Shown here in pieces: positions 1 to 64,000 of a stretch of DNA of 64,000 bases. Position 1 is the first letter of the stretch. Each line of letters begins with the position of its first letter. The notes under the pieces were generated by a model. The model was not told the origin of the DNA and made no database searches. It saw only the letters and a program-made list of their open reading frames with translations. The position numbers were made by a program, and so were the translations under genes. The DNA is taken from assembly GCA_030062745.1 (NCBI GenBank), contig CP099851.1:6077661-6141660 (forward strand). Direction: 5' to 3'. This DNA comes from Capitulum mitella. Taxonomy: Eukaryota > Arthropoda > Thecostraca > Pollicipedomorpha > Pollicipedidae.

Positions 1-169
1 TGGCTTGATGGTAAGTGAAATGAGACTCATCAGCAATGACAGTAATGGTGGGCTGCTCCATCTAAAGCATCAGCAATTCTTGACTGAGACGACTCCATCA
101 CTGAGACGAGTCTGGCCGTTCAACAGCTCTATGACCAATCAAGCCTTCCTCAGTCCTTCGTCCCCTTAC

Positions 170-443
170 CCAGGGTGACTTGAGGTGCAGCGACCGTGAT
201 CACAGTGCGGTCGTAGTCCTCATCGGAAAAGATGCTCAGCACCGTTGCGGCCGCCCGCAGGCCATGCTCTCCCATCAGACGCCGGGCGGTGGACGCGTCA
301 CAGAGCGCTGGCTCGAGGCCCTGCTCCAGCTCTGATGTCACCTGGAGCGCCGCAGAGGCCATCTGGTGGACGGCTGCTGGCTGCCGGCCGCAGGAGACGT
401 TCACCAGGCATGCAGCCAACTTCAGGTGGCTAGAAGGCAGCAC
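170..443 (-). CDS. FTCDNL1: FTCDNL1-like formiminotransferase N-subdomain protein, one exon
   Basis: Internal exon on the minus strand, about 91 codons. Read from 443 down it gives AACLVNVSCGR near the start and SIFSDEDYDRTVITVA near the end. Both resemble the N-terminal subdomain of formimidoyltransferase-cyclodeaminase, and in particular the short stand-alone FTCDNL1 proteins, which carry the same AACLLNVSE and IFSDQDYKRSVIT signatures (family knowledge from memory). A pyrimidine-rich acceptor ending in ctgcag precedes 443 and a donor GG|gtaagg follows 170, so the gene continues off the left edge. The initiating exon must lie above 450 and I did not find it. A role in folate-linked formimino transfer is known only for full-length FTCD; the short paralogue's activity is unclear. 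It is arranged head to head with GET4, about 3 kb apart. Confidence 0.68.
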
Positions 444-603
444 CTGCAGGCCAAGCAAAGAAGGTAAGAGGGTGCACATTTTGCCTCAAATTCCAGAGTC
501 CAGCACACTCTGTTCACTAACCAGTAATGTCCACAACTTAACAACCTGTATATGAAAATTTCCTGAAATCTTCTGGATCTGCAACAGCTAATCCACTTTT
601 TAA
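444..603. other. intron sequence, no feature
   Basis: Intron or upstream sequence of the FTCDNL1-like gene. I see no exon in it. A minus-strand reading frame covers it but shows no family features and overlaps the repeat that begins at 604. Confidence 0.4.
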
Positions 604-1304
604 CCCCTCCCAGACAAAGGCAGTGGATGTCATCCCCCAGCATTGTTTCTTTGACTATGGCACTATGGGGCAAGGCAGTGCTGTGAAAGTGAGCATAATT
701 AATGATACATTCATTGTGCATGTTTTGAAAAAAAACAGTGGCCCCAGGCCACCTCAGGTCACCACGATATGACATCATTACTGATGCAGCATGGTTTTTG
801 TGCCAAATGCCAGTGTTTGCCATTTTAGGGTAAAGGTTCTGCATAAAGGCCAGCATAAGATGCAGTTCACATTCACACTGGTTCAGAATTATAGTCAACA
901 TATAAATAGGACATTTTGGATAGGTCTTTCCAATTTTTTTCCTTTTCAAGATCAAATGAGGTCAGTGACCTAAGATGACCTTTACTGACCTTGGAATGCT
1001 TCTGCACTAATTTTGGGTGCTGGATATGGCAAGTGAGACCATTTCAGGCCTAACTGGCCCCAAATGTGTTGTTTCCTTACTCTGGAGAATCAACTTATAG
1101 TCCTAAGCATAGAGTCTAACATGACCTAGGTCACTGGTTCACCTGATGGGGTCAAATGGGGCACTGTTCGATTCCTTGGGCACACAGCTATTGATTGCCT
1201 TATGACTCTTAGTGTTATCTCACTTTGGGGCCAGATGGCAAGGGGGATGCCTACCAAACACCTCACTATCAGTGTGAGTGAGAATCCCTTCCATCTGGTG
1301 AGGA
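604..1304. mobile_element. TTAA-flanked non-autonomous element, family 3
   Basis: About 700 bp bounded by TTAA at 600-603 and 1,305-1,308. It starts CCCCTCCCAGAC and ends, on the other strand, TCCTCACCAGATGG, which gives imperfect terminal inverted repeats. The same sequence occurs inverted at 53,062-53,620 (shared stretches around the C-terminal-looking words SIAVCPRN and TPSG on the minus strand here and the plus strand there) and degraded at 31,500-31,900. It has no transposase frame. The TTAA site and C-rich ends suggest piggyBac mobilisation, which is inference. Confidence 0.55.
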
Positions 1305-1308
1305 TTAA

Positions 1309-2823
1309 CCATACCATTAGTTTCTACTGCAAATGCAGTAAGGTGGATGACACCTGTACAGTCTGCTCCCAGTACAGCCTGTTTTGCAACACAAAACTTT
1401 TTCTGCATGGTAAGGGCCCTAATGATATTTAAGACATGTCAAATGTCATGTGACATTCAATAAATGGGAGCTGGTAAGTGTACATTTAGCTCCAGAAATG
1501 TACACTTACCAGATGCCATTTTAGGAGACCTTTGTTCATTCACCTGGAATTTTGGTGTTACATCCTTCACATCATGTCCAGTTTCCACGTACTGCAGAGT
1601 TCATATCCTTCCTCCATTTCCCAAATACATCATATGCACCATAATATAAACAAAATGCATCAGGTTTACCTACATTATCATAACTCCTAGTACAGGGCCA
1701 AGTTTTGCTGCACCAAAAATGGTTTCATGCCCTTACATTTCATTTCTTAAAATTTGCAGCTACGATTACCGACCAAAACTTGAAAGAGAGGGTTACTGAT
1801 CGACCAGGTATAAAGTTCTCCCATGTAATCAGTTTTCTGCACATCAGTACCTTATCAATCATTGTTTCTTGCTACTACTTATCCATTAATTCGCCAGCCA
1901 CCACGAGTACAAAGATTAGGACATTATTAACCTGCCCACAAGCTCTTTGACATCAGTCTTGATTTTTTGTTGCCGTATTTTAGTTTTCCACGATGCTTCG
2001 GCATGCTGTATAAACGGAATCTTGCGCGCATCATTTGTATTAAGTGCGTTAATTATGCTTGTATAGGGAGTAACAGGAGATCCGTGACGTTGTCCAGTAG
2101 TATGAGTGAGTCATGTGGTACTGGGGGTAAGTCCGGCTCGCGTCTGGGTCTGTAGGAGTCAGGTTGTGAAATTTTTGGGCACGGCTGGGTATTGCGACAT
2201 TCACTGGCGGATAATGGACAGCCCTATCGCCTTGCGCAGCGTTTTGCCCATGGAAGTGTGTTGCTACCTAAAAGATTAATGCATCATTTCGTGTTGCCTG
2301 CATTTCTGCGGTTAACTGTGTACAGTGCACCAACACGCTAATGCTGTGCTTCCTCTTCATAGTTCATTAGCATAGTTCAATAGCATTAAGCAGTTCATTA
2401 TTAAATGTCTGAAAAGAGCTTTGGTAGGTGAAATGTTGTGGCAGTGCTATACTTTTTCATCTTTTCACAGACCACTTTTGCTATACACACAGACAAATAC
2501 AATTTTTTGTGAAGCAGCCAACTTGCCTCAGTTGTTTTACATTCCATTGCTGCAGATGATGGACTGACACCTTTTGAGATGCACAGTGTGACACAAGATT
2601 GGATGTGTGAGCCCAAGAAGCTACATGTCTTAACTCTAAAACAAACTAACAAATGAACAGCAACAGTGTTGCCTGATGTTGGCCACTTGATGTGATCATT
2701 ATTGTGCCAGGTGGAATTTTGTGATCAGGTGTGTAAGCATTGGTATTTATGTTGATTTATTAGATTTCATTGGGAATTGAATAAAAAAGGCTTTGTGTTC
2801 TGTATCATGTTGTAAAATAGCTG
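1309..2823. other. intergenic, no gene seen
   Basis: AT-rich spacer between the FTCDNL1-like exon and the foldback element. Frames here are short and lack splice context or family motifs. Position 1,455-1,520 contains a short inverted repeat around agtgtacatt and aatgtacact. Confidence 0.4.
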
Positions 2824-3192
2824 GGCAATCCTTTAGAAGCGCACGCCATAAACCAAGCACACTGGATGACACATATACGGCGCGCATGGCAAAAGGAGAC
2901 GTCAGCTGTTGCAAGAAACACCAACATTATGCACTGGAGCTCCAGGGTCCTAGATCACCTACTATTTGCTCTTGTTTTACACAGTAGGTTAGGTTAGGTT
3001 AGGTTAGGTTAGGCTAGGCTAGGTTAGGTTAGGTTAGGTTAGGTTAGCGAACAGTAGGTGATCCACGACCCTGGAGCTCCAGTGCATAATGTTGGTGTTT
3101 CTTGCAACAGCTGACGTCTCCTTTTGCCACGCGCGCCGTATATGTGTCATCCAGTGTGCTTGGTTTATGGCGTGCGCTTCTAAAGGATTACC
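2824..3192. mobile_element. foldback MITE with TTAGG telomere-repeat loop
   Basis: Two near-identical arms of about 145-160 bp (2,824-2,984 and 3,048-3,192) face each other around a run of GGTTA units. The ends read GGCAATCCTTTAG and, in reverse complement, GGTAATCCTTTAG. Both sides carry the direct repeat AATAGCTG (2,816-2,823 and 3,193-3,200), a clean 8-bp target site duplication. An 8-bp duplication fits hAT- or P-type mobilisation. No coding sequence is present. The element lies about 330 bp upstream of the GET4 start codon. Confidence 0.85.
2985..3047 (+). repeat. interstitial TTAGG telomeric repeat
   Basis: About twelve tandem copies of the pentamer GGTTA (equal to TTAGG), with two GGCTA variants in the middle. 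TTAGG is the ancestral arthropod telomere repeat. The run fills the loop of the surrounding inverted repeat. Confidence 0.9.
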
Positions 3193-3521
3193 AATAGCTG
3201 AGCCTTAAGCTAACCAGATTAAACAGCAGAATAAACAAAGAAAATGGAAACAAGTGGTTTGAGTGATTTCATGATAATTTGCACAGCATTAATATGAAAT
3301 GTGATAAACTTGCATGTTTTTATGGAGTTAGATATTTTTAAGTGGAATCATTCACCACCTCCATGAAAGATTGTAAACACATTTCCATGTACTTTATGTG
3401 CTAGTGTATTGAACATTGGATTTATACCAAAGAAGTGTGATTTTCATTATGTGTACATGCCCATGCATGCTGTTTTGCTGTCTGATTGATTTGTCCATTT
3501 TTCAGCTAAGCAGAGGCAACA
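3193..3521 (+). promoter_or_regulatory. GET4 upstream region and probable 5' UTR intron end
   Basis: AT-rich sequence between the foldback element and the GET4 start. A pyrimidine tract ending ttttcag at 3,505, 16 bases before the ATG, looks like a splice acceptor, so a non-coding first exon probably lies further upstream. No convincing core promoter was seen. Confidence 0.35.
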
Positions 3522-6500
3522 ATGGCCACCAGAAAGGGGGCAGGAGCTGATAGAGTGCTGGCAAAGCTTCGAGCCTCAGTTGATAATGGGGAGTATTATG
3601 AGGCCCATCAGATGTACAGGACATTGTACTTTAGGTGAGTGCCACTGATAAGCCTAAAGTGAATACTATTTTAGTGATAGCTATGCTATGACTGTAATTG
3701 TCAGTGAACGATTTGTTCGTTTTTGCCAGGAAAGTAGAGCTGATGAATGTGTGTGGCATGACATAAACCAGGGTTGGAAAAAAGCTTGTGTAAATCAAAT
3801 TTATGCCAGCCAGTGGCTTTTATTGATTTAATCTGGCTTAAATTGCCTTACATTAATAAAAGTTGGCTTAAATTACCCTCAAAAAACCTTCCTCTAAAAA
3901 ATATCTGATGAGCTATTTATTGGCTAATCAGCTGTTCACAATCCATAAGGAGTCTGATGGGAGGTGGTTATGTGAACACAAAACAATTTTAGTAGGTATA
4001 TTGAGTTCCAGCATTGGCCTATGTACATCTGTTTCTGGTATGTGGTGGTGGCAAATTGGCAGCACTGAAACATAAACAAATATTCCATGTTCATGACAAA
4101 GAAGGCCTCATTGCATGCAAAACAGTCTGAAACCAGAACTATGTGTTGTGGTAGGTGGTGATAGGTGCAGTACTGATGGGGCTTGGGTAGGTAACCACAT
4201 AGGTAGGCAGGTGCATGAACCAGTCATAGGTAGAAGCCTGGTACCCTGGAAGAGCTGCTGATCTAGCACACTGCCTTTTGGCTATTTGGCTTAAACATTT
4301 CATCTCAGAGAGCCATAGCTGTCACTGCTCAACCTGGCTGGTATTGTATATTCCACTACACACCTAAGCATTCTTATTTTTAGCTCTTTCTTTTTTCTGA
4401 CACTGTTCTTTTTTAAGGGAGGAGATAAATGTCAGTTCGTAGTGATCATTTCTGGTCCATTCAGATTTTAGACACTGGGTTTCCACCTACTTGTAGGTAC
4501 ACCTTCCCAGCACCCTCACACCAAACAAGACCAGGAATTTGATGAATGGATTCATTTGCCTTCCACCAAGTGTGTTTAGTCTGAAGAATGACTGGATTCC
4601 TGCATGCCTTTGTCTCAGCACTTCTGCTTGAGTGTGACTGGGTGTCATGTGTGCTTAAGCTGAGATTGTGATTGATGTATTGTTATGCTTCAGTTTTGAA
4701 AATGATGGTTTTGGGCTTTATCAAGCCAGTTCCAAAAGCAGTGTTACTCCTAATCTCAGTAACATAGTTTATGGTTTTGCAACAAGAAACTAATTGGCTT
4801 AAATTAAATTGTATTTTGTGGTTTAAACCATAAACCACATTTTGGAAGTGGTGGATACAGGGGGGGGGGCAAAAATGTCGAAATTAGGGTATTTTTGGAC
4901 TTGTGATAACTCCGTTGTGTATGGACCAGTTTCGATGAAACTGGTATGAATCGAGAGATTATGGATAGGAATTTTACCATTGGTGCACACATCTAAAATT
5001 TTGAGAAAATTCATGAGCATTCACAGGGTTTCAAAAATAGGGGATTAGTTTTTCAACAACTGAATGAACAAAAAAGGCAAAGACACTTTTTTGGCTTCTG
5101 CTAGTCGTGTTCTGCTAAAGAATTATGATGCGCATTACAATGTTTATATAATGTTAGCATAGGCGGTGCCAGGGACATGAGAAAGGGGGAACTATCATGG
5201 TCACATGTTCTTCAGATCAACTTGTGATCATTGTCCTTAAATGACCTCCTGTGACCTTGGAGCCACTTGGAATGATTTTGTGTGTATGTAATATCTGTAA
5301 ACATTTTCAATCATTTGAATTCATTCTGTTTCAAAAACTTCATTTTATGGCTTTTGCGATATAGGGTATGCACATTGACATTTTAGGTCACAGCTCCGTG
5401 GCCCGACCTGATATCAAGCTGAAACTTGATACACAAGTAGAGGGCACCTTTCTACGACATATGTATTCCGGGTTTGGCATTTGAAACAAACAGCGCCGAA
5501 ATTATTGCTATAAAACCAGATTTTGACATTTGACCTTGATCTGACATTGTAAAGTGACCTCACATAAACAAAGTTGTATATGCATGTTGCCCAACTATTT
5601 GGCTATGCATCCATATAAAGTTTTAAGTTCTATCTTAAAAACGCTATTTTTTAAAAGGCATTTTCCTGTGACCCTGAACAGGGCCAAAAATGGCCTGAGG
5701 TGCATCCTAAAAACGTTGCCTGGCTCCGCCCCCATGCCAAATAAAATTTTGAAATTTTGTCATGTCACGTAGAAAGAATACCTAGGAAAAGTCACCAAGT
5801 TTTGTGAAGCTGCGCCAAAACCCTGGAATTGACAAGCAAAAAACTCGAGGGGGGGCGGATTTAGCCCCCCTGCCGGGAATTGGGTTAAATTAAGTTAGAC
5901 CAGCCAGTTTAAACTGCAGTTTAAACTGGTTCAAACCAGGCATTGGTTGAAATCTGCCAACCCTAACATAAACTATGACCGAGCAAACCATGCCTGGTGG
6001 TGGCTTAGGAAATATGAAAATGCTTTCTGTGTTATGTTAGTGTGTTACATTTCTGTCATGTACGGTCATGTACAGGCATGTACGGTCATGTCATACAGAG
6101 ATAGGTACAGTCGTGAACAAATGGTTTGATCATTGTGCACTGTCATGTCTAGTACTCAGAAGTGATGCAGTAGTCCTAAAGATGACCATGGTATCTGCTG
6201 AAAAACACTGGGAGCAAGAGGTGATCTGAGTTGTAGTTATCCTGTCATGTCTGAGAACATATGCGTGTTGTCTCTGGTTGCAATCACAGAGTGATGGAGA
6301 AACGATCAGAACTCAAGATGATCTTGATGTCTGTGATGACAGGTACTCAGGGATGGAGAAATGGTCAGAGCTGAAGACTCTCCTGCTGGATGGTGCCAAG
6401 CTGCTGCTGTCCAAGGGTCAGACAGAAAGTGGTGCAGACCTCGCCTCCCTCTATGTCGATGTCCTGGCCAAGTCGGAGTCATCTTGTGATGCTGAGAATA

Positions 6501-9455
6501 TCGCCAACATTGCCAGGTGAACAGGGGCAGGCCAGGCTGGAGGGGGGGAGGGATTACTGAAGCTGGAGCTGGCGAAACTCTACGTATTTGACACTTAATA
6601 GATTATGTACCTGTTGCTGTTCACAGTTGTCAGTTTTGACAGTGAAGTCATGTTTAAAATTATCAGTCGGTACACTTAGCAGTTGCCATGTGTTCCATGT
6701 CACACTGTTGACGGATGTCACACTCTTCCATGTCTGAGATGGTGTACCGTCCATCTTTCCCAGTCCTGGTTGTCCACCTGACAACATTGCCTGTTGTCAG
6801 TCTGTTCTCAGCCATTGACGCCGAGTTCGCCGACTATCCCGGCCGTCCTGTCTGTTGTCGATTATTGTCGACTGTTGTGCACCTGACACTGACACACCTG
6901 TGGTCAGTCGGTTTGCGGCCATTGACGCCGAATTCGCTGACTATCCTGGCGGCGATTGTCCACCTGACACTGACACATATGTCTGACACAGTCTGTTCGC
7001 GGCCATTGACGCCGAGTCAGCAGACCGGTCGTCGTTTCTGGCGCGCGCCATTCGCTGGTCCCAGCAGGCGGCGCCCGACGGCAAGGGCGGACACCCGGAC
7101 CTCCACCAGGCCGTCGGCATGGTGCTCTGGAAAGGTGCGGCGAACGAGCTGCGGCCATGCCGGCCACCGGCCGCGTGGTGACGCTCTGTGCTGTGCGGAA
7201 ATGACGCAGTTGAATTCTGTTCTTGTCGTTTTAAGGCGCTCATATGCTATGTGTTTGCTATTTTGAGAGACTAGGATTTCCTGGTTAGTCAGAGATTAAC
7301 GAAAAAATAGGCATGAAAACTTCCCAGACAGTCAGAAACTGACAAAAACTACACCGAGTTTCGGAACGTAAACCTTTCGGAAAAGTCTAAAACTTGAAAC
7401 GTTTTGAGGAGTTTTGGTGACGCGCGATCGATTTTAAACACCAGAAGTGCTTTTTTAAATATCGTTTTAAAGACGATGATCTAATTTGAGATCTAATCTA
7501 ATGATGTGGCCGTGCTGGTTGCAGAGGGTGACCTGGTAGGTGCCAGGTACCACCTAATCCGCTCATCAGACGGCCAGAGCTGCGCGCGTCTCTTGGTGGA
7601 TCTGCACACACAGCGTGGAGCCGCCGACGAGATAGACCTTTTCATCACTCAGGCCGTCCTGCAGTCAGTGCTCAATCCCACTGCTCTGTCTCTGCTGTAG
7701 TCAGTGCAGGGAATTGAGTCTGATAATTGTGACCTCATTGCAAAAGCTGTGTTCTGTCCAGTTTGCAGTTTACAGTTGCACAGTGGTGACCCCTGTCGCT
7801 TGGAAGCGAAGTCACCTCTGTCACTCGATGCTCTTGTTACGGCAGACCGTGCTGTTCAGTTCTGTTCAGAACACTGGTGTGTCATCAGTCGTATCATTGG
7901 GTTCTGGTGACTTATCCATATCGTTCTCTTTTGGGAATGAAATGCTTTATATACAATGTTCCCCGCTTTTGGACCATGGCGACGCCCGTGCTCATGGCCA
8001 GAACGTGGTAACCCAGGCCGTTCTGTTGACCCCGACCTGTTGACCTCAGCCTGCGGGCCCTGACCTCGTGACCCGGTGGGACCGCAGGTACCTGGCGCTG
8101 AAGAACAAACGCGCCGCCGCTGCGTGCTTCTCCGGGTACCTGAAGTGCCACCCGCTGGTGCAGACGGACGCGCCGCCCTTCACGCTGCCGCTCTTCAACT
8201 TCCTGCACTACCTGCTCAAGGCCGTCGAAAGGTACCCGGCCATGTTGGGAGAGATCTAGGTGTCCTTCAGTTTGTTGAAGAGGGGTGGCCTGCTACGGAT
8301 TTTTTTTCGTGCGTTTTTTCGCGCTTTGTATGCGAGGTTGGAGTTTGGTGTGCGTACGTTTTGTACCTGTCCTCTGGTCTGCGATTAACTCCCAGCAGTT
8401 TCGATAGTACAGAGTGTTTTCAGAGCGTTTCTGTCTGCCTTCTTGTGGCATTGCTTTCCATACCATATCCCTTGTGACCCCGTTGCTTGAGCCGCCTGGG
8501 ACCACCTTGTACGACATCGCCTCTTGGGACTGTCCCCCTTCTCGATCTAACCTCCGGCGACCCCCCCCCGGCTTCAGTGGTGAGGCAGGCCAGTTCCGCA
8601 CGCTGTGCCACATCTACCGGCCCAGCCTGGAGCGGGACGCCACGTTCGCCAAACTGCTGGCTCGGATCGGCCGCCTCTTCTTCGGCATCCAGCCGCCGCA
8701 GAGGCAACAGGGAATGCTAGGTGGGAGCTGTGTGCCGGCAGTGGTGTACTGTGACACTCAGATGGGGTGTGTTAGGTGTCAGCTGCGTGCTGGCAGTGGT
8801 GTACTGTCGCACTGTGACAGAGCGTGCTGGGTGTGAGCTGTGAGCTGGCAGCGATGTACTGTCGTACTCAGGGTGTACTAGATGTGAGTCCCCCTCACTC
8901 GGGCGTGGTTGGGCGTGGTGCTGTGTTGTAGGTTGGCTAAGGTGCCGATGGTTGTTAATGGGCGACTTTATGGCTGAATGTTGGATAGGTTTGAAATGAC
9001 GATGGTGCAAGTGCGTCTGTCATGCATGATGGCACTGATGTCTCCTTACGTACCTGTCATTGTTGTTACCTGTGTCACGTTTGAGATACCTGGTTCTCCA
9101 GAGGTCTCCCAGGTCTCCCAGGTTGTCCCTGCCACATCTGGCAGCGTGATCCAGTCATTTTGAGTGCCAGGTTGCTAATACGTCTGGCCATGTAGCCACG
9201 TTGCCAAACGCAACGATGTTTAACCTGATTGAGAGCCTGATGTGTCAGGATGTGGTTATCACGCCGTCAGGCAACATCCAGCGTCTGACGTGTCAGTGTG
9301 TGGATGTCGCACCGCCAGGTAACCTGATCCAGTCGCTGATGTCCGGACTGGAGGGCGGCGACGATTCGGACTCGGACGGTGACGCCGCCTCGGGCACCTC
9401 CACCAAGTCCCCCGTGCCCAAGGTGGCCAAGATGGACACGGGCGAGCTTGACTGA
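3522..9455 (+). CDS. GET4: GET4 (TRC35), Golgi-to-ER traffic protein 4, complete
   Basis: Seven coding exons: 3,522-3,634; 6,343-6,516; 6,992-7,134; 7,525-7,663; 8,088-8,231; 8,578-8,720; 9,319-9,455. All have GT-AG ends, and the phases join exactly to 993 bp, 330 residues plus stop; human GET4 is about 327. Diagnostic stretches are [20 protein letters not shown] (N-terminal alpha-solenoid), [55 protein letters not shown], and a C-terminus rich in acidic and Ser residues ending ELD. GET4 pairs with UBL4A/GET5 and BAG6 in the cytosol to hand tail-anchored proteins to GET3. The exon 4 donor is inferred as CA|gtcagt, because only this keeps the reading frame and the family alignment. The ATG context (aacaATGg) is good. 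Exons 2-7 recur after the scaffold gap. Confidence 0.95.
3769..5965. mobile_element. hAT-like non-autonomous element in GET4 intron 1
   Basis: Begins CAGGGTTGG and ends CCAACCCTA, which are inverted ends of the hAT type. It is flanked by the perfect 8-bp direct repeat ACATAAAC at 3,761-3,768 and 5,966-5,973. The 2.2-kb body has no transposase frame and contains a nested TTAA-flanked element. The copy beyond the gap keeps the right end, with the flanking repeat mutated to ACAGAAAC. Confidence 0.75.
4845..5884. mobile_element. TTAA-flanked element, family 2, left end lost
   Basis: Matches the full elements at 12,684-13,884 and 58,778-59,990 (shared words such as gcataggcggtgccaggg and aaaacgttgcctggctcc). 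The right end, ccgccgggaattggg-like, abuts TTAA at 5,885-5,888. The first roughly 150 bp present in the 12,684 copy are missing here, so the two versions of this intron differ by an indel. Confidence 0.7.
9189..9340 (+). repeat. in-frame 48+51-bp repeat at GET4 exon 7 acceptor
   Basis: Each unit starts CTGAYGTGTCAG and ends in an AG that resembles the real exon 7 acceptor (cgccag|GTAACCTGATCC at 9,319). This copy has one 48+51 pair before the exon; the second copy has two pairs, 99 bp more. The unit lengths are multiples of three and contain no stop, so an upstream acceptor would lengthen the protein without a frameshift. Confidence 0.7.
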
Positions 9456-9900
9456 CGAGTCGCCGGACGGCCCACCGGCGGAAACCGGTCTTCAGCGAGC
9501 CGAAACTAATACGTCCGCCCCGCCGGCTCCCTCTCCGCCTGCTCGCGTTCGGCTGGAGCGCCGGCCGGGGTTAGAGGGTGGCGGCGGCCGCCGATGCCGT
9601 TGGGGAACGTCCGCGGAAGCTGCCGCTGCGCTGAGCGCCGGCCCGGCGGCGCGATGCCGCTGCACGGAGGGCCGGGTCGCGGCTCGGTCGCGGGGTTCCC
9701 CGCTCGAGGTTTGCCAGGGTCGCCGGCCGCAGGTCTGTGCGCGGGCCGGGCTGGTGGTCGCGGGCTCCTGTCCGCGCGGCGCTAAATCGGCGAGTGTGTC
9801 CTGCCGGCGGTCGATGGTCGACGGTCGGACGCGCCGGCCGCCAGGCGGCGCCAGCGTCAGCTCGCCGCCCTCATGCTTTATTTTGAAATAAATTAGCAAC
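9456..9900 (+). other. GET4 3' UTR with poly(A) signal
   Basis: GC-rich untranslated sequence after the GET4 stop, ending in AATAAA at 9,887-9,892. The next kilobase (to 11,075) shows no recognisable gene. Confidence 0.7.
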
Positions 9901-11075
9901 GTTTGATCCTATTGGCCATGTTCTTTGAGTGGGAGCGCTGTAATGGAGTTGTGCTCGCGGTGTGGCGTCAGCAGTAAGGCGGTCGAATTTTTTCAGGACG
10001 GACGGCGTCTGTGCACGTCGTTCGAAGAACGGGCTGCCGGGGCATCAGGTTTGGTGGGAAGCTGTGAATAATAGTTTTCATTATGTGCCTGCAAAAAAGC
10101 TGTTACGGACCAAGGAGTGTTTTCGCGCTCCGGTGATGCCAGGCAGACGCTGATGTTTGTTCGGAAGTAGTTTTACGCAGACATGGAACCGGTCATCCGC
10201 AACACAGACACTTGCTGTATACCTTTCCATAAGCCATTCCCACCTCTGTGGTGGTGACACTGCCAATGGGCCTGGTACGTTCTTTTCTCAGATCCGGCAT
10301 TCCGCGTACAGTGAAGCCATCGCGAAAATATTTATTCATGTTTCTTGCGAACATTGCAACCGTCGCGAAATTATCGGCGCTGGTTTGGATTCCTGCTCGT
10401 TAGCACGAGATTCATTAGATGAAGTGACACTGGGTCGGCATTAACGTTAACACTGCCAAGGGGACCAAGCTGCCACTCAGCGATAAATGACGCCATATCG
10501 TCGAAGCCATGCCACGAAACCTTCGGTTTTGGGAAGGAACATACGGAAACCCTGGATTCTAATATCGCTCTGCTGGTTTACAACGTGCATCAGCTGCTCC
10601 GTCCTCTGCGAACTGTGGTGACCTAACATATTTTGCACCTCTAATCTTCCGGCCGGCGTCCGTGTTGACACTAACACCAAACGCCTCTAAGAGAAGCCTC
10701 CAACAGGAGTCACTGGATCCCCGGCAATGTTGGTTCACGACCGTGGCCCGTACTATCCAGTTAATGCAACGTCCTGGACGCAGTTCGCGTGCATCCCTTA
10801 CTCATCGCTACGAACAAAGGCTCACAACCAATCGCCGTTTTGCTAAGTCTCCTGAAACACACTTTAGCATGTGCGAATAACGATTCGTTCTTGAGTGCGG
10901 GACGGAGAAAAATCACAGCTGGCTTCAAACTGTACTGCACACGCATTTTCCTTCACCACCACACCAAACATGTCACCCCCATGGCAGGGTCTCGAACAAA
11001 GTCTGCTGTGCTCTTAGTCGCGGGCCCCTGCGCGCTCTGCATCGTCACGCGATTGGCCGTTTCGGCGCCGATCCC
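9901..11075. other. spacer between convergent GET4 and SAXO-like genes
   Basis: No gene recognised. It probably includes the SAXO-like 3' UTR; TTTATT at about 10,330 would be AATAAA on the minus strand. It is almost identical to 18,084-19,258. Confidence 0.45.
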
Positions 11076-12036
11076 TCAGAGGACGGCGGGCGCCTTGAAC
11101 AGCTTCAGGGGGTCGGCGTTCTTGTACTTCCCCTCCACGCGCAGGTCGCCGACGGCAGCCTTCCTGGCCGGCGAGCGGGCGGCGGCGGGCTCAGCGGCCG
11201 CGCCGTCGTCTCCGCCCGCCACGGAGCCGGTAGACGCGGCCGACCCCGCGGCGCGGCGGCCGAACCTGGCCTCGCGGCGGCCGGCCGAGCCGGCCGCGCC
11301 GTCCGCCGCGCCCTCCTCCGTCTCGAAGCTGATGGGCGTGTAGCGGTCGGCGTACTCCGACCGGCCGCCGACCTGGCCCTGGGGCCGGACGTTGTCGGCG
11401 GCGCGCCGGCGCGGCGGCCGACCGCCGGCCCGGCCCCGGTAGCTGTCCTTCACCTCGGAGACGCCCTGCATCTGGCCCTCCTGGCGCAGGTTGGCGCCCA
11501 TGGTGAAGCGCTCCGGCTTGGGCGCCGCGTGGCCGCGGAACTTGTCGTCCGTCTCGGCGATCTCGCGCATGTCTCCCTCCGGCTTCAGGTTGCCCGTCAT
11601 CCTGGCCCGCTCGGGCTTCTTCGCGCTGTGGCCCTGGTATTTGTCGTGGATTTCCGTGTTGCCGTCGACGCCACCTTGGGGTTTCAAGTTGCCTTGCATG
11701 GTGTATCTTTCAGGTTTCTTTGCGTCGTGTCCTTGATACCTGTCATGAACCTCTGTGTTTCCGTCAATACCACCTTGTGGCTTGAGGTTCGGTTGCATCG
11801 TATATCTGTCAGGCTTTTTTGCGTCATGCCCACGGTATTTGTCGTCGAACTCCGAGATTTCCTTCATGTCGCCATCCTGTCTTAGATTTCCCTTCATCGT
11901 GCGTCTTCCTGGCTTTCTTGCATCATGACCTTGGTACTTATCGTGAACTTCCATGTTTCCATCGATTCCACCTTGCGGTTTCAAGTTTCCCTGCATCGTA
12001 TGCCTGTCGGGTTTCTTTGCATTGTGGCCTTGATAC
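11076..12036 (-). CDS. SAXO/MAP6-like repeat protein, 3' part cut by scaffold gap
   Basis: Minus-strand C-terminal coding sequence, open from the gap edge at 12,036 to a TGA at 11,076-11,078. It carries about eight 33-residue modules with [16 protein letters not shown] followed by a Tyr and KKPERYTM. The modules degrade towards the C-terminus, which is Ala/Gly/Arg-rich and ends FKAPAVL. It is the counterpart of 19,259-20,219, at a constant offset of 8,183 and with about seven visible substitutions. It is incomplete only because the contig stops inside the repeat array. See the full gene at 19,259-25,316. Confidence 0.7.
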
Positions 12037-12536
12037 NNNNNNNNNNNNNNNNNNNNNNNNNNNNNNNNNNNNNNNNNNNNNNNNNNNNNNNNNNNNNNNN
12101 NNNNNNNNNNNNNNNNNNNNNNNNNNNNNNNNNNNNNNNNNNNNNNNNNNNNNNNNNNNNNNNNNNNNNNNNNNNNNNNNNNNNNNNNNNNNNNNNNNNN
12201 NNNNNNNNNNNNNNNNNNNNNNNNNNNNNNNNNNNNNNNNNNNNNNNNNNNNNNNNNNNNNNNNNNNNNNNNNNNNNNNNNNNNNNNNNNNNNNNNNNNN
12301 NNNNNNNNNNNNNNNNNNNNNNNNNNNNNNNNNNNNNNNNNNNNNNNNNNNNNNNNNNNNNNNNNNNNNNNNNNNNNNNNNNNNNNNNNNNNNNNNNNNN
12401 NNNNNNNNNNNNNNNNNNNNNNNNNNNNNNNNNNNNNNNNNNNNNNNNNNNNNNNNNNNNNNNNNNNNNNNNNNNNNNNNNNNNNNNNNNNNNNNNNNNN
12501 NNNNNNNNNNNNNNNNNNNNNNNNNNNNNNNNNNNN
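12037..12536. other. scaffold gap, exactly 500 N
   Basis: A round 500-base run of N is a placeholder of unknown true length. It joins a contig ending in the SAXO-like array to one beginning in GET4 intron 1. Confidence 0.99.
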
Positions 12537-12683
12537 AAAATGATAGTTTTGGGCTTTATCAAGCCAGTTCCAAAAGCAATGTTACACCTAATCTTAGTAA
12601 CATAGTTTATGGTTTTGCAACAAGAAACTGTAATTGGCTTAAATTAAATTGCATTTTGTGGTTTAAACCACTAGGTGGTTTAA

Positions 12684-13884
12684 CTCTATTCGTAGAGGTC
12701 CAGACAGTATGGTCGATTCCCGTCAGGGGGTGGATTGGCCCCCCCCTGAGATCTCAAGAACTACACATCCGATTTCATCGCAACAAAGGGCAATCGATTT
12801 GCCATGACGTGAACTACATGTTTATAAAAAGGAAGTTTCAAAATTTTGGAAGCGGGGGATACAGGGGGCAGAAATGTCGAAATTAGGGTATTTTTGGACG
12901 TGTGATAATCCTGTTGTGTATGGACCAATTTCGATGAAACTGGTATGAATCGAGAGATTATGGATAGGAATTGTACCATTGGTGCACACATCGGAAATTT
13001 CGAGAAAATTCATGGGCATTCACAGGGTTTCAAAAATAGGGGGATTTGTTTTTCAGCAACTCAATGAATAAAAAAGGCAGACACTTTTTTGGCTTCTGCT
13101 AGTCGTGTCCTGCTAAAGAATTACGATGCGCATTACAATGTTTGTATAATGTTAGCATAGACGGTGCCAGGGACATGAGAAAGGGGGAACTATCATGGTC
13201 ACATGTTCTTCAGATCAACTTGTGGTCATTGACCTTAAATGACCTCCTGTGACCTTGGAGCCACTTGGAATGATTTTGTGTGTATGTAATATTATCTGTA
13301 AATCTTTTCAATCATTTGAATTCATTCTATTTCAAAAATTTCATTTTATGGCCATTGCGATATAGGGTACGCACATTGACATTTTAGGTCATAGCTCCGT
13401 GGCCCGACCTGATATGAAGCTGAAACTTGATACACAAGTAGAGGGCACCTTTCTACGACATATGTATTCAGGGTTTGGCATTTGAAACAAACAGCGCAGA
13501 AATTATTGCCATAAAACCAAATTTTGACATTTAACCTTCATCTGACATTGTAAAGTGACCTCACATAAACAAAGTTGTATATGCATGTTGCCCAGCTATT
13601 TGGCCATGGATCCGTATGAAGTTTTAAGTTGTATCTTAAAAACGCTGTTTTTGGCAGGCATTTTCCTTTGACCCTGAATAGGGCCAAAAATGGCCTGAGG
13701 TGCCTTCCAAAAACGTTGCCTGGCTCCACCCCGTGCCAAATGAAATTTTGAAATTTTGTCATGTCACGTAGAAAGAATACCTAGGAAAAGTCACCAAGTT
13801 TTGTGAAGCTGTGCCAAAAACCCTGGAATTGACAAGCAAAAAACCGTAGGTGCGGCGGATTTAGCCCTCCTGCCGGGAATTGGG
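12684..13884. mobile_element. TTAA-flanked element, family 2, full length
   Basis: Starts after TTAA at 12,680-12,683 and ends before TTAA at 13,885-13,888. The ends are C-rich (CTCTATTC) and G-rich (GGGAATTGGG), with further inner GC-rich inverted stretches. The body is AT-rich without a coding frame. It is the fuller version of the element at 4,845-5,884. Confidence 0.7.
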
Positions 13885-14340
13885 TTAAATTAAGTTAGAC
13901 CAGCCAGGTTAAACTGCAGTTTAAACTGGTTTAAACCATGCATTGGTTGAAATCTGCCAACCCTGACAGAAACTATGACTGAGCAAACCATGCCTGGTCA
14001 TGGCTTAGGAAATATGAAAACGCTTTCTGTGTTATGTTAGTGTGTTACATTTCTGTCATGTACGGTCATGTACAGACATGTACGGTCATGTCATACAGAG
14101 ACAGGTACAGTCGTGGACAAGTGGTTTGATCATTGTGCACTGTCATGTCTAGTACTCAGAAGTGATGCAGTAGTCCTAAAGATGACCATGGTATCTGCTG
14201 AAAAACACTGGGAGCAAGAGGTGATCTGAGTTGTAGTTATTGTGTCATGTCTGAGAACATATGCATGTTGTCTGGTTGCAATCACAGAGTGATGGAGAAA
14301 CGATCAGAATTCAAGATGATCTTGATGTCTGTGATGACAG

Positions 14341-17300
14341 GTACTCAGGGATGGAGAAATGGTCAGAGCTGAAGACTCTCCTGCTGGATGGTGCCAAGCT
14401 GCTGCTGTCCAAGGGTCAGACAGAGAGTGGCGCGGACCTCGCCTCCCTCTATGTGGATGTCCTGGCCAAGTCGGAGTCATCTTGTGATGCTCAGAATATC
14501 GCCAACATTGCCAGGTGAACAGGAGCAGGCCAGGCTGGAGGGGGGAGGGATTACTGAAGCTGGGGCTGGCGAAACTCTACGTATTTGACACTTAATAGAT
14601 TATGTACCTGTTGCTGTTCACAGTTGTCAGTTTTGACAGTGAAGTCATGTTTAAAATTATCAGTCGGTACACTTAGCAGTTGCCTTGTGTTCCATGTTAC
14701 ACTGTTGACTGATGTCACACTCTTCCATGTCTGAGATGGTGTACCGTCCATCTTTCCCAGTCCTGGTTGTCCCCCTGACGACGTTGCCTGTTGTCAGTCT
14801 GTTCCCAGCCAATGACGTCGGGTTCGCCGACTATCCTGGCCGTGCTGTCTGTTGTCGACTATTGTCGACTGTTGTCCACCTGACACTGACACACCTGTGG
14901 TCAGTCGGTTTGCGGCCATTGACGCCGAATTCGCTGACTATCCTGGCGGCGATTGTCCACCTGACACTGACACATATGTCTGACACAGTCTGTTCGCGGC
15001 CATTGACGCCGAGTCAGCAGACCGGTCGTCGTTTTTGGCGCGCGCCATTCGCTGGTCCCAGCAGGCGGCGCCCGACGGCAAGGGCGGACACCCGGACCTC
15101 CACCAGGCCGTCGGCATGGTGCTCTGGAAAGGTGCGGCGAACGAGCTGCGGCCATGCCGGCCACCGGCCGCGTGGTGACGCTCTGTGCTGTGCGGAAATG
15201 ACGCAGTTGAATTCTGTTCTTGTCGTTTTAAGGCGCTCATATGCTATGTGTTTGCTATTTTGAGAGACTAGGATTTCCTGGTTAGTCAGAGATTAACGAA
15301 AAAAATAGGCATGAGAACTTTCCAGACAGTCAGAAACTGACAAAAACTACACCGAGTTTCCGAACGTAAACCTTTTGGAAAATTCTAAAACTTGAAACGT
15401 TTTGAGGAGTTTTGGTGACGCGCAATCGATTTTAAACACCAGAAGTGCTTTTTTAAATATCGTTTTAAAGACGATGATCTAATTTGAGATCTAATCTAAT
15501 GATGTGGCCGTGCTGGTTGCAGAGGGTGACCTGGTAGGTGCCAGGTACCACCTAATCCGCTCATCAGACGGCCAGAGCTGCGCGCGTCTCTTGGTGGATC
15601 TGCACACACAGCGGGGAGCTGCCGACGAGATAGACCTTTTCATCACTCAGGCCGTCCTGCAGTCAGTGCACAATCCTACTGCTCTGTCTCTGCTGTAGTC
15701 AGTGCAGGGAATTGGGTCCGAAAATGGTGACCTCATTGCAAAGGCTGTGCTCTGTCCAGTTTGCAGTTTACACTTGCACAGTGGTGACCCCTGTTGCTTG
15801 GAAGCGAAGGCGCCTCTCACTCGATGCTCTTGGTATGGGAGACCGTGCTGTTCAGACTGTTCTGTTTAGAACATTCTGGTGTGTCATCAGTCGTGCCTGT
15901 GGGTTTTGGTGACTAACCCAGATCATTCTCTTGTGTGAACGAAATGGTTTCTATGCAATGTTCGCCCAATTTTGGACCATGGCGACGCCCGCGCCGATGG
16001 CCAGAACGTGGTAACCCAGGCCGTTCTGTTGACCCCGACCTGTTGACCTCAGCCTGCGGGCCCTGACCTCGTGACCCGGTGGGACCGCAGGTACCTGGCG
16101 CTGAAGAACAAACGCGCCGCCGCTGCGTGCTTCTCCGGGTACCTGAAGTGCCACCCGCTGGTGCAGACGGACGCGCCGCCCTTCACGCTGCCGCTCTTCA
16201 ACTTCCTGCACTACCTGCTCAAGGCCGTCGAAAGGTACCCGGCCATGTTGGGAGAGATCTAGCTGTCCTTCAGTTTGTTGAAGAGGGGTGGCCTGCTACG
16301 GATTTTTTTTCGTGCTGTTCTTTCGCGCTTTGTATGCGAGGTTGGAGTTTGGTGTGCGTACGTTTTGTACCTGTCCTCTGGTCTGTGATTAACTCCCAGC
16401 AGTTTCGATAGTACAGAGTGTTTTCAGAGCGTTTCTGTCTGCCTTCTTGTGGCATTGCTTTCCATACCATATCCCTTGTGACCCCGTTGCTTGAGCCGCC
16501 TGGGACCACCTTGTACGACATCGCCTCTTGGAGAGCTATCTCCCATTTCTGTCTAACCTCTGGTGACACCCCTCCCCCCTCCCGGCTTCAGCGGCGAGGC
16601 AGGCCAGTTCCGCACGCTGTGCCACATCTACCGGCCCAGCCTGGAGCGGGACGCCACGTTCGCCAAACTGCTGGCTCGGATCGGCCGCATCTTCTTCGAC
16701 ATCCAGCCGCCGCAGAGGCAACAGGGAATGCTAGGTGGGAGCTGTGTGCCGCCAGTGGTGTACTGTGACACTCAGATGGGGTGTGTTAGATGTCAGCTGC
16801 GTGCGGGCAGTGGTGTACTGTCGCACTCTGACAGAGCGTGCTGGGTGTGAGCTGTGAGCTGGCAGTGATATACTGTCGCACTCTGACAGAGCGTGCTGGG
16901 TGTGAGCTGTGAGCTGGCAGCGATGTACTGTCGTCCTCAGACGGTGTACTAGATGTGAGTCCCCCTCACTCGGGCGTGGTTGGGCGTGGTGCTGTGTTGT
17001 AGGTTGGCTAAGGTGCCGATGGTTTGTATTGGGCGACTTTATGGCTGAATGTTGGATAGGTTTGAAATGACGATGGTGCAAGTGCGTCTGTCATGCATGA
17101 TGGCACTGATGTCTCCTTACATACCTGTCATTGTCGTTACCTGTGTCACGCTTTGAGATACCTGGTTCTCCAGAGGTCTCCCAGGTCTCCCAGGTTGTCC
17201 CTGCCACATCTGGCAGCGTGATTCAGTCATTTTGAGTGCCAGGTTGCCAATACGTCTGGCCATGTAGCCACGTTGCCAAACGCAACGATGTTTAACCTGA

Positions 17301-17626
17301 TCGAGAGGCTGATGTGTCAGGATGTGGTTATCACGCCGTCAGGCAACATCCAGCGTCTGACGTGTCAGTGTGTGGATGTCGCGCCGCCAGGCAACCTGAT
17401 CCAGTCGCTGATGTGTCAGCGTTTGGTTATCGCGCCGTCAGGCATCATCCAGTGGCTGATGTGTCAGTGTGTGGATGTCGCACCGCCAGGTAACCTGATC
17501 CAGTCGCTGATGTCCGGACTGGAGGGCGGCGACGATTCGGACTCGGACGGCGACGCCGCCTCGGGCACCTCCACCAAGTCCCCCGTGCCCAAGGTGGCCA
17601 AGATGGACACGGGCGAGCTCGACTGA
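14341..17626 (+). CDS. GET4: GET4 exons 2-7, second copy without exon 1
   Basis: Exons 14,341-14,514; 14,989-15,131; 15,523-15,661; 16,091-16,234; 16,592-16,734; 17,490-17,626. All are the same lengths and phases as in the first copy. I see two residue changes (Glu to Gln in DAQNIAN; RIFFDIQ in place of RLFFGIQ) plus silent changes, and no frame damage. No start-containing exon exists after the gap, so on its own this copy could not make GET4. The simplest reading is the other haplotype of one locus. A true tandem partial duplication is possible but would need the start exon to lie inside the gap. The poly(A) signal is at 18,070-18,075. Confidence 0.85.
17300..17500 (+). repeat. in-frame 48+51-bp repeat, two pairs
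   Basis: Same repeat as at 9,189-9,340 but with one extra 48+51 pair (99 bp) before the exon 7 acceptor at 17,490. The open frame runs from about 17,273 through the exon to the stop. Confidence 0.7.
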
Positions 17627-19258
17627 CGAGTCGCCGGAACTCGCCGGAACCGGCCCAGCGGCGAAAACCGGTCTTCAGCGAGCCGAAACTAATACGTCCG
17701 CCCCGCCGGCTCCCTCTCCGCCTGCTCGCGTTCGGCCGGAGCGCCGGCCGGGGTTAGAGGGTGGCGGCGGCCGCCGATGCCGTTGGGGAACGTCCGCGGA
17801 AGCTGCCGCTGCGCTGAGCGCCGGCCCGGCGGCGCGATGCCGCTGCACGGAGGGCCGGGTCGCGGCTCGGTCGCGGGGTTTCCCGCTCGAGGTTTGCCAG
17901 GGTCGCCGGCCGCAGGTCTGTGCGCGGGCCGGGCTGGTGGTCGCGGGCTCCTGTCCGCGCGGCGCTAAATCGGCGAGTGTGTCCTGCCGGCGGTCGATGG
18001 TCGACGGTCGGACGCGCCGGCCGCCAGGCGGCGCCAGCGTCAGCTCGCCGCCCTCATGCTTTATTTTGAAATAAATTAGCAACGTTTGATCCTATTGGCC
18101 ATGTTCTTTGAGTGGGAGCGCTGTAATGGAGTTGTGCTCGCGGTGTGGCGTCAGCAGTAAGGCGGTCGAATTTTTTCAGGACGGACGGCGTCTGTGCACG
18201 TCGTTCGAAGAACGGGCTGCCGGGGCATCAGGTTTGGTGGGAAGCTGTGAATAATAGTTTTCATTATGTGCCTGCAAAAAAGCTGTTACGGACCAAGGAG
18301 TGTTTTCGCGCTCCGGTGATGCCAGGCAGACGCTGATGTTTGTTCGGAAGTAGTTTTACGCAGACATGGAACCGGTCATCCGCAACACAGACACTTGCTG
18401 TATACCTTTCCATAAGCCATTCCCACCTCTGTGGTGGTGACACTGCCAATGGGCCTGGTACGTTCTTTTCTCAGATCCGGCATTCCGCGTACAGTGAAGC
18501 CATCGCGAAAATATTTATTCATGTTTCTTGCGAACATTGCAACCGTCGCGAAATTATCGGCGCTGGTTTGGATTCCTGCTCGTTAGCACGAGATTCATTA
18601 GATGAAGTGACACTGGGTCGGCATTAACGTTAACACTGCCAAGGGGACCAAGCTGCCACTCAGCGATAAATGACTCCATATCGTCGAAGCCATGCCACGA
18701 AACCTTCGGTTTTGGGAAGGAACATACGGAAACCCTGGATTCTAATATCGCTCTGCTGGTTTACAACGTGCATCAGCTGCTCCGTCCTCTGCGAACTGTG
18801 GTGACCTAACATATTTTGCACCTCTAATCTTCCGGCCGGCGTCCGTGTTGACACTAACACCAAACGCCTCTAAGAGAAGCCTCCAACAGGAGTCACTGGA
18901 TCCCCGGCAATGTTGGTTCACGACCGTGGCCCGTACTATCCAGTTAATGCAACGTCCTGGACGCAGTTCGCGTGCATCCCTTACTCATCGCTACGAACAA
19001 AGGCTCACAACCAATCGCCGTTCTGCTAAGTCTCCTGAAACACACTTTAGCATGTGCGAATAACGATTCGTTCTTGAATGCGGGACGGAGAAAAATCACA
19101 GCTGGCTTCAAACTGTACTGCACACGCATTTTCCTTCACCACCACACCAAACGTGTCACCCCCATGGCAGGGTCTCGAACAAAGTCTGCTGTGCTCTTAG
19201 TCGCGGGCCCCTGCGCGCTCTGCATCGTCACGCGATTGGCCGTTTCGGCGCCGATCCC
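17627..19258. other. GET4 3' UTR and spacer, second copy
   Basis: Near-identical to 9,456-11,075. It contains the AATAAA of GET4 at 18,070 and no recognised gene. Confidence 0.6.
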
Positions 19259-22200
19259 TCAGAGGACGGCGGGCGCCTTGAACAGCTTCAGGGGGTCGGC
19301 GTTCTTGTACTTCCCCTCCACGCGCAGGTCGCCGACGGCAGCCTTCCTGGCCGGCGAGCGGGCGGCGGCGGGCTCAGCGGCCGCGCCGTCGTCTCCGCCC
19401 GCCACGGAGCCGGTAGACGCGGCCGACCCCGCGGCGCGGCGGCCGAACCTGGCCTCGCGGCGGCCGGCCGAGCCGGCCGCGCCGTCCGCCGCGCCCTCCT
19501 CCGTCTCGAAGCTGATGGGCGTGTAGCGGTCGGCGTACTCCGACCGGCCGCCGACCTGGCCCTGGGGCCGGACGTTGTCGGCGGCGCGCCGGCGCGGCGG
19601 CCGACCGCCGGCCCGGCCCCGGTAGCTGTCCTTCACCTCGGAGACGCCCTGCATCTGGCCCTCCTGGCGCAGGTTGGCGCCCATGGTGAAGCGCTCCGGC
19701 TTGGGCGCCGCGTGGCCGCGGAACTTGTCGTCCGTCTCGGCGATCTCGCGCATGTCTCCCTCCGGCTTCAGGTTGCCCGTCATCCTGGCCCGCTCGGGCT
19801 TCTTCGCGCTGTGGCCCTGGTATTTGTCGTGGATTTCCGTGTTGCCGTCGACGCCACCTTGGGGTTTCAAGTTGCCTTGCATGGTGTATCTTTCAGGTTT
19901 CTTTGCGTCGTGTCCTTGATACCTGTCATGAACCTCTGTGTTTCCGTCAATACCACCTTGTGGCTTGAGGTTTGGTTGCATCGTATATCTGTCAGGCTTT
20001 TTTGCGTCATGCCCACGGTATTTGTCGTCGAACTCCGAGATTTCCTTCATGTCGCCATCCTGTCTTAGATTTCCCTTCATCGTGCGTCTTTCTGGCTTTC
20101 TTGCATCATGACCTTGGTACTTATCGTGAACTTCCGTGTTTCCATCGATTCCACCTTGCGGTTTCAAGTTTCCCTGCATCGTATGCCTGTCGGGTTTCTT
20201 TGCATTGTGGCCTTGATACCTGTCATGGACCTCCGTGTTTCCGTCAATACCACCTTGTGGCTTAAGGCTTGGTTGCATCGTATACCTGTCAGGCTTTTTT
20301 GCGCCATGCCCACGGTATTTGTCGTCAAACTCCGAGATTTCCTTCATGTCGCCGCCCTGTCTTAGATTTCCCTTCATCGTGTACCTTTCTGGCTTCTTTG
20401 CGTCATGGCCTTGATACTTATCGTGAACTTCCGTGTTTCCATCGATTCCACCTTGCGGTTTCAAGTTGCCTTGCATGGTATACCTTTCAGGTTTCTTTGC
20501 ATCATGGCCTTGATACCTGTCGTGGACCTCCGTGTTTCCATCAATGCCGCCTTGTGGCTTGAGGTTCGGCTGCATCGTATACCTATCAGGCTTCTTCGCA
20601 TTGTGACCTTTGTACTTGTCATGCACTTCCGTGTTTCCGTCAATGCCACCTTGCGGTTTCAAGTTGCCTTGCATGGTATACCTTTCAGGTTTCTTTGCAT
20701 CGTGCCCTTGATACCTGTCATGTACCTCTGTGTTTCCGTCAATACCACCTTGTGGCTTGAGGTTCGGTTGCATCGTATACCTGTCAGGCTTTTTTGCGCC
20801 ATGCCCACGGTATTTGTCGTCAAACTCCGAGATTTCCTTCATGTCGCCGTCCTGTCTCAGATTTCCCTTCATCGTGTACCTTTCTGGCTTCTTTGCGTCA
20901 TGGCCTTGGTACTTATCGTGAACTTCCGTGTTTCCATCGATTCCACCTTGCGGTTTCAAGTTTCCCTGCATCGTATGCCTGTCGGGTTTCTTTGCATTGT
21001 GGCCTTGATACCTGTCGTGGACCTCCGTGTTCCCGTCAATACCACCCTGTGGCTTGAGGTTCGGCTTGCATCGTATACCTATCAGGCTTCTTCGCATTGT
21101 GACCTTTGTACTTGTCATGCACTTCCGTGTTTCCGTCAATCCCACCTTGCGGTTTCAAGTTGCCTTGCATGGTATATCTTTCAGGTTTCTTTGCATCGTG
21201 GCCTTGATACCTGTCATGGACCTCCGTGTTTCCGTCAATACCACCCTGTGGCTTGAGGTTCGGTTGCATCGTATACCTATCAGGTTTCTTCGTATTGTGA
21301 CCCTTGTAGTTGTCATGCACTTCTGTGTTTCCGTCGATTCCACCTTGCGGTTTCAAGTTGCCTTGCATGGTATACCTTTCAGGTTTCTTCGCATCATGAC
21401 CTTGATACCTGTCATGGACCTCCGTGTTTCCGTCAATACCACCCTGTGGCTTGAGGTTCGGTTGCATAGTATACCTATCAGGTTTCTTCGTATTGTGACC
21501 CTTGTAGTTGTCATGCACTTCTGTGTTTCCATCGATTCCACCTTGCGGTTTCAGGTTCCCCTGCATGGTATACCTGTCTGGTTTCTTGGCATCGTGGCCC
21601 TGGTAGTTGGCGTGAACCTCAGAGGTTCCATCGATCCCTCCCTGGGGTTTCAAGTTCCCCTGCATGGTATATCTGTCTGGTTTTGGGGCGCCGTGTGCAT
21701 TGTACCTATCGTGGAACTCCGTGGTACCGTCGATCCCTCCCTGGGGCTGCAGGTTTCCCTGCATGGTGTAGCGATCGGGCTTGTGAGCGTTGTGACCCAC
21801 ATAGCTGTCGTGCACCTCAGTCGTGCCGTCGATGCCCCCTTGTGGCCTAAGGTTACCCTCCATAGTGTACCGGTCCGGCTTGGCGGCGTCGTACCCCTTG
21901 TACTTGTCGCGCACCTCAGAGGTACCCTCCATGCCGCCCTCCGGGTGCAAACTGTTGGCCATGGTGTACCGTTCCGGTGCACCTCCGTCGTAGCCCTGGT
22001 ACTGTTCGCGGGCTTCGCTCGTGCCGTCTATACCTCCGGCAGGGGCCAAGTTGTTCTCCATTGTGTACCTGTTGGGAGGAGGGATCATTGTCAGGATGGT
22101 TTTCGTTAAACTGGCAAAAGGGATGGTTAATGTGGAGCTGTTTTCTACCGCGCTCGCGGTTAACCATGCGCTGCTGTCAAGCTGTACGGCGTTGTTGGGG

Positions 22201-23499
22201 GAGTAGGGGGCTATTGTCATGTGCGTATAGTTGGCGACATCAGCGACGACTTGACTTCAGTGACGGCATTTGTAACGACGCCCTTTTCCGCCAATATGAA
22301 ATTAAAGTAGCTAAAGAACTGCTCAGCGGGCAGATATGAGGCCTTAACAAAAGATATGTGTCACTGTCATATTGCTCTTCAACGGCAAGGTTAAAGGCCA
22401 GATGCAATCTCTGTCCCTAACAGTCTCATGTGTAATAATCATTCCTCGCTCAAGAAGGATGTGCAGCAGAGACTACTGAGTTTTTATGGGCAGCTGTCAA
22501 GGTCATGGGTCAAGGTCAAAAGCCGCATTGAGATATTCGGTACCCTTTCATGCTTGAAAACTGACTTATGCATTGGGTTATTTTACATGGTTAACCTCGT
22601 GGCAAGGGAAGATCCTGTCAACGCTTTTGTTTGTCAGGGCTTTTCTCCCTCGTGTAACTGGAATGCCATTTTCAGATTCGCCGTGCTAATGTTTCTGGCT
22701 CAGGAGCGTTGCTGTTCCGTGCTTCCGTCGTGCAGCGCACCGAAGAGGACATCTCCCCTTCGGCAGTCATGCTCCAGGCCTTGCCAGCCTGCAGGGCTTC
22801 TTGTCAGCGAACTGAAATAGCACGTTCCGTTCCATAAACATGGCGCGTAGACTTGACGCACGTTCTGGCTCGCCGGCACCGGAAGGGTGCGTACCTCTCC
22901 GGCTGCTGGTACTGGTACTGGCTGTACTGGTCCGCCACCTCGGAGGTGCTCGTCATTTCGCCCCCAGGCACCAGGGAATCAGGGACGGTGTACCTCTCCG
23001 GCAGCTGTACGTCGTATCCTGTGGGCACCGTCACGTGACAAGTCAGCTTACAGAAAGGTCGTATACTGACATGCCTTTGGTCGCAACAGTCTTCTAACGG
23101 GTTGAACTAGAAAGCCGAATCGTCACCCGATTAGCTTGTTTGACGAAGGTATACAAGACTGACTTATGGCTGGATTCAAAGGCACGTAAGTGGTATTTGC
23201 CGGAGCAAGATGTCTGAAGGTCGCTTTGATGGAAATGCTAACAATTTAAATTCGGTTCTTGGCGCTGATAACGCATCCTAAGAACGATCGATTAATTACA
23301 CGGTAAAAACGAGAACATGTCTAGCTTGTTCATCCATTTTCCTTCGGAAACCGTCGGGTTGAATTAGTTTGCGGTCTGGCACAAAGGCATCCATATATTA
23401 CACTTAGCGCGCTATTTCCTATACTCTACCCACCCAATGCAATTTCTACGATTAGCCACCCATGTAATACTTTTGGACAAAATCCTCATCTGGGAAGAA

Positions 23500-23538
<39 letters not shown>

Positions 23539-23571
23539 TTGTATATATATATGTACATGTATGTATGTATA

Positions 23572-23626
<55 letters not shown>

Positions 23627-25316
23627 TTGTGTACATACCAAGTATTGATTCCTATATTGCTGTAACGGCTACTTCAAACCTTTCTTCCGCTCTTCACGTG
23701 ATTTACGTTGGACCTTACGTTCTTCTGTAGTTATCAAGAACCACCTTTTCTCGACAGCTACGGAAGCTCCGAAAATAATGCTTGAAGGAAAACTAACGAC
23801 TAGTGGTACATTTTTGTTTCAGGACGCCCCACTTGAGACTCACTTCCAGTCGGGCTTGACACCACAGAAGTGATTTCTCCTGACACGAGTTTTGCCCTTC
23901 ACAAGGCATAAATGACGGATATACACATGCGATTTCTGACAACGGAGACTAACATCCACATCTCACCTAGACTGCAATCAGCCACGCCATTGATATTCCC
24001 CACATTAACACCACAACAGCAATAACGACAATACCGTGTAAGACGACGGGAATGATCCAGAATGCTGTTGTCGTCGCAACACCCATGGCCCACGTACGAC
24101 GTCATCTCTCGCCCGGTCCGCACCTGTGTACGTGTCATGCATCTCTGACGCCGGGTACTGGTACTGGAGGTCCGGGTACGTGTACTCCGTGCCGGTGCCA
24201 TAGCCGTACGACGACAGGCCGGAGTACGGGTCCCTGCGCGCACAGGCGGCGCCGCCTAAGACACAGTCATCCTGGCGTCGTAACGGACCACAGGCCCGAC
24301 GGGCGACGGCTTCAGACATGGCGGGCTTGATGTTAAGTTCTCGAGAGCCGGCAAGGTTCGACCTTTGATGTCCCTTGGACTGTCTTCAATTTCACTTAAT
24401 TGGCGCACTGATCACTGACGAAATACAGCGCCTTCATATCTACCCCAAGCCACCAAGACATCTAGACCCCAAACACCAAAGGAAATCGCGTATCGGAACT
24501 CGTAACCATGAGGCGAAACAACTGACATTAGGGTGCGCATACTCAGAACGTTTGACGCAGCTCCTCAGAAAGGGGCAATATGTCAACGATGTCTGGCTCC
24601 ATGCAAACACTGCACATTCGAAAGGACGGGTATGGCAAGCTGAACTTAGCAATAGACCGCGCACGCCAAACACACAACGACAAAGTGCCAGCGCGCGCTA
24701 CAAAAACACCGCCAAGGTGTCCCCGAAAGTAGCCCACCATGACGACACAGGCGAGTGCAAACAGAACATTTATGTCGCCCTGTAACTGCCGACGCGGCTG
24801 CTCGTCTATGGTCACCATAGACTTGCCAGCGCACAGCGTCCGGGTATAGCTTTCATTAGATCTTGTTGACCGCTTGCATTTGTTTGACTCGTACTTTGGT
24901 GAAAAATTCAGGAAGACTTCACACATGTTACACAGATTCGGCGTCCAAAGGTTTTCGCAACATGGCTATTCGGCAAGGCTGCAGCATGCAACGCCCCTTA
25001 CATTGACATCTGGACATGCCGTTAACCGGATGTTAAATCCATTTGTCCATTTCACAGGCTGCAAGCCAAGCTAGCTCAAATGAAAAAGCCGGCAGTCAAT
25101 AACATGGAGCCACGAACCGTGTCCTTTGTGGCAGCGAAGTGGCCGCTGCTACTCCGTCGGCACGTTACGGCGTTTGGCACGGTTTCCGCGGCGACCCCCC
25201 CCCCCCTGCTCCCCCCAGTCCCGGGGTCGGAGCTGTACGAACTGGACTTACCTGGTCCCCGCCTGCCCGCCGGCTGAGGTGCCATCGATTTCCCCGCCTG
25301 TAGGCCGGCCTGTCAT
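19259..25316 (-). CDS. SAXO/MAP6-like microtubule-associated repeat protein, full gene
   Basis: Four-exon model on the minus strand: 25,252-25,316; 24,124-24,233; 22,895-23,018; 19,259-22,068. Donors and acceptors fit (CCAG|gtaagt, gcgcag|GGAC, ACAG|gtgcgg, cccacag|GATAC, GAGAG|gtacgc, caacag|GTACAC), and each phase joins repeat to repeat, for example [15 protein letters not shown]. About 1,035 residues if one extra base near 21,065 is discounted. The protein is about 27 modules of 33 residues: NL-P-GG-IDG-TEVHD, Tyr, then KKPERYTM. That period and the G-x-T-x3-D-Y pattern match the Mn modules of SAXO/MAP6 proteins, which bind and stabilise axonemal or cold-stable microtubules. Assignment to that family is by pattern only. 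An alternative start is ATG at 24,319, giving a Cys-containing N-terminus. The tail after the repeats is Ala/Gly/Arg-rich. Confidence 0.7.
19600..22068 (-). repeat. 99-bp tandem array coding the SAXO-like modules
   Basis: About 26 units of 99 bp, each coding one 33-residue module. Middle units alternate between QPNLKPQ, QGNLKPQ and [18 protein letters not shown] types in repeating blocks, so whole groups of units have been copied together. Units at both ends are diverged. The array is where the preceding contig broke. Confidence 0.85.
22069..22894. other. intron 3 of SAXO-like gene
   Basis: Intron between 22,895 and 22,068. No other feature was recognised; plus-strand frames here lack support. 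Confidence 0.5.
23019..24123. other. intron 2 of SAXO-like gene
   Basis: Holds an AT microsatellite (see next entry) and otherwise nothing recognisable. Confidence 0.5.
23501..23622. repeat. (TA)n microsatellite
   Basis: Two long TA runs separated by a TATG/TACA-rich stretch, about 120 bp in total, inside the SAXO-like intron 2. Confidence 0.95.
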
Positions 25317-25470
25317 GGAAACCACCACGTGACCGGCCGCCTGCCCGCCAGCCCGGCGCGAATCGCGGCCGCAGGAGACTCCGCACACGATAAAAACCGG
25401 TCACACCCGGCGGCTCCGGCACTGAGCGAATCGTGCACGGTTTCTGCCCGGGACTGGCTCGCGTGTCCCG
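25080..25470 (-). promoter_or_regulatory. CpG-rich promoter and first exon region of SAXO-like gene
   Basis: GC- and CpG-rich block around the inferred first exon. On the minus strand, TCAGT at 25,425-25,421 fits the arthropod initiator, about 105 bp before the ATG at 25,316. This is a motif match only. Confidence 0.35.
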
Positions 25471-27118
25471 CTCGCTTAACGACATAAAGCTTTTGTCATC
25501 GTTTGGAGCGCCAGCAGTGAAAGAAACCTCTGTTTCCGTGACGGGCACGGAAATTGTCGACTAAAACTAGCGTATCACTAGCAGGAACTGTTAATTCCTC
25601 TGAAACATTTCCAGCGATCGATTCAGAGCGGCGGGTGCCAATGACATCCAATTTTCCTCGTCCTTTCGCGAACAGCACAGATACCTTTGGCGAGGGACGG
25701 TTGATTAACCCGCCACCGCCTGGCGTGCTTTTGCACCCGCCACCGCCTGGGGTGCGTCAAAAAGAGCACCCCCTGCTATCTCAAGATCTAACCTTCGGAT
25801 TTCAGCCGATTTGCTACCAATCAATAGCCCTGAGTCTTGCGATTCAAAAAATACCATGTAAGCCCTGGTCACGTGGCTGATGACGTCACAGGCCACGCAA
25901 AACGCATAACACGACGACGGAAAAACTGACATCGATTCGTACATCATATCATCGGCAACGCTGGCCTTAGAGACTTCATTTGGATATCAAACGAAACGTC
26001 GCAATCCCCTACATCAGAAGCATGACAAAATGCAACAAAAATGTCGGGTCAATGTCAACCTAGGTCAGGCGAAATACTGGTCTTGCTCTTCATGCCAAAC
26101 ATCGACACTTATTCGCAGCCGTTTTGATCTACGTGACGAAAAGAATGAAAGTGAGACCTTCTGATGATTAGTTTTGCATTATCTGCGTTTCATCCAGTCA
26201 AAGTCATTCTGGGTCAGGCAAGATAAGGTTGCATTACTCTTCCTGACAAAGAACAAACATTACTCGCTGTGATTCTTAACCGCGTCAAGTACCGAACTGA
26301 AATGACATCTCGTGCTAATTAAATATGTTCTGTCTGTTCTTTATCGGGTCACGGTCAAGCCAGGTCAGGAAAGATAGTCATTTTTCTTTCTCTGACTCGG
26401 AACAATATTTGCTGTCTGCTGCTACTGAACGATCTTCCACAGATAATACTATATTTCATTTCGTCTGACATCTACCTATGACGTAGCCTTACATGACGCG
26501 ACCTCACGTCGCATATGGTGAATTTTGCTAAGTGTCGCATATCGATTTGCTTGTCTTACCTGAACGATGGGGAAAGTCAGCGGCAATAACTTCTTATAAG
26601 CACAATGCGAACCAGTCCAATTGTCATCATGTCAGAACAAGGTCACAGGCGGGACTTACGGCATCCAGCTCCAAGGAGGTGGACTTCCAGTAATTCTTGC
26701 TCCCGGGTCCCGCCTGGGTTGTTCGGTTCCCGGCTCCCACCAGGACCTGGGCTGAGGGACGGAGCTTTCTCAAAATAAAGGGGGATGCAAATCCCATTCT
26801 GATGTTCTTTTGTGCAGCACCATAATGGTAATGTAAAGTTAGAAAGGGATGCACGAGGATCCGTTGGAGATCGCAGTTTTACGAATGTCGGAGTCCCGCG
26901 CACGCTCGGGCCCATGCGCCACAGACTGTTCTTCCGTCCATGTTCCTGAACTCATAGTTCTTGCTCCTGTCTGTGAAATGCTGGCACCAACCAGGTGCCT
27001 ATTTCTGAAAATTACGTACACATGGAACCTATAAAAAGAAATCAAGGTTCACGACATTGCGTACTCCAAGCTGAATAGACTTTTGATGCTGTTCGCATTA
27101 TGAACAGAGTACGAAACG
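25471..27118. other. intergenic, no gene seen
   Basis: Spacer with several TGACC/GGTCA words typical of the local repeats and a short imperfect duplication at 25,715-25,758 (ccgccaccgcctgg). No supported exon. Confidence 0.4.
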
Positions 27119-27240
27119 GATAAATCCATTTTGATCCGATCCAATCCGTATCCGGCCAGACCGAATCCGGATCCAAGCTGGGTTAATAAATTTCCTCCAA
27201 GTCTGATCCAATCCGGATCCGATCCGCTACAAATAGTAGG
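27118..27240. repeat. degenerate ATCCGGATCC-type repeat cluster
   Basis: Clustered variants of gatccaatccggatcc, partly palindromic. A related cluster lies at 27,840-27,895. I know of no match for this unit. Confidence 0.6.
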
Positions 27241-28358
27241 CCAAAACCTAGAGAAACCAGAATGGGAATCTTTGATATCCAATCTGATGCGAGTTTGAAT
27301 GCTGAAAAATTAGTTCAAACTTTTAGTATTAACACGAGTAAAACCGATAAAAAATGATACACAGGAGTGAGGTAAGCCACTGTCATTCGTCTACAGAAGT
27401 TGTTTTGTTTTTCAAGACAAATCATGTCTGTTTAATCTTTTGACCACCCAGCATCTTTCCCTTCCCAATCACCATAACTTAATAGAAGAACACAAACTCT
27501 CCATCCAATTAAATGATCCGTATACTTTTGAAGCTGATTAACGAAGGTCATAACCATAATAACCTCGAGACAGAAAAATTCAGTAAAATTCCTGTTCCAC
27601 CTTTTGCCATTGTTTATTCATTGATTCCACGTACCTGTTCAACTGAAAGAAGAATATTTTGTTTATGTATCGAGATTGTTTTGCAGATGATTATTCTGGC
27701 AACAATTAAGATGAGCTTTGTTGTCAAATACTTAATTTCAGACTACACTTTGACTTGTTTTAACTTAGTTTTTAAGTGCAAGAAGTTAATGAAACTTCAG
27801 ATCCAAACCCGACCCATATCCATGTTTTGAACAGCTTTGTCAATCCAATCCACATCCAATCCGGCGGATTGGATCGGACAGTACGATCCGCCACATTGGC
27901 CCAGTCCGTTTTGTTCTTGATAGTAAGGCAGCCGCAAGGGGAGGGGAGACTTAATTGCTGATTAAATACAAAAAGATCTAAAGTCGTTGTGGAATCGCAG
28001 AAGCGTCTGGCGCGTGGATCATAAGTGTTTGCAGAACTGAGTGACCTGGATTGCCATAGTGTCACTGAGTGACACCATGACCGTCACTTCCATTGTTTTC
28101 ATCAGCCCGCTAAAATAGCATGCGATTGCTCATTACTTGTCTGATTTGGAACACAGATGCCGCCCACGTTCACAGGTTGTTTTTCATGAAAGGGAAAACG
28201 TTCCAAGACTGGAACTAATCAGGTTGTTGTACAAGGGCAAATATCTGAAGCGAGGTTCTAAAGCGCTGTGCGGCCGTTGTTGACCATTAATACTGAGCTC
28301 CAGTGACGTAAGCACCCGAGCCTGGCAACACGATTATTAAGGCAGCCGGGCAGGTCAC
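27241..28358. other. intergenic, no gene seen
   Basis: AT-rich spacer holding the second ATCCGG-type cluster at 27,840-27,895. No supported exon. Confidence 0.35.
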
Positions 28359-28456
28359 CGAACATCCAGCCAGAGTCAAAGGTCATATCGCCGCCGGCGC
28401 AAAACCGCCTGACGTCCAGCGGCTGCGCCAGGGAAACGGACTGAAACGTCCTGAAC
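28359..28456 (-). CDS. candidate internal exon, unrecognised
   Basis: Minus strand, 98 bp, acceptor ctcacaag|G and donor TTCG|gtgacc. It reads FRTFQSVSLAQPLDVRRFC then GGDMTFDSGWMF, with GC-rich codons unlike the AT-rich surroundings. Residue composition looks coding, but I recognise no family and found no partner exons. Confidence 0.28.
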
Positions 28457-30935
28457 CTTGTGAGGGTGCCGAATTCACAATCTTCGGGCCTCCTCTCAGC
28501 CACCAGTTTCTCAAAAATAATTGTGCTGGTTTAATTTACGATTGGTCAATCTCTGCACGCGTAAATCATGCAAAGAATTGAAGGAATACATGCAATAAAA
28601 AACATGTAATAGAAAGAACGCATGCACGGTGTAAAAGTGTTCCTCGTAAAAGCCGAGCTCCAGCAAAACTTGGGTGAAGCTTCTTGCGTGCATGCTTCCA
28701 TGATATGGTTACACACTTACGTTAGCGGAAGGTTCGTCTGGGGCCGATAGCTGTTATAAGTATTGTAGCTGAAAAAGAAATGCGTTTTGTTGGACGGAGA
28801 CCATTGACCGCACATGTACAACTCGACAGAGCATGCATGTACTTTTAACTCGTCAAAATTATTGCACCTTTGTTATCATTTCCATTGCTCGTTTTAATAC
28901 AACGATTATTTCCCGCTTTATATAACACTGCTTTCGTGCACCAAGATACGTCTCAGCAGGCCAGAAATGACGAAGACGTTCTCGCTAGGGAGCGGTAGCA
29001 CATGACACAACGCAACAGCAATTTCACAGGAATGTGTGGCAATGGAAATGGAATGATGAAATGAAAAAATGGAATGGGAAATAAAGTGAAAGGGGAAATG
29101 AAAATTTCACGCCCTTCGTCTTTCCTTACGGAGAGTACTACGTGTACGTGGCAGAAACAAAGTCAAGAGCATCTGACGCTCTCTTTACTCGTCACAGCAA
29201 GTCAACGGTTTAGCCGCGCGAGATAGACGTGCTTCAGAGACACAGCAGCTGGAATCAGCATCATCTAGTAACCTCGCGTTGCGGCGGTCGTTGTCCGTAC
29301 GTTCAGATACCTTTCAAGTGTGCTTTTCTTATTTTTCATATACCTCATCTCGTCTTTTGACCATTGTAATTTCTGGTGTTTTAAACCTTCAGTCTCTGCC
29401 TACTTTTTCTTATTCAGTTTCTAGCAAGACGCTGCAAAAGACGCAATATGAGCAACTCTGCCATATCTGTGACACATGATGTGCCTAACTGCGCCACCAT
29501 AGAAATGATACGGAGTGCAAGGTACTTTGCGTCGGCAAAGGTATAATGAACCATTATCTGTTACATTACGAACAGTTTCACTTTTATTCTTCTTGCCAAT
29601 ACTAGCAGACAGGTGGGGAGAGGTGCTCAGATCCCGACAAGATGCCGGACAGCCCCATGAAGGTGGTTACATAGGCGCATCGATTGGGTTTGGGTCCATG
29701 TCCCTCTTGTAATCGAAAAATGTTTTTTTCTTAAACCCGAAAACAAAATCGTCTGGTGTTTCCTAAACGTCGAGGTAGGGTCGCCGAAATAAAGAGGGTT
29801 TGGGATATGAACAAGGGTGCATTTTCCCCCTTCAGGGCCCATTTCAGCATGCCAGTTAGGGCGCAAATTCCTGCAGTGGCAGGTAAAGACCCCGATGGGG
29901 AAGGGCACGGCGAGGTCATCTGGCCCCTAAGGGCACAGTGAATGCTGTCAGCGGCGAATCGTCCCTCTATACGAAATGGTTAAAATCTGAAACACATTTA
30001 CCCGCAAGATTGATAGGAAGTCCTCGTCCCTAGGTTGTCACCAGTATTCTCGGCCTGTGGGCTACCTGCGAGACTTGGGGCGCCGATTACATGGCGAATA
30101 AGAAAAAATGATGTTTTACGTTAGTTTCCGCGGACAATGGACGGCGAGGGCTGAACGAGTCCCCCGAGGGGGGAAGGGCGGCAGCCCTTCCAACAAGGCT
30201 CTATCGACATTTCTGCTTCACTCTCAAGGTGTCCGCTCTGCAGCCGAAGTCCCTTCCATGATCATTGCTTTAAATGCGTCCCAGACACGTGCGACACACG
30301 GGAGTTACCATCGGTACACCGCTGGCTAGTCCTGTCTAGCTGTCCTGTTTGCTAGTCTGGCTCCTAGTCCTGGGTAGTCCTGCCCAGATTGTGCTACCGG
30401 TGCAACAAGGCCCGGCAAATGGTGGCGCAAAAGGGGCCATTGCTCTGCCGTAACAAAATTACTCGTGGATAAAAAAAAACGCTCGAACGTATTATCGCGG
30501 TTCTGGTCAAATGGGAAGCGTAATTCCACAACGGAGGCGCTGTGCAGGAACAATTTTGTTCCGAAGTATTGATAGCACGATTATACACGGGTAGCACAAG
30601 GCAGAAAATTATTCCAAACTTGCACTGAAACCTCACTGACCCACTATACGTCTGTACCGCTGACAGAGAGGAAGAGCAAGGGATTTAATCCACAGGCATG
30701 ACGTCTCTCAGAAAATACCCTTTATCTGCCAATCATCTGCCTCAAGAGATAACGGGAGGGGGGCGCAGTTAGGCAGGGTGACGTTCATTGGGCAACTTCC
30801 CCTAATCCTAGTGTTATTTCAAAAACATAAAAATAATTTTGTAGTGCAGGGCTTCAGCAGAGCTACTTAATCACGTAACCCATGAATCCAAATGGGACAG
30901 AGAGAGGAATGACAACACAAGTGATTAACAGGACG
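28457..30935. other. intergenic, no gene seen
   Basis: Spacer with low-complexity GGAAATGAAA-type sequence at about 29,040-29,110 and tagtcctg repeats at 30,330-30,385. No exon supported. Confidence 0.35.
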
Positions 30936-31340
30936 ACTTTATTGTAAAATGTTTCTCCTCATTAGGAGCAAAATGCAGCACGCGGTGCCATCGGAGAAGC
31001 TACCAACAAATAGTTGTCACTGGGCATCGATAAATTCAGGCTACCGTTCATGTGTTTTCGGTATGGCCATCGACCTACAAAAGGTGCCCCCGCAGGTAGA
31101 CTGGACTTGTACCTCACCTGTTCTTAGTGTAGTCATCCGCGTCGTACATCAACGACATGACGTCTGGGTTGTGGCAGGTAGGGTCGCTCTGCTTCACTGA
31201 TATCACTGCTCCGGGCTGTTCTGCGGGACATTGCTGCACAAATCAAAACTGGTGGTGTGCAGACTGGCCATCGCAGCTCCCCGTGCCATCGACCAAAGCC
31301 AACTGGACTCGTTTCTCAGGGCACCGGAGTTCTGTACAGT
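30936..31340 (-). CDS. candidate terminal exon with poly(A) signal, frame ambiguous
   Basis: Minus strand. TTTATT at about 30,939 (AATAAA on the minus strand) follows a GC-richer block with two competing readings. Reading one: an exon 31,114-31,233 after acceptor tttgtgcag, 39 residues with CPAEQPGAV and DPTCHNPDVMSLMYDADDY, then TGA. Reading two: an exon after acceptor gactgtacag at about 31,335, with NESSWLWSMARGAAMASL, ending NSPEQ. Either would be a secreted or Cys-containing C-terminus. I recognise no family and found no certain upstream exon. Confidence 0.3.
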
Positions 31341-31499
31341 CGCAACCAACATGAGGGGTATTTAGAGGTACGAACGGTATCGAAAGAACCAAGAAACCAG
31401 GGGCGGTGTTAGGCGCATGTCGCGCGGTAGATACCTGGAGACTCTTGTTTGTGTTTTATGAGTACTGGGTGTAGCTCACTGGTCGTTTTGGGAAAGTCC

Positions 31500-31900
31500 A
31501 TTTTGACCTTGGCCGGACGAGAGGATGGATGGCATCCTCACGCAGTGTTTCCGGGACCACGGCAATGCGGCGCATGGCGCCGCCGCGAAACTTGGCATAG
31601 CTGAGGATACATTCATTGCAAATGTTTTTAAAAAGATGACTCCAGCTCATCTCAGGTTCCCCCGCTATGACGCCGTTACTGAAGGCTCGCAAAGGGATTT
31701 TTGTGCCAAATGTCGTTTTTCACTTTTTTCAAGGCAATAATTATGAGAAAACGGCAGATGACGGGCCTGAAATCGGTTCAGAATGGTAGTCCACATGCGA
31801 TCAGGTCACTTTAGATACGTCAATGAACTTTTCAAGGCCAAACGAATTCAATGACCAACGATGGCCCTTTTCGACCTGAGAACATTTCTAGAGTAATTTT
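31500..31900. mobile_element. degraded family 3 element
   Basis: Similar to 620-980 in the same orientation. The minus-strand frames of both give the related words NMHNECIINYA and NICNECILSYA. The ends are not clear. Confidence 0.45.
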
Positions 31901-33420
31901 GGCAATGAATGTTAAGGGAAGTGATTCAAGGCCTATTTGGATCCAAAAATGTCGTTTTTAACTCCGAAAAACCGACAGTGGTTTCCAAAGTGGCCGAAAT
32001 TCGGGGGGAAGTAAACGTTTAGGGATAGGTTACGTGCACGGAAGAAGATTCGACCCTTCTTACAACAAGGTCTGAATCCGCCAGTGCACGTAAGTGATAT
32101 GGTACAGCATCACAGTTTTTACCGTGGCGCAACTATGACAGCTGTGAAATCTACACGAATCAAGTGAAAGTTAACATGGTTTTCGTTATTTATGATTTTC
32201 TGCTACGATTCGTGAATTTTGTTTCCGTTTTCATCTTCTAGCACCAGCAGTTGCTACCGCATGGGAGATAGCAAGCTCAACATAAATCAGCATATGCCAA
32301 CAGAATCACAAATTTCTGCTGCCACGCAAAATAACTCTTCCCTTATCCTCTGAATATTCTCGACTTTTTCAGCAAGGTTAGTATCACTGAAAATGAAAGC
32401 TGTGTAGAACGATATCAAGATCACCAGTACAAACAAAGATGCATTATGGGCTTTACGGGCTTAAACGGTTTTCCATACACGCCTACCTACACTTCGGTTT
32501 GTTTAATGTTCTGAGCGCTGAACTACAACGGCATGGTGACATGCTGCAATTAATATGGCGCCAGCGAGAGCCAGCGTACATTTTGCATTGCTGCTTCCAG
32601 CACCAACTTATATCTACGAAATACGTCAGATACTAAACACGACATTCCTTGGGAAATGGGAGCATTGTTAATAGATAGCAATGCCCACAGAACACGTGAC
32701 AGCTCTTCCACGACGTCCTCTGACGTCAATGGCGAGAACTTGATCCGTGCAGCTCATTTCGTTCCAGCACTCCAAAAATCGCGGGCACGTGTGCATTCTG
32801 CTAGTCCGGTGCGGTGGACACCCGGGTCCAATGGTGCACCGTTCTGCCAGCGTAGATCTTCCGAAACTCAGGTGCAGTGGTGCAGCATTCTGCTGGTCCA
32901 AAAACTGCCGGCTTGTTCTGGAAATGTACCCAGTCTGCAGAAAGCCGAGCTGAGAGATACCCTACACGATATATCAAACACCTGCAATGAGATCAACACC
33001 TTGACCCCCGTGCTGGGTTGGTACACGGATGGTCCTTGCGGCCCTCTACGGCCGAGCTTCACCGGTTGTAGCTCGGTTTCCATGTCACCGAATGTTTGGT
33101 CGCTGTACTGTCAAGGTGAAGTTCTGCTGACCCGTTTCGTTAGGACCAGTTTCATTAAGGATGCGTTCGGCAATCGATATTCGGACGACCCACAATGTGG
33201 CATTTCCACTGGTATGTCCGGCTCAGTTGTGTTATCGGTTATTGCAACAGCCACTCAATCCAGGCGCGGATCCAAGGGGCGAAGGTAATGAGGACGATCC
33301 GCCCCCGAGGCCTGAGAAGTGCCTCTCTCAGACTCAAAACGGGCCCCGAATTGCCTATATCAGCTCTACGGGGTCTTTGTGAAAACAGATCATCTGGATC
33401 TGTTGGTGATTGATCTGATC
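31901..33420. other. spacer with unsupported 210-codon frame
   Basis: A plus-strand frame at 32,656-33,288 is long for chance but has no domain, no splice context and a competing Cys-rich minus-strand reading (ERCTIGPGCPP ... CPRFLECWNEMSC, about 32,690-32,900). Fragments of the minus-strand gene ending at 30,936 could lie here. I cannot resolve it. Confidence 0.25.
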
Positions 33421-33429
33421 GTTAGATCT

Positions 33430-34880
33430 GGAAAAGTTAGATGACCCCTGAGACGCATAGAAGGGCCTCTGAAGCTTGCAGAGGGACCCTAAAGCCACAA
33501 CAGGGTCCCGACACGGAAGATTGTTCCTGAGATCGCCAGAAGGGTCACAGGGCTCTTGAAATGGCCAAGATGAAGACTGTCCCTAGGACGGCACATAGGT
33601 CCCTGGAAGGTCGCGCGAGTCCGTAATGGATTTAACGGACCTGTGCGAAAAGCTGAAGGTTCCCAAGGCAGTCACAGGGCCTCCAGGAAGGTTGATGAGA
33701 CCCTGAGACGGCAGAATGGTCCCTGAGATGGATAGAAGGGTCCCTTGAACTCTCTAAGGGTTTCTGGGACCGCAAGAGGGGCCCCAGCAAGTGGCTTACG
33801 AGACCACCTAAAGCGTCAGAGAGACCCTGAGACGGCATGAACTTAAGCAGTTGCCTAGCACGGCACAAGGAGACTGGTCAGCCAGAGGGGCCCCCTGAAC
33901 GGGGATTCCTCAGTGGCCTTCTCATCCTCGAGATGGGCCCCAAACGGGTTACACTGGTCTTTTCGAAAACCTGAGGGATCCCTGATGCAGTTCGGGGACC
34001 CGGGAAGGTCAGGTGGATCCTGGGACGGCAAGATGGGCCCCTACGCGACAGATGGCTCCTGAGACCGTCAAAAAGGTTGGAAGGTCCCTGCGAGGCAGGC
34101 AGTAAGAGAACCTCTGAGACGATATGGGGGCTCTGAAGAATCAGAGGGCTCCGGAATGTGTTAGGCGGGCTCCTGACACAGAAAAGGTCCGCCTGAGACT
34201 GCCAGTGAGGCCCCTGAAGCGCCAACAGAGGCCCGTGATACGGCTAGAGGGGACCTAAGACTGCCAGATATACCCCTATATAACAGAGGAAGACCGTTGA
34301 TACAATCATGGAGACTACCGGAAACGTTCAGTGGGCTCATGACACTGCACAGGGGCCCTGAAATCGCTAATAGGTCTTAAATAACTGTCAGAGGGCCCAT
34401 GAGACGGAAAAAGTGGTCCCCAGAGACTGCTGATTAGCAATCTATAGTAACAGGGGGCACTTATACGGCAAGAGGGGCCCCTGAGATTACTAAGCCTTAA
34501 GACGTCCAGACAGCTTCTGAAACGGCCAAAGTACCTAGAGGATTGCCAGAGGCGCCTCTGTCACGGTAGAGGGAGACTTACAGAAGGCCAATGTTACTGC
34601 CTGAGGGACTTCTTACACGGCAAAAATTTCACAGGGACGACAGGAGGGGTCTTAGATGGCTTAATTGTCCCTGAAACTGCCAAATGGGTCCATCAAACTG
34701 CCCGACGTGCCCCTGAAACTGACAAAGGTGCACCTGAGACGTCCCGAAGGAAACGTGAAGTTGCTAAAGAAACCTGGGACCACTTAACACGCCAGACGGC
34801 CCAAACCAGCCAAAAAACTGGAAAAAGTCTCCAGAAGCTAGGAGGACGCAGAGGGACACCTGGACAGACACAGACACGAC
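33430..34880. repeat. degenerate GC-rich minisatellite
   Basis: About 1.45 kb of imperfect tandem units, roughly 20-35 bp, built on ccctgagacggcagaaggg and gggcccctgaaactgcc. No open reading frame is favoured. It looks like an old satellite-type array. Confidence 0.7.
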
Positions 34881-36768
34881 ATTTCAAATGGAGTGAGGGA
34901 CGCAGCCGCCTAAAATCCCGCCGTTGTTGTCATGTTTCCGCCACTTTGTAAGGGAGCAAAACGCAAAATTTTCTCTAATGAATTGACGCACTTGAATTTT
35001 TTCGGTTACCTTGTACCGTAAAAACGCAAATTGCGCCCAATATTTCAGCCTGGACCCGAGCACATAAACTTTTTTCATGTCTTAAGAGCGAAAAAGTGGG
35101 GGGAGCAGTCGGTAGGGGCCCCGCGTGGACCATTCGCCCCTCCCCGTAGCGAAATCCTGGATTCGCCCCCGACTCAATCTCAGCCATCCTTACATTTCGT
35201 ATTCAGAAATGTCTCCCTTAAATGACTGGTCGTACTAAAATGGTGGTGAAACAAAGCACCGTTGTGACACGCTCACCAACTGGAACATTCCAGTACAAAT
35301 CGACCCGGTGCCCACCGAAATTGACGCACCATAGTCTCAAACATTGACGAAATCCGGTGCGATGGGTAATCTGTGCCTAAAATTTCACATTTCCACTTCA
35401 GAACTCAGTCTGACGAGCGGTTTTTGTGCTAGAGCAATCTGAATTTTTCAAGTTGATGGTTTTTGTCCAATCCCTTGTTGAAATAAGGTGTGTAAGTTCA
35501 GTAACCAATGACCACATTTTCAAAAACTGGGTATCGTTGTCATAAAAACAAAATACTGCATTTTCCTACTATTCGCATTTTCCAAAGCATCTTTTATTTT
35601 TTATTCGACTTTAAAACCTATTTTCAAGGTCACATTTCAAAGGTGTTATCAGTGATTCCGATTAAAACCTTGCACATGTAGAATACCCTCAGGAAAATCC
35701 TGAGTTGTTTTAAATCAAGAAAAGTTACCCATTTTTGTTTTTAATGTTAAACATCGCACGTCAAATTCACGATGTTTTCAACGAAAACATCCTTGACAGG
35801 GATTCTGACCTGCACCGGCAGAAAATAGGACAAACGGCCGGGGAAAATGGTTCTGAACATCCGAAGTCAATGTTCGCTTTCATTTATATGTCGCACAATC
35901 CGTCATCTCATTATATTTATCGTCATCTGTCGGCCGCTGCGAAGATGTATTATATTTCTTTTCCATGACAGATGGCCATGTCGCATGGCCTTAGCCCGCA
36001 TAACACGTCACAGGGAAGTGCGTCGCGGGGGGCGGTAAAATGCTAAAACTCATTTTACACGAACGGTAATCCGTCGCCGATTTCACCAATGCGGCCTCGA
36101 CCGACGAACGAAATGACGCCACCCAGATTTCGATGACATGACACCTCAACGGATTCGACCGAAAGTACGGTCAGCTGACTGTTCAACTGATCACACCCAG
36201 CATTTTCGTTTGTTTAGTTCGGCCTTGAGGCGCGAGATTTGTAAAGACTGTCGATTAGGCAGGTTGGGAATATTTTGTGCTTCTTTTAACCCGCCCTAAC
36301 CAGCCGTCAGATTAACTCTCCCGTACCAGGTGTCGGAACATCCCACCCGGTTTCCAATTTGCGAACCTTAGCCGTAGGAAAAAACGCCGTTGGATGGACC
36401 TTAAAAGAAGAGTTTCTATCATTGAAAAGAAATCATTTATTCTAGCACATATCATTGTCATTTGCAAATAAAAGTCTGACGTTTTACAACGCGCTCTTCC
36501 GCCCGTGCCATGCAGCAGCAGGCGAAGCCTGCCTGCTGTCTCACCCTGTCAGCCCAACCGTGCTAATAGAGGAGACAAACAGCATACTGCCTGCTTTATT
36601 CCACAAAGCATAGTTACGAAAATGATTTCCAGGAAGACACGACATCGCTGTACTTGGCACGTGTCGTTTGTAATGGACAAGGCTTGGAGCGCACACCACC
36701 GCCCCGTGATTTGTATATTTACGTCCCAAAATGTGCCAAAATAAAAAAAAGCATTTTCCGTGACTTAA
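34881..36768. other. intergenic, no gene seen
   Basis: Repeat-derived sequence. The words cgaaatcctggattcgccccc at 35,150 and caaaatcctggatcggtccc at 54,775 are shared, suggesting an old dispersed element. No exon supported. Confidence 0.35.
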
Positions 36769-37938
36769 ACCCCCATCGAGGTTTTTCCAAGATTGCGAGA
36801 AGACACACGAACGCAGCGGCACGAAACTTTGTGTACCTTTTGCTTTTTTGCGCCTTGTTTTAAAGGTTTGACCTCAGGTCAAGTCGGGTGTCTGACCTAG
36901 GTCAAGTCAATTGGACCTATGTCCAAAAAAGTTTAGCGCCCTGCAACTTTTTGCAAGTTTAATTATCACAATAAACTTTCAAGGATCAGAGATCTTGATG
37001 TATGCAACAGATCTGTTATCTCGGACTTTTTCCGGATTATTGACCTAAGGTCATCCCCATTTTTAAGACATCTTTTCGCTTTTTCAGAACTTCGCAATAT
37101 CTTTTTGATAACATGTTTAGTGTGGGGTGAGGCAGACATCCATTTACCGTCAGTGATCAAAGTATCAATGACTTCCAACCATTGACCCGAGGTCAGGTCA
37201 TGAATAACTCTTACGAGCCAAAATGCACCGCCGTCAAAATCGGCGATGAATTGTTCAGAACGAGTGGAAAATGGCAAAACTGGCTTGCACAGTTGCGAGT
37301 AATGCCAGAAAATTCAAAAAGTTTAAAAAATTGCATATTTCGGAAATAAACAGACTCTCACGAATAAAACTTCGCCAGTTGTGTAAATTACTAAGTAATG
37401 AATTTCTCCAAAATTCAAGCATGACGCACCATCACAAGAGCCACCAGGATAAAGGAACATCACATGAATAGACTTATGTCGCGAAAACAGAGAAACGCTA
37501 AAATTAGTTCCCGTTAAATTCATACCGCGCTCGGCCACGGTGCCCGACGCCAGTCGGCACGGAAATCGCTGTATCTTTAACTCAAGGTTCGGCGCGTATA
37601 TTAAACAAAGCAGAGAAATCAGGCGCGTATCGGCATCTGCGAACTTTTACCTGTTCATTGGTGCATTTACCTACACTTTAATAGTCCCAGACCTTGAGAT
37701 CTGGGCCGCTTCTCGGTTTAATGCAATCGGCTGCGAGAAAATTTGTATAGGGAGTAAGTGGCTTACATGTTAACCAACATTAAAAATGAGACCAGTTTAG
37801 AGCTCTATTTGTTACGAGCTTTCCAGCGGTGTGCTTAGTTTTATCGCGCGACCAGCCGTTCGTGAGTTAGAAGGGGGCGGCCACCCCCTACCCCCCGCAA
37901 TCGGGCGTAGTCGGCGCCGACCGCCAGTCGGACGTGGG
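36769..37938. mobile_element. TTAA-flanked element, family 1
   Basis: Flanked by TTAA at 36,765-36,768 and 37,939-37,942. The sequence agrees along its length with 57,544-58,773 and, inverted, with 48,520-49,731 (shared aaaaaagtttagcgccctg and catttaccgtcagtg-type words). The ends are C-rich and G-rich (ACCCCC, GTGGG). No coding frame. Confidence 0.7.
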
Positions 37939-37942
37939 TTAA

Positions 37943-38954
37943 GCTTCCTAACCAAGCTTTTTAGGTTCACATAGGCACTTGAATGAAGATGACCTTTAAT
38001 GACCTCAAGTGGCCTCGACCACCTCAGGATCCTATAAGCGGTGCACATCTGGATTATTTGGGATGAAAAAGGTAATTTATGCCATAAAACTAAAAGTTTT
38101 TCACACCTCAAGAAAGTTGTCCCAGCCTCAAATTACCCACTGAACAAAATTTCATTACACTTTAGAGACTATGGTATGTTACCCCCTGGTCGATCTCACG
38201 TGGAATGTCCCAGTTGCGTTTTGCGGTCAATGCAAATAGCAGCAAGGTGCTCTCCTTTCGCGGAAACGACATTCGCACTTGTTGGCTTTAGCCAAGACGC
38301 CACGCCATTAAAAGGGCAGGTTTAAGCGAACAGGGATATAGATATGGGACAAATGGAAGTAAACTACTCATTTGGATCGCCGGCATGGTCAAAGTTCACG
38401 CACTCGGGAAGGCTGGGTCGATAGGCCAGGCTGGATTGATTTCTCCATAGCTGCGTTGCCCATGCGCTGATCCAGATGGCGTCGACACAATGTCGCGCTC
38501 CGCTCGTGACCCTTCTCAATTCCATCGGAAATGCTGGGGATGTCGCCATGAGAGAAACACCTGTCGCGTTAGATTTACGAGAAATACCCGTCAATGATCG
38601 TGCGAAATACATTTTTAAACGCTGATTCCTGGAAACGATCATGAGCGGCTGATGAGAAATGCGCGCAGGTACATGAAATCGGCATTGTGAAGCGGCATGT
38701 GCCAGTGTTTATACCTACATCAACTCATCTGCGGACGGCGTCAGACAGCGTCCGCTCAAGTTCGCTAAGCACGCCCGTGTGGAGGAAACTCACGCAGATT
38801 GTCGTTCGTGTATTCACGACCAAAAACAGCGATCCATCCCGACGCAATGCCTTCCACATCGCGCCCATCTTGCGACTCATTTCAATCGCCGCAGTCGAAA
38901 CTTTCCGTCCTCCGCGCCGCCTGAGACGCACGGATCCTTGCAGGGGTACGCGAC
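37943..38954. other. intergenic, no gene seen
   Basis: Spacer downstream of the Tyr-rich gene. No exon supported. Confidence 0.4.
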
Positions 38955-39655
38955 CTACGTGAAACTGCGGGAGGTGCGTGCGCGGACGTGCGGCTGCGGC
39001 TGCGGCTCGGCCGGCGGCTGGCCGGCGCTGGGCGGCGGCCCCTGCCCGTCTCTCAGAGGCCGGTCGTCCGGCCGGCCGTCAGAGGCCTCAGAGGCGCTCG
39101 AAAAGTACGGAATGGCGCCGTGCTTCTGGCTCGAGAACGCCGGGTACGGCGTGGCGTGGGCAGGCGGGTAGGCGGCATAGGACTGGTACGAAGGGTACGC
39201 GGAGTACGAAGGGTACGAAGGGTACGAATGGTACGACGGATACGGTATTCTCGGAGGATAGGGGGAATAGGCGTGATACGAGGGGTAAAGACGAATACGA
39301 AGGGTACGAGGTGTAGGACGAGCTGGCATATTTCAGGGGATAGCTCTGATAGCCCGCCGGATAGTCGTACGAATGACCGGGGTAGCTGGAGAGGTGGGAG
39401 CCGTACACGGAGTAGCCCCCCGCGGCGTACGGCCGATACCCGCCGTAGCCCGGCGCCGGGTACGGCGGGTACGGCGGCCGGTACCCGACGTGTACCGGCT
39501 CGTAGTGATGGGGGAAGCTGAGAGGGGGCGCCGGGCAGAAGGGCCCGTGGCACGGGGATGGGCCGCCGTGGTGCTGAACAAAGTCCTTCTTGCAGCAGAC
39601 CTTGCCGTACTGCTTGCCGCAGCTGTAGCTGGAGGCTGCAGTTCCGTGGCCGAAT
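38955..39655 (-). CDS. Tyr/Pro/Ser-rich low-complexity protein, last exon, frameshifted
   Basis: Minus-strand exon after acceptor ctgttcccag at 39,656. It begins FGHGTAASSYSCGKQYGK, then VCCKKDF, a Pro-rich part, and a long Tyr-Pro-Ser stretch such as YPSYHSYPSYPSYSAYPSY. It ends in a Gln/Pro/Arg-rich tail with the stop at 38,955. The Tyr repeat continues across a frame change at an AAA run (plus strand 39,287-39,289). Removing one base restores one open frame of about 230 residues. Composition resembles arthropod cuticle or other structural proteins. No signal peptide exon was found, and the exon enters in phase 2. Confidence 0.6.
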
Positions 39656-42149
39656 CTGGGAACAGGGCGCTCAGTTGAACACGCCTCCTCCGGCCGCCTC
39701 AAAGCTTTCGCCCGTGTCACGAACAATTACTGTCGCCGTAATAACTACGTCGCGCAGATGTCCCAGTCAAAGACTGACCTTTATGCTTATTTCTGGACCA
39801 CACAGTCACCAGTGGATGTTTCAGTACGAACCTCTGTGCCTGTGATTAATTTGCGCGTGATGCAGGTTTTTAATAGTATTATCGCAAATGGAATAGATGT
39901 AAGAATAAGATAATGAACTATTTCGAGGAAAAATCGTTAAGACTTCGATAAATGGGTGATGAGACTTGATTCGAGAAACAAATGGTAAGACAGGTTTGGT
40001 TTTTCCAGGATGGCCAGAAAACTGAGAGGCGCATAAACGTGAAACTTGAAGTATCTTTCCGTACATCCTTTTTTGCACAATGTGCCAGTTTTGAGGTCGT
40101 CTGGGGTCACTGACCTAGAATAGGTCAAGCAAGACCATGTTGAGAAAAAGCGAAGTGCAAAATGCATCGTATTAAAATTAACATTAATTCTTGCGAAATG
40201 TATCGTATTGATATTAAATCTGATGTACTGACAACATGACAGATGCAACAATTCTGTTGTTTTGATTCTCCCGAAAATATCAAAATCAGTGACCTGAGGT
40301 CAGCTAAACTTTTGATCTTTTTCACGATGATCAGTTGGCATTCTGGGTCTAGTCGGTGGTTCTGAAAGTCGAGTATACGCCCTGGTGCCTCTTGCATCTT
40401 TTGAACACGTCATTTTACCTCTTGAGCAGTGATCTAAGGTAACGTTTTATTCCGAATTTTCTGATCCGCTGCCGAATTCATCGATTTACACTTTTTGAAT
40501 GTTAATCAGTCGCCATGTGTTCTAGCAGTACTAATACATCGTAAGAACTGACCTAATTGCCTTACCTAATAGGCCGGATTTGATATTTTGAAAAGGGACA
40601 AAAAACATGCCCGTTGTCAACACATCCACACTTCGTATGGCCAGAAATGACCAGAACAGCACCCATGTTTTTTTCTGTTCAGTTTTTGCTGTCCCAGTCC
40701 TCGTATTTTTGGTTGCCAAAATAAGACCGATGGACACCGCTCAAATAACTTCCCGTCAAATGTTACGCTCTTGCGTTGCGGTCGCGCCTGCCGCCCGGTG
40801 TTTGAGTGATTTCTTGAATAAAATGTTTTGAAGTATGGTCAAGAATGTCGATTTCTGTTCTTTTGAGAGGACCTTGGCTCATGCAATGTTGATTTTGTCC
40901 GCAGTGTTGGTTTGGCCCCGCCCCGTATTTTCTGCCAGTTTTAAAGGGAATTGAGCAATAATATCGAAAAGAATGGCCGCGAGAGGTAAGAGATAGGTAA
41001 AAAGTAAAGAATTAAGCCTAAAGCGATGTATTTATCTATTTATTTTCTGTCTTTATGTATACCTATATACGTGGGGATAAATGCAGTTTTTTATTTATAA
41101 ATGGTAGCAAAAAAGTCAAAAATTTCAGTAAGTCAAAATAAGGTGGGCTAAATTTGTTGAAAAACTTATATTTGGGAGTGGGGGGCCAGAGTGTCGGGCC
41201 CTCGGCTGCCCCCTTATCATTTACAGAAATCGACGCGTCTGAACATAGGTTCTGAGATTTAGAATTGGTATTGCATGAGTCAATGCTGTAGAGTTTTATG
41301 ATATGTCATGTCTAATCAATGGAATGCGAAATATGATACGACAGACACCAAAAGCTTCCGATTGATGCATCAAGTCTGACCTAGGTTGATTTTGCTTGAC
41401 CTCACTATGATAGCTGCAGACTTGATATACATCTTAAATACATTTCCGGCTTGATCTAACCAAAACTTTTGCAATCTTTTGTAATCTTAGAAAAAACAAA
41501 ACTTTCCTTCACTTTCAGTCTTGTGTGAAATGGCCACATTTGACTCTGGTACTCTTTTATCGGGCCATACAGGTAAATCAGGCCTTCTCGTTATGTCTGA
41601 CCTTTTCGGAGCCACGTAAACGACTCGATTACCACGGTTTTTGCCAGAAATGTCAGCAGGTGATGTAGCCAAAGATGAATTATGATGACCTCATTGTTGA
41701 CCCGATTGGACTAAACTGTGCGCTTCTTCTAGTTTCGCTAAGGCCTCTCCAACAGAGTTTTTATTTTTCCTGTGTTACTCATCGTTCTCCATGTCTTTGA
41801 GAGGAGTCTCATGGGTTCCACCTCGTCCCCCCCGACCCTGCGAAGGTGGATCGGGAAGCCGGCCCAGCGATGGTAAATGTTTTCGTCTCTGAATCGACCG
41901 TATCCAAGACATCATCATCATCATACAATCATACATATTATCATACAATCATACAGTCATATCATACGATCATACAAGACATCATCAAGACCAGACAGGC
42001 TTCGGAAAATCACTGGCACTGTCACTGTCACTGCGAACTCCATCTTATTTTATACATCACCATGGGCCTGACGCTAAGTACCGAAGGTGCACAGGAGATT
42101 CTGTCAGTCACTGTATCGATGTCGCGATCGTTTTGGCCGAGGTGGCTAC
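39656..42149. other. intergenic or intron, no gene seen
   Basis: AT-rich, with TGACCT/AGGTCA words and an ATCATACA-type simple repeat at 41,910-41,980. No exon supported. Confidence 0.4.
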
Positions 42150-43671
42150 TCACTGAGCATCTCGCGCGCCGGGAGCACCAGGCTGGTTCAGGGCATCCGC
42201 CGACCGGCCGTACGGCGGGCACAGGTACTCGTCGACACAGACACTGCCGTACGGACACTCCTGCGGAGGGATGGAGAGAGAACACTACACCCTGCAGCAC
42301 GGGACACAGGTTCTCGTTGTACCACGTGCCGCACAGACACGCCGTACGGACACCCCTGTGGAGAGATGGAGAAAGAACACTACACCCTGCAGCACGGGAC
42401 ACAGGTTCTCGTTGTACCACGTGCCGCACAGACACGCCGCACGGACACTCCTGTGGAGAGATGGAGAAAGAACACTACACCCTGCAGCACGGGACACAGG
42501 TTCTCGTTGTGCCACGTGCCACACAGACGCGCCGTACGGACACCTCTGTGGAGAGATGGAGAGAGAACACTACACCCTGCAGCACGGGACACAGGTTCTC
42601 GTTGTACCACGTGCCACACAGACGCGCCGTACGGACACCTCTGTGGAGAGATGGAGAGAGAACACTACACCCTGCGGCACAGGACACAGATACTCGTTGT
42701 ACTACGTACCACACAGACACGCCGTACGGACACCCCTGTGGAGAGACGGAGAGAGAACACTACACCCTGCAGCACGGGACACAGGTTCTCGTTGTACCAC
42801 GTGCCACACAGACGCGCCGTACGGACACCCCTGTGGAGAGATGGAGAGAGAACACTACACCCTGCGGCACAGGACACAGGTTCTCGTTGTACCACGTGCC
42901 ACACAGACGCGCCGTACGGACACCCCTGTGGAGAGACGGAGAGAGAACACTACACCCGGTAGTATGAGGACCCAGGTACTCATCCAGAGACACTCGCGGA
43001 ACCACAATACGACGTACCACGTGCGTCGTACCACGACGCACGACGTACCACAGTACCACAGTACCACTCGAGACACCCCTGTACCACAATGAGTTCACTA
43101 ACACGAATCTTGCCAGAAAAGAAATCTCCAAACATCAGCAACTGAGCCGGGAAGGATGCACTAAACATCATACCGGCAGAGGCATGCCGTCCTAGTGCAA
43201 ACAACGAAACTCCGCCATTTAGACAGTGGAACTGTCGGGAAGAAGCACCGCAGTTCAAAAGAGCGTTTTGCGTTGATAACATTTTCCATTGGGTTTCTTC
43301 AACCGTTCTGCATTTACGTTTTTAACGTGCCGTATTCTGAATTCCCCTTCGTTCACCTCTACTGCATCCATCCTAAAACGGATAGCGTCAAACTAGCGGA
43401 ATCGTCGTCGCCACGTTACCTCGTAGGAGTCCTTGGGCGGAGAGAAGGCGGCGCTGTGTGCGGAGATGCCGCCGCCACCGCCGTGAGGGGCGGGGCCAGG
43501 CGAGGCCCCGCCCAGCGAGGGGGCGTGGCCAGAAGCTGCCCGACCGGCCACCGGCGCCGCCCAGCCGTCGTATAGCGGCGGCCGACCGGCCAGTGGGTGA
43601 GCGGCGCAACCGCCCAGCCCGGCGGCCAGCAGCACCGTCCAGGCGCCTAGCACTGGAGCACAGCGGGGCAC
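42150..43671 (-). CDS. secreted Cys-motif protein, two exons around a minisatellite
   Basis: Exon 1, 43,420-43,671: ATG followed by a hydrophobic signal sequence (VLGAWTVLLAAGLGG), then a Pro/Gly/Ala-rich stretch ending PKDSYE, donor GAG|gtaacg in phase 0. Exon 2, 42,150-42,260: acceptor ccctccgcag, phase 0, reading ECPYGSVCVDEYLCPPYGR and ending in a stop after RDAQ. Joined directly it gives 120 residues. The C-x-V/P-x-Y-L-C spacing recalls the Cys knot ahead of the catalytic domain in arthropod serine protease homologues, a weak resemblance. The sequence at the stop also forms a strong donor (gctca|gtgagt), so the gene may continue below 42,150. Exons derived from the 95-bp array could lie between the two. 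Confidence 0.5.
42225..42957. repeat. 95-bp minisatellite, about eight units
   Basis: Unit boundaries ctgtggagagatgg recur at 42,356, 42,451, 42,546 and on to 42,926, exactly 95 bp apart; the first unit is variant. Because 95 is not a multiple of three and the unit lacks stops on the plus strand, long plus-strand frames appear in all three phases; these are not genes. On the minus strand every unit holds a polypyrimidine-AG acceptor and a variant of the Cys exon next to it. Confidence 0.95.
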
Positions 43672-46260
43672 GCTCCGTCACTCGTTCCATCGTGGTTCGC
43701 GTTTGTTTTGAAACATACAGGCGAAGTCGATGGATTCAACAACACGCGGTGCACTCCCTGCGATGTTTGTTGAGAAAGTTGACATTGAAAAGTCCCAACA
43801 CTAGGTTTTCCTTCGGTCGCCCAGTAAATGATGACAACACTACTCTTTAACCCACGGAATGGACAAAAAGCTTGGGCCGACCAGGTATTGCTGTCCCTTG
43901 CGTACAAACTCCTTGCCGGCATATCCGGTGCAAATGCCACGGTATTTCGTGCAGAGCAGTGCAACAAGCGTTCGTATGTTGTGCGTGACTCGGCGCGTAG
44001 CTCAGTGACTACGCAAACACCAAAACCAATTCGTGCTACCTGTAGCGACCTTCTGAGTTCCGAGAAGACATCGAGGCAATTATTAGTTATTGATAGTTAT
44101 TGTTGGTTCTCACGCCGTCTCTCATTTTAGAGTTTCGTCATTTTACTTATGTTTCTCATGAAACGGCTTACGGTCCAGAATAAAGAAAGAACTAGAATGC
44201 CGGGTCATTTTGCGTTGAGAAATATCCGATAATAATGCCGAAACTCTAAGCAGTAGTACAAATAAAATGAAAGACAACTGAAATGAAATGCAAGTTGCAA
44301 CCATATTCCTCATGTGAATTGTTCATTTACCTACAGTTTGCACTTTGCATATATACAAATAGCTGGTATCTCACGACCTCGTTATCTCATCTGGAAAGGC
44401 CGTGTTGCCAGCAAACTTGCCCTCTAGCTTAAGACATGGACGCAGCGACAGACCTGTCAGGGAGACTGTTCTGTAGTTTCAGAAGAAGACGCTAGTGACG
44501 CGCAACCCGATGTTGCGGTTGATTAATTCTGACACGAAATGGCCGGATCTACCTAACATTATCGCTAAGGCAAGAGCCACCAGCAAAATTCAGTAATCAG
44601 TAATACCTTGCTCATAAGACTCCTGTCATAGCGGTTCAGGGAATGTTCGGAAAACCAGGCGCTGGCAGTCCCAGCAGAGCAGAGAAAGGGATTTGAGATT
44701 TCTTCCAGGGACTCTTCGAGAAGAAATTTCTGTCTATCGGCACTACTGGTTCAGTAATCAGGGAATACTTTGAATGGGAGCACGAAAACATACACCATAG
44801 AGGCCCCTCACTTATGGACTGCGCTTGTCACTTTCGTCAGAATTTGAACTCTGGTTAACAAAAGGCTCATATAATCTAAATATGAAAAACCGAGAGGACA
44901 AACGGAGTTCCGTCGAAGAAAGAAGTAGTTTTGCCGGAGAGACAGCACTTCGCAATCCTGTCCGTTTATTGCCAATCGGCCGTCGATCATCTATCGACTG
45001 TCGATCGACTATCAGCATTCCACAGTCAGCTGAATAATTGATCACCTAACGAAACAGACTAAACAGCAAGTCAGGTCACCCAGAACAACAGACAGCTAGG
45101 CAGAATGCAAAATAGTATCTTCAGGCTTAAAACCGTTTTTGAGAACCTTCTTTCCATTCAAAGTTATGTTATGTTATGTGTTATGTTAAGGTTATGTTGA
45201 GTTTTCCCAAGTAAATTGATAACTTGATTACATGTACGTGCATGACATCGGAAATCAGAGTTAATAACATGTACAAATTTGCACAGCGTAAACTTCTTTA
45301 AGCAGGCGATCTCCACGGTGGCTATCTCAAGTACCTCCATGACCCAGGATAAGCGACTATATCGTCTTCATCCCTGCGTTACAACATTTCTATTTGGCTC
45401 CCACTTACGCTCACTTAGCATTACGCTCGTACTTTGCACCATTCGCGCTTCAATGCAGCTTGATAATAGCGCCAAAATACCACAACGCCAAATTGGTTAT
45501 CGGCAGATGATATGGAAAATAGGCACTGGTTAAGAGTAACAACTCAAGTCTCGATTCATCGGACTCGGAAAAACAAGACAAGAAGGTATCGATGGATATC
45601 GTACAGTACCATGCAGTTATGTATGCATAATATTTCCAGAGAATGTCAAGAATAATGTTGCAAAATAACAGCAGAACATCAGAATATTTTCTTCAGAGAG
45701 AAACCATTATATCTTGACAATAAGTAGTAGTCTTATCTCGAAAAAGGACAAAAGCAACAGCCGAGGGTGTCGTGAACCTGTGCCTCACCGTTCATATCGT
45801 CGGCCTGGAGTCACGCGCCTCTCTGCCGAGTGCCCAGCCGCAGACTCAGCTGGCCACTCCGCGACCTGCCTCCCGGCCCTGACCTCTGTGACCTCTGCTG
45901 GAAACGGTCCTAGCCGCCGAATGGCCACCGAGCATTCTGGGTACGTTTGGTATTCTAGCGAGCCGCCAGTTATAAATTTGCGCCTTTTTCCTTCCGATTT
46001 ATTTTCATATGTCATTTGATTCGTACCTTTTCTTTTTTATATTTTTTCCTCCTCTCATTCTGCGATAACACTTCTGTTCGACGATATTTTATCTTTTTTT
46101 TTCAAAAGTCGCGGGCGTTAGAAAAAGTGATCTTACTTTGCTCATAGTGAATTTCAAGAGCTATGCAACCTGCAGTTATCTGCCTTGATAGAATAAAGGT
46201 TATTTTGGGAAGGAAAATTAATCTTAAATCACTTAGGGATGTAATTCAAACTCACGCCAG
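43672..46260. other. intergenic, no gene seen
   Basis: Contains a GTTAT simple repeat at 45,165-45,200 and a GC-richer patch at 45,780-45,930 without splice or family evidence. Confidence 0.4.
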
Positions 46261-46427
46261 GTTCTGGGCCAATCAGAGACCGAGACGTAGAACAGCCGGC
46301 GCAGCCTACCACGACAGGCGTTCAATTTGACCCGACTAATGGGGTCGCCGGGAGCGAGAGGTCACAGAGCAGCGTGTGGCCGGCGGAGGGAGTGTGTCCT
46401 GCTGAGATCTTGTCTTCGACCAAGCCG
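46261..46427 (+). other. probable 5' UTR exon of the Gly/Tyr-rich gene
   Basis: GC-richer sequence ending in the strong donor AAGCCG|gtgagt at 46,428. It pairs with the acceptor tgacctgcag at 46,730, six bases before the start codon. The transcription start was not located. Confidence 0.4.
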
Positions 46428-46735
46428 GTGAGTTTTCGTAGCGGTGGGTGGTAGTGTGGAGCGCGGATCTGAGGTTGAAACAGCCACGTTAGGTGGGGAT
46501 TTTTTCGATGTGACATTAGGGCGCACTGGAACACATAATTTTCGTCCCTGCACACCCTCTGCCGTGATTCAAGGTTGCCGATACCTCACCTGTTAAAAGC
46601 GGTACTTAATTGTTTCGCGAGTCTGGGCAACGTTGACCACCTAGCAGTTCTTCCAACAGCATAGAAGTGCTCTGTAACTGTGACACTGCGTTGTGGGCTG
46701 GAACGTAACACTGCTTCGTGTGACCTGCAGCATCC

Positions 46736-47666
46736 ATGAAGCTGGTCCTGCTGCTGGTGGCCCTGTGGTGCGCCGCCGCCGCCGCCGACTCCGGAGTCCT
46801 GTCACACGGCGGTGAGCGGTGCCCTGTGCCCTGGGAGACTCCAGAGACGTGTCCTCCGCACGTCCTGCTCCTGTTCCTGCTCCTGCTCCTGCCGCTGTCG
46901 CTGTGCCTGATATGGTAGTTGAGCGCGCACTGCGGTCCATACAGTCCTGAGCTTAGCAGGCTACAGCGGTGCTGCGACCCGTGGACACCCTGATAATTGT
47001 CCTGGTTTGTGTGGACTTGGTGGAATTTACGGTGGACTTTGGTAGATTGCTTGAGGTGATTGCTGAGTGAGGGCTCCGCCCAAGCATAACTGTTCTGCCA
47101 CTGACAACTGCCTGTTGCTGGTTATTGCAGATTTCTACCAACCATAACTGATCTTCAGTAGCTGACTTGTCGTTCTGGGTTGCTCTATTTACTCCAAAAC
47201 CAATCCACCGCTCGTCTCTCACGAACGAATGACTTCATTTGTATTTGATCGGCCTATGTCTCTGACTGCATACGAAGGCAGCTGTTGACTAGGAGTGATG
47301 ACATTGAACAGTTGCCATCAACAAGCCAGGCGATTACTAATTTTCTCTTCTCCAGGCTATGGCGGCTATGGTGGGCATGGCATTGGATACGGCGGAGGCT
47401 ATGGGGGACACGGCGGAGGCTACGGGGGCCACGGCGGATATGGCTACGGGGGATACGGCGGAGGCTATGGCGGATATGGCCACGGCGGCTACTATGCAGA
47501 TCCCGGCTATGGTTATGGAGGGTATGGTCAGTACGGCCATCTTCACGGTGGATATGGAGGCTACGGGGGTTATGGGGGTTATGGGGGTTATGAGGGTGGG
47601 CGTTATGGGGGTTACGGCGGTTACGGCGGTTACGGGGGCTATGGGGGCTACGGGGGCAAATATTGA
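46736..47666 (+). CDS. small secreted Gly/Tyr-rich protein
   Basis: Exons 46,736-46,811 and 47,356-47,666, joined in phase 1 (GGCG|gtgagc, tctccag|GCTAT), 128 residues. Residues 1-17 form a signal peptide (MKLVLLLVALWCAAAAA, likely cut before DS). The rest is almost wholly GGYGGYGG-type repeats with scattered His and one YYADPGYGYGGYG interruption, ending GGKY. Such proteins occur in arthropod cuticle, silk or adhesive secretions and among glycine-rich antimicrobial peptides; composition alone cannot tell which. AATAAA follows at 47,687-47,692, only 20 bases after the stop. Both splice junctions are canonical. Confidence 0.85.
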
Positions 47667-47692
47667 TGCTGTCATCTTACTACGTAAATAAA

Positions 47693-48515
47693 TATAAAAC
47701 GAATGCTGCGTTTTCAGTGATGATTTTGGAACGTTGAGAGAACGTTTGTGATATCTGATGGACGCTGCCGTGTGCACGACTCATTGGCGACTGGTTGCAG
47801 AGAATACCGATGGCTAACTACCGCCGCATGTCATTTTCGAATGCGCCCGTAAGCCTGCATGTGTCCGGTGCTGTGCCTGGCCCCCTCTGGAGAAAGAGGT
47901 CTTGCACCAGATTTACATCGCTGATGACTTAGAAAAAGGTGTTGTACTTTCGAAGAAAACACTTCAGTCAATCAAGGACATTTGAACATTTACGGATGTG
48001 CCGTATGAAATCGTGGATTGGGTCTCTTCTGGAATAAATTGCTGAGTAGATCCCTTGACAAAATAAGCAAAAATATTTGGAAGCAGAAATGTTAGATGAC
48101 TAAACCAAGTCTGGGAATAATGCCAAAACATGGAAACATACAAACGGCAGGCGGGTTGGTGTTGCTATGCTGACATCGTGTTGCCATGGCGATGTCCCTA
48201 GGGCGGGAGCAAGGCAGGAGATGGCGAGGAATAGTTCGATTTTGGCGTGCGACAGACGCTGACTGTGTTTCCATAGTGAAAACAATGCCGGATTCGAAAA
48301 CAGCTCGACTTCGTGTGGCGGCGCCACACTTTCAATGACTAGTTCAAGGTCGTGGGGACGGTGACACTCTGCGGTCGATTTCATTATCACCAATCTCAAT
48401 TAGGACTTCTCAATTTGCATAGAGAAGCAGCATAAAGATACCGCCAGTCCCAATGAGTGTGACTGGAGAACCCGGGTACAGGGAAGGGTCAAGACCATTC
48501 AACATTCGAAGACTT
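47693..48515. other. intergenic, no gene seen
   Basis: Spacer between the Gly/Tyr-rich gene and a family 1 element. No exon supported. Confidence 0.4.
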
Positions 48516-48519
48516 TTAA

Positions 48520-49731
48520 CCCGCGTACCACCGTCGGTCGGTTACGATCATGCGCTACTGGGGAGGGGGGTGGCAGTTGCCCGCTCCCCTCTGTCACCAA
48601 CGGTTGGTCGCACGATAAAATAAGCACACCGTTGGAAACCTTGTGACGAGTAGAGTTCGAAACTGGTGTCATTTTCAGTTTTAGATAATATGTAAGTAAT
48701 TTACGCCCTATATATGTTTTCTCATAACCGACTGCATGAGACCAAATGGCCTGAACCTCAAGGGCTGTGACTAATAACGCATAGGTAAAGGCACCACCGC
48801 ACAAGTAAAGGTCCGCAAATGCCGATACAGATCTAATTTCCAAGATTTGTTCAATATATCCGCCGAAACGTCGAGTTAAAGACACAGCAATTGTCGCTCC
48901 GGCTGTCGGCGTGCGCCGCAGCTGTACGCAGTAACAAATTGACGGGAGCTAATTTCAGCATTCCTTTATTTTCGCGAAAAAACCCATCCATGTAAATTTT
49001 ATTGATCTCAGTGGTTCTTGTGGTGGTTTTTCATGCCTAAATTTTGGAAAAATTAATTAGTTACCAATCTACACGATTGGCGGAGTTTTATTCGCGAGAG
49101 CCTGTTTATTTCCAAAATATGCTACTTTTTCAAACTTTTTGAGGCTTCTGGTATTACTCACGTCTTTGCAAGCTAGTTCTGCCATTTTCTGCCCATTCTG
49201 AGTAATTCATCGCCGATTTTGACGGTGGTGCATTTTGGCTCGCTATAGTTGTTCGTGACCTGACCTCAGATCAATGGCTGGAAGTCATTGATACTTTGCC
49301 CAAGGACGGTAACTAGATGTCTGCTTCACTCCACACAGAAATGCTCTGAAATATTCCGTCAGTTTCCGAAAAAATGACGACATGTGTTAAAAATGGGCTT
49401 GACCGTACGTCAATGACCCGGAAAAGTCCGAAAAATCTGAGATAGGAGATTTGTTGCATCTATCAGGATCACTAAACCCTGAAAGTATTACTAAGATATC
49501 TTGTTTTGCGAAAAAGTTACAAGGCGCTAAATTTTTTTGGACATAGGTCTGTTTGACCTGACCTAGGTCAGGAACCTGACCTGACCTGACGTCAAAATTT
49601 TGACACAAGGTGTAAAAATGATGAAGTAAAAGGCACACAAAGTTTCGTGACTCTGTGCTTGTTCGTTCTCTCACAATCCCAGAAAAACCTTAGGTGGGGC
49701 GGTCAACTGCCCCCTCGCAGTCGGGGGCGGG
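48520..49731. mobile_element. TTAA-flanked element, family 1, inverted
   Basis: TTAA at 48,516-48,519 and 49,732-49,735. The ends CCCGCGTACC and GGGGGCGGG are inverted-repeat-like. The sequence is the reverse complement of the 36,769 and 57,544 copies. A 128-codon minus-strand frame inside it is not conserved as protein in the other copies. Confidence 0.75.
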
Positions 49732-50039
49732 TTAAGTCCATCACAACGACGGAAAAGAAACTGTCCGGAATCCTATGCGGACCCCCCAGTAATGTCCACA
49801 TGATCTCGATCTCCAGTCAATAAATGAATCTCCAATCATGCCAATTAGCATCAATGACGCACTAAATCTCCATGCACAGTCCAGTGCACGGGTATTCACA
49901 CATAAGCACAATTACTATGATACATATCAACATGATTTTAACTGATGACGGGTTCAGTTTTCTCAGCTGGGAGAGTATATATGCTCAATTTTTCTCTCCG
50001 TACTCCAGCCGTGAGGACAGTGTTTGAGCTGTCACATTG

Positions 50040-50150
50040 CAGTTCGATGATGTTGCTCATCTGAGGAAAGCACGGAAAAGTTGGACCTGCTGGGAATCGA
50101 ACACCCGACCTCTTGTAATCGTGGTAAGCGCTCTGAGGTGGGATCGATGT
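50040..50150 (-). repeat. tRNA-derived SINE-like fragment
   Basis: The minus strand reads gcgcttaccacgattacaag followed by aggtcgggtgttcgattccc. This contains a good polymerase III B box (GTTCGATTC) and the T-arm of a tRNA. An anticodon stem cannot be folded properly and the sequence continues without a CCA-proximal acceptor stem, so it is a tRNA relic or SINE head, not a tRNA gene. Confidence 0.45.
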
Positions 50151-51235
50151 TTAGCCTAATGAGGGAAAACAGGTGCTGAATAGCCAAACATTCCCAAAAG
50201 AGTGCACCAAACGCCGTCTGAAGTCCTTTCTAGCCCAGCGGGAACCCGGGAAGGACCTTCAGGTCTGACCTTGGCATCTGCCATGCCATCATAACGGACG
50301 TCATACTCGTATCTGAACGTTGTAGAAATCCCCTATGACGTGATGAAAGCCCTCCGAACATGTCCAGCGTCAAACGGACCGAACCAGTCTAAAGCATTCT
50401 GGAAGAAAAGGTCGGCACGAGGGGGCTGGACAGCATCGTCCAAGAAGCCGGAGGAAGCAGGGTCAGTGAGAGACTTGAGGAGGTAGACCTAAATATGGTG
50501 CGTGAAATGATTCATCACCTGCGGAATGATTTCCGTGTCATCGGCCACGATGTGGTCAAAGCTGAGATGCAAAAATATCTCTGGCAAAGACAGGTTCCGA
50601 AGTATTTGAACGTGCAATGTCAAGCCGACATCTTCTCGCAATATCGAATAAGTGCTGTATGTCAAATTTTAGGCTGTGTCAAAGTTTTGGAGAAACTCGT
50701 ACTAAAATTAGACGTCAATGCGAGGGAGAAAAAAGGTAGATCATGACAGATCATTCCGGGCCAAGTCAAGTGTTACCATGTTTGAGAGGTAATGGTGAGG
50801 GATGGAATGCATGGCCATGCTTAGTTGCCACAAATACCTGGTCGCATCTGTAGCCTGACATGACAGACGTTTCGAAAATGTTGAAACGTTGGCAGACGTT
50901 TCGACCAGTGGGTTCCCCGGGTGTCGCCAGGTGTCAGTTCGTCGGTCTTATTTCAACAACGTTATATTTCAACAACAACGGTGGGAGGACCCACTGGGCG
51001 AAACGTTGTGTAAACAAAAACACACCAGACGAGGACGAAAGCCCGAAAAATCCCTCCATCCGTAATACAAACACTTTGTCTCGATCACTCCGAAAAAAAT
51101 CATAAATTATACCAAATCTCCTATCAGGGGCTATTTACATGTCACAGTTATGTAACTGCAGAAATCCGTGACGTGAAGCGATGACTGCTTGTGTAAGGCT
51201 TGCGACGTAACTTCAAGAACTGGTATGGTAACTGT
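50151..51235. other. intergenic, no gene seen
   Basis: An 83-codon plus-strand frame at 50,495-50,746 has no recognisable family or splice context. The sequence has repeated cagacgtttcga words at 50,865-50,905. Confidence 0.35.
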
Positions 51236-51401
51236 TTTATTTTAACAACGGTTGCAGGTCGACAGCATGCACTCTGGACCATAACATGAATATGCACAGT
51301 TACAAACCGCATATGATGACATCCTAGCGGAACAGAAATGAAGCAGTGTTCCACTTAGACGACAACCATCTTGGCGAGGTCATTCTTGCTAAGGCTAATG
51401 A

Positions 51402-54381
51402 CTACAGCTGCCTGCTGTCCACCTCGGTCCTGATGACGCCGTATCCGGCCGCCGCGCCGAACACGTTCTCACGGGCTCTCGTTAGTTGCTTTCCGCACAT
51501 CTTCACCCATTGGCCGTGGAATGCAGGGGACCTCCATGAGCTCGTCCAGGAACCCGGTTATCTCTTCCTTGGTGGGGGAGCAAATCAACAGCAGTTCTTA
51601 ACCCTATTCCCGGCAGGAGAGGGGCTGGATCCGCCCCCCCCCCCTCGGGCTTTTCGCTTGCCAATTCCAGGGTTTTTGACGCAGCTTCACGAAACTTAGT
51701 GACTTTTCTAGCTACTCTTTCTATGTATTGCAAAAAAAAAACCAATTCTATTCTGTTCAAGGGTGGAGCTAGGCAACGTTTTTGAGAGGCACCTCAGGCC
51801 GTTTCTGGCCCTCTTCGGGGTTAAAGGAAAATGCCTGTCAAAAATAGCGTTTTTAAGACAGAACTTAAAACTTTATGTGGATGTAAAGGTGAACAGTTGG
51901 ACAACACACAAATACGATTTTTCCCGCCTGAGGTCACTTCACAAGGCTAGGTCAATGGAAAAACTCAAAATTTGGTTTCATAGTAATGATTTTGGAGCTG
52001 TTTTTGTTTAGAGGCAAACCCAGAATATATATGCCGTAAAATGGTGCCCTCTACTTGTGTACCAAATTTCAGCTTGATATCAAATCGGGTAACGGAGCTA
52101 TGACCTAAGCTATCAGTGCACGTACCCTTTATTGCAATAGCCATAAAATGCAGTTGTAGAAATGGTGAACTCGAATGATTGGAAACGTTTTGGAATAATA
52201 AACTTCAGATCGCTCGTATATCACCTAATATCGCCGTTGGTAACGCATGGCCGGGAGAGGAGAGACGGTCCAAAAATGCCATCTCATTTTTTCGTTTTGA
52301 CGACGCACTAGATATCAGTTTAGTGTGAGAAAATAGATTATCCGCAACAAACATGAGGTCGGAGGCGGGGAGGGATTTCGCCCCCTCCACTGGATTCCAG
52401 CAGGAGATTTCCAGCGTGAAGCCCTTTCAGAACGAAGTCTCATTTCAGGGACGTCTCAGCAAGAACATTCTACACTGTTGCTATTCAGAAGAATGATCAA
52501 TATTTTACTCCATACCAAATATATATTTACTTTGCATCAAACAAAACGTTTTTGTCGAACTTAACCACCTTCTCCCCTCGGTACTCGGTCAGCAGAAATA
52601 ATTTGGCAGTGTCCCCTTCCTCTTTATGAAACGTTCCTACGCCTCTGCGGTGATACCATATACTGCTACTGTATGGGTATCTCACGACAGTACTACACGG
52701 TCGCCCGTTTCGTTCGTTTCGTTGAAATGATATGTATGCAAAGTCATGCATATTATGCACCATTGGTAATCTGCGCGAACGGTTCAGACCTAAACAAGTT
52801 AAGCAGAAGTTGCAGTTATGCAAAGCCATCCAATGGAAAACATCTGTGACATGAGTGGATCCATGCTAGTGACACCATTGTGCTAAAAGTTACGTTCCGA
52901 TTGGTCATCCCGGGCTCATCGGATCGGGGACGGATGACTGACCTACCATTTGCCCTTTTCTGCTTGAATTATCTTGACGCCACTCGAAATGTCTGACATG
53001 GGTAGGGTATGCACATCCGTGTTTTCCAACATTCTCAGCACTAATGTTTACGCTTGTTTAACCCTCGCCGGACGGGAGGGATTTCCACTCACACCGCTGA
53101 CCAGGGGGAGGGGGATAGGCACCTTCCTCACCATTCGCCCCTAATTGAGCTAGCGCCTCGGGACAAGAAGAAATCGATAGCCGTATGCCCAAGGAATCCA
53201 ATGGTAACCGTGTCAACTCCATCAGGTCAGCCAGTGATCTCCTAGGCCAGGTCAGACTTTATGTTTGGGAGCTACAAATTGATTTTCCCCAGTTAAACAC
53301 GACGCATTTGGGGGTCAATTAGGCCTAATATCGTCCCCCCCCAAAAAAATTGCGTAGGAGTATTCCAAGGCCAGAAAAGGTCATCTAAGATCATTGACCT
53401 TGTTTGGCTTTTAAAGGTGATTGGGCTATCTAAAATGACCTGCTCTCATTTGGACTATCATTCTAAACCGATTCCATGCCCGTCATCTGCCGTTTATGCA
53501 TGTCTATTAAAAAGTAAAAAATTGGAAAAAAAGTTTAAAAAAGTGTTTAAAAAAAAAAGAAATTGTCTCCCATTGGGGGATGATAAAAATTTGGGCCCCA
53601 CCCACCCAAGAGATACAAAGTTCCGGCCTTGGTACTGTGTGTGTTTATATGCCGCAATATATTCGGGCGAGTTAAGTGCTGCCGTGTAAACAAACGCAGG
53701 ATATATCCGTTTAACCTCGTGTCATTACCATTAATCTGCCCTGGCAATGACATTCGCCATATAATTATCATAAAAGCTTCTTGTGTACACAATATGAACA
53801 GTTCATTGGCGTGTAAGTTATTTCCATCGCTATTGCTCAGAAATCGCTCATCCGTCATTGCTCGAATTGAATTTTCAAATCCAGTTAGGTGAAAAACCAT
53901 GTCTGGAAAGCACTGCAGCTCGGACACGGCCTGGTCAGTCTCCACGACGCCCTCACAGCCCTCCGGCAGAACATGTCACGTGATCAAGACGCGCTACCTC
54001 CTCATAGCCTCTACCCAGTGCCCCATTCACAGCACAAGTGATCTTATCAGTTTGAGAGCCGAGAGAGTTAGCGCAGTGGCGGAACTGAGAAACCTGCCTA
54101 ACGTCCTCACCCTACCTAGCGTAAATATGGTTTGTCGTGTTTTTCGGCCTAAAATTAAAATATGAAACACAGGATTAAAGTTCTTACGGGTGCTCCTACG
54201 TCGCGGCAAATAGCCGCTCAAATTGCATTACATTAGCACCATAAACACCGGGCCTATGGCCGTTTAACCACGAGAACCCTAATACCTACCGTTACTTTTG
54301 TGGAGGTCTGTACGTACAAAGCCTCAGCCTGGAGCGCGGTTGCGTTGAGCTTGATTCCAGGCTCTCTCGCCGCTGCACAGC
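51402..54381 (-). CDS. unrecognised Cys-containing protein, three 3' exons, frameshifted
   Basis: Minus-strand exons 54,296-54,381, 53,898-53,960 and 51,402-51,567. The first reads GIKLNATALQAEALYVQTST, the second GCEGVVETDQAVSELQCFPD and the third EEITGFLDELMEVP. After dropping one base in a G run (plus strand 51,526-51,529) the third continues FHGQWVKMCGKQLTRAREN and then VFGAAAGYGVIRTEV to a TAG at 51,402. All inner junctions are phase 0 with AG/GT ends, and AATAAA lies about 160 bases past the stop (minus strand, near 51,236). Predicted to be helical, with paired Cys and one N-glycosylation site, so probably secreted. The 5' exons, including any signal peptide, were not found. No family was recognised. 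Without the base removal the third exon stops early. Confidence 0.55.
51602..52200. mobile_element. truncated inverted family 2 element
   Basis: Begins after TTAA at 51,598-51,601 with CCCTATTCCCGGCAGG, the exact reverse complement of the 59,990 end. It runs through family 2 sequence and fades near 52,200. It sits in the intron just 35 bp before the acceptor of the last exon of the neighbouring gene. Confidence 0.7.
53062..53620. mobile_element. family 3 element, inverted, one end clear
   Basis: TTAA at 53,058-53,061 followed by CCCTCGCCGGACGGGAGGG. It matches the reverse complement of 604-1,304. The far end is eroded around 53,570-53,620. Confidence 0.55.
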
Positions 54382-54935
54382 CTGTCAATACATGGAGGCT
54401 GAAGGCCGAGATTTTTGCTGGGGTGCAAAATAAGAGTGGGTCAAATCCGAAGAGAAAAAATAGATTAGGTCAGGTTATCATGGGACGTCGTAAATGCAAC
54501 CCCACTGAAAACCAAAAAGTTTACACCATTGCTGCCTTCCACATAACAGGGGAAAAATCATACGCCATTCCGATTTTAAGCACGTACTAGTAAACGACTT
54601 CGTGAGTCATTTTGAAGCCGCCCTACTCATATAATGAAATGCTCCGGGCGACTGAAGCGTTATCACGAAGGAGTATGGCGTCCATCCAGAGCGACCTCGC
54701 GCTCCTTCAGCGCGGTTTTGGCGCCCGTTCAACATTGTTTTGCCGCCCCTAAACAATCCGCTCCCTCCCCTAGCAAAATCCTGGATCGGTCCCTACCTCT
54801 GTGGCCTTCAGATCCGAACAGGCAATCTCTACCGCTTGCATTACCTCCAGGATGTCCGCGATGTTCATAATGCACCAATAGTTCAAACTAGGCCTTGTTC
54901 ATTGTTATTATTTTTACTCATGGCATGAGTTTTTC
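54382..54935. other. upstream or intron of the 51-54 kb gene
   Basis: No further exon could be assigned. A GC-richer patch at 54,650-54,730 has no splice support. Confidence 0.3.
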
Positions 54936-55160
54936 AGATGCAGACATTTTCAGACGCAGTCACCGACAGGCGCAAACACATGAACTTTAGGCGCGGTCAA
55001 CGTCGAACACAGTTACCGTCAGGCTCAGATATTCATCATCAGACGCAGACAATCATCGTCAGGCGCAGACATTCGTCGTCAGGAGCAGACAGTTGCCGTC
55101 GGGCTCAGGCAGTCACCATCAGGCGCAGGCACAGTCACCGTCAGGCGCAGACGATGGCCG
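54936..55160. repeat. 20-bp minisatellite
   Basis: Imperfect tandem units of cgtcaggcgcagacattcgt type, best between 55,017 and 55,157, about eight clear units. Confidence 0.8.
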
Positions 55161-57539
55161 CAAGGTTCAGAGTCGCCCACAATGCTCATCTGCGATCTTT
55201 GGTCGCCGTATGAACGGGGAAAATGATCTTTGATTAATATTTGTTTATGCTGCATCACTCAGTTCTCTAAATGTTTCCCAGTATTCTCCGTAGACACGTC
55301 CATTTTCTGTCACAAGCGCTCAGCTTCTTGTTTTTTTTTTATTGCTTTTCCTTTGGTATACATATCAACTTTCGAATTTAACAGCAGTACATCAATTGGT
55401 AAATGCACTTTGCTGGAAATCATGTTATTCCTGATTATGATATAACTGATAAGATATAAGATAAGATATCCCTATAACCCAACATTATTTCCGATTTTGT
55501 AAAAACACCATTGTATTTAATTATGTTTCCCTGCATAAGTACGCATGTTCAAGTTGACGCTGTGCTGGTTCACATCTGAACATATCCAAAATCTATGAAT
55601 GATCGTGTCAATTCCTTTTTTGCACCGTTCACAAATGCACGAAACTGATAAATCAATATCGTATCATAAAATGTTTGTTGCTATTATCCTCTAGTATTTT
55701 ATATTGAGTGCGTAACAATATGTAAAAATAGTTGTTTCTTTACGTAAACTGTATGTCTGCCCCCATTCCATGTCGCTAACCCACTATTCCAAACGGCTTC
55801 CCGTTTGTGGGATATTTGTTAGCATTTTCCTAAAAAGTGGTATCATATAGACTTTTGTCCCCTTTTCCGGAACTTACATCTAGTTGAATGTTAGGATGTA
55901 TAACTGGATTTATTTCTTCCAATTTCCGGCTTCTTTTCCCTTCGCTAGGTAGGCACTGAATAAATCACTGGTAGTGCAGTAATGCGCCACTGACTCCAAA
56001 AGTATTTTTTACTTATCAAACGTCATTCATTCACTGTTGTCTTCCAGCAAGTCGAAAATATATCGGATGCCTTTCTTTTTCCACAAGCAAACTTCATTGG
56101 TTTTGAACTTAGGTTTGAAAACCAGATGATGTATCTACAGGTTTCCTATATCCAGTATTGCCACGACGTGTCTGCCCAACTACACCAATCCATATATCAC
56201 TTCTACCCGAAAGGGTTTGTAATAGTCTCGGCTAAGATGCGTAACGATATGGAATTTCTTTCCCACACACACACTGGTGTGGGGCTATGTGTAATTCAAA
56301 CGGTTTATGCCAATGGCGATTATGCATAATTTCCCTTTTAACCCAACTTTCAGTGAACTTATGAAACCATCAATATTTCTCATGGAGAGAGCATCCTTCG
56401 TATTTGGAGGACATGAATTGCTGCCTTTTACTGTATCTACCTTGCGACTCCGTATAAATTCGAAGAAAATGCTTTTTAATTCTGGTGGACGTGTTAAGTC
56501 GTGAAAATGTGTGTTAATAGTAATCGCAACAGGCATTTTATTACAATCACTGTTCCTTCAGTTCCTTGGTATCGCTTTTTCCAGTCCGTAATTATTCGTT
56601 GTATTCTGTGTATTTTGCTTTCAAACTTATCTTCCAACGTTTCCGTGTCATTATTTGCAATGGAAGTGCCTAACGCCTTCAACTTTTTTCCCCCTTCATT
56701 TTCATTTGAAGACAAATTGGCCCTTTGCCGTTCAAACCAGGTCTTCGACTTTGCCTGACCTTTGAAGTGTCACAAGAGCTCATAAGACCTTGAAGAACTA
56801 CTCATGTCTGGTTGTTCAATGTCTTCTAGGAATTGAAAAAAAAATCCGGTGACCTCTGGTGACCTTAATATTGACTTTATTTGGAACGAAACCTAGGTGC
56901 TTTCTTCTAGCTTTGCTTAGGGTTTTCCACTGCTGGATTTAACGTTTCTGTGGGACTTATAGTTCGCTATGTTTTTCCTTTTCTTTAGGGCGGGGGGGGG
57001 GGCGGGTTTCTTGAACCTCGGCCCGGCGAAACCTGTCGAAAATAAGCCCAAGAGAACATTTTTGGTTCTCCTGTCTTGACCACGAATTCTAAAACCTTTG
57101 TATACCAGAAATGCAGGGTGAATGGGGAGGGGGGGGAGGAGGGCTCGATTTAGGCTAGGAAACAGCCAAGGCTCGATTGGTTGGTTATATATTCGTTGGT
57201 CGGAAATACTCGTGGCTTCGGAGGCGCGGGAACTCCTCCACAATTAGGAAAGCGGGGGGGGAAGCATTTTGGGTCAATTTGTTCCCGTCAAAGCCCGTAG
57301 GGTCAATGTTAGATTTCGAAAATTTTGGGGAAGCTGCCCTTCTCCCCGCTTCCCACGTCCTTGCGTGGCATTTTCTGGACTTCTGAGCTTTTGCTCATCT
57401 CCTTTGTTTCAGAAGGACAAAGATCGTCATTTCATCGTTCTCTTTTATGTAATCAGATATATTGCAATAGGCACAAGAAAAATGCCTATACAAAGACATT
57501 GGACATTGCCAAGAAATCGCAATGGTAATCATACCAAGC
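55161..57539. other. intergenic, no gene seen
   Basis: AT-rich. Frames of up to about 110 codons have no family features. G-rich runs occur at 56,990-57,003 and 57,125-57,140. Confidence 0.4.
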
Positions 57540-57543
57540 TTAA

Positions 57544-58773
57544 CCCGCCCCCGACTGGGTGGGGAGGAAGGGGGCGGTTGACTCAGAGGTTTTTGCGCCC
57601 TCAGAGGTTTTTCTTGCATTGCGAGAGAACGAACAAACACAGCGCCACAAAACTTCGTGCACCTTTTGCTTCATCATTTTTACACCTTGTGGCAAAGTTT
57701 TGATCTCAGGTCAAGTCAGGCGTCTGACCTAGGTCAGGGCAAACGGACCTATGTCCAAAAAAGTTTAGCGCCCTGTAACTTTTTCGTAAAACAAGAAATC
57801 ACAATAATGCTTTGAGGGATTAGAGATCTGATACATCCAAAAAATCTGACATCGATGATTTTTCGGAATTTTCTGCGTCATTGACCTAAAGTCAAACCCA
57901 TTTTTAAGACGTGTCGTCGTTTTTTTCGGAAATTGGTGGAATTTTTATAACAATTTTAATGTGGAGTGAAGCAGACATCTACCTACCGTCATTGGGCAAA
58001 GTATCAAAGACTACCAACCATTGACCTGGGGCCAGGTCACGGATAACTGTTGTGAGCCAAAATGTTCCGCCGTCAAAATCGGCGATGAATTACTCAGAAT
58101 GGTTAGAAAATGACAGCACTGGCTTGCACTGCTGAAAGCAATACCAAGAAACTCAAAAAGTTTGAAAAAATTGCATGTTTTGGAAATAAACAGGCTATCG
58201 CCAATAAAACTTGGTTAATTGTGTAGATTGGTAACTAATGAATTTTTCCAAAATTTAAGCGTCAGAAACCATCACAAGAACCATTAAGATCAATCAAATT
58301 TACGTGGATAGGCTTGTGTCGTTAAAATAAAGGAACGGTAAAATTATTTCCGGTTAATTTCTTACTGCGTACGACTGCGGCGCCCGCCGGCAACCGGCGT
58401 GAAAACTGCCATGTCTTTAACTCAACGTTTCGGCGTATATATTGAACAAATCTGAGAAATTAAACGTGTATCGGCATATGCGGACCTTTACCTATCCGCT
58501 GGTGTCTTTACCTGTGCGTTATTAGTCACAGCCGAAATTCAGGCCGTTTCTCGGTCTCATGCATTCGGCTATGAGAAAACATATACGGGACGTAAATTGC
58601 TTACATATTATCCAAAAGTAAAAATGAGGCCATTTTCGAGCTTTACTTGTCACAAGCTTTCCAACGGTGTGCTTATTTTTATCGTGCGACCAGCTGTTCG
58701 TGAGTTAGAGGGGGGCGGTCAACCGCTCCCCTCAGTCGGGTGTGATCGTCGCCGATCCACGGTCGTGCGCGGA
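57544..58773. mobile_element. TTAA-flanked element, family 1
   Basis: TTAA at 57,540-57,543 and 58,774-58,777. The ends are CCCGCCCCCGAC and, in reverse complement, TCCGCGCACGACC. The AT-rich body lacks a coding frame. Two other copies are present in the window. Confidence 0.8.
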
Positions 58774-58777
58774 TTAA

Positions 58778-59990
58778 CCCTATTCCCGGAGGGCTAGACG
58801 GTATGGCCGATTCCCGGCAGGGGGGGGGGGCGGATTCGGCCCCCCCCCCTGTGATCTCGAGAACTACTTATCTGATTTCATCGCAACAAACGGCAATCGA
58901 TTTGCCGTGACGTGAACTACATTTTTATAAAAAAAAAAATTCGAAATTTTGAAATTTGTGGATACAGGGGGACAAAAATGTCAAAATCGGGGGTACTTTT
59001 TGACTTCTTATAACTCCGTTGTTTATGGACCGATTTCAATGAAACTGGCATGAATCGAGAGATTATGGATAGGGCTTTTACCATGGGTATGCAAATTTGA
59101 AATTTTGAGAAAATTCATGGGCGTTCACAGGGTTTTAAAAATAGGGGGATTGGTTTCCTAATAACTGAATGAACAAAAGAGGCCAAAACACTTTTTTAGC
59201 TTCTGCTAGTCATGTTATGCTAAAGAAGTACAAACCGCATTACAATGTTTGTATAATGTTAGCATAGGCGGTGCCAGGGACATAAAAAAGGGGGAACTGT
59301 CATGGTCACACGTTCTTCAGATCAACTTGTGACCTTTGACCTTAAATGGCCTCCAGTGACCTTGGGGTCACCTGGAATAATGTCGTGCGCATTCAAGATT
59401 ATCTGTAAACGTTTTTAATCGGTTGAATTCACTCTGTTCCAAAAAAATCATTTATTGGCTTTTGCGATATAGGGTACGCGCAATGACATTTTAGGTCATA
59501 GCTCCGTGACCCGACCTGATATCAAACTGAAACTTGGTACACAAGTAGAGGGCACCCTTTTACGTCATATTTGTTCCGAATTTGGCATTTGAAAAAACGG
59601 CGCCGACATTATTGCGAAAAAACAAATTTTGACTTTTGACCTTGACCTGACCTTGTAAAGTGACTTCAGATAAATAAAATTACATATGCACATTGCCCAA
59701 CTATTTAGCTATACATTCATATAAAGTTTTAAGTTTTATCTTAAAAACTCTGCTTTTGGCAGACATTTTCCTGTTACCCTCAACATGGCCAAAAATGGCA
59801 TGAGGTGCCTCCCAAAAACGTTGCCTGGCTCCGCCCCTGAGCGAAATAGAATTTCGAAATTTTGTCACGGCGCGTAGAAGGAATAGCTAGGGAACATCAC
59901 CAAGTTTCGTGAAGCTGCGTTAAAAAGCCTGGAATCGGCAAGCAAAAAACCCGAGGGGGGCGGATTCCGCCCCCCCTGCCGGGAATAGGG
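58778..59990. mobile_element. TTAA-flanked element, family 2, intact ends
   Basis: TTAA at 58,774-58,777 and 59,991-59,994. The ends CCCTATTCCCGG and CCGGGAATAGGG are perfect 12-bp inverted repeats. This is the best-preserved copy. It contains no transposase, so it would depend on one supplied elsewhere. Confidence 0.85.
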
Positions 59991-59994
59991 TTAA

Positions 59995-60440
59995 ACTAGG
60001 GTTTTATTTTCTAGTCATTAACTGTTCATCAGCATAAATGTGGATGTGTCGCAGACTCAGACATTGAACTTTGAGAAAAAGACAAAAACTGACCACAGTT
60101 CTTTTGATTGTGTCGCTGACAGGAATCACGCGAAACAAAGAAATTCATGAATACGGAGTTTTGACATTACGCAGTACGTTGCCAACGCCGTGTGCACGGG
60201 GTGCAAAGAATGACAATTCATCAAGGAAGTTGACAATTATCTTATATATATATAGCCTTGGTTTTGGGGCTCATTATTGTTTTGCAACGGTCGATCGAAG
60301 ACTCCGGTTGTGAAAATAGCAAAAGGATCAAACAGGTTGCATACATAAAGTGGCCGACATATGCATGGGATCACCTCTGGCCTTTGTCCCGTCGTTTTCA
60401 CAGTTTGGATCTGCTAGAGCATTCACAGCGATGACGGCTG
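59995..60440. other. probable 3' UTR of the insulin-like gene
   Basis: AT-rich, with TTTATT near 60,004 (AATAAA on the minus strand) about 430 bases past the insulin-like stop. No other gene. Confidence 0.35.
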
Positions 60441-62333
60441 CTAATTGCAATAGCTGCGCGGTGCTCCAGGATCACAGGTCTGGTAACAGCACTCCTGGGC
60501 GATGCCCGCCTGACGTTTTTCTCTCACTCCTGGAGACCAGAGCAGCTGCTGAGAGGACAGCCGTCCATGCTGGGAGTGAGGAGTGAACACCGACTACAGG
60601 AGGATCTGTCGTCGGAGTATGGAGCTCACTCCTGGAGCCAACCGGGACGCCAGCTCCTTCGGTTTGTTCCACCAATTGTCACTGTTCAGGAACTCTGGGA
60701 GACAAAACAGCAGAAGCTATGCCGCGCTGTTGTGTTTCTATTCGTCGTCAAAACTTCTTTAATAAGAATGCCAAGAGCGAGGTCCGAAAGTATTTTCAGG
60801 TGTAAAACGTCGCTCAAAAGGCAGCACGTGGGGTTGATGTCAAGCCATACATATGCTTAACACCCTAGCCACACAAGACAACAGATTCCGATCATTTCAA
60901 TTTACTACATTTTTAAAAATGTTATTTATGGCCATGGTGGTAGGGGGCACACCCTCGAGCATTTTAGGCCAGAGCTCCGTATCCTGGTGACGTTTTTTCC
61001 GTTTGTTATCCTGAAATGGTGCACGGTATTGTTATTACCCGATGATTTGATGATTCGACGACTCGACGAAAACAGCATTGTCGTTATTTGATGCTGTTAA
61101 CTATTTGCCGTGCTTTTTTGCCAACTGAGGTTTCTTTTCAATTTGCCATGATGTATAATGTTAAAGATCATGTTAAATGAACGACAGCAGTGAGTGTTCA
61201 AAAAAGGTCTGTTTCCTGCTGTCACCAGCGCCATTTACGACGGACGAGGGTTCCTCCAGCGCAATTTTGTTCACAGGTTTAATATGGGCAATTAGGCTTT
61301 TCTATTTTCATTTCATAAATACATTTGTCTCTTAAACTGGCCAGCTACGTTACCGCCTACGGCCATTCCATTTTGAGCAGTGTCTTAGTTTCAATGCTTA
61401 GATATTTGTTTTCAAGTCGGATTACCACAAGACCACTGAAACATGCTTCCACTATTCTGTTTACTCGGCTGGAAGTAATTTGAAATTTGCTCCAAGCAGT
61501 TCTACTTGCTTGAGATAAAAGAGTTTAGGGATAAAACTTGAGGTGTCACTTTTTGTGTTAACATCATCGTAAAATAAAATGAACACTGTCGTATACGGAA
61601 GTGCTGCGGACTGAAGGGTTTTGGAACTCGGTGCAGCAAAGCAAGAAGCTAGGGTAAGCAGTTTCAGTAGCATTGCCCTAACAATGCGATAATGACAAAA
61701 AATGCGATGTACTTGTTTGCGATATTTTTGATTGCCGGTATCCCAAATCCCAGACAGATTTGGGATATGTTTCTGCTTCTGTCCTTATATTTTTTCCATC
61801 TCCGTCTCGCCATGCCTTTCCCCTGCCATCTTATCTATTACCTTATTTCTCTCCTGATATTATCGTTGCCTGACAATAACCGGTTACGACTTACTCAACA
61901 TAGCACTGAAAGTAACAGCTGTAATGACTTTACGTCCCACAAGTTTTGTTATGATTAACGTAAAGCAAGTTCTGGGTGAATCTTCTGGGCAGGACTGTTG
62001 TGAGCAAACTGACATGTCAAAGAGCACAGACGACAACGTTCAAAACGTTTTCGCCAGGAACAAGCACAAAGGGGTCCGAACCTAGTTAACGGATGGCAAT
62101 ATCTTCGGCTGTGACGCGCGTGACCAGTGGCGTCACGGGTCACTGCTGACGTCACCTGATGAGGTAGTCCGTTTGCCACTGGGCCCTCTGACGCCGGCGT
62201 CTCCGCACACCCAGACGAGCACGTCGATCAGCTCTTCACCGCACAGGTGGCGGCCGGCAATGTTTTGAGTCGGACTGGCGTGGCGACATACTGCAGCCAG
62301 CAACAGAAGTGTTAACAGCCATGAGCCAGTCAT
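60441..62333 (-). CDS. ILP: insulin-like peptide precursor
   Basis: Two coding exons, 62,156-62,333 and 60,441-60,529, giving 88 residues. Residues 1-20 are a signal peptide (MTGSWLLTLLLLAAVCRHAS). The B chain carries HLCGEELIDVLVWVCG, the insulin C-x11-C pattern with Leu and Val at the conserved core positions. The A chain carries ECCYQTCDPGAPRSYC, the CC-x3-C-x8-C pattern, ending in Asn. KR pairs at 54-55 and 64-65 release a C-peptide of only eight residues. The intron is phase 1 inside the C-peptide, and a second acceptor (tttacag) sits directly before the ATG, both as in animal insulin genes. The donor is TCATCAG|gtgacg and the acceptor gtctccag|GAGTG. The mature hormone would be secreted and act through an insulin-type receptor. 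A third exon lengthening the C-peptide is possible but not needed. Confidence 0.93.
60530..62155. other. intron of the insulin-like gene
   Basis: Phase 1 intron of 1,626 bp. It includes a repeat copy at 61,752-61,862 also found upstream of exon 1, and a decoy minus-strand frame at 61,955-62,060 with CRLCSLTC that lacks the insulin A-chain spacing. Confidence 0.7.
61752..61862 (+). repeat. direct repeat copy 1 flanking ILP exon 1
   Basis: gatttgggatatgtttctgc and a following pyrimidine-rich stretch match 62,370-62,480 in the same orientation. Confidence 0.65.
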
Positions 62334-62369
62334 CTGTAAACGGAGCGAAGATCATCTTCAAAAACACTG

Positions 62370-62572
62370 TCAGACTTGGGATATGGCTCTGCTCCTGTCT
62401 TTATATTTTTTCATCCCCGTTTCTCCATATTTCTCCCCTGCTATCTTATCTTTCCCTTATCCCTCTCTTGATATTATTTTTCTCTTTCTTTACTTCCCTT
62501 CCCTCCCCATCTCTCTCCCTCCCTCTCTCCCCTCCCTATTTCTCGTTCCCTCTTTCTTTCTGCTCTAGGTTC
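62370..62572 (+). repeat. direct repeat copy 2 and polypyrimidine tract
   Basis: Starts gacttgggatatggctctgc, like 61,752, then runs into about 170 bases that are almost pure C/T on the plus strand. It lies just upstream of the insulin-like start codon (minus-strand gene), so it could be in the 5' UTR intron or promoter. Confidence 0.7.
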
Positions 62573-62689
62573 TTTGGCTTATCTCGCTCTTTATTTCTCA
62601 AAAGCTCCCTTCCGCATCCATGTGAAGATGACCTCGGAACGAAAACTAATGACAGCTCTAGTGTACCGGATATTTTTCAGTATAAGATA

Positions 62690-62800
62690 TGTATATTCGG
62701 TTTCAGTATAATATATGTATATTAATATATATATAACACCGGATATATCCAGTATAATGCATTCAGTATATATATGCATATATGTATATACATATAACTA
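62690..62800. repeat. AT-rich palindromic repeat
   Basis: TATA/ATATG-rich sequence with repeated cagtata and inverted ggatatatcc words. Confidence 0.7.
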
Positions 62801-62817
62801 TCAATGTGCCAAACGTG

Positions 62818-63100
62818 TTTTTAGTAGGATCTTTGAATGCATATTTCATACAAACTGACATATTGCAAAGCAAATCTTGACCAAGTCACAAGATATTTGA
62901 CCTTGACGTTTGAGTACTCTGACCTTCACTCACCCTGGTGTATGCAAGCGTTTCAGTGTGCGCACACGTGTTTTTATTAAGGTCTCTGAATGCATGTTTC
63001 ATACAAACCGACATGTCGCAAAGCAAATCTGGATCAGGTCACAAGCTGTTTGACCTTGACCTTTGATGAACTTGGCCCTTATTGCCCCTGGATTTGGTCT
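62818..63100. repeat. tandem duplication of about 160 bp
   Basis: Two diverged copies, 62,818-62,935 and 62,970-63,095, share catacaaac-gacat-t-gcaaagcaaatct and tttgaccttgac words. Confidence 0.75.
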
Positions 63101-64000
63101 TGGTACATCCATCACTCATGCCCGAATAACGTCCCCTGACTGTGTTCAAGCGGTAATCTTACGCTAGTCCTTTCACAAGGCTCCCATTTGTCAGCGACAA
63201 CCGTTATTTTCGTTATCCTTGACTTCAAATACTTGAAACTTTAAAAATTTCCGGCCGATTTGCGATTTTTCCGTGGCAATCGGCGAGGTATTTATCTGCG
63301 ATAAATGTCGCATAGCGGCAGCCACCAGATCCGATTAATTTCGGAGATTTTCATTAAAAACAGAACGGGGTCACAAGAGGGCCCCTTTCTAGTGCGCATG
63401 CTAGCAGAAAAGGTCCAGATGTTTTTTTGTTTAGGCGTAATTTGTCGCCATGTCTGATGCATGACACAATATTTGCCATTCATGAGTTATCTCCGACATT
63501 TTGTGCATGTTTTCTGGCAGGACGTTGGCCCAGTAACTCTAGGTCTGGGCCCAGCAGTCATCCTCGGCGTGTTCGCCAATGATAAATGCCCTCGTGAACT
63601 AACTAGTGGAACTGGCATGACGATGCTTCGTTTTCAGCGGAACTCTTTGGTGCTTGAAGGCCACGCTCATGGTAATGCTACGTCTTTTCGCTTTCATGGT
63701 GGCTCTCTGGCACTTCGAAAGTGTCTTTTTGATGTTGACATGACGTCAGTAGACAGGCACCCTTTGGTGCCTGTCCGTTTTCATCAAGTCGTCATGGTGC
63801 CCTTCACAGATATCATCAAATAACTTTTAAAAAGGTTGCTATTCCCAATCTCTAGGAACAGGAGTGAACTACAATCCTTAATCCCATGATACCGAAATGA
63901 CTGCAACAGAACTCGTAATCCATTTTGTTACCCTTTCTTCGAATAGCTATTTTTCTCTCAAGCAGCCACAGCAGTAGGTACCACGTTGTTTCTGGTACTG
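63101..64000. other. right edge, no gene supported
   Basis: A 120-codon plus-strand frame (63,461-63,823) has no recognised family. It contains a hairpin at about 63,752-63,776 (gacaggcacc, loop, ggtgcctgtc). No splice-supported exon. Confidence 0.35.

Follow-up and report, generated by a model that had tools for sequence, protein, structure and literature searches.

A probable decaying paralogue within a changing insulin gene cluster of the barnacle Capitulum mitella

Vertebrate insulin genes carry two introns, of which one interrupts the 5' UTR and the other occupies a second conserved site (the available portion of PMC3745042). According to the section of Veenstra (2020) consulted (PMC7357564), typical insect neuroendocrine insulin genes lack the two further exons found in aIGF genes, and aIGF extensions are missed when a splice donor located before the stop codon is ignored. 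The barnacle Capitulum mitella has 16 chromosomes, and its genome size has been given as 463, 478 or 512 Mb depending on the source (excerpts of PMC8416341 and PMC11331182). The word insulin is absent from the main text of two C. mitella genome papers, and we found no title reporting a barnacle insulin cluster in the literature on barnacle insulin-like peptides or C. mitella insulin. Here, we analysed a stretch of 64,000 nucleotides (the window; C13:6077661–6141660) from a 477-Mb assembly comprising 16 contigs. The window contains an insulin-like gene on its minus strand, which we designate a1; the other copies of the same kind are a2–a9, and those of a second kind are b1–b9. Judging from the comparisons below, a1 is very probably an arthropod insulin-like gene in decay (pseudogenised). 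It belongs to a set of nine alpha copies, and the cluster as a whole comprises at least 18 related copies within 250 kb of one chromosome.

The coding sequence of a1 starts with an ATG at 62333, as read from the minus strand. Coding exon 1 (62156–62333, 178 nt) encodes a signal-like peptide (judged by eye), a B chain with the cysteine spacing C-x11-C, a KR site at 62174–62169 and the start of the C-peptide. It ends in phase 1 at a donor located after 62156 and followed by GTGACG. The length of this exon and its donor, TCATCAG/GT, are identical in a2, a3, a5 and a8. The A chain (QAGIAQECCYQTCDPGAPRSYCN, 60444–60512, minus strand) features the spacing CC-x3-C-x8-C and is preceded by KR; its last base is 60444, and the stop codon (60443–60441) directly adjoins A21 Asn. 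A pyrimidine-rich tract followed by CAG abuts the initiation codon (62334–62350, minus strand) and represents a probable 5' UTR intron acceptor. The AG at this position is found in all eight other alpha copies and in seven of the nine beta copies (CCA occupies the position in b6 and b9), as well as in c7, c5, c15a, c15b and c2, which are relatives from outside the cluster. A previous sequence-only reading of this DNA had proposed a 5' UTR intron ending at the ATG; the acceptor-like CAG and its pyrimidine tract are consistent with this proposal, and the intron itself is probable.

We identified a1 as an insulin relative by profile search. The 88-residue peptide obtained with the splice of the sequence-only reading scored 34.1 bits against the Pfam Insulin profile (PF00049; cut-off 23). 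The six cysteines that characterise the Insulin/IGF/relaxin superfamily are present in the B- and A-chain spacings given above. The phase-1 intron inside the C-peptide, another superfamily feature, is predicted for a1 from its donor and a conserved acceptor, and for c5, c15a, c15b and c2 as well. The cysteine spacings by themselves are not beyond chance: when the window was resampled 60 times under a Markov model, 24 resamples contained a B-type pattern, and A-type patterns averaged 0.22 per resample. These resamples are what could be said for a chance array of cysteine codons with no insulin gene behind it. However, the Pfam match and the presence of homologous exons at many sites in the genome rule out such an array, to which we assign a negligible probability. 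Because of the Pfam score and the paralogues, we count a1 as a genuine insulin relative, and on sequence grounds it belongs among the relatives of insulin genes. In its insulin-like identification, both cysteine patterns, both KR sites and the predicted phase-1 intron in the C-peptide, the sequence-only reading was confirmed. The best sequence matches of its spliced peptide in the PDB were the vertebrate growth factors IGF-I and IGF-II, which probably reflects the shortened C domain created by this splice. The B-chain motif RxxxRxx(I/V) of relaxin-like peptides was not found in a1 on inspection by eye. The NCBIfam profile search produced no match, and scanning the window for Rfam families and tRNAs also returned none.

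The position at which the second coding exon begins was where our analysis departed from the sequence-only reading. The latter had used an AG at 60531–60530 (minus strand, within the codons TGG TCT CCA GGA), starting an A-chain exon of 89 bp at 60529 and resulting in a compact gene with a C-peptide of eight residues. A DNA alignment of 20 A-exon regions points to a different acceptor. The sequence TTTTGTCTCCCAG precedes AGTTCC in six of the nine alpha rows (with one upstream change in a3), so that the acceptor CTCCCAG is common to these six copies, a1 included. At the same position, a5 has CTCACAG, a6 has CTCACAA and a9 has other sequence, and in seven of the eight aligned beta rows the acceptor ends in AACAG. 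In the intact copies, the frame stays open from this conserved acceptor up to the A chain, reading LRRQ-LLQSVFTPHSQHGRL-SQQLL-SP on the way. The conserved acceptor lies 165 nt upstream of the previously chosen one and in frame with it (254 = 165 + 89 nt). Since a1 shares both the conserved acceptor and the sequence that follows, its intron would span 60695–62155 (minus strand, 1461 nt, phase 1). Based on the alignment and the gene models of the paralogues, coding exon 2 would run from 60694 to 60441 (254 nt) and encode the remainder of a 63-residue C-peptide, KR, the A chain and the stop. With the longer exon, the copies with whole frames (a3, b1–b5, b8 and c7b) have C-peptides of 62–63 residues; complete gene models were built for copies other than those located on C4 or near C13:11.95 Mb.

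The local sequence context also favours the conserved acceptor. Its pyrimidine share at positions -20 to -5 is 0.81 versus 0.63 for the downstream AG, and the next upstream AG is 20 nt away versus 14 nt. Inspected by eye, the beta rows read CCG G at the downstream site and lack its AG, and most alpha and beta rows have an in-frame AG 3 nt further downstream (GAG, or CAG in b5 and b8). We conclude that the previously proposed acceptor most likely falls inside coding sequence and that the apparent eight-residue C-peptide is most likely the product of a misplaced exon start. The frame appeared open in the sequence-only reading because its splice skips a TAG at 60596–60594. Given the conserved acceptor at 60694 and the 62–63 residue C-peptides of the sister genes, we reject the eight-residue C-peptide and, with it, the 89-bp exon. 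How a precursor with such a short C-peptide would fold and be processed becomes a question only if RNA reveals use of the downstream acceptor. An additional exon between the two, or skipping of the A-chain exon, had been named as evidence against the proposed gene. We found neither in the sequence, and the predicted gene structure differs in another respect, namely in an A exon that is longer at its 5' end.

Relatives on other chromosomes show a comparable architecture. Long open frames for the C-peptide together with a phase-1 donor were found in c5, c15a, c15b and c2, and the donor of c5, placed by hand at CCG/GTGAG, keeps the frame. In c15a, c15b and c2 there are several candidate acceptors, one in-frame choice among which leaves a very short C-peptide. 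For these three genes we prefer the long C-peptides because the stretch in question aligns as protein with the C-peptide of the cluster copies.

Short C domains of about 8–12 residues occur in IGFs. A genuine short isoform would use the in-frame AG at 60531–60530 to produce an IGF-like C-peptide of eight residues, either in a1 only or as an alternative acceptor throughout the alpha copies. Its spacing of 165 nt from the main acceptor preserves the frame, the CAG at that place is common to the alpha rows, and most beta rows have the in-frame AG located 3 nt further on. The undamaged cysteines and KR sites of a1 and the one candidate in-frame acceptor that would give a very short C-peptide in each of c15a, c15b and c2 would also fit such an isoform, as would Bombyx BIGFLP, which is described as secreted with its C domain uncut (available portion of PMC3745042). 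Nevertheless, we regard the isoform as highly improbable, since its acceptor has the weaker pyrimidine tract and the nearer upstream AG, the beta rows are without that CAG, a1 bears no sign of constraint, and Pro A16 should hinder folding regardless of the C-peptide. A particular version of this scenario would have an alpha clade with two in-frame acceptors 165 nt apart, providing either a 63-residue C-peptide or an eight-residue IGF-like linker, and a1 restricted to the short form because its nonsense codon falls within the segment that can be skipped; we consider this version just as improbable. With the conserved acceptor, the C domain of a1 has 63 residues and is not of the short, IGF-like kind.

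With the longer exon, signs of decay in a1 become apparent. The in-frame TAG (60594–60596, minus strand) lies within the C-peptide, so a1 does not have the open frame of a functional insulin gene; the corresponding codon is CAG in 17 of the 19 other alignment rows and CAC in the two C7 rows. The A chain carries further changes. Residue A16 is a proline in a1 (60461–60459) and a leucine in all 12 other rows compared, A13 is a proline (60470–60468) where the relatives have leucine or methionine, and A15 is an alanine. Residue A3 is also an alanine, as it is at the protein level in a8, where the codon differs. Leu A16 is buried in the insulin core, and its replacement by proline is a human neonatal-onset diabetes mutation that impairs folding (as described in the available portions of PMC8922542 and PMC8514764). 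The A-chain changes of a1 should prevent folding.

The pattern of substitutions is in agreement with this. Counted against the other alpha rows (four for exon 1 and five for exon 2, most of them decaying, and with gene conversion possibly blurring the counts), a1 has 15 private codon changes that alter an amino acid or create a stop and one that is silent. Of these, three changing and no silent ones are in exon 1, and 12 changing and one silent are in exon 2. The intact sister copy a3 has four amino-acid-changing and four silent private changes. With the site counts of the dN/dS comparison below, the excess in a1 corresponds to a P of about 1e-4 at an omega of 0.3 and of 0.06 at an omega of 1. 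Pairwise dN/dS between a1 and the alpha rows was 0.54–1.10 for exon 1 and 0.41–1.05 for exon 2. Intact beta pairs reached up to 1.35 and 0.97, respectively, and because living copies attain comparably high values, pairwise ratios alone cannot separate dead from living copies. This comparison left out b6, b7, b9 and a9, along with a4, a6 and a7 for exon 1 and a6 and a7 for exon 2, and included c7 as the sole copy from outside the cluster. In the exon-2 tree, the end branch of a1 is the longest in the alpha clade (0.087 versus 0–0.036).

A single substitution divides the TAG from the codon of the relatives, and gaps of 500 N as well as nearly identical blocks are present in the cluster. Both observations would suit a functional gene that carries a nonsense allele, or an error in the assembled sequence, at this position. 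However, a single error is hard to reconcile with the long end branch and with exon 2, where a1 has another eleven private amino-acid changes, including two from leucine to proline, and seven of the eight other alpha copies are broken as well. We consider this explanation unlikely, although less so than the short isoform, and retain the decay of a1 as the best reading of its sequence. Decay is further supported by the state of the alpha copies as a group, eight of nine of which are damaged by lesions of different kinds, with one lesion common to three copies.

Six-frame searches of the genome (E up to 10) identified 46 exon matches with the peptide query and 38 with the Pfam Insulin profile, of which 34 and 23, respectively, are located at C13 6.138–6.388 Mb. 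The remaining matches lie on C2, C4, C5, C7, C15 and at C13:11.95 Mb, with one weak match on C12. Close reading covered 6130001–6330000 and eleven short stretches, and the region 6330001–6379500 was covered by the six-frame searches only. Compared exon by exon, the copies of the cluster fall into two kinds, nine alpha and nine beta. The nine alpha rows group together with a support of 100/100 in the exon-2 tree (23 rows), and the nine beta rows do not form a well-supported group (32/0). Among the alpha copies, only a3 has a whole frame. Apart from the TAG in a1, we observed a TGA in the B chain of a2, a TAG just upstream of the A chain in a5 and a TAG in the A chain of a8. In a4, a6 and a7, exon 1 measures 170 rather than 178 nt and its frame is broken, with exon 2 broken too in a6 and a7; no B chain was found for a9. 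Six of the nine beta copies (b1–b5 and b8) have whole frames. The state of the other three was judged from the alignment and the exon matches rather than from gene models: the B chain of b6 is interrupted by a stop and the matches of both b6 and b9 end inside the A chain, whereas in b7 exon 2 contains a stop as well as an insertion.

The region 6.13–6.33 Mb contains 23 repeat pairs of at least 2 kb, direct and inverted, that are 83–99.8% alike. The blocks C13:6220370–6240135 (containing b5 and a4) and 6300749–6319326 (b8 and a7) are 98.9–99.8% identical, and each has a 500-N gap at one end. In view of this near-identity and the gaps, part of the copy count may represent unpurged haplotypes. 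Outside the cluster, C15:7844811–7859962 holds two similar insulin genes of a distinct GIVDECC type, inverted relative to each other and approximately 13 kb apart, with a third relative on C2.

Several other features were observed in the window. Inverted repeat arms at 51636–52150 and 59449–59963 match over 67, 149 and 235 nt (77–90%) and are approximately 7–8 kb apart; these are perhaps the ends of a mobile element adjoining the insulin copy. The region 6715–22256 is a direct duplication with an offset of approximately 8.0–8.2 kb (e.g., 6715–7266 and 14712–15263; 10881–11882 and 19064–20065), within which there is a 500-N gap at 12037–12536, and it reflects either an assembly error or a recent tandem copy. 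On the minus strand at 19262–22256, long frames are built from a repeat of 33 residues; at the DNA level its period is 99 bp, with 18.7 copies at 19836–21683. A flagellin barrel in these frames was rejected, since its scores in two of them (33.1 and 27.1, cut-off 27) were reached via the repeats only and no single stretch passed. A PDB search with one of the 99-bp-repeat frames gave no match, and eight of ten other window frames searched against Pfam had none. A further tandem array is located at 42235–42957 (95-bp unit, 7.6 copies, 94% matches). An open frame of 212 residues at 39091–39726 (minus strand) has a high content of Tyr, Ser, Pro and Gly and appears cuticle-like by eye, with no match in Pfam. 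In the genome as a whole, there are 627 candidate Chitin_bind_4 cuticle domains, 150 of which were scored and listed, marked as over the cut-off; these identify the genome as that of an arthropod. A search for COX1 gave no match, so that a mitochondrial contig is probably absent from the assembly, and a search for Hemocyanin_N also gave none, an outcome that carries no weight.

Taken together, the intact relatives of a1 would encode an ordinary preproinsulin, with the signal peptide and B chain in exon 1, the C-peptide (62–63 residues) split by a phase-1 intron, and its remainder encoded in exon 2 together with KR and the A chain. Based on their family, these precursors are expected to undergo cleavage at their KR sites and to act on an insulin-type receptor. 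In a1, function would have been lost through the nonsense codon in the C-peptide and the A-chain changes that should prevent folding, and the eight-residue C-peptide would be the outcome of bypassing the stop via an AG inside the exon. In a1, the B chain is intact, as are the six cysteines, the two KR sites and the splice signals, which suggests that the decay would be recent. We infer the splicing, the loss of folding and the loss of function of a1 from its sequence. Our analysis thus disposes of a questionable insulin precursor of unusual shortness, which would have its origin in splicing round the stop of a broken gene. What remains is a local expansion of insulin genes, with inverted and direct segmental copies, in which the beta copies are mostly whole (six of nine) and the alpha copies mostly broken (eight of nine), and a1 is best read as a decaying paralogue within this changing cluster.

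Compared with characterised systems, the present genes share the layout of their first two coding exons with arthropod aIGF genes (section of PMC7357564 consulted), and a1 differs from arthropod insulin and aIGF genes in its C-peptide nonsense codon, Pro A13 and Pro A16. Read through to the stop that adjoins A21 Asn, a1 showed no C-terminal extension of the aIGF kind, although such an extension may be reached from a donor upstream of that stop. Vertebrate IGF-I and IGF-II resemble a1 through the short splice, whereas the conserved exon of its relatives encodes a C-peptide of 62–63 residues. The bombyxin genes of Bombyx mori are likewise mostly clustered, with 25 on chromosome 11 and six on another, and several are presumed pseudogenes; most of them are intronless, in contrast to the phase-1 intron present in the whole-frame copies modelled here (available portion of PMC3745042). 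Another cirripede precursor, the insulin-related peptide of Balanus amphitrite (JQ864199; PMC3462748), is likened here by its description and has the same B-C-A order. The portion of PMC3462748 available lists a single gene for B. amphitrite, whereas C. mitella has a cluster, and barnacle insulin gene counts derived from transcriptomes may thus be low.
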